Source of the DNA: Arcuatula senhousia | Taxonomy: Eukaryota > Mollusca > Bivalvia > Mytilida > Mytilidae | NCBI GenBank assembly: GCA_963971305.1 | Contig: OZ020303.1 | Location: 34,956,106 to 35,020,105 of the forward strand | DNA length: 64,000 nt | Direction of reading: 5' to 3' | Part shown: positions 1-64,000 of the stretch, one piece after another | Layout of the letters: each line of letters starts with the position of its first letter | Numbering within the stretch: position 1 is the first letter of the stretch | Notes under the pieces: model-generated | Databases searched by the model: none | Told to the model about the DNA's origin: nothing | What the model saw: the letters and a program-made list of their open reading frames with translations, nothing else | Made by a program: the position numbers and the translations under genes

Positions 1-6
1 TTACAG

Positions 7-1094
7 AGGAATTCTGCTGTAATTGTCTATCGTACTGGCCATCTTTTTGTTTGCTCTTGTGATTCTAACCGGCAGTCATTTGTGGAGAATATACCAGAAT
101 GTACAGAATCAGGTAAAAGTTGTTAAATTGAAAATGTTAAATGAAAATTATTATCTCCCTACTACAATTAAAGCTTAATTTTTGTTGTGCATAATTTGGG
201 TGGGAACTAAAATATGAAACACTTACCCATACTCTCACCAAAAGTACTAACTACCAGTACCCGCAAAAATCAGGGCCAAAGTTTTGATAATTTTGGGTGT
301 CTTTTGTAGCATTTGAACTTGGAGCGGTAAACATGGAGAGTATAGGTTCTTCTTATAATTTTGGTTTTAACTTCTGCTTTTCGTACCTCTAGCAATGTTG
401 TTAGGTAGTTGTTTTCAGATAGGGTTTAGCTTTCTTACAGTTCTGTTATTTCTTTGGCACTTTTTTATGTAAACAAAATGTAAACGGGGAAACACATTTT
501 AGGGACCAAAATTTTACAACATCATTAATTGTTGAAAACTGAAGTAACAATTTGAAAAACAAATGACACAGGTTTGTAAAATATCTTATCAAAAGTCTTG
601 GTGTGCAGTTTTAGAACGTTTCATTGTGTTTTGGCTATTAATGAGTCAAAATGAAAACTGTGAGATACAGGTATGGGTAAAGTAGCAGAAAAAAAGGTAC
701 AGGTTACATATTTTAGGCACCACCCATTAAATGTTAAACATACTTATTCTTGCTTTTCATCCAATTTCATGGATTTCACTTTGGATTCTTTTTATTTAAA
801 TATCATTACAATTATATTTTTTTCATTTTTATTGCAGGTTGTGTACTTGGATATAAAGCTCTTCTATATCCATTTTTAAGCCACATCAACACACAGCTTG
901 TTGAACAGAACAACGCTAAACTGAAGAAACTTAAAAGCTCTCTGTCTTTTATGACCGAGGAAAATTTTATGAATTCTGTGAAATTTTTTCTACATTTTTG
1001 CAATGAGAATGTAAACAGTGACAATCTACACCTGGATTACACAGATTATCATTGTCTTTTAGTGGCATCTGTAATATATTATATAAAGGAGTAG
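7..1094 (+). CDS. Last two exons of an unidentified protein-coding gene
   Basis: Two exons are visible: 7-112, preceded by TTACAG and followed by GTAAAA, and 838-1094, preceded by TTTTTATTGCAG and ending at TAG. They join in phase 1, giving one open frame of about 120 residues. The first exon reads RNSAVIVYRTGHLFVCSCDS and continues; the second begins GCVLGYKALLYPFLSHINTQ and ends VIYYIKE. The product is Cys-containing, has a Lys-rich stretch (KLKKLKSS) and shows no clear membrane segment or catalytic motif. I do not recognise the family. The 5' part of the gene lies to the left of the window. AATAAATAAATAA near 1491-1503 is a plausible polyadenylation signal, giving a 3' UTR of about 400 bp. 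The exon structure is well supported; the function is unknown. Confidence 0.6.
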
Positions 1095-1625
1095 GTTCAG
1101 CTTAAAAGGAAAAAAAACATGTTTAAAAAGTTTATGATTTAATGTGGAAGTGTCATATTTCAAGTAATTTTAGCTAAATTGACAAAAAAAAAAAGAATCA
1201 TTATGGTTGTTTTTAAGGTACATTTTATTCCAGAAAATATCGTTATTCATTTGCATGGAACAGAACAGAACAGAATTTTTATTTTATTTGCATGGAGAAG
1301 GTTTATATAAGCCATATTAACAACATGTGAAAAATAATTAATTGTTTCTTATTTTAGGAGATATTTTTTCGTCTTAAATTGATGAAAATTCATGTTCCTT
1401 GGTGATTTTTAGCTCACCTCATGAAATTCTTGTTTACAATTATAATTATTAAAGATATATATTTCAACTATTGTGAATATATTGTTGTGAATAAATAAAT
1501 AACAACTGTACAATTTCAGACTTTTGTAAGAACCAGAGTTACCATTCAAAGACAATGAATGAAATATTGCAATTTTTACCACTTTTAAATTGCAAAAGTC
1601 TAATTGAAGGGTGTCAAAATTTTTT
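1095..1625 (+). other. Probable 3' UTR and AT-rich flank
   Basis: No coding sequence is seen. The stretch holds a probable 3' UTR for the gene ending at 1094, with AATAAA repeats at about 1491-1503, and a short repeated CAGAACAGAACAGAAT near 1259-1275. Confidence 0.4.
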
Positions 1626-1629
1626 TTCT

Positions 1630-1795
1630 AATAAAGGTTATAACAAAACTCGAATAATCAATCTCAATGTCCAGAGAAAAAAGATAAAAACAAACAGTCA
1701 TACCAGAGAAATAGTGGATCACAATTGTCCTGACTTGGTACAGGCATTTCAAACGAAATGGGGGGTTAAACCAGGTTTTATCGCTGCATTATTCT
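1630..1795 (+). repeat. Degenerate copy of a dispersed repeat (family R1)
   Basis: This stretch matches, with several differences, 24530-24727 (same orientation) and 45497-45692 (opposite orientation). Shared landmarks are GTCCAGAGAAAA, CAGTCATACC, GACTTGGTACAGGCATTTC and AAACCAGGTTTTAT. In one frame it reads [16 protein letters not shown], which appears in the 24.6 kb copy as [16 protein letters not shown]. The surrounding open frame is therefore a property of the repeat, not of a host gene. The transposon class is not recognised. Confidence 0.7.
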
Positions 1796-1799
1796 TTAT

Positions 1800-3285
1800 A
1801 TATGAATTGCCCACAATTGTTATAGATGGATATTCTCATAGACCTGTATATAAAATAGATTTGCAAATTGGTGAAATCTCACAATATCTCATGCAAATAA
1901 ATGAGATTTGGTACAAAATAAACAATTTGAAATGTACAACTTTATACTGTAATATCTTAAAAACCATTTAAGATTTTTACATTATTCTTTTTTACAGTCA
2001 TCCTTAAATGTTTTGAGATTTTACATGTGTTAAAATAACTTTTATAACATTTGGCACTTTGGAGGAGTATCAAAAGAGCCCATACTACCATAGTTTTCAT
2101 GAAAATACAATATTTTACAAAATTTTCGTAAAGTTTTCACTTTAAATTGTCATTAAAAGTTTATTCCTCAACCAAATAAAATTAAATTTTCACACAGATA
2201 TTCCTTAATCTTTTCTTTTTTTTATGCAATTTATTCTGATTAAATCCATAGAAAGGCATAAAAGAAGTTAAAAAAATAAACAAACTCTCATTTATAAACC
2301 AGTGATATTTTCACACATATTCTGGACAATAGTTCTTATCCGGAAAAAGACAAACACTTACCCAGTGCATCATATATTTTGCAAATTCAGGATTTGTAAC
2401 TAGATCAAAATAGAACTTTGATGCAAAAGATTTGAAGAAAATATCTCACCATTTCTGAGAAAATTGAAATTGAAAATGCATTGAATTCTATGGGAAACTG
2501 TCTGTTTGTACCTGGGTAGGTACAAATGGAACAATTGTGACAAGACAAAAGCTTTGGTGGTGTATAAAATCTAGTACAAAATTGTTATAAATAGATAGAA
2601 TTGAAAGAAATTTTGCATTGTGAATAATAGAAAACATATTGACATTTCTCAAAAGAAAATTTCAAGATGTCATAAAAGGTTCGCATGTAATTTCAATTTT
2701 TAATGCAATGTCCATATTTGGTAATAACAGACAAAATATTAAAGTCATCAACTTGACATTTTGTGGTATGTTTTGGGTTCTAGAAACCCATTCTATAGAA
2801 TCAAAGACAGAGACAGGGTTTAAAGCAACAAACAAAGATTCTAGCTAATTCCAGACCTGAACTATTAACAAGTTGCAAATATATTTAATATACAGATCTA
2901 TGATATTCTATATCTGTTAAACTTTTTGGCTATTATTATTAGATTCAGACGATTTTGCCTCAAACTTTTTCCGCATTTTTTCGTTTTCATTTTTCCCGTG
3001 GTTGAATCTTTTTTATCATTATGAATATAATCAAGTTTTCATTCTATACAAAAATAGTGTACTAATCATCCTCATATATACATACTCCTATATCTAGGAT
3101 AGTCATGAGTAGGTATGGTGATTGCTCGGTAACTGATATTAGGCATTAATATATTGAAGACAACAAAGAAAAAGAGAGTTTGTTTTTCGGGTCTGACCCT
3201 TCTACACGCTCGTTATTTACTAGAAATTGCTAGTATGTGGTGCCCTTCATCTGATATTGTGGGACAAGTGCTAACCTTCACGGAT
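1800..3285. other. AT-rich intergenic DNA, nothing recognised
   Basis: No splice-bounded coding segment, RNA gene or inverted repeat was found. Only short chance open frames occur. Confidence 0.4.
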
Positions 3286-3294
3286 GTTCGAAAC

Positions 3295-3500
3295 AAAAAT
3301 TACAACAAAGTTCCAGACAATAAATTTTGCTACGCCTGACGCTCGTTTCGTCTATTCAAGACTCATCAGAGGCGCTCTACCAAAAATATTGAAAATGCTA
3401 AACACTTTATGATTATGAAGAGCAAAGAACAATAAAACCAAAAATACCAAAATAGGGAACCAAATTATTACTAAGATGATCAACCTATGTCTGGGGTAGG
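3295..3500 (+). repeat. Mytilid-type dispersed repeat with the GCTCGTTTCGTC core
   Basis: The stretch contains ACAACAAAGTTCCAGACAAT, then CGCCTGACGCTCGTTTCGTC, ACTCATCAGAGGCGCTCTAC, and later GGGAACCAAATTAT and CAACCTATGTCTG. A second copy lies at 54395-54590 in the same order and orientation. From memory this is a very common repeat in Mytilus sequence. Its class is unknown to me. Confidence 0.7.
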
Positions 3501-4284
3501 AAGATGAAAAATGAAATATCAAATGCTTCCATCTTTGTAAATGTTGCCAACGATATAGGAAAAGATTCTATTCCTATACTTATCCCGGTATTGTTAAAAA
3601 AAAAAAGAATTATCAGAGTACCAGTATGTTACATTGTACACTAGTCCTGTATTTGAAAATCTTGTAGAAAAGTCAATCAAAACAATTGAATGTTAAGAAA
3701 ACTACAGGTATCGACGAGATATCACCCAAATAACTTTAGTAACATACATTTGTATAGCTCAACTTATTAACTTAAACAGGTAGTGCATATTCATAAAAAG
3801 AACAGCAAACCAATTAATGGTAAATATAAGGCAGTGTCGTGCCATCTATTTCAAATTTTATTTGACAGAGCAATAAATGAACAGCGGCAGCTTATAAAAT
3901 TTTTGATATACATTCTAATTTAATATATGTTAGCGCCAAGAAGCAAAATCAGGCATTTAGCCTATTTCCTAGGCAATAAGCTAATGCCTAGTCATTTACT
4001 AATTGCCTATTTTTTTTAGGCATTAGGCTTATTTCCTGGAATCATAATGGTCAAATTCTACACATATCCTAAGCAATAACAAAATAAAGAAAGTTCTGAA
4101 AGATAATTTAGAAATTACATGAATTCATTACTATGAATGTTTTTAGATTTTTATTATAATTTAGAAAACTTTAACATAAGAGAAGAACAAATCGGTCTCT
4201 TATCAAATATTGCCCAAGGTAACTTATTGCTATTATAGTCTCTTTGCATCTGTCGTCAGTCTGTTCAAACTAAAACAAAAAGAA

Positions 4285-4388
4285 TTATGTCCAAAAGACA
4301 TGATGCCCTTATCTCGCAACGTTTGGGGCGGACGGACGAACAGACACAAACACCATATGCCCCCTACTTTGGTAGATGGAGCATAAAA
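4285..4388 (-). repeat. Short derivative of the GCCCC/GGACGGAC dispersed repeat
   Basis: On the plus strand it runs ATGTCCAAAAGACATGATGC, TATCTCGCAACGTTTGGGG, CGGACGGACGAACAGAC, then ATATGCCCCCTACTTTGGTA and GATGGAGCATAAAAAA. Related short copies are at 32128-32232 and 33650-33752. A longer copy in the opposite orientation is at 57905-58320. Only the two ends of the long form are kept. Confidence 0.65.
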
Positions 4389-5369
4389 AAATCTGCAACT
4401 CAGAAACCACTTAATTAAGTGCAACAAAACTTCGTTTAAATGTTCGTAAAGGTGTATTGTAACAAAATGTTGTTTGGTTTTTTTATTAGCCAAAACATGG
4501 CCGCTGTTGCTAAAAATAATAGTAAGGGTATTAAACCCAAGCTTGATTTAGGCTCATAACTGAAACATATACCTGATAGATCTTAGAAGCAAAGCCAAAA
4601 CATTCGATTTTGACACCTATTTTGTCCATAACTTCTTTTTTATTGTACAAAGCAACAAAATTTAAACTGTTTTTTTTTTAAAGAAGCACAGTGTTATAAT
4701 ATTAAAGAAATTTTGTACATCTTCATTAACTGTAAAGTAAAGATAATGGCGTTACGAAGAACTCATCCTTAAAAAAATCGGGAAAATTCTTTCCTGATTG
4801 AGACTGAGTGTACGACAATTAAAATAATTTATAGCATCAAACAGATTTTATTTATTTTAAATGTTCACAAAAGATTTATAAAACATGCTCTTTTATTACT
4901 TGTGTCAAGGGGTTATTTCATTATGATCAGTTATATAGAGCATCATCTTTATATATGCGATTCCTACCAAAGAAACAATTTGTCAAAAATTAATGCAAAT
5001 TCCTACATTTGACCTTTTATCTATTATGAATAACCTAAGCAAATGGAACTTGAAATAATTCTATGCATTTTTATACAATTGAGGGATTTCAAACACTTAC
5101 AGCCGATCGGAAAACGATAGTTTAGACGATATTGAGATGTGGAATAAGTGTACGCGACACAACAAACATAAACAAACAGCAATTATAGTAAAAAAATCTC
5201 AACGGAAAACAGCAAGCAGTCTTCAACATGACCATAGGTCACTGCTGACCGTCTTGCATTGGCCCAAGACTTATAATACAATACAAAAGTATCAAAACCA
5301 ATCCCTAAATCATCTACGAAAGACCCAATTCTTGACATAAAACAGTTAATACAGAATGACAAGGACAAA

Positions 5370-5450
5370 CAAAGGCTTTGACAAAGTTTCCTGGCTTAGG
5401 ACGGGCACATATAAAATGTGGCGGGGTTAAACTAGTTTTTTGGATCCAAC
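5370..5450 (+). repeat. Fragment of a GTGGCGGGGTTAAAC dispersed repeat
   Basis: GGCTTAGGACGGGCACATAT followed by AAAATGTGGCGGGGTTAAAC resembles a motif I remember as frequent in mussel sequence. Only one copy is in the window, so this rests on recall. Confidence 0.35.
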
Positions 5451-6374
5451 CTTTCCCCTATTAATAAGCTTTCACAAAGCTACATATAAAACACACTGTA
5501 AAACTCAATCGACAAAAGTTCAATTCAACAATAGAGAGAACCTAAGACAAAATACTGTACGAAAACCACAAGACAAGGTTGCATATTTTTTTAGAAATAA
5601 ACGATAAAAATTAAGGACATATTTACGCTAAAATACTTTCTTGTGTCACAGATATTTTTGTCATTTACTCCTTTACAATTGCTAGCTTTAAACTTGTATC
5701 TCTTGCGTCAGGATTTTCCACACGAACCTTTCAACTTCGGAAAACGGCGAAATCTACGTTTGGACGCCGTAAGGAAGAATGGACGTTTAAAAGAAAGTTG
5801 GGCTAGTAAAATGTCAGGGAAAATCGGAGCTGAAATGATAATCGGTATAAAAATGGAAAAACAAGATATATATTTCGTGAGAAATATGCATTTTTGAAAT
5901 GTTTAAAGCAGCACAAGCACCAAAAATAAAAATAAAATAATTTCTTTAGCAGATTACAACTATTAGACCAAATTTGATGTTCTCTGTGTGGTTGGCATCA
6001 AATCATACTTTGTACCAAAAGAGGTCAATAATACATGCGACAATAGAAGACCAGAACTTTAAAAGTGCACATCGATCGGTTAGATTAGATATAATCTTAC
6101 TTATGAACGTGATTGATATTTAAAGTAGCTTCATAAAATAAAGTCTCATTATAAAGCCATCAGCATTTCGAATTCAAAATATGTAACTGTTTTTAAAATA
6201 ACAAATGTGTGAGTTGTCATATGGTGTTAGACAATAAGCCTAATGCCAGCCTCTTTTTTTTAGGCATTAGGCTTATTTCCTAGTCTTTAAGCTTAATGCC
6301 TGGTTCAATTCAGGCAATAATCTTAGTGACTAGGCATTAGCTTATTGCCTGATTTTGCTTATTCCGCTAACATA

Positions 6375-7164
6375 TATATTGATCACTCAGATTTTAGATC
6401 AGGGTATGTATTACACTCTTTGAAATATGGGACAGCAAAAATGTGGAATGATCTACCAAATGACTTGCGGGAGGGAACAAACTTATATCATTTTTAAAAA
6501 ATACGCAAATGGGAGAAGAATGTTCTTGTTCCTTTGCTTATAAATCCCTCTGTCTGTAAATCTCAGTGTGTGTAAACTCCAAATTTACTATTAATTACTA
6601 TATGTAGTATTTAACTTCATTTTGGCTAGTCTGTATGTACTTGTATGCTTATGTTTTATATGCTTGATAATTTTGCTAGTGCTAGTGTCACATGCTTAGG
6701 AAGTTCTGCTTTAAAATTTTACGTTTTATGTGTTGTTTATTTCTGTTTTATATGATGTTCTGCATGCTATTATGTCTTAATATGTAAGTCTGCTTTTTAT
6801 GTTTAGAAATGCATTTGTTTCTGTTGTATGTCTTTAGTTATGCCTGTTTATATGTATCAGTTTAGTTTGACCAGATACCAATGCAATCATACCTCTATGT
6901 ATTTGTTTTGTGCTATATGTGTGTGTCGGTTTTAAAAACTCACTTTAACGTGCATGCTTTATGCAACTGCAAGTGGTAGAGAGATGCAATTTGATTAGTT
7001 GGTACATCTATGTCAACATCATCAAACCAGCGAAAGGTCACTACATATTCGGCATGCATCACTTTGGTTTTTTGTTTTGTTATTGTCCTTTTCTAAGTTT
7101 TTGCAGTTGGTAGAGGGGTGTTTTTTAGTCAGTTCAACAATACATAGTGTCTCCAAGACACAAT
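6375..7164. other. AT-rich spacer, nothing recognised
   Basis: T-rich, low-complexity sequence with many TATGT steps between the long-TIR element and the first minisatellite. No coding segment is supported. Confidence 0.35.
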
Positions 7165-9115
7165 GTTCGATTGTTTTGTATGACCTTTGTATGGTACCTT
7201 TGGTTATGATTATATGACCTCTGGTTGTGATGATATGACCTTTGGTTATATTAGTATAACCTTTGGTATGATTGTATGACCCTTGGTTATAATAGCATGA
7301 TCTTTGGTTATGATAGCATGACCTTTGGTTATGTTAGTATAACCTTTGGTTATGATTGTATGACCTTTGGTTATAATGATATGAGCTTTGGTTATGATAG
7401 CATGACCTTTGCTTATGTAAGTATAACCTTTGGTTATGATGGTATGACCTTTGGTTATGATTGTATAACCTTTAGTTATAAAAGTATGACCCTTGATCAT
7501 GATGGTGTGACAGAAGCAAAGAGTTCCCAATTGGGCATTTTGAAGCCAAAAAAGCAAAGGCAAAACCAGTCAACAGAAACAATTCAAGCACAAACGAACA
7601 CAAACATGACCTTAAGGTATGATAGCATGACATTTGGCTATGATTGTACAACCTTTAGTTATAAAAGTATAACCCTTGATTATGATGGTATGACAGAAGC
7701 AAAGAGTCCCCAATTGGGCATTTTGAAGCCAAAAAAGCAAAGGCAAAACCAGTCAACAAAAACAATTCAAGCACAAACGAACGCAAACATGACCTTTGGT
7801 TATGATTGTATGACCTTTGGTTATGATGGTATGACCTTTGGTTATGATGGCATGACCTTTGGTTATGATTGTATGAGCTTTGGTTATGATAGCATAACCT
7901 TTGGTTATGATGGCATGAGCTTTGGTTATGATGGCATGACCTTTGGTTATGATGGTATGACCTTTGGTTATGATGGCATGACCTTTGGTTATGATGGTAT
8001 GACCTTTGGTTATGATGGCATGACCTTTGGTTATGATAGCATGACCTTTGGTTATGATGGTATGACCTTTGATTATGATGGCATGACCTTTGGTTATGAT
8101 GGTATGACCTTTGGTTATGATGGCATGACCTTTGGTTATGATGGTATGACCTTTGGTTATGATGGTATGACCTTTGGTTATGATGGCATGACCTTTGGTT
8201 ATGATGATATGAGCTTAGGTTATGATAGCATGACCTTTGGTTATGATGGCATGAGCTTTGGTTATGATTGTATAACCTTTAGTTATAAAAGTATGACCCT
8301 TGATCATGATGGTGTGACAGAAGCAAAGAGTTCCCAATTGGGCATTTTGAAGCCAAAAAAGCAAAGGCAAAACCAGTCAACAGAAACAATTCAAGCACAA
8401 ACGAACACAAACATGACCTTAAGGTATGATAGCATGACATTTGGCTATGATTGTACAACCTTTAGTTATAAAAGTATAACCCTTGATCATGATGGTATGA
8501 CAGAAGCAAAGAGTCCCCAATTGGGCATTTTGAAGCCAAAAAAGCAAAGGCAAAACCAGTCAACAAAAACAATTCAAGCACAAACGAACGCAAACATGAC
8601 CTTTGGTTATGATTGTATGACCTTTGGTTATGATGGTATGACCTTTGGTTATGATGGCATGACCTTTGGTTATGATGGTATGACCTTTGGTTATGATGGC
8701 ATGACCTTTGGTTATGATAGCATGACCTTTGGTTATGTTAGTATAACCTTTGGCTATGATTGTATGACCTTTGGTTATTATGATATGAGCTTTGGTTATG
8801 ATGGCATGACCTTTGGTTATGATGGTATGACCTTTGGTTATGATGGCATGACCTTTGGTTATGATGATATGAGCTTTGGTTATGATGGCATGGCCTTTGG
8901 TTATGATGGTATGACCTTTGGTTATGATGGCATGACCTTTGGTTATGATGATATGAGCTTTGGTTTTGATAGCATGACCTTTGGTTATGTTAGTATAACC
9001 TTTGGTTATGATGGTATGACCTTTGGTTATGATTGTATGACCTTTGGTTATGATTGTATGACCTTTTGACATGTTAGTATAACCTTTAGTTATAAAAGTA
9101 TTACCCTTGATTATG
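7165..9115 (+). repeat. 21-bp minisatellite (MTFGYDG-type), about 1.95 kb
   Basis: Tandem 21-bp units carry the core ACCTTTGGTTATGATGG, translated as MTFGYDG with variants MSFGYDS, MTFGYVS and ITFGYDC. Because 21 is a multiple of three, frames stay open on both strands: 7276-9069 on plus (597 codons) and 8560-9228 on minus. A different spacer module beginning ACAGAAGCAAAGAGT and containing CAATTGGGCATTTTGAAGCC interrupts the array near 7509, 7691, 8325, 8499 and 9123. The blocks at about 7480-7810 and 8295-8605 are nearly identical, which indicates a higher-order duplication with a period of about 816 bp. There is no splice or start context for a gene. I treat it as satellite DNA, although translation cannot be excluded. 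Confidence 0.9.
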
Positions 9116-10310
9116 ATGGTATGACAGAAGCAAACAGTCACCAATTGGGCATTTTGAAGCCAAAAGAGCAAAGGCAAAACCAAACAAGCACAAATGAACA
9201 CAAACATCAACTGACAACACGACCTCAAGTCCTAATACAACATGACTTTAAGTCCTAATAAAATTTTTATGAACATATAATTCAATTAAAGTCATGTTAC
9301 ACAAGAAGAACCTTTAATAGAGCTTTTAAATTATATTTATGTATAATTTTACACAAAATATCACAAATATAAATTTGTAAACAAGATTTTTTTTTCTAAA
9401 TTAAAGAAACATTTTAAAGAAAAATGGGTAAATTCCTAAATCTTCAACAAAGTTTCTAAAAATTATTAATTTCATATAATATGTTGTTTTATGGGTATAA
9501 ACATAAAGTACAACCATTTAGCAACAGAATAAGTTAAATAATATTAGCCTTTTCAAAACTTTGTTTGCAAATTCATGGGCTAAAATGGTTGAATGACTTT
9601 TAATATTTTTCAAAAAAACAAACAAACCGGAAATGATTTCATATCGATGCTTAAGAAATAAACAATATTATTCATTTGAAATGTATAAATTTTATATATA
9701 TCCCCAATATACAGCAACATACTGCATCATGAATTGTGAAGGAAATATTTGAATGTAACACCAAAATCAACTGCATTTTCCACTTCAAATGTTTTGAATT
9801 AAGCATACTGACGAAGATTACCAAAAATTCCAACAAACTTCAAATTAATGTACATGATTTTTAGACCTATGAAACTTTCATGGCAAAGTAAATCATATTT
9901 TTTATGCAGTCGTTATGTATCTGACAAAAGGGCATTATAAAAAATAGAGGTGAAAAAAATGTACAGTAATTACTCAAAACATTGTTTATTGTGACTAGGA
10001 AGTGAACAGTATAATTTTAAACTAATTAATTTTTGATTAAGCAAGTGTACTCAAATTAGCTCACTCTATATTTAACTTGCAAATCAAGCTATGTCATAAA
10101 ACAGTCATCTGCATTGCAGTAGATTTCATTCTAGATATCATAAATACAATGAATTGACATTTTACTACTTATTTGATAATATAATAACATTTTGTCATCA
10201 AACTGTTAGTTATTCTTTTAGACCTTGATAAATAAAATGACATGATACTTCTTAAAAGATGACAACATACTTTTGGTTTACAAAACTAAAGTTAAATGTT
10301 TTAATCTGAT
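9116..10310. other. AT-rich intergenic DNA
   Basis: The first 130 bp hold a last diverged spacer module of the minisatellite. The rest has no recognisable gene or repeat. It is the 3' flank of the minus-strand protease/PHD gene. Confidence 0.4.
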
Positions 10311-13026
10311 TCACATTTTACAAAAGTCACACAACCATCTATTTCCAACAATTTCAGAAAAAGAAGCTTTGCTGTGAAGACACGGATAATGTACCCAGTA
10401 CATACCACATTCATCACATCCAACCTGTATAAAAAATATATAAAATTAAATATAAATTATTTAGGTCTGTGCCAGCAAAACATACATGGGACCAGGAGAA
10501 GGTACTTTTTCAACAGAGGTACCACCCATAGAAGCAAATTATTCAACTTTCTTGGAACTTTACACAAGTTTCTAATACCCACACATACCAGCAATTTAAA
10601 TTGCCTCCCCCACCTGTCCAATGTATGTTTTGCTGGAACACCCCTAAGCATTTAAAAGTTTTTTTACTATTGAGAGTAGAAATATTGTGATTATAGGTTA
10701 TAATGCTATTTGTGTCATTGTATCCTCATAGACCATATAACAGAATATTTTTGCAAAGTTATAATTTTCGCTTCATTCATTACATTTTGATCTGAAAGAC
10801 ATCAATAAATTTATTTAAAAAGATATAATGATTGTTGTAGAAAATATGCTATTTATTAGATCTCATTGCCTTTTTTTTAAACTATGATTTCATGTATCTG
10901 TATTTGTTATGTTGGTACATTTGATAAGTGTAATCAAGCAAGTTGTATTTTTGTAAAATAATTTTTTCATGGAGATTAATATCTGTGTAAGTTTTGCTTA
11001 AAATGTATCATACCCATTCAGCATCTGTATTTTTTTTCTTGAGTTCTCCATGCAGCAGATTCTGCACACTCTCATTAATAGTGTTTCATCTAAAAAGATA
11101 AAATAAAATAAAATAAAAATACAACATTTTTATTCAGATTTAGAATAAATTCCAATTAAGAACTTAAAGACACCTACATCTGAGCTCTTTTAATAGCCAG
11201 GAATAGACTTTTCCACATCAATTTAGTATTTTGTTTATCTACAATCTTTTTTGTAAAATGAAAAAAATCCTAACAATGGCAAAAATACCTTGAACATAAG
11301 AAAAAGGTCAAAGAGGCATGTCAGGTTTGATTGTTAAGGTTATATTGGCGCAGAGTATCAATGTTTCATATAAAAAGTAGTAAGGAACATAGTGAGTTAG
11401 CACACTAAATAGGATACACATTCTTCGTGTTGAATTCTATTTTGGAAGAAAAATTATTGTAACACCAAAAATTCTTACATGAAAGACAACTACATGTATA
11501 AGCAATCCCCATAATGTGCTTCAAATCCATCAATGTTTAGAAGATGTTTCACTTACTACATTTTTTAAAATTTATTTAATCAGGGTCTTACCAGTATTAC
11601 TAGTCACTGTGTCAATAATGTGCCTTTTGAAGGCTGTTATTACAATTGGATCAACATGATACTGTAGAGCTTCATGCCTAATGAACTTTTCAGCAAACTG
11701 AAAAAGAAAAAAAATGTTAATCTGAGTCGATTGCTAATCAGTGATGCAGCATACTTAAAGTCAATGAACCTATCAAATTCAAATGTTTAAAATCTGAATA
11801 AAATACATATTTTTGGAAAATATATCTTTAAAAAACTAGATTGCCCATTATGAAAAGTAAAAGTTTTGCTGCTTTATGTAAAAAATTTGTTATAAATTTT
11901 TTAACTGGAATTAGTGTCATCCACCATCAATATTGACATTTATTCCACATCTCAATATCGTATATTTAAGGGCATTGTATGCATGTGACCTTTTTGAAAT
12001 ACATCTCAGAAGTGAGCTACGTATTTAATATCACTGACACAAATGACAACAAAATAGTAGCAGACCCGGTAAGATGAGTTGTTGTAAACCTGTTTGGAAT
12101 TCAATTAACATTTCTTTTTATAATAAATCAGCATTTTAATGTCATTAGTATCATTATTATGTAAAAATAGATATTTGGAATATACCTAAATAAAAACAAT
12201 AAATAGATTTTTAAACAACAAAACAATATCTACGCTACCACGATAGCAAAGGTGACAAAAGGTAGTCAGGATAGGATTAAATGATCAAGTACAAAATACC
12301 TGATCCAGGTACTATAGAATGTTCACAAATTTTAATGAGATCGTTCTCCTTTTTGACACTGCATTGTTTTGGTAGTTTTTGGTCAAAAATAATGCTTTCC
12401 AGTCATTTTTTTTAATATTAATTTTATCACGAGTGTTTTTAAGCAATATTCTTCATAATATGTGAATTAAAAAAAATCGTCAAATTTTAAGGTTCTATGA
12501 CTTTAAACAATTTGGTAAAATTGTGTGTTCCGGTACATGATCTTTTTTAATTCAAACAAATTATTGATAAACTATATGAGAATAATAATAGCATAAAGCT
12601 TGATATCAAATATTTATATCTTTGTCATCATGGTCATGGTCATATAGGTTATAATAACTGATGTATAAGTCAGAAAGGACTCTAGCAACAAAAATGTAAG
12701 TGTTTTCAAAATTATGAAGAAATCTTTATATCAATTTTATTTTAAAATTCTTAATAGTTTTTTCTGTTTTAGTGTTTACAAAGTCTTATTCTCAAAATAT
12801 GTGATTTTTCATCAAAAATGAAGATTTTTCCAAAACTATTTCTCAGATTTGCACAAAATTTTTATAATCACATCTAGACATAAAAGTAATACACAGCAAC
12901 AAAGTCATATACATTGTAATAATAAAGTAGTTACCATTACACAAAAAAAGCCCACAGGAGATACTATCACTTTGCTTAGTGTGGTTGAGAGTCCCTATCG
13001 TCCATGTTTCATCTTTCACATATGCA
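10311..13026 (-). pseudogene. 3' part of a Ulp1/SENP-like protease with C-terminal PHD finger, two apparent frameshifts
   Basis: Four minus-strand exons are visible. 12935-13026 encodes WTIGTLNHTKQSDSISCG, which holds the QxDSxxCG signature of C48 (Ulp1/SENP) cysteine proteases with the oxyanion Gln and nucleophile Cys. 11592-11697 begins FAEKFIRHEALQ. 11014-11089 starts DETLLMRVCRICC. 10311-10424 reads VGCDECGMYWVHYPC through WLCDFCKM and a stop. Exons 3 and 4 make a C4HC3 PHD finger (CRIC, CDEC, H, C, CDFC) only if one base is added to an A8 run at about 11031-11038. Likewise the T7 run at about 12943-12949 must lose a base for exon 1 to join FAEKF in phase 0. The catalytic His/Asp exons are not found to the right, where the 13-15 kb minisatellite begins. 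Family logic: deSUMOylase-like proteases with PHD fingers are often in transposon-linked or expanded families. This is a decaying copy, or homopolymer sequence errors. Confidence 0.6.
10468..10640. mobile_element. Small palindromic MITE in an intron of the protease/PHD gene
   Basis: GCCAGCAAAACATACATGG at the left is repeated inverted as CCAATGTATGTTTTGCTGG at the right, enclosing about 130 bp. The inverted ends are about 20-25 bp. No open frame of interest is present. Confidence 0.5.
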
Positions 13027-13139
13027 CTAAAATTGACAATGCATTAAATTTTATCAATTGAATACAAATAATACATGTACAACACTGAAACTTTATTTAA
13101 ATGTAAATAATAATGACAATAACTATATTTTGTTGAAAA

Positions 13140-14946
13140 ATATAGGTGTATAAATGTCTTGGTTATGTGTACAAATGTCTTGGTTATGGGTACAGATGAC
13201 TTGGTTATGTGTACAGATGCCTTGGTTATGTGTACAAATGTCTTGGTTATGGGTACAGATGCCTTGGTTATGGGTACAGATGCCTTGGTTATGTGTACAG
13301 ATGTCTTGGTTATGTGTACAGATGCCTTGGTTATGTGTACAAATGTCTTGGTTATGGGTACAGATGCCTTGGTTATGGGTACAGATGTCTTGGTTATGTG
13401 TTCAGATGTCTTGGTTATGTGTACAGATGTCTTGGCTAGGAGGACAGTTGTCTTGGCTAAGTGAATAAATGTCTTGGTTATGTGTACAGATGTCTTGGTT
13501 ATGGGTACAGATGTCTTGGTTATGTGTACAGATGTCTTGGTAATGTGTACAGATGTCTTGGTTATGTGTACAGATGTCTTGGTGTCTTGGTTATGGGTAC
13601 AGATGTCTTGGTTATGGGTACAGATGTCTTGGTAATGTGTACAGATGTCTTGGTTATGTGTACAGATGTTTTGGTTATGTGTACAGATGTCTTGTTATGT
13701 GTACAGATGTCTTGGTTAGGTGTATAAATGTCTTAGTTATGTGTACAGATGTCTTGGTTATGGGTACAGTTGTCTTGGTTAGGTGTATAAATGTCTTGGT
13801 TATGTGAACAGATGTTTTGGTTATGTGTTCAGATGTCTTGTTATGTGTACAGATGTCTTGGTTAGGTGTATAAATGTCTTGGTTATGTGTACAGATGTCT
13901 TGGTTATGGGTACAGATGTCTTGGTTATGTGTACAGATGTCTTGGTTATGGGTACATATGCCTTGGTAATATATATATATGTCTTGTACATATGTCTTGG
14001 ATATGTGTGAATATGTCTTGGTTATGGTTACATTTGTCTTGGTTATGTGTACAGATGCCTTGGTTATGGGTACAGATGCCTTGGTTAGGTGTACAGATGT
14101 CTTGGTTATGGGTACAGGTGTCATGGTTATGGGTACAGGTGTCATGGTTAGGTGTATAAATGTCTTGGTTATGTGCTATGTGCATAGATGTCTTGGTTAT
14201 GTGTACTGATGCCTTGGTTAGGTGTACAGATGTCTTGGTTATGGGTACAGATGTCATTGTTAGGTGTATAAATATCTTGGTTATGTGTGCAGATGTCTTG
14301 GTTATGGGTACAGATGTCATGGTTAGGTGTATAAATGTCTTTGTTATGTGCTATGTGCATAGATGTCTTGGTTATGTGTACTGATGCCTTGGTTAGGTGT
14401 ACAGATGTCTTGGTTATGGGTACAGATGTCATTGTTAGGTGTATAAATATCTTGGTTATGTGTGCAGATGTCTTGGTTATGGGTAAAGATGCCTTGGATA
14501 TATATATATGTCTTGTACATATGTCTTGGATATGTGTACAGATGTCTTGGTTATGGTTACATTTGTCTTGGTTATGTGTACAGATGCCTTGGTTATGTGC
14601 TATGTGCATAGATGTCTTGGTTATGTGTACAGATGTCTCGGTTATGGGTACAGATGCCTTGGTTAGGTGTACAGATGTCTTGGTTATGGGTACAGATGTC
14701 ATGGTTAGGTGTATAAATCTTGGTTATGTGTACAGATGTCTTGGATATGTGTACAGATGTCTTGGTTATGGTTACATTTGTCTTGGTTATGTGTACAGAT
14801 GCCTTGGTTATGTGCTATGTGCATAGATGTCTTGGTTATGTGTACAGATGTCTTGGTTATGGGTACAGATGCCTTGGTTAGGTGTACAGATGTCTTGGTT
14901 ATGGGTACAGATGTCATGGTTAGGTGTAATGTCTTGGTTATGTGTA
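13140..14946 (+). repeat. 21-bp minisatellite (TTGGTTATGTGTACAGATG type)
   Basis: About 85 tandem units of 21 bp carry the core TTGGTTATGTGTACAGATG and variants (GGGTACAG, AGGTGTATAAATG, CTATGTGCATAG). All frames stay open for short spans and none has gene context. From about 14000 a higher-order pattern of several hundred bp appears: GTGCTATGTGCATAGATG recurs near 14175, 14347, 14598 and 14813. The array continues past an inserted SINE at 15250-15330. Confidence 0.9.
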
Positions 14947-15249
14947 AGATTTATTTAACGTCGGTGAATACACATCAGTGATGTGATGTGTACACACGTC
15001 AAACAATTAACATAAGCTCTGAAGAGCTTTTGACCGACGGCAAGATTAACGACCGTTTGGCTAATAGGAGGCCCTTGCATGGTCGCCAGGCTTGTGTGGG
15101 AGGAAAGCCCGATATTCCAAGCTGGAAAATCGGTGAAACCCACGAGCAACGGTAGGTGCCTGGAAACCTTGACACGTGTGGGGCTCGAACCCACAGAGGT
15201 GTCGACCTGTGATTTAAAGTCCAACGCCTTAACCACTCGGCCACCGCGC
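14947..15249 (-). mobile_element. tRNA-derived SINE inserted in the minisatellite
   Basis: On the minus strand the element starts at 15249 with a class II tRNA-like head (15172-15249). The A box is TGGCCGAGTGGTTAAGG, a long variable arm follows, and the B box is GGTTCGAGCCCC. The body then contains AGCTCTTCAGAGCTTATG and ends with CCGACGTTAAATAAATCT near 14947. It is flanked by an 8-bp target duplication TATGTGTA (14939-14946 and 15250-15257), both copies being part of the 21-bp repeat. The anticodon loop reads CTTTAAA, and the anticodon stem has two mismatches, so it is not a working tRNA gene. Confidence 0.85.
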
Positions 15250-15330
15250 TATGTGTACAGATGTCTTTGATATGTGTACAGATGTCTTGGTTATGGTTAC
15301 ATTTGTCTTGGTTATGTGTACAGATGAATA
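15250..15330 (+). repeat. Continuation of the 21-bp minisatellite beyond the SINE
   Basis: Units TATGTGTACAGATGTCTTTG, GGTTATGGTTACATTTGTC and GGTTATGTGTACAGATG follow directly after the SINE. This shows that the array existed before the insertion. Confidence 0.85.
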
Positions 15331-15411
15331 TTTTGTTGAAATGTACGCAAATACCACGGAGAAATGTGAAGGGGGTATAATTTACCTTTATTTTAGGTTC
15401 ATATCTCCTTA

Positions 15412-15505
15412 ATCAATCAATCAATCAAAGTTTTATTTAGAGTCGGTACATTACAGAACAAGAAAACACAAGCTCTAGCGAGCTTTTAAGACCGACATGT
15501 ATCCT
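15412..15505 (-). repeat. 3' fragment of the same SINE family
   Basis: After (ATCA)n at 15412-15426, the sequence TTTTATTTAGAGTCGGT and then AAGCTCTAGCGAGCTTTTAA and GACCGACA resembles the tail domain of the SINE at 14947-15090 (TTTATTTAACGTCGGT, AAGCTCTGAAGAGCTTTTGA, CCGAC). It has the same orientation. The tRNA head is absent. Confidence 0.6.
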
Positions 15506-16560
15506 TAAATATCGATACATGTGTTGTGTTATCCCAGTTTTAACAAAATAAATGTTTAATTGATTCAATATTTAGACGGTGTGGTTGTGTTTTATGTTTT
15601 TAAATACCTACACTATCTATGGTATTGTACTATATAATGACCTCAACATTTAATTCAATGTCTTTCTTGCGTTTTCTTTGATTTTCACGCATGCGCATTG
15701 CTTGGTTATAAAGTTGGTTACGGTATCGGGAGTTCCTAATAATACTTACCTCGAAAATTACATAAACTTCGAAGGACCGGGGGGAGGTCCCAACCCCCGA
15801 ACCCCCGGCCCGATCCCCGCCCCTAATTCTGCCACTGTTTATATAGAGATCTAAATATATCGATCGTTGTTTTTGGTAATACGTATTTATTTATTTTCTA
15901 TTCATTTTTAACCACATAATGAATCATTCATCATTGCAAACTAAAAAAAAAGAAAAGAAAAAAAAGACTCGTTTAAAAGTTGCATTTACTGTGAACGAAA
16001 AAAAAATTATATAGGAAATCTCAGTTGTTTTTTTTTTACTAAATCCAGCATAGCCCCAAAGGCCTTTTTCAGAACTTTCGCCTAACAGATGGAAAAAATC
16101 AAGTCCTGTCGTAAAACTGGAACAAGTATGCCTATAAGGTATTTTCCCCCGTTTTTATTAGATACGTTATTCCCCTCGGGGGCCTCAGTAAAAATGAATG
16201 GAAATAATAAATAACAAAACGTAAGCGGAATATTTTTTTCCGTGTTTTGTCCACGTTTACTTCCGAGGATGTAGAACCAAAACAAACAACATATTAGGTA
16301 AGATTGTGATATAAATTTATGAATATTTATCTTTGTTTTAAAGACAATATTGATTACTAGAATCAAATAACAATTTAATGACAATATATATGCTTGTCAC
16401 ACTTGTTCTACAATAGAGGCAAATAACAGGCAAGGTTAAGGCATCCGTGACAACTATATCTATAATTAGTGAAATTATCATAAAATTTTCATATCGGCTC
16501 GCCAATTCAGTGACAGAAAATTATCGATCCCGGATCTTTATATAGTTTGAAGTAACCATA
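15506..16560. other. Intergenic DNA without a supported gene
   Basis: It contains a GC-rich patch at 15776-15830 (ACCGGGGGGAGGTCCCAACC, CCCGGCCCGATCCCCGCCC), probably part of a repeat. No spliced coding segment was seen. Confidence 0.35.
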
Positions 16561-16564
16561 TGCA

Positions 16565-19500
16565 TAATAATAACTTTATTCTCATCAACCAATATTACAG
16601 AGGTACAGAGAAATACTATATACTATATTTACAATATTACAACAACAAAAAAGACATCATAAACATAGATAGATACTAATACAATGTAATTAACAGACAG
16701 ACAGTCAGACAGTTAGTCAAGAAGACTCGTTTTTCCATTGATAATCTTAATAAATTTACAGAGCTTGTATAGTTTAACTTTATTTTGGGTTGTCATTGTT
16801 TCTTTAAACTTTAAAATATTTGGGTTTCGAATTAGATGTCCACTGATCAAATTTCTTCTTTCTTGAGACAATGCTTTGCATTCTAGAATATAATGAAATT
16901 CATCCCCAATTTGCTCGTTACAAAGCATACATTTTCTATCAGATCTGTCAATATTATGCCATCTTCCCGTTTCAATGGGGAGTTTATGATTACATGTTCT
17001 GAATTTACAAAATAAAACGGATGCTTTTTTATTGAGTATTTCAAAATAGTTTTCGAATTCTAGTGTGTCTTTAAAAAGCTTATAATTTGTTGCTTTTGAA
17101 CAATTTTGTATTTCATCGTGCCAGTTTTGACGAAATTGATCAGTGAGACATTGTCGTATACTTTGTTTTAACCACACAGAAGATGGGAAAGTTTGAGAGT
17201 CCCAAATGTGTGTTAGTCTACATTCATTGAATATATTTTTAATGTAGACAAGCCATGGGAAATTCCTATTTTGAATATTTGAAAGATGTAGCATTAATCT
17301 GTACAAAATAGAGGATAGCTTCGTTTGTTTGCCAATAAGTAATTTGGACCAATACATAACCATCCTAGTTTTGATATCTACACTCAAAGGAAATCGTCCC
17401 AATTCGCCATATACAAAGCAATTTGGTGTAGAAGACTTAAGGTTTAGTAGAAGTTTACAGAATTTTGGTTGGATTCTTTCTAATGAGTGGTAGCTTTTAA
17501 ACCCCCAAAGTTCACAGCCGTATAGAAGTATTGGTTTTACCATCTTGTCAAACAGGTCTAAATGACAAGCAATTGATAGATTGTGATATCGACCTAGCTT
17601 GATAATTTCGTACATGGCTTTTCTTCCCTTTTCTGTTTGAGCTTTTATTGCAGGACCAAAATTTCCGGTTTTGGTTAAATTTGTTCCGAGGTAATTAAAT
17701 TCTTTTACAATCTCTAGATCGATGTTATTAAAAACAAAACGTAAATTATTAGGGAGCCTCCCATTTGAGAAACACAAGATTTTTGATTTCCCGATGTTTA
17801 CTTTGAGTTTCCATGAATTACAATATTCACAGAAACTATTTAACTGTTGTTGGAGTCCATCTGGTGTTTCGGACATTAGGACAGTGTCGTCTGCATATAA
17901 AAGTGCAAATATTTTCAAGAAAATTCCTAGACTACTTTCTAATTCATCAGTTATCGTTGACAATCCTGTATTATTTTGACATTCAAGAAATGACCCAAGA
18001 TCATTAAGAAAAATAGCAAAAAGAAAAGGTGACATATTTTCTCCCTGTCTCACTCCGTTATTACAGGAAAAGAAATCTGACTTCTCATTGTTAAAAACAA
18101 TATTTGATTTTATACTTTTATACATGTTTTGGATAACATTTAACATTTTGCCATTGATATTACTTAAAATCAATTTATGCCAGGGACCCGTTCTCCATAC
18201 TTTATCGAAAGCCTTTTCAAAATCTATAAAGGCACAGTAAAGTTTCTTTTTTTAAGTTTGAGAAGTTCAAATAATGCATGTAAAGAAAATAAGTTATCTG
18301 TGACACTATAACCTTGCCGGAAGCCACATTGATTTTCGTTAAGTATTTGAAATTCCTCTGAATATTTATTCAGCCTTTCTGTAAGTACAGCTGTAAAGAG
18401 TTTACCTAAACAACTCACAATTGTAATGGGTCTAAAATTTTTAGGGTCGTGACTGTCCCCTTTATTTTTATAAATGGGTTTTATGCTTCCTATAACAATG
18501 TATAAGCCAACTATCAGGCACAATACCTGTATCAAAAATGAGGTTGAATAACTTTTCATAAATATGTATGAATTGGTCAGAAGTAGATTTAATATACTCA
18601 TTAATAATTTTATCTTCACCGCAGGCTTTGTTGTTCTTTAACTTTGAAATAATTTCTTCCTTTTCTATATAAAGATTTATTTCATCATATATTTGATTTA
18701 ATGCTTGGTGGTCTAGAGTGGGTAAATTGTTATTTCCATTTTCGATAGGTTCAGTTCTTTAAAAAATTCAAACAATTTTTCAATAGGGATATTAGGTTGT
18801 TTTTTAGAATTTCCGCGTCGGAGGGTTTTCCAAAACTCTTTCGGGTCTTTATGGCGCATATCTTTTAGCCTTTTTGAAAGATTATCCGAATATTCTCTTT
18901 GGCATTTATCCATTATTGTCTTATATCGCTTTTCTGCCTCCGAAAGTCGTAGTTTATTTAGTTCCGTTCGCCGTTTTGAAAATTTTCTTCTAAATTTTCT
19001 GTATTGTTTTCTGGCGAATTTACATTCGTCATTGAACCACGGTTTGTTGTTAACATTAACTTTTCTAGCATTTTTAGCATTTTTCCCATATGTTCCAAAA
19101 GTGGTTTTTGCGCTCTCGATAAAGATTTCACCAAGTTGTTCGACAAAACTATTGACCTCTTGTTTTGATATGTCAATATGCTCCTCTAAGAGTTTATTAT
19201 ACAAATAATCTTTTACATTTTTTAAAAATTCTTCTCGCTTGCTATCTACCCATTTTTTAATTGTTTTTAGATCAGTAGCTTCATGCTTGTTTTCGTCTAC
19301 ACACTCCTGGGTCTTAATAGTAGTTTTAAAACAAATAGAGAGAGGACAATGTACATCAGAAAATAATTTAGAAAAATGTAATACATCACAACTGCAAAAT
19401 CTATCGACAAAATTACCATTACTAATACAATAGTCTACAACACTAGCGTTTCTACATGTAAAGTTCCCGTCTTTGTCACCTTCGAGTCTTCCATTAAGTA

Positions 19501-20895
19501 TAAAAAAGTTATTTCCTTTGCAAAAATCTAGCAGTAACGAACCAAACCTATTTTTAGCTAAATCCTTATTTTTACGTTCGCGAGAAATGCCTGCTAGATC
19601 TAAAAAGTTGACTCCATTTTCTATATATTCATTTGCTATATTTGTCTTCAAATAGAAAAAAATCGCTTTCATTAGATGTTCGACTATTAAAATCACCGAC
19701 AAGTGCAACGTTTTGAAATTTGAATGACAGAGACAGGAACTCATTTTCTATTTCACTAATAGCATCTGGTGACGAGTAAGATGTATACTCAGGTGGAATA
19801 TATACAATGCCAAATAGTGCATCTGTTTCACTATCTATTATTTTACCGTTAACTTCAAACCATAAAACAAACTTTGAATCAGTTTTTATCGTCTTAATAT
19901 ATTTTTCAAATTTTTCTTTATAAGCTAACATGATTCCTCCGGATTTTACTTTTGCGGTTTTTTTTCTGTTTTTCATTTCAACAATATAACCCGGAATTTC
20001 GACAATATCGTTGTCGTCTGTTTTGGTTTCTATCAGACAAACAATATCGTGTTTTTTTAACAAGATCTTCAAACTCTGGGTATTTCATTCGTTTTTTTAC
20101 TCCGCAACAGTTAAGTGATAGTACTCTAATTATATCTTGATTTTTTACAATTTCAAATACAGAATTTTCAGATGATATTGAATCGTTTGAAGAAGTATCA
20201 TTATGGTTAGAATTTTCTGAAAGTTCAAGTACTTCAGTTTTATCATCAGAGGAGACATTTAAAATCCTTTCATTATTAAAATTTCTGCGTGTATTTTTAG
20301 GGTTTGGTAATGTAACGGTCTCTTCGTCACCAGTGCTGCTAGAACATGTTACATTATTTTCATTGCTAAAAGAAATCTTGCTAACAGAATTGTTACTCAA
20401 ATCAATACAACAGTTTAAATCATCAGTATTAAATAAAGGTTTATCGTTTTTATTTACAAAGTTACTTAGGGATAAATAACGGTCCTCCTGACTGTCCTAT
20501 TCAGTTATGACAGGGATCTCCGCAGGCGGAGAAGAACCTTGTCTTTGCCTTTTCTTGGGGTTTCGTGGTGTTTGGTACAGTTCAGTTCTATTTTCTTCAT
20601 CTGCTTCTCTAATCAGTTCCGGTGTCCATTTAGATGTCGAGGTCCGACGTGGAGTTTCTGCTGGAGGAATATAGCGATGACCATCTATATAAAGTTTATC
20701 TCGAACAAGGACCACCTCTCGCTGTTCACGCTTTGCCTCTTTCATTTTCGGATAGAGTTTTTTCCTTTCATTTATTATTTCAGATGGGAATTGTTGACTA
20801 ATACCAAATGGAGTTCCTCTCAATTGCCACGCATTCTGGAGTACTAGTTCAAAGCTTAAATCATCTTTAGAAACTATAACAGGTAGCAAAAATAT
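16565..20895 (-). mobile_element. Non-LTR retrotransposon (LINE), frameshifted and 5'-truncated
   Basis: In minus-strand order: an ORF1 remnant (20497-20889, GTPFGISQQFPSEI, basic C-terminus); an APE-type endonuclease start LSLNCCGVKKRMKYPEFEDL at about 20120, continuing with HDIVCLIETKTDDND and VALVGDFNSR; then reverse transcriptase with NKACGEDKI, PIYKNKGDSHDPKNFRPI, QCGFRQGYSVTDNLF, AFIDFEKAFDKVW, GVRQGENMSPFLF and the catalytic LYADDTVLM. A Cys/His knuckle CMLCNEQIGDEFHYILEC lies near the end (stop at about 16713). The 3' UTR ends in AATAAAG and TTATTATTA at about 16565-16580. Frames change near 20050, 19660, 18750, 18500 and 18230, mostly at homopolymers, so the copy is dead. The clade (CR1/Jockey/I-like) is not resolved. 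Confidence 0.9.
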
Positions 20896-21070
20896 CTTGG
20901 GACCTTCCCGGTGGGGCCTTTATTCCTTTATACATGTTTATACGCAAAAAGGCATTTACAAACTTTTTACAAACCCGCTTGAACTTATACATGTGTTATA
21001 TATTGAGAAAAGTCAAGTACTAAATGGAAAGCTGTTCACGCAAATAGAGAACTGCTACATTTTATATTAT
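20896..21070. other. Flank of the LINE, nothing recognised
   Basis: No coding or repeat signal is supported between the 5' end of the LINE and the tandem duplication at 21071. Confidence 0.3.
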
Positions 21071-21234
21071 TTGCTTGTGTGAATTTTCGAATCCTTTTTA
21101 GACTTCATAGATTAATTAATTACAAGTGATAGATTATGTTTTGCGATAGGAATTGCTTGTGTGAACTTTCGAATCCTTTTTAGACTTCATAGATTAATTA
21201 ATTACAAGTGATAGATTATGTTTTGCGATAGGAA
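21071..21234 (+). repeat. Recent 82-bp tandem duplication
   Basis: Two adjacent 82-bp copies start at 21071 and 21153 with TTGCTTGTGTGAA and end TTGCGATAGGAA. I see one difference (T/C in GAATTTTCG versus GAACTTTCG). Such near-identity points to a recent event or an assembly duplication. Confidence 0.9.
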
Positions 21235-22139
21235 GCGAAATGCTCGACCAAATCTATATTGGTTTACTGAACTGTCCCCAATTTAATGTGTTTTAAGATA
21301 AACTAAGTTTTCAAATGTAATTGCAAATACATACAGTAACTTTTTGAGGCGTCCTTTCAAACGCCCTCTTCTGACTTTCAATAATGTACCTTCCAAAAAC
21401 AAAAACACCACAGGAACTTGCAGCAAACCGGCATTCCCCCCCCCCCCCCCCAAAAAAAAAAGAACAATAAAAAAAAAACACAAAAAAAACCACATTGCTC
21501 ATCTCTAGTTTTAAACGAAAAAAAAACACTGTATCAAAGTATAGAAAGACAATCGGAAAAGTAAATTGTTACACAGCTGTTATATAAAATTCCTGATATA
21601 AATGATAAGGAGCAATTAAGCCGCTGTGAATGGACTGAGGAACGTCGACTCCGGTTTTACCTTGTAAAAGAAGTACATGGTGTATGCATTATCATTCTGT
21701 AATTTTTAATATCTATGATTTCACATGACCATTAATCCTTCCACAAAATGAAATATATATATATAGTTATAAAACAGTATTTTATGACAACTAGTTTCTT
21801 ATGATACATTGCATCAGTTATGAAATGCGTCAACCACTTACCTAAAATAAGATAATGTATTGGCTGAAACAAAATAGAATCATTCTTTCATTGTATAATC
21901 AAACCTACATCTTTTTGCAAATTATTTGTATATAGTCCTAGTAAAGCTAGTTATTTCTATTTTTTTTTCTAGTTTTATAGTGCCATTTCAAAGAATAATG
22001 CTTTGAAATGTGTGGCTAGTTAGTATTCCTCTATTCCAATACCAATATTTTCATTATCCAAATTAGGTCAATTACATATATATAACAATCATGATTGAAA
22101 CAATGTTAATATTACAGTACATAAACAAGTACATTTTTG
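21235..22139. other. Intergenic DNA with homopolymer tract
   Basis: A run of Cs followed by a run of As occurs at 21437-21461, where sequence accuracy may be low. No gene is supported. Confidence 0.35.
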
Positions 22140-22680
22140 TCTCGCCTGCGACGAATAGTCGCGGAAGGCGAGACATAGGTATTACTTTCGGTCGGCGGTG
22201 GCGTAAACTTTTTTGTAAGACTTTTGTGGACAATGAATTGCTTGAAAAGTAAAATAGCTAGGCATCTGATATTTGGTATACAGACACTTCAGGTTATGGT
22301 CTACGCAACTGTCACCATGTCATGTGACCCTGACCCCATTTTCACGCTCCAGTGACTCTGTGAACTAAGATTTTTTTTTTCAGGCCGTAAACTTTTTTGT
22401 AAGACTTTTGTGGACGATTAATTGCTGGAAAAGTAGATTAGCTAGGCATCTGATATTAGGTATACTGACAGTTTAGGTTATGGTCTACGCAACTGTCACC
22501 ATGCCATGTGACCCTAACCCCATTTTCACGCTCCAGCGACTCTGTGAACTTGAATAGTATAATAGCTAGGCATCTGATATTGGGTATACAGACACTTTTT
22601 GTGTTTATATCAAGAAATGAAAGCTTAGCAAGTTGATTTTAGTGATGGTGCCGGCAGGCGAGACATACTTTTAGTGGCCA
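22138..22680 (+). mobile_element. Pearl-like element: terminal hairpin, GGCGG tract and 180-bp tandem core
   Basis: The left end is a hairpin formed by GTCTCGCC and GGCGAGAC (22140-22174) with a second stem CGAC/GTCG. Next comes TCGGTCGGCGGTGGCG, then a repeat of about 175-180 bp beginning GTAAACTTTTTTGTAAGACT (22203 and 22386) and a third partial copy (TAGCTAGGCATCTGATATTG, 22564). The right end GGCAGGCGAGACATAC repeats the hairpin arm. Bivalve pearl/Mg-type elements have this layout and are considered non-autonomous Helitron relatives; that link is from memory. Confidence 0.7.
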
Positions 22681-23098
22681 CACTTGTTTTTGTACATGTA
22701 TAATGAATAAAATTGAAATGTAAATATAAAATTTAAGTATTGGTAGTGCAGATGACAGAACCAGCACTCGCATACCCTACCAGCGAAATGAAAGACTTTA
22801 CATATTACGTATATTTTTCATGATTGTCTTTTATCATTTCTTATAATACCTATAAACTTCAATTTAAGATAAAATTTACACTACGCCGAAGAGCTTCATA
22901 CTTGAATGACAATTCGTTGAATATCTTTCGATTTTAATAGTAGAAGTGTTTTTACGTGGTGTAATACTTCAAATTACATGTGCATGATTTTTACTGGATT
23001 TCCGAAAAATCCCGATAACTGCTCTCATTATCGCCATTTTTCTGTAATGATCAACAGAAGAGCGTGTATCTTTCAGGTCGTCTGAAACAAAGACAACA

Positions 23099-25096
23099 AT
23101 GACAGACGACAGTCACCACAACCACCACCATCACCATAATCACCACGTACCTCCACTAGTGGACACCACTACACCACCTGCTGTCCACGATCACCAGAAC
23201 CATGCAGCGGGTCATTCGTCACATCATGTAAGTTTGCCAAGACTAGCTGTTGTGTTTTATGGCATATTTATTTTTCGGTTAAATCATGAGTAGGAAGAAT
23301 CACAGGTGTTTGCATGGGTTTAGGATTATATTGTTTAAATATTGTGTGCACATAAGAAAGAAAATATAACTTCTAGACCCAATGCCTGTTGTAACAACAT
23401 TGCCAAATACTGTGGTGGGCTAGTCAGTGGAGTACTTAGGAAATAATTTAAGTTATTTTCATTCAGTTTTCGACAACATTTGCATTTTCTCGGTCCGCCC
23501 TTTCATTTGTATTCATTTATATAGCTTTGACTGTGTTGCAAAATACATGTATTTAAACTTTTATATATTTTTTTTTGCAGCACCCGACGTTTTTCAGTTT
23601 TGATACTGGTGTCACGGTTCTTTTTTCTGGATGGGAACTTAATTCCAGAACGGGTAAAAAATCATATTTGTTGCCTACCTCTGATATACACAATTGCTGT
23701 TCTGTTGTAAATTGCAAAACCATAAGTAGCGGCCGTTGGTCCATATTAAATGGTTCAGTTCTTGCTTATAGCCGTAGTTATATGGATGTGTTAAATGCGC
23801 TTAGTCATCATACATTGATAGCATTTATATTATTGATGCTTGGCATCTGCACTTATATATTTGTTTGGAGAGACTCACATAGTCATAATCCAGTTTAAAC
23901 AATTCAGTTAAAACTTAAAAAAACAACAACAAAAACAATTTAATATTCCAAATCATTTGGATCACTTTAAGAACAATTTACTATTTGCAAATCATTTGGA
24001 TCACTTTCCTACCTTGCTTTGCATCAAGTTCTTTTTTTTCATTTTAGGCATGTTTGCGATTTGTCTTTCTACTATTATTCTTGGAATATTGTACCAGGGT
24101 ATCAAACATTTACGTGTGTACATTCATAGGGACATTCCTTTTATTAAGTAAGTATTAAAAGATGAAATAGAGGTTATTCTTAGAAAAATATGAGTTAAGA
24201 CTACAAGCACTGAAGTGCAAATACATCAAAGTAAAAAAAAAATATCCGATGCACTACTCTACAATGTACCTGACTTGACCCAGAACAAATAGCTGCATAC
24301 CAAAAGATTTGATTAAAATTTGCCGCAAATAGCTGGATTTCGTTTAACAAGAAGTAGGTTAGCGATAGGTTGCTGATACCAAATATGAAGAGGCGGTGAA
24401 TAGCAGCTGCTGAGAAAACTTTAACGATTTTTATCTCGCTTGCCGCCGGCCGGCATTCCCACCCCGGGCGAATTTTTGTGAAATTCGGCCAAAATTGTTG
24501 TGACTTTTTTGTATTGTTTATGAATAGAAAATAAAGGTAATAACAAAACTACCGAACTTGAATGATCAATCTCATAGTCCAGAGAAAATGACAAAAACGA
24601 ATCAGTCATACCGGAAAATTGGTGGATCGCAATGGTCCTGACTTGGTACAGGCATTTCAAACGAAATGGTGGGTTAAACCAGGTTTTATGGCGCCAAACC
24701 TCCCTCTTCCATTGCGATCTTATGAAATGATTAACTGTAAATTACATGGTATATTTCAGACTTTCTCCATTTGCCAGAGAACATACTTTACAGACTTTGT
24801 TATATGGACTTCAAATATTGATAAGCAATATTCTCATGTTAGCTATTATGACATACAATGTGACCGTCTTCATTTGTACCATAGTTGGACTTGGTCTTGG
24901 TTATTTCTTGTGCGAGTGGCACCGACCCAAAAATTTAATTGGAAACTGTGAAAAAGACTGTTCGTCAAAACCAATATCACGTGGAACGACGGTTACTCGG
25001 CTTAGTATGGCTGACATACGGGAAACGGACACTCAAGAACTTACACCCCTGAGCGAGGAGGACCAATGTCATAATTGTAGAGACACAAAGTTGTAA
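23099..25096 (+). CDS. CTR/SLC31 family high-affinity copper transporter, complete, 4 exons
   Basis: Trimeric membrane channel that takes Cu(I) into the cytoplasm. Exons 23099-23227, 23581-23653, 24048-24147 and 24760-25096 join in consistent phases (639 bp, 212 residues). The start is the first ATG after a probable 3' splice site (TTTCAG at 23075). Exon 1 is an extracellular His-rich tail (HHNHHHHHNHH, later HSSHH) in place of the usual Met clusters. TM1 follows FSGWELNSRTG with MFAICLSTIILGILYQGIK. TM2 contains the family Met motif MLAIMTYN (MxxxM), and TM3 contains GLGLGYF (GxxxG). The C-terminal tail ends with CHNC, a likely copper-handoff site comparable to HCH in vertebrate CTR1. Whether it is the CTR1 or CTR2 orthologue is not decided. 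AATAAATAAA at 25711 is the likely polyadenylation signal. Intron 3 carries a dispersed repeat. Confidence 0.93.
24530..24727 (+). repeat. Dispersed repeat family R1 in intron 3 of the copper transporter
   Basis: This copy is nearly identical, in opposite orientation, to 45497-45692 in an SMC6 intron. Both run from AATAACAAAACTACCGAACT through GTCCAGAGAAAATGACAAAA to GGCGCCAAACCTCCCTCTTC and end CATTGCGATCTTA. A third, older copy is at 1630-1795. High similarity suggests recent activity. No terminal structure diagnostic of a class was found. Confidence 0.75.
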
Positions 25097-27554
25097 TGAC
25101 TTTAAAACGTGCAATAGCTTATCTATCCACACAACATTGTTGTTTTAGACCAACATAGTTTACCAAGACGGGCATTCTCAAACTACCTGCAATAAAGATT
25201 CGTTTCGAGGCATTAATGTTTTAAACATTCAGTTCAAATTGTGAAGGGAAGACATAGTTCTTTTTTTTTTGCTGTGATTTGCAACTTGCCATAATTGTTT
25301 TATTGTGTACTTTTATGTTAAGAGATTTGTTTATTCCGTCTAATTACACATGAAAACAACTGAAACTGTTCTGAATCTCATACATATTGCTTTTGGTGCT
25401 CATCCCTAACTTTAAATGGTGCTGGGAATATTTGTCTGCAGTGCATTTAACTTGTAAGCAACATTTACATGTACATTTTTACAGAATATGTTTTTTTTCT
25501 TCTAGTCCTCTGTTATATGTATGATGTCATTATTCATGATATTTTTTACCCTTCATACTGATAATAAGTCACATCCAATATCTTTTTATTAAAGAATGAC
25601 TGAGCCATGACAGTTTAAAGCAAATCTCATTACCCCTTTACTTTATAGAAAATGTTACACTTAGTTTTTTTTTTTGTTACATGTTTACATTGTTACTTGA
25701 TGTTATTCACAATAAATAAAACATTTACCATGTGACTCATTTTTTCCTTTATTGAAGGCATGCTTTGTTGCTGTTTTCCTTGCCTAGACCAATTTTTTTT
25801 TGAAAGACACCAATTTTACTGAGAATAAGAACTAATGTTATGGTGATAAATAATTGTGATCATTAACTTAAATAATATCAAAGACCTATGATTTTCACCT
25901 GTAGTCATTCAGAAAGTGCCACCTCCTTTAGCACTTAGCAACATTTTGCAGCCTCTTTTTTTACAATTTATAGTTTCAGAGCTTGTGGAATGTATCACAA
26001 TTTTCTTAAAAAGTGCTAGAAATAATGCAAAACTACCAGGGTTTTGTATTTTGACTCTCCATTCAAATCATAGGTGTTCTCTCATTCCAGAAATCATATG
26101 GGAGATAACATATGCTGCTATTTTAATCTCCAATTTTGATCTGAATTAGAGTAAGATAAGAAATTTTGTCTTGTCTCTAAATTAAGACTGACAACCACAG
26201 GTGTTTTGAAAAGAAACAGGAACTTTTTGTCTTTATATATTTTTTCTCATGTGTGGCTGACTGTCTAGTTGCTTTGTACTATTTTGTTGTATGTTGTGTC
26301 ATTGCAAAGAGTTTTCTAAGTGTTCCCTGCAGAGGAATCTTCTTGCAACTTTTTTTTCCATTTGTGATTTGAATGGATTTTTTGCTTATCTTATAATACG
26401 AAGAAACAAGTAACAATTCAACAATTTAATTTTACAAGTTACTGAAACAAGTTATTTTCAATGAACACATTGTGGTCTTCTGTACTTTTAACAATTATGA
26501 TCAATGATTATAAAATATAAGGTGGTACAACTTGCTTAGTTATATAATGTTCACTTTCATAATGTAATTTCTTAATGTTTTGATTTCTCTATTACTACTT
26601 TCCACTACAGAAATAATAAATATATACAACATTTTGTTGTCATATAATTAAAACTTTAAATCACATTTGTACACATGTACTTTTTATTCAGGGATTTAAA
26701 GATTATGCATAATTTTGTTGAAAGTCCAAACATCCTTTAATCTAAATTAAAATAATAAAATAAGCTATTCAATTTTAAAATTTTTGTTTTTCCAACCGTA
26801 AAAAATATTATTAAAGATAACTGAAATTTGTTTTAATTTGGGATTTTTTATAATGCATTAAATAAATGAACATTTTGATTTTGAAAATGATGAGAACAAT
26901 TTTAGAAGAAAATTGCAAAAGTGAATATGAGACATTTAACATGATGACAAAAGCTTTTTCATATTTGTTGGTAATGATAATCATAAGCATACTCAAGTAA
27001 ATATTAACATGTGTAATTAATTATGTCAAATGTAGGTATCTGATATTAGGATGAACATAAAAATTGGAAATACAGGCCAAACTTTCATAAGTAGGTATAT
27101 GGTGGTGGTTCAAAATAGAAGACTGTAAAAAATTGGGCAGCCTTCCTCGTCTCCAAAATGACCCAGATTATCCATGAATTTATCCTTTTGAACATGTGTT
27201 TAAAAATCATGCACTGTGCATCTTATGGCATAAAAATTGTAAAACAAATGGTTATAATAATGTTAAGTATAAAAGAACAATGCGTCAGCACTATATATAT
27301 AAAGTAAAAAAAAAACAACACACAACACTTAGACTAGAAAAATCAATGAACAAGGCATTCTCTAAACTGCAAAGATGAAATGAGTTTTGACACACTTATC
27401 ACTGTCTAATGAAAACACAGCTGACACTCTAAAACTCCAATTCAAAACCTTATTCACAACAAAATAGATCAGATGCCCAACAGTAAGGACAAGTCTGTAC
27501 AGCTTCAGGCATCCATCATCTTTCAAGTAGGAAATTTAAAGTTCAGCCACATGA
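25097..27554. other. Convergent 3' flanks of the copper transporter and SMC6
   Basis: The first 640 bp are the probable copper-transporter 3' UTR (poly(A) signal at 25711). The rest is AT-rich. The part next to 27554 is the SMC6 3' UTR on the minus strand. The open frame at 25916-26149 has no motif or splice support and is not called a gene. Confidence 0.4.
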
Positions 27555-30500
27555 TTAATCTTCCTCCTCCTCCCCTTGTCTGTTAGCAGGTTCAAATGGT
27601 AGTGTACCTTGTCCTCTATCTGGGTCAGGCATTTGAAATATGTGTAGATCAGAAATAGAAATTCCAAGCTGGCTGTAACAGAAAAATCAGAATTTCTTCA
27701 ATTATTATCACTCAAATGATGTTTAAGTATGATTTCATATTCTTAATGTGTAAATTTTGGTGTGGTGGTTATTTATCTTTTTGAAACATAACAAAAATAT
27801 CCTCCTTATGAATAGTTTATTTTAAAAATTTATTCATAACATGAAGCATTTGATCAACTCCATGCCACATGCTTACTTCATTATGCATAGAAATATCACT
27901 CAACAAAAATTTCAAAGATAACTCTTCAATTAATACATTTGATATATCATTAAAAATTGTCCTGTTAAGCAAGACAGCTTTATATGTTCAAATGATCTAC
28001 CATCTATTCCCTGACAAACCTAACTACATCCTTTTCAAAATAAGAAGGACTCAATTTGAAGAGGTAATTGACAAGTTACCTGTGGTATTCAAACAAATGC
28101 CTCATACTACTTGGCAACCCAGGCCACAGATACAAACCAGTAATCAAATAGTACATGCAAAGATATTTTTTTACAAAGCCAAATTAATTGAAAAGACTAT
28201 GAAACATCAAATTATTGTGATAGTTTTCTTTGATGACACCTTTACCTCATGTTCTGTGGAGTGAGGAATATAAACTGTTTATGTTTCTGGCTTGCTGCTA
28301 CATGCATCATCATGTCCATACTGATTCTCCTATTGACCATGTCCTGTGAAATTTAACAAATTACAATTTAATAACACAATCAGATGCCAGGTCTTCACCT
28401 AGAAGATGAACCATTATTTTTAAAATTACTCTATAAGTAAAAATCGGAGAAGAAACAAGAAATCTGTAATCCAATGTTCACTAGTGATACATCCACTTTA
28501 ACAACTGCTTTTTGTTGAAATGTAAACAAGTTTGAGGGAACTACAGATGGACAAAGGTAAAACAGTATACCCCTCTTCTCTAAAGCAGGGATATAAATAA
28601 TGAATAGATATTAAAAAGAAATCGTGGTAATAATGGTAAAATTGGCCTTAAAGAATATTAATCTTACTGTGAGAAAAACTTTGTTAAGTTTTAAGACAAA
28701 GCATTTTTGTATAAAAAAGGTTTGTAATATTTTGTAGAATATAAATTGTATGAGGGCACAATTTTATGGTTTTGATTCCTCCAATCCAAAATAAGAAACT
28801 GTCTTTATGTGCTTACTACATGGATGGAGGTGCCATAAAAAATCATAACTTACCATAAAAACATCAAATTCATCAAGACATCTGAAAGGTGACTCCATTG
28901 CATCCCATAATGCTAAGATGAAACAGACTGTAGCAAATGACCTTTCACCTCCAGATAATGACCTCATATCCCTATTAGAAATGGTCCCATCATTTTGGGC
29001 AGCTGCAGTTGGTGGTTGAACCTAAAATTGTTAATATTCAAAAATAAAGTTCAGATTTGTTTACCGGTATATTGTATATATTATTGTACATGTTTATATC
29101 TTAAGCAATATGTATAAGCCTGAATTTAATTTTATTTATGTTTTATTATAAACTAATGGCATTTTCTTAATTCCACATACCGGTAGTAAGGTCTTCAAGC
29201 AGCATTTTAACATACTTTTAAAATGACAAAAACAAGAGAACACGCAAACTACAGTACAATGGTACAGTTTGATGTTGTTGTTGTATTCAGTCAGTTTGCA
29301 TAATTTAGTCAACCTATGCCCTCCTGATAAAAATCCTAAATCTTTTTAATTCTGAAATAACTAATACACCCAACTGGACTAATAAACAGTTATTTCTATT
29401 ATTATGATAAATGTCTCTAGAAGTACACAATGACATAACATTAAAGCTGTGAGGGTTATGCTTGGACTCCAGATGAAAGAAGCAGATTAAAAAGTAAGAA
29501 ATATAAACATATTTGAAGCGTGTGATTATTATTGTCATGCTATACATGACTGAAGAATAGAAGTCCATTATTAGACAGGTCTGAGGCACAGAATTTTTTA
29601 TAGGATGTATACTTGATAACTGGTTAATACTGTACAGCAGGTTACTGTAAACATGGAAATTTTCATGGGGTATTATTTTCGTGTTTTTGTCAAGCAAACC
29701 ATTTGCGTGGGGGATAATTTCACAAATTTCAGACTATTCAATACACGAAGAATAAATCATTCGTGAGGGGTATTTTGGGGAAAATTTTGTGACCATGAAA
29801 TAAGCAAAAATTTTCATGTTTACAGTTCATTCATGGGAAACGGATAACATAAAAAATGTATACAACGTAAAAACATATAAAATATTTTCTGGATGTTTCA
29901 GCCTTTATAGAGCATTCCTCAGCGAATGTTTATATTAAGATTCATGTAAACACGTTCACAAACAGCTCATTTGTTTAAAAATATTGATAGATAATGCAAA
30001 ATTTTACCACTTATAAAAACCCTGTTCTACAGTATTCCTTATATTAATCAAAATATTCTCATGAATCAGGAAGATGACTAATATAATTCATTATCGAATA
30101 TGTCTTCTGTAAACATACTGAAAATAGTCCTCCTTTTAAGAACAAGGTGCAATACTAAGAGTGCAACATTAGACTGTGAACAAACTTTGAATGAGGTTAA
30201 TGGGAAAATGTGAAAAAATAGGCGGAACCAAACACCATTATAAATTGTTACAACAGTAAGTTTAACATAACTAGCCTAATAGGGGTTTTTGAGTAAGTTT
30301 TGAAACAAACATGCATATTTAAATAAGATAATAAAGAAATGACAAAAGTGATAAATTTTGATTTATAGTTTATGGACTAGTTTGACAGGCCGACCCAAAA
30401 GATTTCAAATACACCAAAAAAAAATTGTTACTGCTGGCAGAATCTGTCTAAAGGCAGAATCTGTCTAAAGGCAAAACAGGAAAAAGAAAAACAAAGCGAA

Positions 30501-31186
30501 TTCAACCATAAATAAGGAAAAAGGAACACAACTTCTTTAAACTTCAAAACAATATCCATACAAGATCATGCATGAAAACCTGGTAAGCGGTCTACTCATA
30601 TAACAGCAAGAAGTTAAAATGTTCATCTTTACTCCATATGAAAATTTACAAGGATTTTTTTTTTCATAAACCAGAATTTGGATCTTTTTCGAAGATGTAT
30701 ATTGCATGCATTGTCAAGTATTCAATAAACAGGAAGTAGAGTAGTTATAAGCATGGAATTGATTAACATCATACAGTACTAGAGAACCGAGCTACATGCA
30801 AATAATTGATTTATAAAACTGGCATGCACAGTAAAGTTGTCCAGAAAAATGTGATACATAAGTGTTTGTGTTGTCACAGAATACTTAACAACAGAGAGTG
30901 CCAAAGTGATCCAGATATGTGGCTTCTGCAACATGACAATAATTTGGGAACTTCTTGCTGTTTGCTGAGTAAGTAGATTATGGCTACTTGCTAAATGATG
31001 AGAAGGATAATGGGCACACAGACTTACAGACATATCTAATGTTTCCTTTTGATGACAAAAAATGATCTTTCCATTGTACTCCCTATTACTCAACAGTACA
31101 ATGAAGAAATATTTTGCTCGCATGGCAATAATCCGTCTAAATTCAAAGTATTGCTGTTGTCGTTGTGTCATAACTTTTTCAAGCCG
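27555..31186 (-). CDS. SMC6: SMC6 C-terminal head exons (canonical form)
   Basis: Exon 31028-31186 ([18 protein letters not shown] to HQKETLDMS) leads into exon 28854-29021, which carries the ABC signature SLSGGERS and the Walker [10 protein letters not shown]. Exon 28246-28343 reads [20 protein letters not shown] and FIFLTPQNM, and 27555-27672 ends [17 protein letters not shown] and TAA. The C-lobe pairs with the N-lobe to make the ATPase site. The acidic tail is typical of SMC6. Confidence 0.95.
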
Positions 31187-34100
31187 CTGAAAAATACAAT
31201 TTAAAAACATGCATCAACATACATCTAGAATCAGTTCCTTTGTCTTGTGTGATATCTTCAATTTCCCAATCCATTTATTTACAAAGATGATTTTGATAAA
31301 TTCAAGTTTCGCTCTCCAACAATATGAATTTCTAATCTTCAAATAGCATTTTAGTCTTATTTGTATGCTGTCGTCCAACTTCTGAAAATAAATATTGAAG
31401 AGAAGAATAAAATATCTGTGAATGTTTTTTTTTACTTCTGAGTTATAGAAATATGTTTACATAAGATTCCTGCAAGGTACAGCCTACTCAATTTACTCTG
31501 CAGTTTTCTTCCCAGGACAAAAAGCTTAATTATGATTGATAAAAGAAAACATTTGGCTCTGAAAAAAAAGTTGCTATTTTCAGAAAAAAAATTATCAAAA
31601 TTTCTGTGGACAGAACTACAATTATATTTGAAGTTCTTGTGGTATAACCAGTGTCTTTCATTAATTTGACAATCCCTGGAACTAATTGCAATTCACACAT
31701 AAAAATCATTAAAAGCAACATGGAATTTGATTCTAAAATATTATGTGCATCAAGTAAATAAGAATTTTAACATCAGAATTATATAGAATTATGTGTAGCT
31801 ACAAACTGAAGTTAAAAATGCATTACCTCTATGAACCTTTTACACTGAGACACCTCTTTACGGATTTTCTGATAGGATTCTTTTGTTTCATAGTATCTCT
31901 TTGTGATCTCCTCTGGATTCCCTCGACTACAAAATAAATAGGAGTGCAATAATGAAATATGTTTCAATGATCCACATACTTTTCTAAACACATTGTCTAT
32001 ATCATAATTTTGTCAGTATATTGCCCTTTTTTATTGGAAAATATTGCTCGAAATACAATTCTATTATATACCTATTCAAGTGTTTTTCAAAACCCTTTTA
32101 TATCATAAAGAAAGCAAGATAAATGAGAGTATGTCCAAAAGACATAATTCCCAATCTTGTGATGAACCGACGGACGGAAAAACAGACTCAAAAACTATAT
32201 GCCCCTCTTCTTTCATAGATGGGGCATAAAAAGCGGCAAAGTGTTCAATAAGATTTTGAATTATTCTTTTATTAGTGTTTGTAAATCAGGAACAATTTTG
32301 CTTTGCACACTTACTTCTAGATACTTTTTAAAAAATATATCAGATTAACAAGCGCAAAACAAAATGGTAAATGTACTACTGTGGAATCATTTATTTTCAT
32401 AGGTACCAATTTTCGTGGTTTTGGGAAAAAGGGTCAGTTTGTGGATTCTTAAATTCATGGTTATGAAGTCCACTGCATTCAGATCAATATTAATTTTCCT
32501 TTTTGATGGATATCAAATTTGGTGGGTCAGGCCCAACCACGAAAACTATGAAAATTGATACCCCATGAATAATAATGAAACCACAGTATATTACATGACA
32601 GAACCCTGATAAAGAAAAGTTCTCCTTTGATAATTCACTACTAATACTAAATGAATCTTAAATCTGAACATACTTCTTTTCTTCTGTTTTGATTTGTTTG
32701 TTGATCTGGTTGATTTCACTCTCCAGGTTATGTACTGTTCTTCTGGTACTTATCCTATCAGGACTAACAAGCTTAGCTTTCTCTATATCTGCCTATAAAA
32801 AAAAATCATAAAATTTCACATAAAGGTCAACAAGAATATTTGTTTAAAAGACAAACCTTGCAGCTATTTCAGATCTTTGGAATCATAATTTCAAAAATTT
32901 ATACAGCATTGTTTCAATGACCAGTGCATATTTGTAACAGAGAATATTTTTTTGCTTAATTTACATGAATTTTAATGATGGTTGTTCTCCAGATTTTCAT
33001 TAAGATTTTGGAATTCCCTTATTTTTATTATTTCTAACAGGAGACTTCTAACTATTGACGATAATATCCAACATTTTTTTTTTATAGAAAGATGTCACAT
33101 CGTTTAAGTTAGCAACATTTTTTAACATTGTTTAATCTTACAAACAACTGAACAAGTGGTAAATAAACTGAAATGACAAATCAGAACAAAATTATTTAAA
33201 AACAAATGTTACAATGTTTTGTTTACCTCTATTTCTCCTTTATATGTTTCAGTTTTCTTTTTAAGATCTGCAATCTTTTTCTCTTGTTCCTTTAACTTGG
33301 CCTCATAATGTTTCTTGTGGCTTTTAGCTTGTTCTATCTCGTTCTGTACTCGACCTAATTCATCTTTGAGAGGTTCCCCATCATCAGCTTTCCCTCTCAT
33401 TTCCTGTTCTATTTCTTTGAAGTTTTTTTCTGCCTCAGTGACCTCTGACACATTCTCATCATAGACAGATTGTTTTTCTTTCTTTTGGTCTTCATGTGAA
33501 TGAATGGATTCTTTTAATATTTCGACTTCCTCTTCCTGTTATAGGTTAAATAAAGTTGTTTTCATTAAATAAAACATGTCATTTAAATTCCTGTTCAATC
33601 CTTGTTTGGATTGGTAAATGAAAAGAAGTCATTAGTTAAATAAACAAGAATAATGCCCCATCTCGCAACATTTTGGACAGACAGATGAACCAACTAACAG
33701 AAGAACAAATCAAAACACTATATGCTCTCCTTCTTTTATAGATGGGAAAAAAAAAAGATAAATACAGATGATTTTGGAACAAACAAGGTCAGATGAGAAA
33801 ATTCTCTCTATAAAATATAATTTTGTTTAAAAACTGCTGTAGTTTTATTCAGGTGATTGCACAAAAAGCTTAATTGAAATGATCATAAATGTGTCAAACA
33901 CTGTTTTATCCATTGAGTCAACTTAAGCAAAGCAAGACAATACAGCACATGAACTACAAGTAAGTCAGATACACCAGGAAAGATATTTTCTAAAATGTTA
34001 TAAACTTACTAAAGTTGTAACATCTACTGGTGCTGGATCTTCTATGTTCTTTAAATCATCCACTTCCTATAGTTGAAAACACAAAATTCTGATGTTGGTG

Positions 34101-37100
34101 ACAATCATATCAAAATGCATCACATTCAGTAAGTTAACAATCACATTGCATTGAATAACTAGACAAAATCTGGTAACTTCTTAATAAAGATGTAAATGCA
34201 TATTATTCTTTTTTTCTGAAATAATAAAGTTCCAATAAGAAGTTATGCTAGGATGTAAAGATAGTTAGACATTTTAGATTGATCATACTTTAGTTTGATA
34301 ATTTGATTTCAAGAACAAAGATTTTATTGCTTGGTCTCTAAAAAATATTCTCCTGCAGTGCCTCTTATATTTTGTATACGTGTGAAACCGAACTTACTGA
34401 GTTAAGTTTCCTTATTCTCTGATTAATCTTCATCAGCTGTGTATCAGTCTTTCTGGATTCGCTCTCATTTTTGTTTATTTCTGTACTAAGTCCCCTCTGT
34501 CGCTGCCTGATGCTATTCATTTCTGATTTTATTTCTTCCAGTTCTGCCTCCATTTTGACGATGTCAGCATCTACATTGGCAGTAAGGTATCTAGCTGTAT
34601 CTGTATTGGTGGAGTAGTAACGTAAGGACGGATGGCAATAAACCTGATCTCCTGTCAGAGTGAAGGCCTACAATAAAGTCAAATATATCTTTTATTAGGC
34701 AGCTTTAAAAGAGAGACCTTAAAACATACAACACTAAACACATGAAGATTACTGGTTGTATTCCAATGTTGATTTTCAAATTGGTGCTGATTTATGTAAA
34801 TTGTGAAATGCTCATTTATATATATGTACATTGTTCTTTTATCTGTACATTGTAATAATTGTCATTTCTGCAAACATATTCCTAGATTGGATGCATTTTT
34901 AATGGCTATGCTACTTATTTATTGATATTGGTACTGTATCAAATAGTAATTTCTAGTTTTGTTTCTTTAAACAATTTTACAACACTAAGTTTTCAGTTTT
35001 TAGTGATTTATTTGGCAAACAACACGTCTTAAAACCTTCAAAGTCTTACACACATAAGACTCCAGTACAACAAACATATATCACTTCATAGAAATGTCTA
35101 ATGAAAATGTATAAATTAGGCACAGTGTACCTCTCTACAGTTCCTGGGAGGAGGGTTGATATCAGGGTCCATAACTTTCCTGGCTACTCTTCCCTCTGGT
35201 ATCAGTAATATCATTTCAATGTTTCTCTAAAAATGGTTAAAATTACAAAATTTATTCAGACAAATTGATATATTAAACAAAACAAAATTACATCTTCACA
35301 AAAGAATTACAGAAAATCTGAGTAGAAGACACAAACACATGAAAAATCACTTACTACATGTACATTAACATCTCTTATCTACCTTTATGTATTATTATAG
35401 TATTAATAAATGGGTGTTTTTATAATGGCCCTGTTATATGTTCTCGGTCTGCAATAATGGCCCCCAGGGCCATTATTGCAGACCGAGAACATATAACAGG
35501 GCCATTCTCAAATCACCCATTTCTTAATACTTTTATTAACCAACTATGAAAAAGGAGACTCGAGGCGGACAAGTGAGGCGGAACTCATAATTTCTGCCTT
35601 AACTCACTGACAGTTACTTTGTCTCTGATTCGTAAGAGAAAATTCTAAGATTTATCATTCCTGCTCTTTTCAATTTTTTGTTTTGTTCTTACCATTAAAA
35701 CCTGTTTGCAAAATATCTAATTAATATGCAAAGTATAAAATGTTTAACTGATCTATATAATTTAACTAATAAATTTGCAGGTACAGTAAAAAATTTTTTT
35801 TATGTCAGTTCAACATTTTTTATGGATTACTTTTTAAGTGGACGAAATGCTGTAGATAATGGAATTGGATTTGATTTGTCAATACGTTATCAAATTACAT
35901 CCCATTTAGTATTTCAATATTTTAGGGACGAGTTGCTGAGGACAAAAGAATTTGATTTGAATAGTTTCATTTCTTTCCCCAAACTAAAGTTTCCCCCTTC
36001 AGCAGACAGCAAACTGACTTGTAAACATCTTAAAAATTTGTCAGGGTTAGGATCATTTTCTGCATACATGTATCAATATTTTATTCAAACTATTGACATT
36101 CAGAAGGTTTTTAGAAACCTGACAGAAACAGACAGGATCTAATATAAGTACATTGTATCTAGGTTTATCTTCAGGTAGGAAACCATTTTATACTTTGGTT
36201 ATTTGTAACTAAGGGATTTTTTTTATATCTTATTTGGAAAATAAATCTAATACATGTATTAGCTTGTAGGATTAGCGTAAAAAAGACGTTAAAGAAAATA
36301 TAAGCGACCAAATTATGAAATATGTAATAACCTACAACAGTCATATGTATAAGCAATTATCAATAGATTAATCCTCAGAAATTGAAGTTTAACACAATTT
36401 CTAACATTAATTTGATACTTTTCATTCAATTTGTAATATTGTTTTAATCAATTAATGCTGAAATAAATAACGTCAGCCATTTTGTAACCATCCATAATGG
36501 CCCTGTTTTCTGTCATAATGGCCCTGTTGTAATGCCCTGTTTTCTCATAATGGCCCTGTTTTGCATTTCATTAAGTAAGGGCAGATAGACTAATAATATA
36601 CTTAGTTGGTTAATAATACTGAGTTACTTAAAGCTGCTTATTCATAACCACTTTGAAGGCATGGAAGAATTTGTTATAGACTTGAAATGTTATATGGCAC
36701 ATTTATACCAATACTTGGCACTAGACAATGACATGGAAATGGGACAAGAAATTGTTATCTCCTGCTTGTGAGAGAAATTATAGTGTTCTTCTGCCAATCC
36801 AGTCTTTCTATAGAATGTATATGAGGACCTATTTATTATGCCTAGCTTACCTGATCTATGAGACAGTGAGAACCTATTTATTATGCCTAGCTTACCCGAT
36901 CTATAAGACAGTGAGAACCTAGTTATTATGCCTAGCTTACCTGATCTATGAGACAGTGAGAATGCCTAGCTTACCTGATCTATGAGACAGTGAGAATGCC
37001 TAGCTTACCTGATCTATGAGACAGTGAGAACCTATTTACTATGCTTAGCTTACATTATCTATGAGACAGTGAGAACCTATTTACTATGCTTAGCTTACAT

Positions 37101-40100
37101 GATCTATGAGACAGTGAGAACCTATTTATTATGCCTAGATTACCTGATCTATGAGACAGTTTGGACCTATTTATTATGCCTAGCTTACCTGATCTATGAG
37201 ACAGTGAGAACCTATTTATTATGCTTAGCTTACATGATCTATGAGACAGTGAGAACCTATTTATTATGCCTAGATTAACTGATCTATGAGAAAGTGAGAA
37301 CCTATTTATTATGCTTAGCTTACCTGATCTATGAGACAGTGAGAACCTATTTACTATGCTTAGCTTACCTAATCTATGAGACTGTGAGAACCTATTTATC
37401 ATGCCTAGCTTATCTGATCTATGAGACAGTGAGAACCTATTTATTATGCCTAGCCTACCTGATCTATGAGACAGTTTGCTATCACTGGATCTTCCAAGTC
37501 TAGTACATCTATTACAGCTTGGAATTCATTGCTATGAGCTCTCTACAAAAAACCTCCAAATTAACTTTTTTTATATTTATAGAATCTTATATTCAACAAT
37601 TATTTTAAAGAACAATAGCATCAGTTCTCTTATGCTTTATTGTACTATCTGCTTCCGACTAATGTTAAATGACTAAATAAACTAATAATAGGTAAAATTG
37701 AAAATTTTCTCTGTTTTTTTTTTTTAGTTTTAAGCAAATTTCACCATGATAAATGTGGTACTATACATTCAAGAGCCAAAGTCTTAAAAAAATTATATCA
37801 TCTTTTTTTAATGATGGGTTTCATTTAAAAAAATGTTCATTGAAGGGTTACAGAAAATTCAAATTAATAACATATTAGATAACTCTATTCAATATAAATA
37901 AAGTGAGTATTCTGACACTGTGTCTTTATGAAGGTCACATAATAAAACAGGTTTTCAAAAACTTACATGTCTGGAGGTATCATATACATTGTTCTGAAAA
38001 ACATAAACAAGGTACATTAAGACAACAACTTTCACTTGTCATACTTCTTTTCAATATTTTAAAGAATTATGTTTACAAAATAAACCTTTTCACTAATGTC
38101 TGTTATTGGTTTTTATGTTTTAATTAATTTTATTTTTATTTTTGAGAAGCCTTGAGGGCTTCCTCTTTATAAAATATAGTCTTGATACTGTTTTTTAATA
38201 GAGAACGAAATATGTATCATACTTATTAAAATCTACAAAATCAGTAAACATTAATACCTTAAATCTACTGGTGATAATAGATGGTCTTGATCTATCACAG
38301 TGTCTGTCAAAAATACTTTCTAAAACCTTTTCATCATGGTAGTCATGGCAACAAAATGAGTTGATCAGATTACCAAGGCAGCGCTCCACAGCCAGAGCCC
38401 ACTGTTGGTCCTTTAGATGAAAACAAGCACCTGAAAACAAATGCATATTCTAAATTTAATTTAGATAACACAGCAAAACTGGTTGGTGACAACACAATCT
38501 ATGTGTGTATGTGTTGGGTGTTTAAGGCCCTTTTTCGATGCACCTGAACCATGTAAGACGATCAGTTTTATTTGTGGAGGAAACCGGAGTAAACATACAA
38601 AGTCACCAATCTTGGGCAGATAACTGACAAACCTTATCACATAGTAGGGAAGTCCCGTTTTTGTAAATTATAAGCTAGACTCAAACACCACCTGAGAGAT
38701 GATCATTGAGTGATGAATAGTGAGGTATTTAAACAAGCGCCTTAGACCACTCGACCACCCAGCCCCCCCCCCCAACACAATCTAAGGGAAATTGCAAGAT
38801 GACTTGCAGCACCCACTGGTTTCATTGAAGACTGTTGGCTGTTTTTCATTTGTGGATTTTTAAGTTACCACTGATTTATGTAGGCTGTGTGGCTTACCCT
38901 TATTTCACAACAAAAGATCTTTCCAATGGTACAAAAATGAGTAGGAAATACAAGTTTTTATTTCAAAATTTAGTCTGGTGAGCAAAATATAGGTATAAAC
39001 AAGATTGCTTAAATACAACATTATCAGAACAATATGCAGATGTTACATCCTTGTCTGTTGATCATAGAATATTAAAAACTCTGGTCCAGTCAAACATACC
39101 AATAGGTCCTCGAGGTTTCTGATGAAAACCACCTCTTCTTGCTGTCTCCTCAATAGCCTTAATCACAGCTGGTACATAAGGTCCAAATCTTCTGAACCTG
39201 TCATTCTTAGCTGCCTTGAAACTTTGAAGTGTTTTGGAGACTTTGTCCTCTCTTGATTTTAAAGCTTGGAATTCTTGACTATAGAGAGAAAAATTTAAGA
39301 ATCGTAAAAATATTAGATGTTTTTATACATCTGGTAATAGGCATACATTTCTTTTATATAAGCAAGTTCATCTTGTAAAACTATTTCCAAATGATTTTTT
39401 AAATCTTCATATTAATAAATTTTCATATCCTTCTTTTAATAAGGTTTATTTTAATATCTACATTGACATCAAGGAATGAACAAATATTTGAATCTTTTGC
39501 ATACACTGACTATGTTGCATTTATGTCTTAAGTAATGTAATAATCAATCAAAACTCTTGGCTTCATTGAATACTGTGAATTCATTTTTTTTTTGGTAGGT
39601 ACACATTTTTGTGATTTGATGAAAGAGGATCAGTTCACGGATTCTTAAATTTGAGGTTCTAAAGTCTTCCGCATACATACATGTATCAATAATAAATTTC
39701 CTTTTTGTGAGGCTTAACTTTTCGTTGGTCAAGGACATCCACGTAAACCACAAAAATTGATACTCAATGAATAATAATGGAACCCTAGTAGATAAAACTT
39801 GAACACCCTTATCATGTATTTTCTTACTTCATTTTATATTCATCTCCTTTGTATTTAGTGACAGCACTTCTAAACTGTTCATTCTGATGTTCTGTAGTAT
39901 GTTGTTGAGCCTTGAGACTGTTAAGTTGTTCTACCAGCTTCTGTATTTTGTCCTCTCTAGCTCGTCTTTCAGACTCATAATCATGCTGGGCACTGAAAAA
40001 AATACAGTATGATACTGAATACTTTCTTTCATTCATGAAAGAGAATCTATATTGCATGCATAGGTTGGTATTTTATCATACAATTTCTGAACATAATCAA

Positions 40101-43100
40101 GAACTTTACAGTTCTTCAAATCAAGAAAAAATATAAATTGTTTTTCCTTTCTCTGAAATTCAGTGTTTTCCCTAGGTCCTTAAAGCATCATGGCAATTTG
40201 ATGCTATCTAAAATCCTATATAGTATATGCTAAAGGAAATGAAACCAATAGATGTTATTTTGAAAATTGAAAATACAAGGATGTTGTTACAAATTTCTGG
40301 AAAGAAAACTGAAATTTACTAAAAAAATTATGATAAATATTTATAAAAACTCATAACAACTGAATGTGTTAATTGTACCGTAATTACTATAATTTGCTAC
40401 GTAGCATTGGAACCCCACATTAAAAACATTAAAATAGGTTAACATCACATTACATGTAAAAGTTTTATGAAACCAATGGCCAATTGGCTTTTTTCACTGT
40501 TTTAAAATGTTGTATCATGTTTATAGATTCACTATCAAATTGTTTTATATTCTACCAATCTTACCTTTTTTGTAGCTCATGAATTCTGGCCTCCAATTCA
40601 GACTTTTCCCGTAGCTGTTTCCTTAAATTATTGTCAACTCTCTTCAAATCATCCTATAAAACAAAATGTGTTAAACTGCTGATCTAACCCTACATGGTGC
40701 CCCAAATTATTAGTTCATGTAATTACATCTTTGAATTAAAAAAAAAAATCCAAGAGTTTCTGTGTAATGAATTGATCCAATAAGCTATTACTGTTGACCT
40801 AAAATAGCTTTTGTTTTATTGATTAAAATCATCAATGAATATTTCTTTTAAAGAGACTTTTCAGATTTTCAAAACTTATTAACAAAGTATTCTTTTTAAT
40901 GTAAAAAACAACAACAAAACAATGAAAAATCCAAGCCATTTTATCAATAAGACTTGAAGTTATTACCAAAGCATTTCTAGCGTTTTTCTTTTTCTGGTTG
41001 AGTATTTCCCTGAATTCATCATATTTAGGCCTGAGTTTAGAGACAAGTTCACTGGCTGCCTTCAGTTGTTCCTGGATGGCTTTCTGTTGCTTTACACATT
41101 TTTCTACATTTTCCTAAAATGAAAAAGATTATTTACATTATCAATTAAACCTTTACAAATAATATATATCCATGTTTAAAGTTTCTATAACTAATATAAG
41201 AATTTTTATATCAAAGCAAAGCCATAACATTATCTAGCCACATGAAGTTGTAAAAACATTACCATTTTTATCTTACCAACCTCTTTCTTTATATAAATTT
41301 TGATTATACACCTGTAATCAAATTTAGGAAGACTTCTTCCCTTTCGCAGAGAGAGAGATTTAGCACCATAAAGTGGGTTAAACCTGTCATTTCTTTTGAA
41401 ATGCCTACACCAAATCAGAAATACTGCAACTTATACATGCCAAGTATACAGGTACATCACCATTTTTTTTTAACCTTTTGCGATTGATTTTTTTCTATCA
41501 GGTAATCTATTCATTGCCTTCATATGCTTAATTCATCCCAAATTTTAGGGTGCTAATGTCATTTTTACAAAATCAACAGATTTTAATTCATTCCTGTAAA
41601 TTCTCATATATTTCAATTCCGTCATGTACATGACCATGAACACCATATTTTCTTAAGTTTCCTCGCGACTGCTTTGAAACAATTAGGTAACAACTTAACA
41701 TGTACATGTATTAAGTTATTTCATACTGTAGAATTTGATATCTTACAAGCGGACAATAAAATCTAACCTTAGCTTCAACCACTTTCTGTTCAAATCTTGG
41801 CATTCTGGCTTTTTCTTGTTCATATTCCTTTGATATGGGCTGAAGTCCCTATAAAATAACAAAACAAAAAATCTATTGTATCTACATTTAAGCAGATCTT
41901 TAATATTGAACTTCCTATTACAGGACAAATGACCCATTATCCTTTCTTTTCTTTAACAATTCATTTTTTTTACCTTTTCTTTCTCTGCTACAAATGCCCA
42001 TGCCATTTCTTCTTTCAGTGTGCCAATCTTTTTCTTCAAATCATCAATGGCCGTCAGGGATTTAAACTTTTGTTCCCATTCTAACACTTCTTTTTCTAGT
42101 TTAGGCATCATCTGGAAGTCCAAGATAAATAATAATATCTTATCTAAACAAGAGGCTCCCAGGAGCCTGAATCGCTCACCTGGTCTTGATGTTGACCCTA
42201 TACTTTTGTAGAGCTAAATGAGCTGAACATTTAAGCAAGCAACAGCTTTTCTCTACCTGCAATAGTTTTCATTCTATAGGCCAAAAACACCATTTTTCAC
42301 CTATAAGGGGCCATAACCCCTATAAGGAGTCATCTGACAACTTCGACCCTATGAAGACTTTTGTAGAGCTAAATGAGCTGAACATTTAAGCAACCAACAG
42401 CTAATCTCTATCTGCAATAGTTTTCATTCTGTAGGCCAAAAACATGAAAAATGGCTATTTTTCAGTGGCCGTAACCCCTATAAGGGATCATCTGACAACT
42501 TCAACCCTATGGAGAATTTAGTAAAGCTAAATGAGCTGAACATTTAAGCAAGCAACAGCTAATCTCTATCTGCAATAGTTTTCATTCTGTAGGCCAAAAA
42601 CATGAAAAATCGCTATTTTTCAGGGGCCGTAACCCCTATAAGGGGTCATCTGCCAACTTCGACCCTATGGAGAATTTTGTAGAGCTCAATGAGCTGAACA
42701 TTTAAGCAAGCAACAGCTAATCTCTATGTGCAATAGTTTTCATTCTGTAGGCCAAAAACATGAAAAAATGCCATTTTTCAGGGGCTGTAACCCCTATAAG
42801 GGGTTATCTGACAACTTCGATCCTATGGAGACTTTCGTAGAGCTAAATGAGCTAAACATTTAAGCAAGCAACAGCTAATCTCTATCTGCAATAGTTTTCA
42901 AATGTAGGCCAAAAACATGAAAAATGGCTATTTTTCAACTTTAAGGGGCCGTAACCCCTATAAGGGGTCATCTTACAACTTCGACCCTATGGAGACTTTT
43001 GTAGAGTTAAATGAGCTGAACATTTAAGCAAGCAACAGCTAATCTCTATCTGCAATAGTTTTCATTCTGTAGGCCAAAAACATGAAAAAATGCTATTTTT

Positions 43101-46100
43101 CACCTTTAAGGGGCCGTAACCCCTATAAGGGGTCATCTGACAACTTTGACCAAATGGAGACTTTTGTAGAGCTTTTGATGCTGAATCAGTAGCGTGGCCT
43201 CAGATTTCCTCTATCTCTTATACTTTTTGATTTATAAGCCAAAAACAGTAGTCTGACCCCCCTAGTCTATTTTTAGCAACGGCGGCCATGTTTTTTATCA
43301 AAGCATTTCAAAATGAGGATCGTTTGTTGCCAACATGTCATATATCATTCCTGCCAAGTTTCTGTTAAATTGGTTCAGTGGTTTCAGAGGAGAAGATTTT
43401 TGAAATTGTTAACGGACGACAGACGACGACGGACGACGACGGACGCATAGTGATGGCATAAGCTCACATGGCCTTTGGCCAGGTGAGCTAAAAAATCTGT
43501 CCAAGTCAAAAATAGCCGTATTTCATTAAATAGGAAGTGGGTGAGCAACAGACCTGAAATCAAATCCCAGTTTATTGGACGCCACCACAATGCTGTATAC
43601 CAAATATCAAGTGGCTGTGAAAACTGTTACACAAATTTCTTCCCCACCCGCCATTCACCATTTTATAACCCAGATTTTTCACTCTGTGAAATCTGGCAAA
43701 AAATTGAGATTTGGTGACATGGACATCAAATTATCTACTTTTAGCTTATCTAAAGAAACATGGAATGATTGTTTTTCACTGAAACCAAGACTTGAGAGTC
43801 TTGTTGGAGGCTCAGGTGTATAAGGTTAGGAAGTAATTGATCTATTTGTTATATGAGATATCAATGCTGTTTTTTTAACTAAATCAATAAATGGTGCTTC
43901 ATTCAATCATGCATGTACTAGTTAACATTGGCAATGACTTTTTCTTTTTAAAAAATGTCCACATTGCTTTAACATAAGATCTAAAACATGGGATGTTTTG
44001 CATAAATTGCTATGATATTAAATTTAAGTACACATGTAGTGCTTTATTATTTTATATTTTTGAATCAGGGTCAATTCTTATATTCATATATATTTGTCTT
44101 AAAGAAAGTATGACTAGAAAAGCACCTGTTCCTTTTTCTCTATAACATCTTTGGTTACAGCTTTATGTTGATCAGCAGTCTGATAGTCAGCTTTCATTTG
44201 TTCCAACTGTGTGGCCTTGAGAAAAAACTACAACATAAAAGAGAAACTCTCACTGGTTAGAAGTTAATATAAAATAAGCAAGATGTAAAAAAATCATTAA
44301 ATAGAAAAAAGCTTTACCTCATTAAATGAACTTTTGGCATTACATTCTTATATCATATATTCAAATAATTATATAGTCTTTTTGAATATGTATTATAAGA
44401 CAAAACACTTTACCTATATCAAATACCCTATATACACTATATCGCACCCCATCACAAAAACCACAAAGGTAATTACAAAATGTTACAATGTAAACATGTG
44501 ATATAATGAATATGAAATGGCTAAATATGTACCACATGCTGTATAAACCGTGGACTGATATCACCCCCCGGGTGATATATGTAGATGTCTCAGGTTTTTA
44601 CAGCATGTGGTACATATTAGGACATGTAATATTCAGTTTATACCATTCTCTACTGATTACTTACAACCATGTATAAGGCATATACTGTATAACCTATCAT
44701 CTTATCCATTTTTGTTGTCTAAATAACCAACACAAAAAGATATAATCAAAAGTTTTAGTTTATTTGAAAACATTTTCTTACCTTGTATTTATCATGAGGA
44801 CTTTTTGAGTTTAAGAAATTACGACTTGTGTCTTGGTTGAGAACAGCTACAGGATTATCTACTTGTATGTTAAACTGATCTAAGATACAATTCAGGTCTT
44901 CTCTCTTTGTTGATACTGTTTTCCCTGTTGAAATAGTTTTAATAATTAAAGCATGCTTTTTTTTTATTTTAAAAAAAACGATTACCTTTGTTTTGTAAAT
45001 CATAACATGTAAAGCCATTATAACACTTAGTAGACAATAACTTTAATTTCAGCTCGTACTTTTTACATTCTAGAAAGAAAGAAATTGTGATTTAAAAGTA
45101 TTTTTGGCATTGATATGAGGTATACTGTTATACATTGTATACATTGATATACTGTAGAATTATTTTCATCAATTTTCATATATGTAAATCAGACAAGACA
45201 ATTTTTGGGTTTTGTGTTGTATTTATTTTCATGAAAACAACCCAATATTTGGAAAAATAAGCCAAACTTTTGAATGTGAATCTAACCTTACATTGACTTT
45301 ACGTCTCATACGATCACTAAAAAAATTAATTCTTTCTTCGTTATCAGCCACTAGTAGAAAAGTTCAAAATTGAGTTAAAAGATATGATAGTTAATTGTTT
45401 TAATTAGAGTTTGACTGGTGTGCTGTACTGAGATGATCACCTCAATATACCTATTGTGTCTCACAACTATGTTGTGTTCTATGGTCATTACCGGATCCTA
45501 AGATCGCAATGGAAGAGGGAGGTTTGGCGCCATAAAACCTGGTTTAACCCACCATTTCGTTTGAAATGCCTGTACCAAGTCAGGACCATTGCGATCCACC
45601 AGTTCTCCGGTATGACTGATTCGTTTTTGTCATTTTCTCTGGACTATGAGATTGATCGTTCAAGTTCGGTAGTTTTGTTATTACCTTTATTTAAAAAAAA
45701 CCCAGAATATTGACGAAGCAAAGTAAACCACTTTACCATCTTTAGATTTCATTTTATAGCTGCTGCCACCTTCTTTAGTAAACTTCCTCTCCACAATTAT
45801 AGTACTGCCGTAGTCATGAGGCTTGTATGCATCAGCTCCTCTGTTTCTCAAGTGGATTTCCAATTCTGCTGACCTTAAATAAACAAATGAAGTATAAATG
45901 ATTTACACTTTAATAGCTGCTGCCTCCATCCTTAGTTAACTTCCTTAACATTTTTAATTTACACTGCTGCACAACAGCATGTATAAGGCGGATTCAAATT
46001 ATAATGCGTTGAACCTCAACCAATCAAGTAAAATTGCTGGGGAAGTTATTTTCCTGGTCTCAAACAAAAATTTTTAATAACAATTTTCAACAATTGTGAT

Positions 46101-47177
46101 TCTAATAGTTTAAAACACAAACAAACAAAGAGTAAACTATTATTTTTATTATAACTTACTGTTTCCCAGTTTTGATAAAACTTTTGATGGTTGTACCTCG
46201 ACTGGTTATAGAAGCTTTCCCACCTAAACCAACTACTAAGGCTGTTACTATTGCACTCTTCCCACCTAAAACAGCCAATTGTTAATGACATATTGGTTTT
46301 AATTTTCTGAGAAAAATTGAAGCAATTTGATAAACTAGGTTTTGGACATTTATTTCTTATAATACCCAATTTTCACAACACATTTCTTTTTTTTCCACTA
46401 CATGTATTTTTTTTAAGCTTAGTACAATTCGATCATGCCCTGTTATATATAACATTGGGGTGTAAAGTACACTTTTCTGACAAACGATACTTACTGTAAT
46501 ATTCTACTTTCATAACGGTAGGTATCATGTCTTTTGAATATATTTCTGTTTTTATTTTAATAGTGCTTTATATACCTAACATAATATTAAACATTGTCAT
46601 GATGATATATTATAAATACTTACTCCCATTTCTACCAACAATAAAGTTAACATGAGGTCCCAATCTGACATCTAACCGGCTGTGGCACATGAAATTTTTC
46701 ATTGAAACTCTCTCAATAATCCCTATATCAGCTTCTTTCTAAAAAAACAAGTTAACAGATGTAAATCTGTAAGCTGTAACTCACTAGTAATTTTCCAATT
46801 AAGTGAAATATATGTGCACATCACCTTGTGACAGGTCACCAATGTTCATGATTTACATGTACCTGATTAGACTACAAATTCAAACTTAACAGTCCATCAA
46901 AATTAATTTCTCCATGGCTTAAAATAAAATTTGAAATATATAAAATGAAGAATCCATGAACCAATTGACCTTTTTCACAAATTGGTTCCTTAGAAAATAA
47001 GCATTTTAATTCAGAATGAAATTGATGTTATATTCCACTTACTGTCTGAACATCAAAATCAGCTTGTTGGGTCAGATTCATGTCATCATCACTGTCCTCC
47101 TCTATGACCTCTCTGGATTTCTTCCTGCTGGGTCCTGGTTCCTCATCATTGTTCTTCCTTTTACCCTTCCCCTTCAT
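27555..47177 (-). CDS. SMC6: SMC6, structural maintenance of chromosomes protein 6, complete
   Basis: ATPase of the SMC5/6 complex, acting in nuclear DNA repair and recombination. Twenty-five coding exons join in phase over 3315 bp (1104 residues; human SMC6 is about 1090). In order from the ATG at 47177: 47043-47177, 46624-46738, 46160-46265, 45737-45873, 44782-44924, 44126-44227, 41974-42111, 41768-41848, 40967-41113, 40565-40653, 39828-39992, 39100-39278, 38258-38430, 37967-37993, 37459-37542, 35131-35226, 34398-34667, 34010-34066, 33227-33535, 32674-32792, 31827-31926, 31028-31186, 28854-29021, 28246-28343, 27555-27672. An alternative exon at 31223-31381 is described separately. Walker A GRNGSGKS is at residues 80-87, signature LSGGERS at about 999-1005 and Walker B CLDEFD at about 1025-1030. 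The N-terminus is basic/acidic ([16 protein letters not shown]). Confidence 0.97.
29644..29826. mobile_element. Palindromic MITE in an SMC6 intron
   Basis: ACTGTAAACATGGAAATTTT at the left is inverted at the right (AAAATTTTCATGTTTACAGT). Diverged inner arms (TTTTCGTG, CACGAA) continue towards the centre. Confidence 0.6.
31223..31381 (-). CDS. SMC6: Second, paralogous 53-codon SMC6 exon (candidate mutually exclusive exon)
   Basis: On the minus strand this segment has a good 3' splice site (TTTATTTTCAG), 159 bp of open frame starting [17 protein letters not shown] and ending KTKELILD, and a donor GTATGT. It lies 36 bp upstream of the canonical exon 31028-31186. Both are 159 bp and phase 0 at both ends, and their translations align from end to end without gaps with 13 of 53 residues identical. 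Matches include R9, Y13, R17, the block RAK at 23-25, FI at 28-29, GK at 39-40, H45 and L50. No stop interrupts it. The 36-nt spacer is too short for normal splicing of one exon to the other, which would enforce a choice. Expression is not shown by the sequence; an inactive relic is the alternative. Confidence 0.75.
31827..34667 (-). CDS. SMC6: SMC6 second coiled-coil exons
   Basis: Exons 34398-34667 (starts [20 protein letters not shown], the conserved end of the hinge, then coil), 34010-34066 ([19 protein letters not shown]), 33227-33535 (103 codons, includes [20 protein letters not shown]), 32674-32792 and 31827-31926 (ends CKRFIE). All are Glu/Lys/Gln-rich ascending coil. The last exon ends in phase 0, so either downstream 53-codon exon can be joined without a shift. 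Confidence 0.93.
32128..32232 (-). repeat. Short derivative of the GCCCC/GGACGGAC repeat
   Basis: ATGTCCAAAAGACATAATTC, ACCGACGGACGG, ACTATATGCCCCTCTTCTTT and GATGGGGCATAAAAA are in the same order as the 4285-4388 copy. It sits in an SMC6 intron. Confidence 0.65.
32377..32588 (+). mobile_element. MITE family T1 copy 1 (TACTGTGGAATCATTTATTT)
   Basis: Ends are inverted: TACTGTGGAATCATTTATTT at the left, AATAATGAAACCACAGTA at the right, and inside CCAATTTTCGTGGTT versus AACCACGAAAA. Two other copies are at 39571-39790 and 59948-60438. This one lies in an SMC6 intron. Confidence 0.75.
33650..33752 (-). repeat. Short derivative of the GCCCC/GGACGGAC repeat
   Basis: AATGCCCCATCTCGCAACAT, TTTGGACAGACAGATGAAC and ACTATATGCTCTCCTTCTTT then TATAGATGGG match the 4285-4388 copy with more substitutions. 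Confidence 0.55.
35131..39278 (-). CDS. SMC6: SMC6 hinge-domain exons
   Basis: Exons 39100-39278 ([25 protein letters not shown]), 38258-38430 ([29 protein letters not shown]), the 27-bp micro-exon 37967-37993, 37459-37542 ([20 protein letters not shown]) and 35131-35226 ([19 protein letters not shown]). This globular hinge is where SMC6 pairs with SMC5. The donor of exon 37459-37542 (CAG|GTAGGC) lies at the edge of a 45-bp tandem array of donor-like copies. Confidence 0.93.
35401..36625. mobile_element. Element with GGGCCATTAT-rich ends carrying a 138-codon open frame
   Basis: The left end includes a perfect hairpin (35424-35506). The right end has ATAATGGCCCTGTTTTC-type copies at about 36496, 36516 and 36546, opposite in sense to the inner hairpin arm. 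Outermost GTATTAATAA is echoed by TTAATAATAC near 36617. The interior holds an open frame 35726-36142 on plus ([19 protein letters not shown] to TETDRI) that I cannot place in a family. The whole sits in the intron between SMC6 exons 35131-35226 and 37459-37542. Confidence 0.5.
35424..35506. repeat. Perfect 40-bp inverted repeat with 3-nt loop
   Basis: Arms 35424-35463 and 35467-35506 are exact reverse complements. Each contains GGCCCTGTTATATGTTCTCG and TCTGCAATAATGGCCC. The loop is CCA. Transcribed in either direction it would make a long hairpin. Confidence 0.95.
36826..37474 (-). repeat. 45-bp minisatellite containing repeated SMC6 5' splice sites
   Basis: About 15 units of 45 bp lie on plus (GATCTATGAGACAGTGAGAA, CCTATTTATTATGCCTAGC, TTACCT), two of them shortened to 34 bp. 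The right-most unit is the 3' end of SMC6 exon 37459-37542 and its donor. On the minus strand each unit reads ACTGTCTCATAGATCAG followed by GTAAGC, that is, exon end plus intron start. At least six copies keep CAG|GTAAGC. Units differ by point changes, so the array is not new. Confidence 0.92.
37967..37993 (-). CDS. SMC6: SMC6 27-bp micro-exon
   Basis: Nine codons, NNVYDTSRH, lie between TTTTTCAG and GTAAGT on the minus strand. Both neighbouring introns are phase 0. The residues fill a gap between SRFK and RAHSNEFQ that would otherwise be missing relative to vertebrate SMC6, where a similar YDVRHRA-like stretch occurs (from memory). Confidence 0.85.
38498..38764 (-). mobile_element. tRNA-derived SINE, family S2
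   Basis: On the minus strand it starts GGCTGGGTGGTCGAGTGGTC and TAAGGCGCTTG (A box), then GACTTCCCTACTATGTGAT, CTCCGGTTTCCTCCAC, ATGGTTCAGGTGCATC, and ends in ACACCCAACACATACACACA. The same family occurs at 58523-58776 (plus), where the tail was broken by a MITE. It is intronic in SMC6. Confidence 0.8.
39571..39790 (+). mobile_element. MITE family T1 copy 2
   Basis: Starts TACTGTGAATTCATTTTTTT and ends AATAATAATGGAACCCTAGT. Internal GGATTCTTAAATTTGAGGTT and AAATTTCCTTTTTGTG match copy 1. It is more diverged than copy 1. Confidence 0.7.
39828..44227 (-). CDS. SMC6: SMC6 first coiled-coil exons
   Basis: Six exons (44126-44227, 41974-42111, 41768-41848, 40967-41113, 40565-40653, 39828-39992). 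The first opens [15 protein letters not shown], the end of the N-lobe that is strongly conserved in SMC6. Exon 41974-42111 carries [13 protein letters not shown]. The rest is a Glu/Lys-rich heptad coil that forms the descending arm towards the hinge. The 1.9 kb intron before 42111 holds a pearl-like element (42150-43490). Confidence 0.93.
42150..43490 (-). mobile_element. Pearl-like element with about 7 tandem core units, SMC6 intron
   Basis: From the left: GAGCCTGAATCGCTCACCTG, then about seven units of 150-170 bp (each with CCCCTATAAGGGGTCATCTG, GTAGAGCTAAATGAGCTGAA, CAACAGCTAATCTCTATCTG, GGCCAAAAACATGAAAAA). A unique stretch follows, then a (ACGACGG)n-type microsatellite at 43411-43446, and last a hairpin AGCTCACATGGCC/GGCCAGGTGAGCT (43460-43488). 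The right hairpin arm repeats the left terminus inverted. Confidence 0.8.
44523..44619. repeat. Hairpin of about 47-bp arms in an SMC6 intron
   Basis: AATATGTACCACATGCTGTA at the left is inverted as TACAGCATGTGGTACATATT at the right. The arms meet at GATATCACCC/GGGTGATAT with almost no loop. A few mismatches lie mid-arm. Confidence 0.8.
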
Positions 47178-47193
47178 TGATCTCTGGCTGCTC
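44782..47193 (-). CDS. SMC6: SMC6 N-terminal head exons
   Basis: Coding exon 1 (47043-47193, with 16 nt of 5' UTR) starts [10 protein letters not shown]; the ATG is the only in-frame start upstream of the head. Exon 2 reads [19 protein letters not shown] and ends GRNG. Exon 3 continues [19 protein letters not shown], so the Walker A loop is split by an intron between the glycine and serine codons (phase 1). Exon 4 reads [11 protein letters not shown]. Exon 5 contains [20 protein letters not shown], the SMC6-specific segment around the Q-loop. The intron between exons 4 and 5 holds the R1 repeat at 45497-45692. Confidence 0.95.
45497..45692 (-). repeat. Dispersed repeat family R1, inverted copy in an SMC6 intron
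   Basis: On plus it reads TAAGATCGCAATGGAAGAGG, GAGGTTTGGCGCCATAAAAC, TGCCTGTACCAAGTCAGGAC and so on to TAGTTTTGTTATTACC, the reverse complement of 24530-24727. Confidence 0.75.
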
Positions 47194-47509
47194 CTACAAT
47201 AAAGTAAATTAAAGTACCGGTACATAAAAAAAAAAAACATAATTAAAAAATAAACACAAAAAAAGGGCATTTAATGGGACATTAAATGATACACTGCCAC
47301 AATATTTATCAATAGTTGAAAATATGTGTTTACTATACATCTACATGTACATAGACAGAAAAGAAATGAGTTATCTTTCTTAGACCAGAAATTTTCATCA
47401 TTTTCAAATTTGAAAAATTTACAAAGTGGCAAATCTTCAATTATGTTTTTCGAATCATCCTAGTTCTAATATAAAACCCTGTTATGCTCGCTTATTTCGC
47501 GAGGGTTTT

Positions 47510-47900
47510 AAAGGGGTTCCATATGATATAACGTAATGGAGCAACCGCCTCAAATTTACGTGCTAAGTTTAAGACCTTGTTGGTGCGATTTCTGAGTTGC
47601 AATGAATATATCTATAATACTTTTTTATGAATTCGTGATATAACTTTGAACTTTTAAGTTTTTACTCTCATAAATGTATTTCTATATAATTTGATCTTGA
47701 ACTTCACAGTAAAGTTCAGGATCAAAATAGTGAAAGTGGCAATATTATCAACAAATCTGTCTGGAGGGGTTTTCAGTTTTAATAAAAGAAAACAAAATCA
47801 ATTTAAAGTTGATCTTACATTTAATTGCCATTTCAGTTGCTGGGAAAGCTAGACATAAAATTTGAATTTGCTCCATTACGAGTATTAATGGAACCCCTTT
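47510..47900. mobile_element. MITE with AAAGGGGTTCCAT ends
   Basis: AAAGGGGTTCCATATGATAT then AACGTAATGGAGCAA at the left is inverted at the right as TTGCTCCATTACGAG then TATTAATGGAACCCCTTT. The 390 bp have no open frame of note. It lies in the first SMC6 intron. Confidence 0.65.
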
Positions 47901-48954
47901 GTAGCTCCGCCTAATCAAATATGTCAAAGGAGCTATATTATTGTAGCTAGATCATCCTGAAAATTGAACTTGACCTGTATTTCATTGAACTCAACAGCTG
48001 TGCAAAATATCACCCTCAACACATTTTAAAGTTATCATCTGGAAACATTTATATTGAACTATGATGAGACTAGACAAACACTGGCCAGATGTGCGGACCA
48101 TCATCCGCCAGGTGTTGTTGTGAATCACCTAACGCTGAACTCACAGACACAGAATAGGCAGTACAAAATGTACATCAACGGTAAGGCAAGAAATTAGACA
48201 AATATTTTTAACAAAGTCCAAAATTACAACTTATGTCCCTATAACAGGTGTGTCTGTCTCATATAACCGAATAATGAATTCACAATGCAGACACTTTATA
48301 TTTTTTGTCTGAAACAAGTGCCTGTGAGTGTGAAATTCTTTGAGTTTGACTTTTGCCTTTAAACAGGTTGGGAATAACCCCGATTGGGATAATATGTCTC
48401 AATTGGGATTATATACATGTATTATCCCAATTGGGATAAATGACCAGTTTTTCAAGCATTATTTTGAAATGAAATTTTGGTGCATCACATATCATGAACA
48501 ATTTAAAAGTTTTTAATTTCAGGGATATGAAGATATATTGCAATAGTGTGTGTGATACTGTGTTTTTGCGACAATTTATTATAGTAATTGCAGCATCATT
48601 CATTTAATATTGCTACAATCACAGTCTGCACCAAAAACTTTTTCAACAACTAGTTAGATAACAAGTTTTACAGGTTTTTCCTTATATGTCTATATAAAAT
48701 CTTGGCTATTTTTCACTAGTCCGAACAAATTTTTACTAGTCTGGGGCATCGAACTAGTGGCTAACGGTGCAGACTGCAATCATACAAAATCGAACAAGGT
48801 ATTGACTCAATGATTGCATAACTTGACAAAACTTGATACTAAAATATATGAAAGATTAAATCTTCAGTTCTAGTTTATTTATTTTCACAGAAAATGTTCA
48901 GTGGAAAACGTCAAATATTCGGTTGTGTTTTCAATATTTTTTACCCTATACAAA

Positions 48955-49830
48955 GCAGTGTTCTAGCTAGGATCTGAAAATAGAGGGGCGCAGGAAGAGG
49001 GCACTTTAGCGCGCGCTCCAGAGTGAAGGGCAACTATAAATGTCTTTTTCTAGTAAACAGTAACAAATTCATGATTTAATCTTTTAATGGTGTTAATAGT
49101 TCAAGTAGTTTGCAGAAGTTTATTGTATCTGTATTCTGTAACAAGTTCTTCATTTTGATTGATATTGACTGAATAGTACTTCATGCACTTTATTTGCACA
49201 TGATCACACAAGTCTAGTATGCATCCAATATACATTGTATGAATCAGCCATCAATTTTGAAAGGTTAAATCAGCAAATGTTGCCAAATATGGTGCATCTA
49301 TAAAAGCAAAATGACAAATAAAAATTATTAACATCCAATATTACTTTAAACTTTATGTTTTTACATAAGCTATCTTATAAATAAATTATTGGTAAGTTTG
49401 GAGTAAAATATGTTTAAATTTTACGATTTTGTAGAAAAAATATAATTTTGAAAGGGGCATAACTCTGCACCACAATTATACAAAATTAGAGCATTGCCGA
49501 CGGGGATGAAAAGATTGATCAATTTGGATTAAAAACTTGTTCAATTTAACAAATACACTGATTGACAGTTATGGCTTGGTACCAATCACAGTTGATTACC
49601 TATAGTTCTCACCTGGGGCCATTAATTAGACAGGATGTTTGGTGGATAAATGAAGCCATATACGGTCACACTTACTAATTGGCTTGGGTTAAACAGCTAT
49701 AATTAAATGACTCAAAGGACATTCAAAGGGAAGAAAAAGGGACACAGGGGCGCCCATAGAGGGCAGAGGGGCACACTGTAAAGGGGGCAGGGCGCAGCGC
49801 CCCTCTATTTTGGTCTAGCTAGGACACTGC
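48955..49830. mobile_element. Nested element with GCAGTGTTCTAGCTAG ends
   Basis: GCAGTGTTCTAGCTAGGATC at the left and TGGTCTAGCTAGGACACTGC at the right are inverted. Next to them AAAATAGAGGGGCGC and GCGCCCCTCTATTTT are also inverted. CAGTG starts resemble hAT ends. I could not read a clear 8-bp target duplication. Confidence 0.65.
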
Positions 49831-49990
49831 AAAGAAAGATAACTGCAATAATTTGAGTGTCAGAATTTTTTTTCTGAGTTTTGAAAAAATAATTCAAATC
49901 TATGCAAGTTCCAAAAATATTTGAAATTGCACTACTACAGAGGGAACATACTTAATTGTACAAAAATACATACAAAAGAACTTTTATTAA

Positions 49991-50528
49991 GGTTCATCTG
50001 TACCTTTCGTTTAAAATAGCGAAATTTTCTACCTATTGTTTAGCATATGCAGAACAAAAACTACAAATTAAATAATAAAATAAAGCATAGCTGGACCTAG
50101 ATATGGTAATTTCTGATTCAATTTCTATCAATTTTTCATTTTAAGTTCCTTAAAATTAAAGATCTCTTTTTTTTCCTGTTGTTCAGATTTTAAATTGAAA
50201 AAGGACAAACTATCCCTATTGTGCCTCTTACATGAAATGAGGTGAACACTTTTAGTTAAATCCCTTATTGAAAGTTGCATGAAATTTGAGGCCACAAGAA
50301 AGGGTGAATGTGATATTAGCCTTAAATCGTGTGTTTTTAAAAGCGGAGAAAAAAGAGATCTCTAAAAAAAGGATTTTTTGGGAAGACTTCATAGAGAAAA
50401 GGTAAGAATTTTTAATATCTAGGTCCAGCTACACTTTATATTTCAAATTTATGTGCAGTTTTGGCTGTGCATATACTGAAAATAGATTAAAAGTAAGGCC
50501 ATGTTTTAAAGAAAGGTACAGATGAACC
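49991..50528. mobile_element. Nested MITE flanked by TTAA
   Basis: GGTTCATCTGTACCTTTC at the left and GAAAGGTACAGATGAACC at the right are inverted. Diverged arms reach about 130 bp (AGCTGGACCTAGATAT versus ATATCTAGGTCCAGCT). TTAA flanks both sides (49987-49990 and 50529-50532), compatible with piggyBac-type insertion. Confidence 0.7.
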
Positions 50529-51302
50529 TTAACAATACTAAAATGTTGTTGATTCACATTAAAAACGACTAACATTTTAGACAAAAATTATGATCTGTGC
50601 ATAAAATGCAGCATCCCTTATGTAATCCATGTATATTGTAATGAAGCATTTACATCTGGGTATAATCTCTCACATGCATTTTTATGCACCATTCAGCCAG
50701 TAAATTTTTATATCTAAAAAACCTGTCTTTTATCCCAATTGGGATAAGTCCATTTAACCCAATTGGGATAATATATCCCAACTGGAATATATTATCCCAA
50801 TTGGGGTTATTCCCAACCTGTTAAAATTAGGGTAAATTAAATAATATGGGACGCAGTCCCACATATGTAGAAACTTCCCAAAACTAATGGTTTGTTTTTT
50901 TCTTCCAAACCGGATATGCCGAGTGCGCGCAAGCGCACTAGGCACGAATTTCTATGGGGCCAAAAATTCGATGCTTTTTTTGGAATAAATTTTAAAATTG
51001 ACAGATTTAATAACCACAGTTAAATTTCTTTTTAAAATAGAAAGGAGTATACGGATGGAAAGTCAAATCTTAACCCTCTAAATATATTTTCAATGAAACT
51101 CTCGTTGTCAAAGAGATGAAATGATCTCGCCAAGTTCTCGCGAGAATGGTCATTGTAAACAGGTGCGTTAAGAATAATCGTGATTGTAAACATTGATTTA
51201 TAGTGATTGTTTACTGGTAATTCAACCAATTTATGGCGATGTTTAAGACAATATTTTAAATAAAGCTTAACAACACTGAATAATTAAAAAAGATGGTCTT
51301 AC

Positions 51303-51480
51303 CTTAACTGATCATGGAGATTTTTAAATCAATCCTGTGCATTTGCATGTTCCGTTTTTTCCCCTCCAAAATCCTGATTGAAACAAGTCGTCATTTTCTG
51401 CCAGGTTTTTATATCAATTTTCTCCACCCAATACTTCTAAAAAGATATATTGGTATACAGAAATCACCCCAAACCTGACA
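51303..51480 (-). other. SMC6: Probable non-coding first exon of SMC6
   Basis: A consensus donor reads TTAAG|GTAAGAC on the minus strand at 51297-51303, and the coding exon 1 acceptor at 47194 needs an upstream exon. The 5' boundary is not visible; 51480 is a guess bounded by the promoter-like region. This gives a first intron of about 4.1 kb filled with nested elements. Confidence 0.45.
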
Positions 51481-51509
51481 GAAAAAAGGTTGCTTTGTTT
51501 ACTTCTGCT

Positions 51510-51600
51510 TCAGCGCGAAATACTCTGACCGGGAAATGACGTCATGGATTACGTAACACCAAAAGAAGGTTATTTCGTCCCGTCAACGTCATCCTATTAC
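51510..51600. promoter_or_regulatory. CRE-type promoter region between SMC6 and PPIE
   Basis: The palindrome TGACGTCA is at 51537-51544, followed by TTACGTAAC and CAACGTCATCC within 50 bp, in a locally more CG-containing stretch (CAGCGCGAAA, GACCGGG). It lies about 0.2 kb upstream of the predicted SMC6 non-coding exon and 0.7 kb upstream of the PPIE ATG. CREB/ATF binding is inferred from the motif only. Confidence 0.4.
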
Positions 51601-52261
51601 ATTTTGACGCTATTTTAGAATGTTACAAATATTTGTAATTTGCACAAATAATTCGATATTTGTAATTATTAGTTATTGATCAATGACTTTTTTTGACAAA
51701 AATATTCTAAAACTGCGTCCCATTTTAGGTTGCACCTATTATCATATTAAACCTAATAAAGGCTACTGTAATTATAAGTTATGCCACAACCAATTGCAAA
51801 TTCAAAATTGAACGCATGAACGATGTTTAAACTAAAACTAACGCAACTGCTGAAGAATTTTTGCAAATAGAACTATGAAAATCTCATGCAAATAAGACAT
51901 AGAAGAGGTCTAAATGTTTTTTAAGAAATTCAAAAGAAATTCTTACACTTCTGCCATGATTGTTTCATTCTAAAAATAGCGCCAAATATCGGTCACAAAT
52001 GTGTTTGAACAAACTAATTGAATCTTAGAGACGCTTGAATATTGGGGCTCTTTAGGGTTCCACCATATGATAAATTCACGCTTTTTACGACGACAAAACA
52101 TCGATGAAATGTTTTTCTCAATTCATTTGTTGCTTTTATGACAGACAATTTTTTAAATAATGCATTTTTTTCTAATGGACGACGAATTAAAGTTCTTTTT
52201 TTAGTTTTAATTTTCTCAGAGTTCACATCGTTTCAGTCCCCTCCACTGTTTTGTCCCTAAA

Positions 52262-55200
52262 ATGAAAATGTCTACCAACACGAATTCAAAACGCATGATA
52301 TATGTTGGTAATGACAATTAAAACATACATAATTAAAGCATACACAAATCAGCTCAATTGGTTACACAATGAACAACAAATAATTTAACAATTGCATGTT
52401 TAATACCAAAAGAAAATGTTAAATTATACAGCTGCTCAGTCACAGTCACACTATCAATATATTATACTTATAGGCACAGGATACGGTTACGGCAAATTTG
52501 GGCAAAATTGTAACAATAAGAAATTCTTATTGTTACAGCAAAGACGAAAATCGGGAACGGGCAACAGGGTGGAGACTGAATCATTTTATGACCGCAACAA
52601 TAAGAATTTTCTTATTATTACGGCAAATCGATATTGTGACCATCGATATGAAATATTAAGTGACACAACATTTGTTAATTCATTTAATACAAGTGGGCAA
52701 AAAATTCTAATAATCTTAATTTAACTAAAAGTATATTTGATAACTTGTAACCTACACTGAGTGGTTGGTTTTCGGGTTATATTACATGTATACATGTATT
52801 CCTCTGCATTTCTGGTAAAACCATTCAAGTCATCTATTTCAAACTGCAGATGCCGTAGTGTGGACATAAGTGGAACAAACTGTGCAGCGGTTCCATTCTG
52901 CATTTTTTCTTTGAATCAGCCACAGGGACTTGCTCCCCTCTATCAATATTTTATTAGAGTTAATGTGCACTACGAAAAAAACACAAGGGAGATACTACTT
53001 TCACCTCCCTCCTTTTCTTCAATTCGATTTTCTTTCAATAAATAATTGATCTCATACCTTTTCCTATATAATTCGTTTCACAGAAGATTTTCCTTTCCAA
53101 ATAGCCCTAAGTTATCTTTTTTCATTGCATTTCAGCCTCAAAATCAAGCTTTGTTTGGGCAATTTTGTAAAATTTGGCAATCCCTTGGACATGAAAAGCA
53201 CTACGCCAAGGAAAAGTCTTGAAACTAGAGGAAAATGGGGGGTGGTGAAAGTAGTATCTCCCTTGTGTTATTTTTGTACCACACAATGACTCTTAACAAA
53301 ATATTGATAGAGGGGAGCGTCCCTGTGAATCAGCATGTATTTTAAGTTCTTTCAATCCTTCAGGGGTATAAAAAACCACCTTAATTGTACTCGACTTATG
53401 TTATTGTTCTTGTCTAAAAAGTTTCAGCAAGTCAGTTGTCGGTACTTCAGTATGGCCATCAATTAGAACAAGCTGTAGTACGTACTTCTAATCTACATTT
53501 GTTTTAAGTATTTTAATCAACATAAAAAAAATTAAAAGTTGCGAAGAAGTTAACTACATGTATTAAATATCTTATGTTTGGTAAATCTCAAATACGAGTT
53601 TTAATGTAATAATAAGAAAATAAGAAAATTCTTATTGTTACGGTCGAAATTATTCAGTATATATACCGGCATCCGTTCTCGATTTTCGTCTTTGCCGTAA
53701 CAATAAGAATTTCTTATTGTTACGGTTTTGCGGTAATTGTATCCTGTGCTTATTTTATAAGAAATAGGCGGTAAATTTTGCCTTAACCAGCATAATAGTC
53801 TCACAGGCTATTCTGTCGTAATCGGCAAAATAGTCTTGCATGCTATTTTGCCATAACAGATTTTGATATGTTGTACACGTTATAATCAAAATTTTGATTG
53901 GAACCAGCATAGACTTGTATATTAAAGTATAATGTACAGGTCCATGAAACCAATTAATGACAAGGTAAAACAATTGAAAATAATATGAGGTAGGTTTAAC
54001 CTGTGACGCTCCTGAAGTTGCAATGTACATTGTATTTTTATATATTTTTCAAGCTTAAATCAATTTTAAAATGTTTATACGCTGAATTGAAATATTTTAT
54101 ATTCGAAAAGAAAAGAATTGCTTTACTTGCGGGTCACCTGTACCCTTAATGACATCGAAAATTTTCAAAGAAAAAAGCATTAAAAACACAAAGAAAATAA
54201 AAATACACACACAAAAAATCCAGACACATGAAAACGACAGTACAAAAATCTCATCCAAATTTCAGCACACTTCTAAGACTTTGGTGGTAACTTTGTTTCT
54301 TTGAAGAAGCTGAGACAATTTATATAATTAATCACGTTTTGATTTTCTCAAATGAAAAAGGGAAACTACTTTATTATATCAATGGAAATAAAAAATACAA
54401 CAAAGTTCAAGACAATAAAGTTTGCTACACCTGATGGGCGTTTTGTCTACTCAAGCCTCATCAGAGGCAATCTACCCAAAATATTGAAAAAGCCAAACAT
54501 TATATCTAAATTTTGTACTTTGAATAATAAAACCAAAACTAACTAACAGGGAAACCAAATTATGACTAAGATCAACTTATGTCTGAGTGAGTCTGACAGA
54601 TAATTTGTAGCTTTAATAGATGTGTTCTTCAACACAAGTGTCATGGGGGAGTAGGCTAACATCAAATAAAAACTCAACCAGCAGTGCTGACCATCACGGA
54701 TGGATGTTAGAAATACAAACTACAATGTATATCAAAGTAGTTTTATGTAGATAATGAGATGTGGAACAATATCGTTTTTAGTTAATCTCAAATAAAATTT
54801 TTACTCTAAAAACCCCCAAAACAATAAATAAAAAAAGAAAGATATTTCAATGCCTTGAACCTCAGATAATTAAACTAAATTTAGTTCTAATTTTCTCAGC
54901 TCAAACCAAATGCCATCAAACTACCAGAAGATCCTTTCTTAAATGTATAGGTAGTCCCTAATTAGTCAAATTGATTCCCAAATGCCTGTGATATAAATAA
55001 ATTTTAACAATTACGGCAAAATAGTCTGGGAGACTATTTTGCCGGTTACAGCAAAATAGCCACGGTCTAAGAAATAATGTGCGGTACCATAAAAAACACA
55101 AGCATATGGATCACATGACATACATGTATGCAGAATCACAGGGGCTTGAATTTCGGTCGATTATTAAAAAAAAATTGACCCCCTTCTTAATAATACCAAC

Positions 55201-58200
55201 AAGGGAGGAAAGCTGTCATCTTGGCAACACTTCACCCACTCCATACAAAATTGACTTATTTGTCTCTTTTCTTTATTTCTTGTAAAGTTGACGTTTTTAT
55301 TCAACTGACAAATGATATCTTTTCATTTGTACCCTGGATGGTTGCAAAATGTACATGATGTAACTCCTAAGGTTATATTCTCCTATGTTTAATGAAAATT
55401 TCATGACTTTTTGTGTTTTGGATATAAACAAACAGAAGTGATTGGCTGCTTTTACAAAAGGGAATTTTGAAAAATCTATAAATAGACTAAGATTGCAATA
55501 AAGTCTTTATTAGATATAGAATGCCCAAATAAATAGAAGCTTTATACTATTCATTTCTTAAGTTATCTTAAAATTTAACTTAAAATCTGTTATATTGTTA
55601 GTTGTAATTGGTGTATATTGGCAATAATGTTTTATTCATTGTTTTCTGTGTTTAATAAAGAAATTTTATAAGGACTGCATTGCAATATCATTGCATTTTC
55701 AAACAATGATTAAAACTCTATTTATTGTTAATCATGCATGTCAATTTTGATACAAGTATAAATTAACATTTACTTTCATAATTATTTTGTTAATCAATTA
55801 TTTTTATTCTATGGTACATACAAACAGAGGTTTTACAAGTACATTTCCATTCATTCTTGTCCATCAGGCCTCACTTTAAAACATCATTTGCATGTAAAAT
55901 ATTGAACAAAAGTAGTGGTTAAACAAGGGCACATTATAAATGAAATGTTAAATCATGTTAAATGGTGTCTGTGAACCCATTTTTTTAAAAATATTTTGAT
56001 GTCATGTTTTAAAAAAGTTAAAAAACAAATAATTGTTTTTTTTTCAGGAGGTTTGGCTGAAGAAGTAGATGAGAAGACATTAAATTCTGCTTTTATACCA
56101 TTTGGTGACATTACAGACATCAATATTCCATTGGATTATGAAACAGGTAGGCTACAGGTGTATTGTTGGTCTCGATACAGTTTTGATAAACCTGGTTATC
56201 ATTGTTTATGAAATTCATTGACATATTTTTTTTTTATATACTCAAATTCAGAATAGTGGTACCTTTATCAATTGAATTAAAATGACACCAACAGGTTTGA
56301 CAATTACATGTAGGTGTCTTAAGAGAAGAAAGAGGTTTAAAATTAGGTCAGTGAAGTTGGTCAGCCATGAAACACCTGTTGAAGTAAAACTCATAAAAAG
56401 AATATCACTTCAGGTAGAAATTTAAATGGATCAAACTGACCATTTGATCAATAATTATTGGACAGGTGAGATCCATTTAAATTTCTACCTGAATTGATAT
56501 GCTATATGATTTAATACTAACACCAGGTGCTTCATTGCTCACCAACTTCACTGACCTAATATTAAACCTCTTTCTTCTCTTAAGACACCTAATTGGCAAA
56601 CCTGTTGGTGTCATTTCAATTCAATTGAAAAAGGTACCACTATTCGGAATTTGAGTATAATCATGATTTAACATTAAGCTTGGGCAAAATTTCAATGCCA
56701 ATTTAAGAGTGAGACCTTATCTGTTTCAAAATACATGTTGTGTATCCTTCATGTTGCAGAGTGTGGAAATTGATAGTATTAATAAAAATCTTTAAAAAGC
56801 AGATAGTGTGAGTGCACATTTTACAACTAACATCCTGAATCACATATTGATGTAAGATATGTACAAGTGTTTTTAATGATAGTAGATTATTACAGAAAGG
56901 AATTTCACTTTGACATTTCAAAACAAAGAAAACAATAGTGAGAGATTATTTATAAAAACATACTTAAAAAACTTTAAGCTGTTTATTTCATTTTACAAAT
57001 TAACATGTTAAATGCTTTCTACATTTTTTTCAGAGAAACATAGAGGATTTGCATTCATTGAATTTGAATTGGCTGAGGTAAAGTTAAGTCAAGCTTTATA
57101 GAGTTTGTACACCCTAAATATGTTTATCCCGATGCAAAAAGGAGAAAAATTACAAGACAGTCAAGTTATTAAACAAAGTTTGAAAATGACACTTGTTTTG
57201 TGTTTTAAACCAAGGTATTTGATGTGCTTAAGAATATAGTCATATAGTTAATGCTGGTTTGCGTTTATGAAAAAGTTATTTTTACCATATTACACATGTA
57301 CAGTTCTAAATATGCAGTTATAATACCTCACCTCATAAATTGGCAAGGAATTATAGGTTCTTACATAAGTTCTTGGAAAAGACCGGCTGATCTTTCACGA
57401 GTGATAGAATTTTTCAGTCTTTTTGCGAGTGGAGCGCAGCGGAACGAGTCAAAAGACCCCAAAAATTCTATCACGAGTGAAAGATCATTGCTGGTTTTCC
57501 AAGAAACGCGTGTAAGTACCTATTTCTTACGTAAGAAATTAAATTTTATATTCTGAAACCTTAGAGAACTTCATTCTAAAAACCGAAAGTATAAAATAAC
57601 AGTGCATTTCATTGGTCGACATCATCGATCAATATCAGTACTGGCGGTTATTATTGGATAATTGACCAGTGTGAGATCGCTGCACGTGCTCGCATCTCAA
57701 CCTGGTCATCTCACACTGAAAAGAGTCATTTACGGAAGAATAATGTTTCTTCAGTGTTCATCTTTACATCTTGCTACCCATTTTTCTAAGGTTATTATAA
57801 TTTAAAAATAATACAGATTTGAATACAGTTTTGTACAACTTCAGTAAAAAAAGAAAAAAATGTTAACTTTAATTTTCAAAAATGATTTTTTCAACTTAGA
57901 CCACCTTGGATTTTTATTCCCCATCTACTAATGTAGGGCGGGGGCATATAGTGTTCAGGTCCACCCATTTGTTCTACCGTCTGTCTGTCCATCTCAAATC
58001 AGGTTTCAGTTAGTTTACCATGAAGGAAGTTTGGTATCATCATGATACTTTGTACACATAAACATCAGGATATGAACAAACAAAAACTATCATAATATTA
58101 TACCTGTCTCATCAACTTCATGGTTGATTGATCATTAAAAAAGGGGGTGTTATACTTAGGTTTACCTATAGCTATAGGTTGAAGTTACTTTACCATATCA

Positions 58201-60860
58201 AGAAACTATAATCATTTAATCACCATAAAATTATACTTTTGGAATCAACTTCATGGTTTGGTGATTGCTAGGAAAAATAAATGATGCGAGATGGGGCATT
58301 ATGTCTTTGGGACATATTGTTGTTATATGTTAACATTGTTTGATAAAGTATATAATATCTAAAAAATGTGCTATGTTTTGTTTGTTTGTTTTTTTTAATA
58401 CAAATTAACTACTTCTTTTGTTTTACTTTTGAAAGGATGCTGCAGCTGCCATTGACAACCTGGTATGTTTAATTCATTACATTTTATTAGAATAGTCATA
58501 ACACTTAAAAAAACCTTTTGGGGGTCTAAGTGGTCTAAGGCGCAGGTTTGAATACCACACTATTGATCACTAGCAGATCACATCTCAGCTAGTGTTGGAG
58601 TCCCATTTGTATTTAACAAAAGAGGGACTTCCCCAACTGAATGTGATTAGGTTTATCAGTTTCCTTCCCAAGGTCAGTGGTTTCCTCCGGGTACTCTAGT
58701 TTCCTCCACCATTAAAACTGACCGCCCTACATGGCCCAGGTGCATCAATAAAGGGTGTTAACACCAACACATACACCATCTTCGCTAGCCAAGGGTTACG
58801 ATCCGCTATCATCTCATCTTCACCCTTGGCAGATCTAGAAGGTTTTTGTGGTCATACATTCTCTCATCTGATTGGATGCAGTGAAAGTTGGCTGCATCCA
58901 ATCAAATTGCTCCATTTCCATTTTTTAACAATGTGTTAACAAAAATGTGGGTTTACAAAGGTGATAAATAATTATTATTTTTGCAAAAAATATTAGCAGT
59001 TTTGATCAAATCTTACCAAAATTTCCTTTATTTTATCTTTAGATAATTGTTTGTCGTTAGTGGAATGGAATATCTTCTATTTTTGCAACTATCTGGAAGA
59101 AAATAATTTTTTTAACTTGGTAAAGATATTGCTTCAAGGGAGATAATTAAAATGTTGAGATTACAAAAACCTTCTAGATCTGCCAAGGGTGAAGATGAGA
59201 GGTAGCGGATCGTAACCCTTGGCTAGCGAAGATGCACATACACACACATAAAAAAACTTTTGAAATTGTAAATTGTAATCATTCAGAACACTCTATTAAG
59301 AAAATGTGCTAGAATCAAAAAGCATAAAAATGTTGCCTTGAGTGTCCTGAGCCTAATGAAGTCAAGGAGGGGTATAGCATTTGGTTTGTTTGGTTGTTTG
59401 TGTCAATAACCTTGCAACTTCACATCATAGAGGTATGGTATTTGGTCAGTTTGTTTCATATGATCTGGGATAGTAACCAAAATCCATACCAGAATTAGGT
59501 CACCTTGACCTACACTTTCTGCATGAATAACTCAGATTAAAGTTTTGGTCCAAATACCAGGAAGTGCAACTGGCTTAATGATATTTTGTCAGTGGGTACA
59601 TCTTGGATAGCAACCAACATCTGTACCAGAATTATGTCACCTTGTTCCACTGCTCAATTTCTTTATTGGTCTTCCAAACACCATGACATTCTCTTTAAGT
59701 GTCAGATTAATTTTCTTGATGTAAAACTGACATAACCTGCTTAATAACTTTTGTTTTTGTTTTATCTAGTCATCATATGCATTTGATATTGTTTTACAGA
59801 ATGATTCCGAGTTATTTGGAAGAACTATAAGAGTCAATCTTGCTAAGCCAATGAAAATTAAAGAGGGCGGAGTGAGAGCAGGTATTAAAACTAGTATTTG
59901 GAACAATGAATAAAGCATATAGTTTGAAATGAAATCAGATAATATTATACTGTTGATTCATTTATTTTCGTGGCTACCAGCTTTCCTGGTTTGGTGAAAA
60001 AAGACCAGTTCGCATCCTCAAAACCCAAGGGTTCTTCTCTCGCTTGCTCCTTCATTACCCCTGGGTCATTTTGTAAGAATTTGTTCTTTTTGCATATCTT
60101 GTTCTGATCTTGAACTTTTATAAAATTTCAATATAGAAACAAGTTAAAATCCCATTAACAAAATGTAATTCAACCAATCAGGAGGCTTGATACAAAACTA
60201 TCAAAAACCAGGTATTTCATGTGTAATGACCCAGGAGTGATGAATGAGTTAACCATAGAAGAACCCCATGGTTTCCGAGGATGTGGGTTCTTAATTTCTT
60301 GGTTTTGAAGTCTGCAGGCAGCATACAGATCAATTTTAAATTTCCTTATTTGTGGTGTATCAAATTTCATGCATGGGTCAAGGCGGCCTAAGAAAATCAC
60401 AAAAATTGATACCCCACGAATAATAATGAAACCACAGAAGTTTAATGCATACATTAATTTCATTATAAATTGTGTTCACTGTCTACCCTGCTACACAATT
60501 TGTAAACTACAAAACCTTTCTTTCAAACTATAGAAATCATTAATGCATGATTGAAAGAATTTTTGTCATTGAATTAATTTCTTCAAATAGTTTCAACTTT
60601 TTAGCCAAAAGCATTCTTATTCAACATGTTCAACAAACTCCTATATTAACCGTGTGCAAATTTTGGAATGAAAAATCAAGATTTGAACTATTCATGTTGT
60701 CAATGTTAAAAGGATTTTAGATTAAAAGCCTTGCAATTGGTTAATTGTTTTGTGTTTTACAGTTTGGTCAGAAGACAGCTGGTTACAAGAGCATGCTGGG
60801 AAAACCCTTGATAAATCATCAACAGAAGGAACAAAAAGACCTTATGAAGATACTGACACT
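52262..60860 (+). CDS. PPIE: PPIE, cyclophilin E, first six exons (RRM and linker); 3' part outside window
   Basis: Spliceosome-associated peptidyl-prolyl isomerase with an N-terminal RNA-recognition motif. Exons 52262-52307, 56048-56146, 57034-57077, 58436-58462, 59800-59881 and 60763-60860 join in phase (396 bp, 132 codons). Exon 1 reads [15 protein letters not shown]. Exon 2 is [20 protein letters not shown] and more, so IYVGGL is RNP2. Exons 2-3 make [15 protein letters not shown] (RNP1). Exon 4 is only 27 bp (DAAAAIDNL). Exon 5 reads [20 protein letters not shown], and exon 6 begins [13 protein letters not shown]. The order matches vertebrate PPIE closely. The first ATG is chosen; MKM could also start at 52268. 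No cyclophilin-domain exon is seen up to 64000, so the gene continues to the right. Confidence 0.95.
52466..53757. mobile_element. Foldback-type element in PPIE intron 1, interrupted by a MITE
   Basis: 52471-52635 and 53605-53750 are inverted: GCACAGGATAC at both outer ends, the palindrome AACAATAAGAAATTCTTATT, GCAAAGACGAAAATCG, and AACAATAAGAATTTTCTTAT. The 52921-53327 MITE sits between them. Confidence 0.7.
52921..53327. mobile_element. 407-bp MITE with 7-bp target duplication
   Basis: Left CACAGGGACTTGCTCCCCTC and right GAGGGGAGCGTCCCTGTG are inverted, with TATCAATATTTT and ACACAAGGGAGATACTACTT also in both arms (about 95 bp). AATCAGC occurs at 52914-52920 and again at 53328-53334. Confidence 0.85.
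53752..55075. mobile_element. Element with GGCAAAATAGTC palindromic ends
   Basis: Left 53758-53870 contains GGCAAAATAGTCTTGCATGC and TATTTTGCC. Right 55010-55070 contains GGCAAAATAGTCTGGGAGAC and TATTTTGCCGG, then CAGCAAAATAGCC. TAAGAAATA flanks both. The interior holds the mytilid repeat at 54395-54590. Boundaries are approximate. Confidence 0.5.
54395..54590 (+). repeat. Second copy of the mytilid dispersed repeat
   Basis: ACAACAAAGTTCAAGACAAT, ACACCTGATGGGCGTTTTGT, CTACTCAAGCCTCATCAGAG, GGGAAACCAAATTATGACTA, ATCAACTTATGTCTGAG: same order as 3295-3500. Confidence 0.7.
56241..56655. mobile_element. 415-bp near-complete palindrome (MITE) in PPIE intron 2 with TATA duplication
   Basis: Arms of about 190 bp. 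Left begins CTCAAATTCAGAATAGTGGT; right ends ACCACTATTCGGAATTTGAG. Inner arms share AAATGACACCAACAGGTTTG, GTGTCTTAAGAGAAGAAAGA and GGTAGAAATTTAAATGGAT. The loop is about 40 bp. TATA is duplicated at 56237-56240 and 56656-56659. Confidence 0.9.
57353..57523. mobile_element. 171-bp palindromic MITE in PPIE intron 3
   Basis: ATAGGTTCTTACATAAG, TTCTTGGAAAA, GATCTTTCACGAGTGATAGA and ATTTTT are inverted at the right (AAAAATTCTATCACGAGTGA, AAGATC, TTTTCCAAGAA, CTTACACGC equivalents). The centre is GC-rich (GCGAGTGGAGCGCAGCGG). Confidence 0.75.
57905..58320 (+). mobile_element. Long copy of the GCCCC/GGACGGAC repeat
   Basis: Left: ATTCCCCATCTACTAATGTA then GGGCGGGGGCATATAGTG and CCGTCTGTCTGTCC. Right: GCGAGATGGGGCATTATGTC then TTTGGGACAT. 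The two ends are those kept in the short copies. The 300-bp middle repeats TTCATGGTT-type phrases (AACTTCATGGTTGATTGATC, AACTTCATGGTTTGGTGATT). Confidence 0.65.
58523..58776 (+). mobile_element. tRNA-derived SINE, family S2, interrupted in its tail
   Basis: GGGGGTCTAAGTGGTCTAAG begins the tRNA-like head, then GACTTCCCCAACTGAATGTG, GTGGTTTCCTCCGGGTACTC, ATGGCCCAGGTGCATC and ACACCAACACATACAC. The tail resumes at 59235 after a 458-bp MITE. Confidence 0.8.
58777..59234. mobile_element. 458-bp MITE with about 72-bp TIRs and 9-bp target duplication
   Basis: CATCTTCGCTAGCCAAGGGT, TACGATCCGCTA, CATCTTCACCCTTGGCAGAT and CTAGAAGGTTTTTGT at the left are inverted at the right almost perfectly. CACATACAC occurs at 58768-58776 and 59235-59243. 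Nine-bp duplications and long TIRs suit a Mutator-like origin (inference). Confidence 0.9.
59948..60438 (+). mobile_element. MITE family T1 copy 3, split by a second MITE
   Basis: TACTGTTGATTCATTTATTT at the left and AATAATAATGAAACCACAGA at the right. Removing 60013-60283 restores AGTTCG|TGGGTTCTTAA, which matches AGTTTGTGGATTCTTAA of copy 1. Confidence 0.8.
60013..60283. mobile_element. 271-bp MITE inserted in MITE T1
   Basis: Left CATCCTCAAAACCCAAGGGT then TCTTCTC and CTCCTTCATTACCCCTGGGT. Right ACCCAGGAGTGATGAATGAG then GAAGAACCCCATGGTTTCCG and AGGATG. These are inverted. Its exact edges are set by comparison with the uninterrupted T1 copies. Confidence 0.8.
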
Positions 60861-61139
60861 GTAGGCTTTACCTGATAACCTCTATTTCTAATTTAATTGT
60901 TGATTGTGTTCTAATTCATTGTGTTTAATGAAGATCAATGCAGAAATTGGTCTAGGGTTTTATGTCAATGAGGGTGAATTGGCAAATTTGCTATGAAAAT
61001 TAATGGTACTTGTGAAAGAAAGGTTAATATTATGGCCAAGAAAAGCATTTTTTTTCAGGTTTTCTGTTATGCTTCTGTACATGTCGAAATGTCTTTAATG
61101 TTATGTAGCAATGTATTGGTTGTTAAAAAAAGTCACGTT

Positions 61140-61680
61140 AACATAACTTATTATACCCCCACCCGTAAGAGAGGGGGCTATATTGCAATCACCTTGTCCA
61201 TCCACCTGTCTGTCGGGTTCAATTTCTCTGCTTCTACTGGATGGATTGGTTTCAAATTCGGTTCACAGCTTCAGCATGATGAGTTATACCGTGCCTCTCC
61301 TTTCCAGGTCAGTCCATAATCTGCTTCCTGTTTTCTGAGCCGACTATTTTAGGGTAAAAATTTGGATGGATTGTTTTCAAATTTGGTACACAGCTTCAGC
61401 ATGATGAGTTATACCGTGCCTCCCTTTTACAGTCATTCCACTATCTACTTCCTGTTTTCTAAGCTGACTTAGACTTTTTTATGGGTCAAGAGTAGACAAT
61501 TTTTCGTAACAGATTTCTCGGCTTCTACAGAAGGGATTTAGTTCAAATTTGGTATACAGCTTAAGCATGATGAGTTGTACCGTGCCTCCCCTTTCCAGGT
61601 CAGTTTGTCATCTACTTCTTGTTTTCTGAATGGTCGAGTGGGGTATTATGCTTAACATGACTTAGTGCAACCCCTTGTTT
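61140..61680 (+). mobile_element. Pearl-like element with CCCCC/GGGGG hairpin and 3 tandem core units
   Basis: Left: TTATTATACCCCCACCCGTA then AGAGAGGGGGCTATA (hairpin), then TCCATCCACCTGTCTGTCGG. The core of about 125-185 bp recurs three times, each with CAAATT(C/T)GGT, CACAGCTTCAGCATGATGAG and ACCGTGCCTC. The right end is near TGACTTAGTGCAACCCCTTG. Confidence 0.65.
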
Positions 61681-62025
61681 TATTTTCATTTTAGTTTTTG
61701 AGAAAGTAAGATCTGTTTATGTAAAATAAGAATTTACAATAAGCTGCTTTATATCCTGAATCATACATAATAGCAAGCACAGCTAATCAGCAGGCATATA
61801 GTGACCGTGAAAGCGGAGAACTGTACTACATGTTCCTGCAAAAAAAATCGTAATGCTGATATTGATTTTTCATGGTTCCGATATGAACTCAAATTTACAG
61901 GAGCAGTTAGAATTCAAAAATAATTACCCATTTTCTTTGTTGCCCTCCAAGAATTAATTACATGTATGTATAAATAGTTTAAACAGAAAAAAAAACATTC
62001 TGATGAAGTTACTAGTAACCATTTT

Positions 62026-63560
62026 TTATACGACCGCAAAAAATTTGCGGACGTATTATGGTATGATGCTGTCGTTGTCGTCGTCGTCGTCGTCGTCGTT
62101 GTCGTCGTTGTCGTCGTTGTCGGTGTCTGTTAACTTTTTAGTGTTTCCACAATAACTTTAGTTCTAGTTATCCGATTGCTATGAAACTTTACAATGATGT
62201 TCCTTACCATAAAAGGATGCATGGGATTGATTTTGGGGGTCCCCCCATTTTTCGTTTAGAAATTAGGGGCCAAAAAAGGGCCAAAAATACTACTTTTTTG
62301 TTTGTTTCCACAATAACTTTTGTTCTAGTTATCCAATTGCTATGAAATTTGACAGTGATGTTCCTTACCATACAAGGATGAATGGGATTGATTTTGGGGG
62401 TCCCCCCTTTTTTTGTTTCGAAATTAGGGGCCCGAAAGGGGGAAAAAATTCAAATATTTTACTTGTTTCCACCATAACTTTGGTCCTAGTTGGCCTATTG
62501 CTGTGAAATTTGTCAAGAATGTGTCTTACAATAAAATAATGAACCTGATGAATTTTTGTGCCCCCCTTTTTCTCCGTTGTGTAATTAGGGGCCAAAAGGG
62601 GCCAAAATAAAAACTTTTTTATTTGTTGTCCGATTTCGAAAATTTTTTTTACATGTTTGTTCTTGTCAAATAGCGGATACAAAATTAAGAATTAATTTTT
62701 GCGACCCCCCCTTTTTCCCCCTATTACGTAATTGGGGGCCAAATGGGGCCAAAATCAAAACTTTTTTATTTGTGGTCCGATTTTGAAATTTTTTTTTGCA
62801 AGTTTATTTTTGTCAAGTAGCGAATCCAAATTTGAGAATTTATTTTTGCGACCCCCACCCCTTTTTCACCTGTTACGTAATAAGGGGCCAAAAGGGGCCG
62901 AAATTGAAACTTTTTTATTTCTGGTCCGATTTTGAAAATTTTTTTTGCATGTTTGTTCTTGTCAAATAGCGGATACAAAATTAAGAATTAATTTTTGCGA
63001 CCCCCCCCTTTTTCCCCTTATTACGTAAATAGGGGCCAAATGGGGCCGAAATTGAAACTTTTTTATTTCTGGTCCGATTTTGAAAATTTTTTTTGCATGT
63101 TTGTTCTTGTCAAATAGCGAATACAAAATTAAGAATTAATTTTTGCGACCCCCCCTTTTTCCCCCTATTACGTAATTAGGGGCCAAATGGGGCTTTTTTA
63201 TTTGTGGTCCGATTTTGAAAAATTTTTTTGCAAATTTATTCTTGTCAGGTAGCGATTCTAAATTTAAGAATAAATTTTTGGGGCTGTAATCATAATTTTA
63301 AAAAAAATTCTGGTTCGATTTTTAATTTTTTTCCCCAAACATTATTCTTTTAAAGAGTAGAATACAACATTCAAAATTTATATTTTTAGCCCCAGGGTTG
63401 AAAGTCCATCAGAGAAGCATGTGTCAAAAACCTTTGTCAGTCCACCATGGGCTGCATGTGTCCAGAACAATAGACTATCCATATTAGGCCTAAAACGTAC
63501 AGGGTTCAACATGTTGCGGTCGTATCATGCTGCGCTCTGCGAAGCTTTTTATTTTAAATT
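62026..63560 (+). mobile_element. Pearl-like element with CGACCGCAAA hairpin, GTC microsatellite and about 8 core units
   Basis: Left hairpin ATACGACCGCAAA/TTTGCGGACGTAT (62028-62056), then TGATGCTGTCGTTGTCGTCG and further GTC triplets to about 62126. Then about eight units of 145-170 bp, each with a GTCCGATT- or GTTATCC-type phrase, GGGGCCAAA and a run of C before TTTTT. Right: GTTGCGGTCGTATCATGCTG. TGCGGTCGTAT repeats the left terminus inverted. Confidence 0.8.
62073..62126 (+). repeat. GTC triplet microsatellite
   Basis: An imperfect (GTC)n tract with GTT interruptions adjoins the terminal hairpin of the 62026-63560 element. Confidence 0.9.
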
Positions 63561-64000
63561 AATTTATTTATTTATTTACTTTTATGCATATCTTACCCAT
63601 TTATTAAGGTCAAATGCCTTCCCAAAAATGAAAATTCTAGAATATGCACCAAAATAAAACTATGATGACTTTATTTGACTGCATTGATTTGAAATCAAAC
63701 AAGTTTTATTTGATTGTAAAAAAATGTGTTAACAAATGATGCTAAACATATTAGAAATTTTCATTTTAAAATAGTCAAAATATTTTATTGGGATGACTCT
63801 GAAATGGACACAACACACATCTTGCATGTTTTAGTAAGGAATCACTAGTTGTAAACAATATTTGTATAAAAAATGTCCACGTCTTTCCAGAATTGATTCC
63901 TCTGCATCTTGAATTCTGATTTCTTAATGATTCCATTTGTCGACTGAGACATCGAATGCTGTAATCTAAATGCTAAAAGCATGAAAAGTTAGGTTGGACA
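63561..64000. other. PPIE intron, nothing recognised
   Basis: AT-rich sequence with no cyclophilin-domain exon. It is presumed intronic because PPIE is unfinished at 60860. Confidence 0.4.

What the first reader, a model, noticed from the sequence alone, without database searches (positions are those of the whole stretch)
31028..31381. Twin 53-codon exons in SMC6: candidate mutually exclusive splicing just before the ABC signature
Seen directly: minus-strand segments 31223-31381 and 31028-31186 are each exactly 159 bp, open, phase 0 at both ends and flanked by AG/GT. Their translations align from end to end with no gap (13 of 53 identical, including RAK at 23-25, GK at 39-40 and H45). The upstream exon ends CKRFIE and the downstream exon begins VQPP, and both joins keep frame. 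Inference: the 36-nt spacer is below normal intron size, which would force a choice and give two SMC6 isoforms differing at the coil-to-head junction that feeds the ATPase C-lobe. The canonical copy is closer to vertebrate SMC6 as I remember it; the upstream copy has kept the framework residues while changing most others, as expected under selection for a different role. I know of no described SMC6 exon pair like this.
Basis: partly seen in the sequence, partly recalled or inferred. Interest (0 to 1): 0.88.

Follow-up and report, generated by a model that had tools for sequence, protein, structure and literature searches.

The report
Twin swappable exons in mussel SMC6
A mussel gene for the chromosome-handling protein SMC6 carries two alternative versions of one exon that can replace each other at the joint where its DNA entry gate sits; related bivalves carry the same kind of second version, and in two oysters it is already annotated in place of the usual one.

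Summary
Exons A (31223-31381, -) and B (31028-31186, -) are each 159 nt, stop-free, phase 0 at both ends, 36 nt apart and 13/53 identical, far above chance, in a single-copy SMC6 gene.

Annotated SMC6 of Crassostrea virginica and C. gigas (isoforms X1) has an A-type exon instead of B; M. californianus X4 and Pinctada imbricata have A then B. An A profile made without the window scores window A 49.7 bits, the B profile 26.0. The A class thus probably predates the split of three pteriomorph orders (tree support weak).

The spacer is too short for an A-B intron, so the exons should exclude each other. The swapped piece is the SMC6 neck helix plus most of the next hairpin, where Nse4 forms the DNA entry gate of SMC5/6. 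A keeps mapped Nse4 anchors and the predicted fold; in mussels it has diverged fast (A 18/53, B 43/53). Six text searches found no paper on it. No RNA evidence was available, and two relatives are annotated with both exons.

The parts
31223..31381 (-). Exon A, alternative (variant) 53-codon exon of SMC6
   Evidence: open, phase 0/0, AG/GT; A profile of other bivalves scores it 49.7 bits; single place in own genome, the other two matches being E 2.3 and 3.1
31028..31186 (-). Exon B, canonical 53-codon exon of SMC6 (end of neck helix plus most of the first hairpin of the C-lobe)
   Evidence: matches human SMC6 chain 9lwi_A residues 920-970, E 1.2e-6; only match in own genome at E <= 0.001
31187..31222 (-). 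36-nt spacer between A and B, too short for an A-B intron
   Evidence: shortest of the 21 SMC6 introns measured is 125 nt
31214..31214 (-). Only yUnAy branch-point-like A (TTGAT) in the spacer: position 9 of 36 from A's donor, 27 nt before the end of B's acceptor
   Evidence: pattern match only, branch point not mapped
31827..31926 (-). Upstream constitutive exon, ends CKRFIE
   Evidence: spliced alignment
28854..29021 (-). Downstream constitutive exon, begins VQPP, carries the ABC signature LSGGERSF and the LDEFDVF (Walker B) stretch
   Evidence: spliced alignment; motif names recalled
27558..46266 (-). SMC6 gene model from the Walker A exon to the C terminus (23 exons in the model, B used; the last exon's join is approximate). 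N-terminal exons were seen only as open frames at 46613-46738 and 47031-47270

Best explanation
The SMC6 gene of this mussel (closest, among named proteins, to Mytilus) has a tandemly duplicated exon whose copies A and B are spliced mutually exclusively, giving two SMC6 proteins that differ in 40 of 53 residues. The duplication most likely predates the split of Mytilida, Ostreida and Pterioida. In this species exclusivity is set by geometry: in the 36-nt spacer every adenine lies at most 35 nt from A's 5' splice site, so A cannot be joined to B and the machinery must choose one. The swapped block is the last ~34 residues of the C-terminal neck helix and most of the first beta-hairpin of the C-lobe. 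The helix is where the kleisin Nse4 docks to form the neck gate, the DNA entry gate of SMC5/6. A keeps the hydrophobic and arginine anchors for Nse4 and the predicted fold, so the A isoform most likely builds an ordinary SMC5/6 ring whose gate stability and/or head coupling differ, for example in particular cells such as the germ line. Shown: the pair, gene identity, A-type exons in four other bivalves, A-only proteins annotated in two oysters, kept anchors. Inferred: exclusivity in vivo in this species, the gate effect, any tissue specificity.
For: (1) Pair well above chance, with clean splice sites and frame. (2) P0036 (C. virginica X1) and P0039 (C. gigas X1, XP_011418269.1) carry an A exon in place of B; P0005 (M. 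californianus X4) and P0016 (P. imbricata) carry A then B. (3) An A profile built from these four without the window finds window A at 49.7 bits, E 3e-14 among 2014 window frames; the B profile gives it 26.0 bits. With each row left out of its own profile, A beats B for window (51.3 v 27.5), Pinctada (51.9 v 26.7), C. virginica (37.1 v 28.0) and C. gigas (39.6 v 29.5). (4) Alignment column 45 (residue 43 of the 53) is F in 39/39 B exons and I or V in 5/5 A exons. (5) Constraint in oysters: C. gigas and C. virginica are 50/55 identical in A and 985/1104 over the whole protein. (6) Residues matching S. pombe L968, L972 and R975 are L, I/L and R in 5/5 A exons; L972 and R975 are needed specifically for Nse4 binding (PMC7297730 section 5). 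(7) AlphaFold models of an A isoform (C. virginica) and a B isoform (Saccostrea) give the same elements there: helix to 962, strands 966-973/978-985 versus 965-972/977-984. (8) The Smc6-Nse4 neck gate is the DNA entry gate of yeast Smc5/6 (passages of PMC10191858). (9) OGDH mutually exclusive exons are enforced by branch points under a ~50-nt steric threshold (passages of PMC7969005).
Against: No RNA evidence for the window's species. M. californianus X4 and Pinctada FSP39_022054 are annotated with both A and B in one protein, so exclusivity is not universal in annotation, and all these entries are annotations, not cDNA seen here. Mcal_A scores about equally with the two profiles (36.4 A, 38.4 B). 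The small A profile is not very specific: ten B controls score 26.5-42.9 with it, so only window A and Pinctada A stand above all controls; for the oyster A exons it is their low B-profile score that sets them apart. The single-origin group of A has weak support (57/77, 54% of bootstrap trees), the tool warned of few columns and long branches meeting, and a mytilid-only duplication is disfavoured but not rejected (lnL -17, p-AU 0.07). Codon usage of A is not significantly coding-like. Fast divergence of A in mussels (18/53 against 43/53 for B) could also mean weak constraint. Model confidence is lower for A (block means 70-83) than for B (79-87), and the alignments used were mostly B-type. The S. 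pombe positions were matched by their spacing pattern; the S. pombe sequence itself was not in hand.
Confidence: 0.73

Rival explanations
1. Exon A is a relic in mussels: an old alternative exon still used in oysters but no longer, or hardly, spliced in the window's lineage, drifting without constraint.
For: A differs strongly between the window and M. californianus (18/53) while B is 43/53 and the whole protein 790/1003; codon usage of A is not coding-like.
Against: No stop, indel or splice-site loss in the window despite that divergence; only 433 of 11,305 intronic 159-nt windows of the gene are stop-free in frame; window and M. californianus A both keep length 53, R9, F28, I29, H45 and the Nse4 anchors; M. 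californianus annotation includes A.
Confidence: 0.14
2. A and B are both included in one mRNA, giving an SMC6 with a duplicated neck segment.
For: P0005 (M. californianus X4) and P0016 (P. imbricata) are annotated this way, and both copies keep frame together.
Against: The 36-nt spacer of the window leaves no room for an intron; P0036 and P0039 are A-only and 194 of 199 listed proteins show one B-type copy; a doubled neck and hairpin should break the C-lobe fold (inference).
Confidence: 0.05
3. Not exclusive of the best explanation, a rival only to its history: the duplication arose separately in mussels and in oysters or pearl oysters, and the resemblance of A exons is convergent.
For: Weak tree support (57/77), Mcal_A ambiguous, oyster A exons no higher on the A profile than some B controls; the crinoid Anneissia japonica has its own tandem pair in the reverse order (P0053), so this exon can duplicate more than once.
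Against: Left-out profile scores for window and Pinctada A; shared column-45 change; A upstream of B in both two-copy bivalve proteins and in the window; holding mytilid A and B together costs 17 log-likelihood units, p 0.07.
Confidence: 0.22
4. Chance open frame with chance splice motifs.
For: Only 13/53 identities; codon bias test negative for A.
Against: Shuffle and window-wide scans and A-profile E 3e-14.
Confidence: 0.005

Closest known systems
OGDH exons 4a/4b and similar mutually exclusive exon pairs made by tandem exon duplication (alpha-tropomyosin is another, seen here only in a reference list)
   Same: Two homologous neighbouring exons; exclusion enforced by a branch point too near the upstream 5' splice site (passages of PMC7969005)
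   Different: Different gene; here the whole spacer is 36 nt, whereas OGDH intron 4a is 118-131 nt in birds and mammals; copies only 25% identical; branch point not mapped here
coq-2 mutually exclusive exons 6a/6e in helminths, annelids and molluscs
   Same: Exon pair found in molluscs among others that swaps a core piece of a conserved protein; the switch changes function (passages of PMC7434440)
   Different: Metabolic enzyme; function of the SMC6 switch unknown
SMC6 isoform X1 of Crassostrea gigas and C. virginica (public annotation)
   Same: Same gene, same slot, A-type exon in place of B
   Different: A is 55 codons there, 53 in the window; 15 and 17 identities to window A
The two Nse4 kleisin genes of placental mammals (NSMCE4A and NSMCE4B/EID3; names recalled)
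   Same: Two versions of one side of the SMC6-Nse4 interface in one animal (figure legend of PMC7297730)
   Different: There the kleisin side is duplicated as genes, here the SMC6 side by splicing

Membership tests
Mutually exclusive exon pair from tandem exon duplication | Neighbouring internal exons with sequence similarity, similar length, same reading frame, no in-frame stop | tested here: met
   criteria as in passages of PMC5740500
Mutually exclusive exon pair from tandem exon duplication | Mechanism that prevents joint inclusion | tested here: met
   36-nt spacer, every A in it at most 35 nt from A's donor, below the ~50-nt threshold quoted in PMC7969005; geometry only, no splicing assay
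Mutually exclusive exon pair from tandem exon duplication | Transcripts with exactly one of the two exons, each seen | tested here: inconclusive
   A-only annotated in C. gigas and C. virginica, one B-type copy in 194 of 199 listed proteins, but A+B annotated in M. californianus and P. imbricata; no reads for this species
SMC6 (SMC5/6 complex) | SMC6-type N and C lobes with Walker A, signature and Walker B, closest relatives SMC6 | tested here: met
   human SMC6 chain 9lwi_A E 1e-92 with both lobes matched; three named Mytilus SMC6 proteins at 786/1003, 790/1003 and 711/980 identities
Orthologous A-exon class of pteriomorph bivalves | Window A closer to A exons of other species than to B exons | tested here: met
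   51.3 v 27.5 bits with itself left out, above all ten B controls on the A profile (max 42.9); tree group weak, 57/77
Functional Nse4-binding neck | Residues for Nse4 contact kept | tested here: met
   L968, L972-type and R975 equivalents in 5/5 A exons; positions matched by spacing, binding itself not tested

The most novel reading that the evidence does not exclude
Pteriomorph bivalves run two kinds of SMC5/6 whose DNA entry gate (SMC6 neck with Nse4) is exchanged by splicing. The A form may be specialised, for example for the germ line or for silencing of foreign or extrachromosomal DNA. In mussels its exon evolves several times faster than the rest of the protein, as expected in a conflict, while the ring-closing anchors stay fixed.
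Probability: 0.3. Interest if true: 0.85.

Novelty: new member of a known kind. Interest (0 to 1): 0.65.

Why it matters
As far as six text searches of an open-licence library show, no spliced variant of the SMC6 neck gate is in print. If the A isoform is made, nature has built two versions of the SMC5/6 gate in one animal and, if the A class has one origin, kept both across three bivalve orders. That gives a natural swap for asking what the neck and coil-to-head joint control: gate opening, ATPase coupling or DNA loading. Oysters are tractable, and smc6 is reported as specifically expressed in the primordial germ cell cluster of the Pacific oyster gastrula (one passage of PMC12551290), so isoform use can be checked in existing data.

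Tried and rejected
Exon A alone against PDB sequences gave no SMC hit (six BARD1 chains, best E 0.38). Exon A in its isoform against the protein collection gave 8 candidates, none at E <= 10; this reflects the word-based search, because A exons exist in that collection. The last protein search, with the C. virginica A region, listed 120 of 625 hits; C. gigas was the only further one with an A exon by the scan. Codon-usage test of A was negative. Extra basic charge of A as a sign of DNA binding was rejected: five A exons +6 to +9, 39 B exons mean +5.7, range 0 to +9, and the Smc5/6 neck does not contact DNA in the yeast clamp (passage of PMC9191643). Lineus longissimus X2 and the second Anneissia copy were not counted as A: both score higher with the B profile. 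The exon set has 46 rows: 44 from 41 of the 120 proteins, plus the window's two; eight rows were cropped by hand to 53 residues. The tree left out three near-copies (Mtros, Pimb1, Bhyb), keeping 43 rows. The whole-chain structural match of the A model to yeast Smc6 has low TM-scores (0.24) and was used only as a sanity check. Paper searches: SMC6 + mutually exclusive exons gave 3 papers, judged unrelated from the listing; SMC6 + exon duplication 0; SMC6 + oyster 1 (one passage read); SMC6 + mutually exclusive splicing 0; SMC6 + alternative splicing + mussel 0; mutually exclusive exons + mollusc gave 23 papers, 20 seen as a listing, three of them opened for passages, and none of the 20 is among the 3. 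Searches were searches for background on the neck and on exclusion. PMC5740500 has no mention of SMC6 in its main text (its supplements were not looked at).

Full report
What is there. On the minus strand the two segments 31223-31381 (A) and 31028-31186 (B) are as described: 159 nt each, no stop, phase 0 at both ends, AG before and GT after, 36 nt apart. Thirteen of 53 residues are identical and 26 score positive. The ungapped BLOSUM62 score of 49 is not reached by any of 100,000 shuffles (mean -44.6, sd 15.7), and A is the best match to B among 127,684 53-codon segments of the window apart from B itself. B matches human SMC6 residues 920-970 in the PDB. Each exon has one place in the 1.04-Gb genome: B was the only hit at E <= 0.001, and the two other matches to A are at chance level, E 2.3 and 3.1. 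Splice-site scores of A (acceptor 8.8, donor 6.1) lie within those of the other introns of the gene. Codon usage of A is not coding-like by itself.

Relatives. The protein collection returned 2527 relatives for the canonical region, of which the best 120 were listed and loaded. A profile scan of the 199 proteins of both listings (many are vertebrates or repeated isoforms) finds five that carry an A exon or two copies of the slot: P0036 C. virginica X1 and P0039 C. gigas X1, with A only; P0005 M. californianus X4 and P0016 Pinctada imbricata, with A then B; and P0053 from the crinoid Anneissia japonica, with the canonical copy first and a variant second. The other 194 show one B-type copy by this test, among them a divergent one in the nemertean Lineus. 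Because the collection shows one representative per 90% cluster, isoforms that differ only in this exon are mostly hidden, so these counts say nothing about frequency.

One class of exon. A profile of the four other A exons scores window A at 49.7 bits (E 3e-14 among 2014 open frames) and window B at 28.6, while the B profile scores window A at 26.0. With each row left out of its own profile, window, Pinctada and both Crassostrea A exons prefer the A profile, and M. californianus A is undecided (36.4 against 38.4). The A profile is small and not very specific: ten B controls score 26.5 to 42.9 with it, so only window A (51.3) and Pinctada A (51.9) exceed every control, and the oyster A exons stand out by their low B-profile scores (28.0 and 29.5, controls 60.5 to 97.8). 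All five A exons have I or V where 39 of 39 B exons have F (column 45). The tree groups the A exons, but weakly (57/77, with a warning of long branches meeting). Forcing mytilid A and B exons together costs 17 log-likelihood units (p-AU 0.07), and forcing the two mytilid A exons together is not rejected (p 0.28). The best reading is one duplication before Mytilida, Ostreida and Pterioida split (lineages), with the crinoid pair as a separate event.

Rate. Between the window and M. californianus, B is 43/53, the whole protein 790/1003 and A only 18/53. Between C. gigas and C. virginica, A is 50/55 and the whole protein 985/1104. So A is as conserved as the rest of the protein in these oysters and much freer, or differently selected, in mussels.

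How exclusion works. The spacer is 36 nt, and the shortest of the 21 SMC6 introns measured is 125 nt. The only yUnAy site in the spacer has its A at position 9 from the donor of A and 27 nt before the end of the acceptor of B. A 5' splice site to branch point distance under about 50 nt is a proposed steric limit; this is how OGDH exons 4a/4b are kept apart (passages of PMC7969005). B can still be joined to the upstream exon with A skipped, and A to the downstream exon with B skipped. This is inference from geometry. The two-copy annotations in M. californianus and Pinctada warn that the rule need not hold where the spacer differs; those spacers could not be read here.

What the swap changes. 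In AlphaFold models of a B isoform (Saccostrea, exon at 929-981) and an A isoform (C. virginica, exon at 928-982) the exon spans the end of the neck helix and most of the following hairpin; the elements are the same, the confidence is lower for A (ten-residue block means 70-83 against 79-87). The alignments used were mostly B-type, so this shows compatibility, not proof. [quoted passage not shown] L965, L972 and R975 are needed specifically for that contact, L964, L968 and E969 for SMC6 interactions in general (section 5 of PMC7297730). Matched by their spacing to FIxxLExxMxxR, 964-965 fall in the constitutive upstream exon and 968-975 in the swapped exon. A keeps L, I/L and R at 968, 972 and 975 in five of five sequences and varies at 969 (D, H, N, L, L). 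The Smc6-Nse4 interface of yeast is the neck gate through which DNA enters the ring, opened by Nse5/6 and closed upon DNA clamping (passages of PMC10191858), and the neck of Smc5/6 does not touch DNA in the yeast clamp (passage of PMC9191643). The likely effect of A is thus on gate stability or coupling to the head, not on DNA contact.

Verdict. It is a new member of a known kind (mutually exclusive exons), at a functionally loaded and, by six text searches, undescribed position.

Noticed in passing
P0053 (Anneissia japonica SMC6) residues 882-934 and 935-987: A crinoid SMC6 carries two tandem copies of the same segment, canonical first, variant second: apparently an independent duplication of the same exon.
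   Followed up: partly
P0037 (Lineus longissimus SMC6 isoform X2), C-terminal neck: A nemertean isoform has an unusually divergent sequence in this slot (39.6 bits A profile, 46.0 bits B profile); it may be a further alternative exon.
   Followed up: partly
window 16716-18251 (-): Open frame of 512 codons with a reverse transcriptase domain (RVT_1, E 6e-25).
   Followed up: no
window 7187-9125 and 13146-14950: Long arrays of 21-nt units; the 604-codon frame at 7255-9069 (+) lies within the first set of arrays and has no Pfam match at E <= 0.001, so it is probably spurious.
   Followed up: no
window 36996-37475: 45-nt tandem array that reaches 17 nt into the SMC6 exon modelled at 37459-37542; the model is uncertain at that edge.
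   Followed up: no
window 42202-43173: About six copies of a 158-nt tandem unit inside an SMC6 intron.
   Followed up: no
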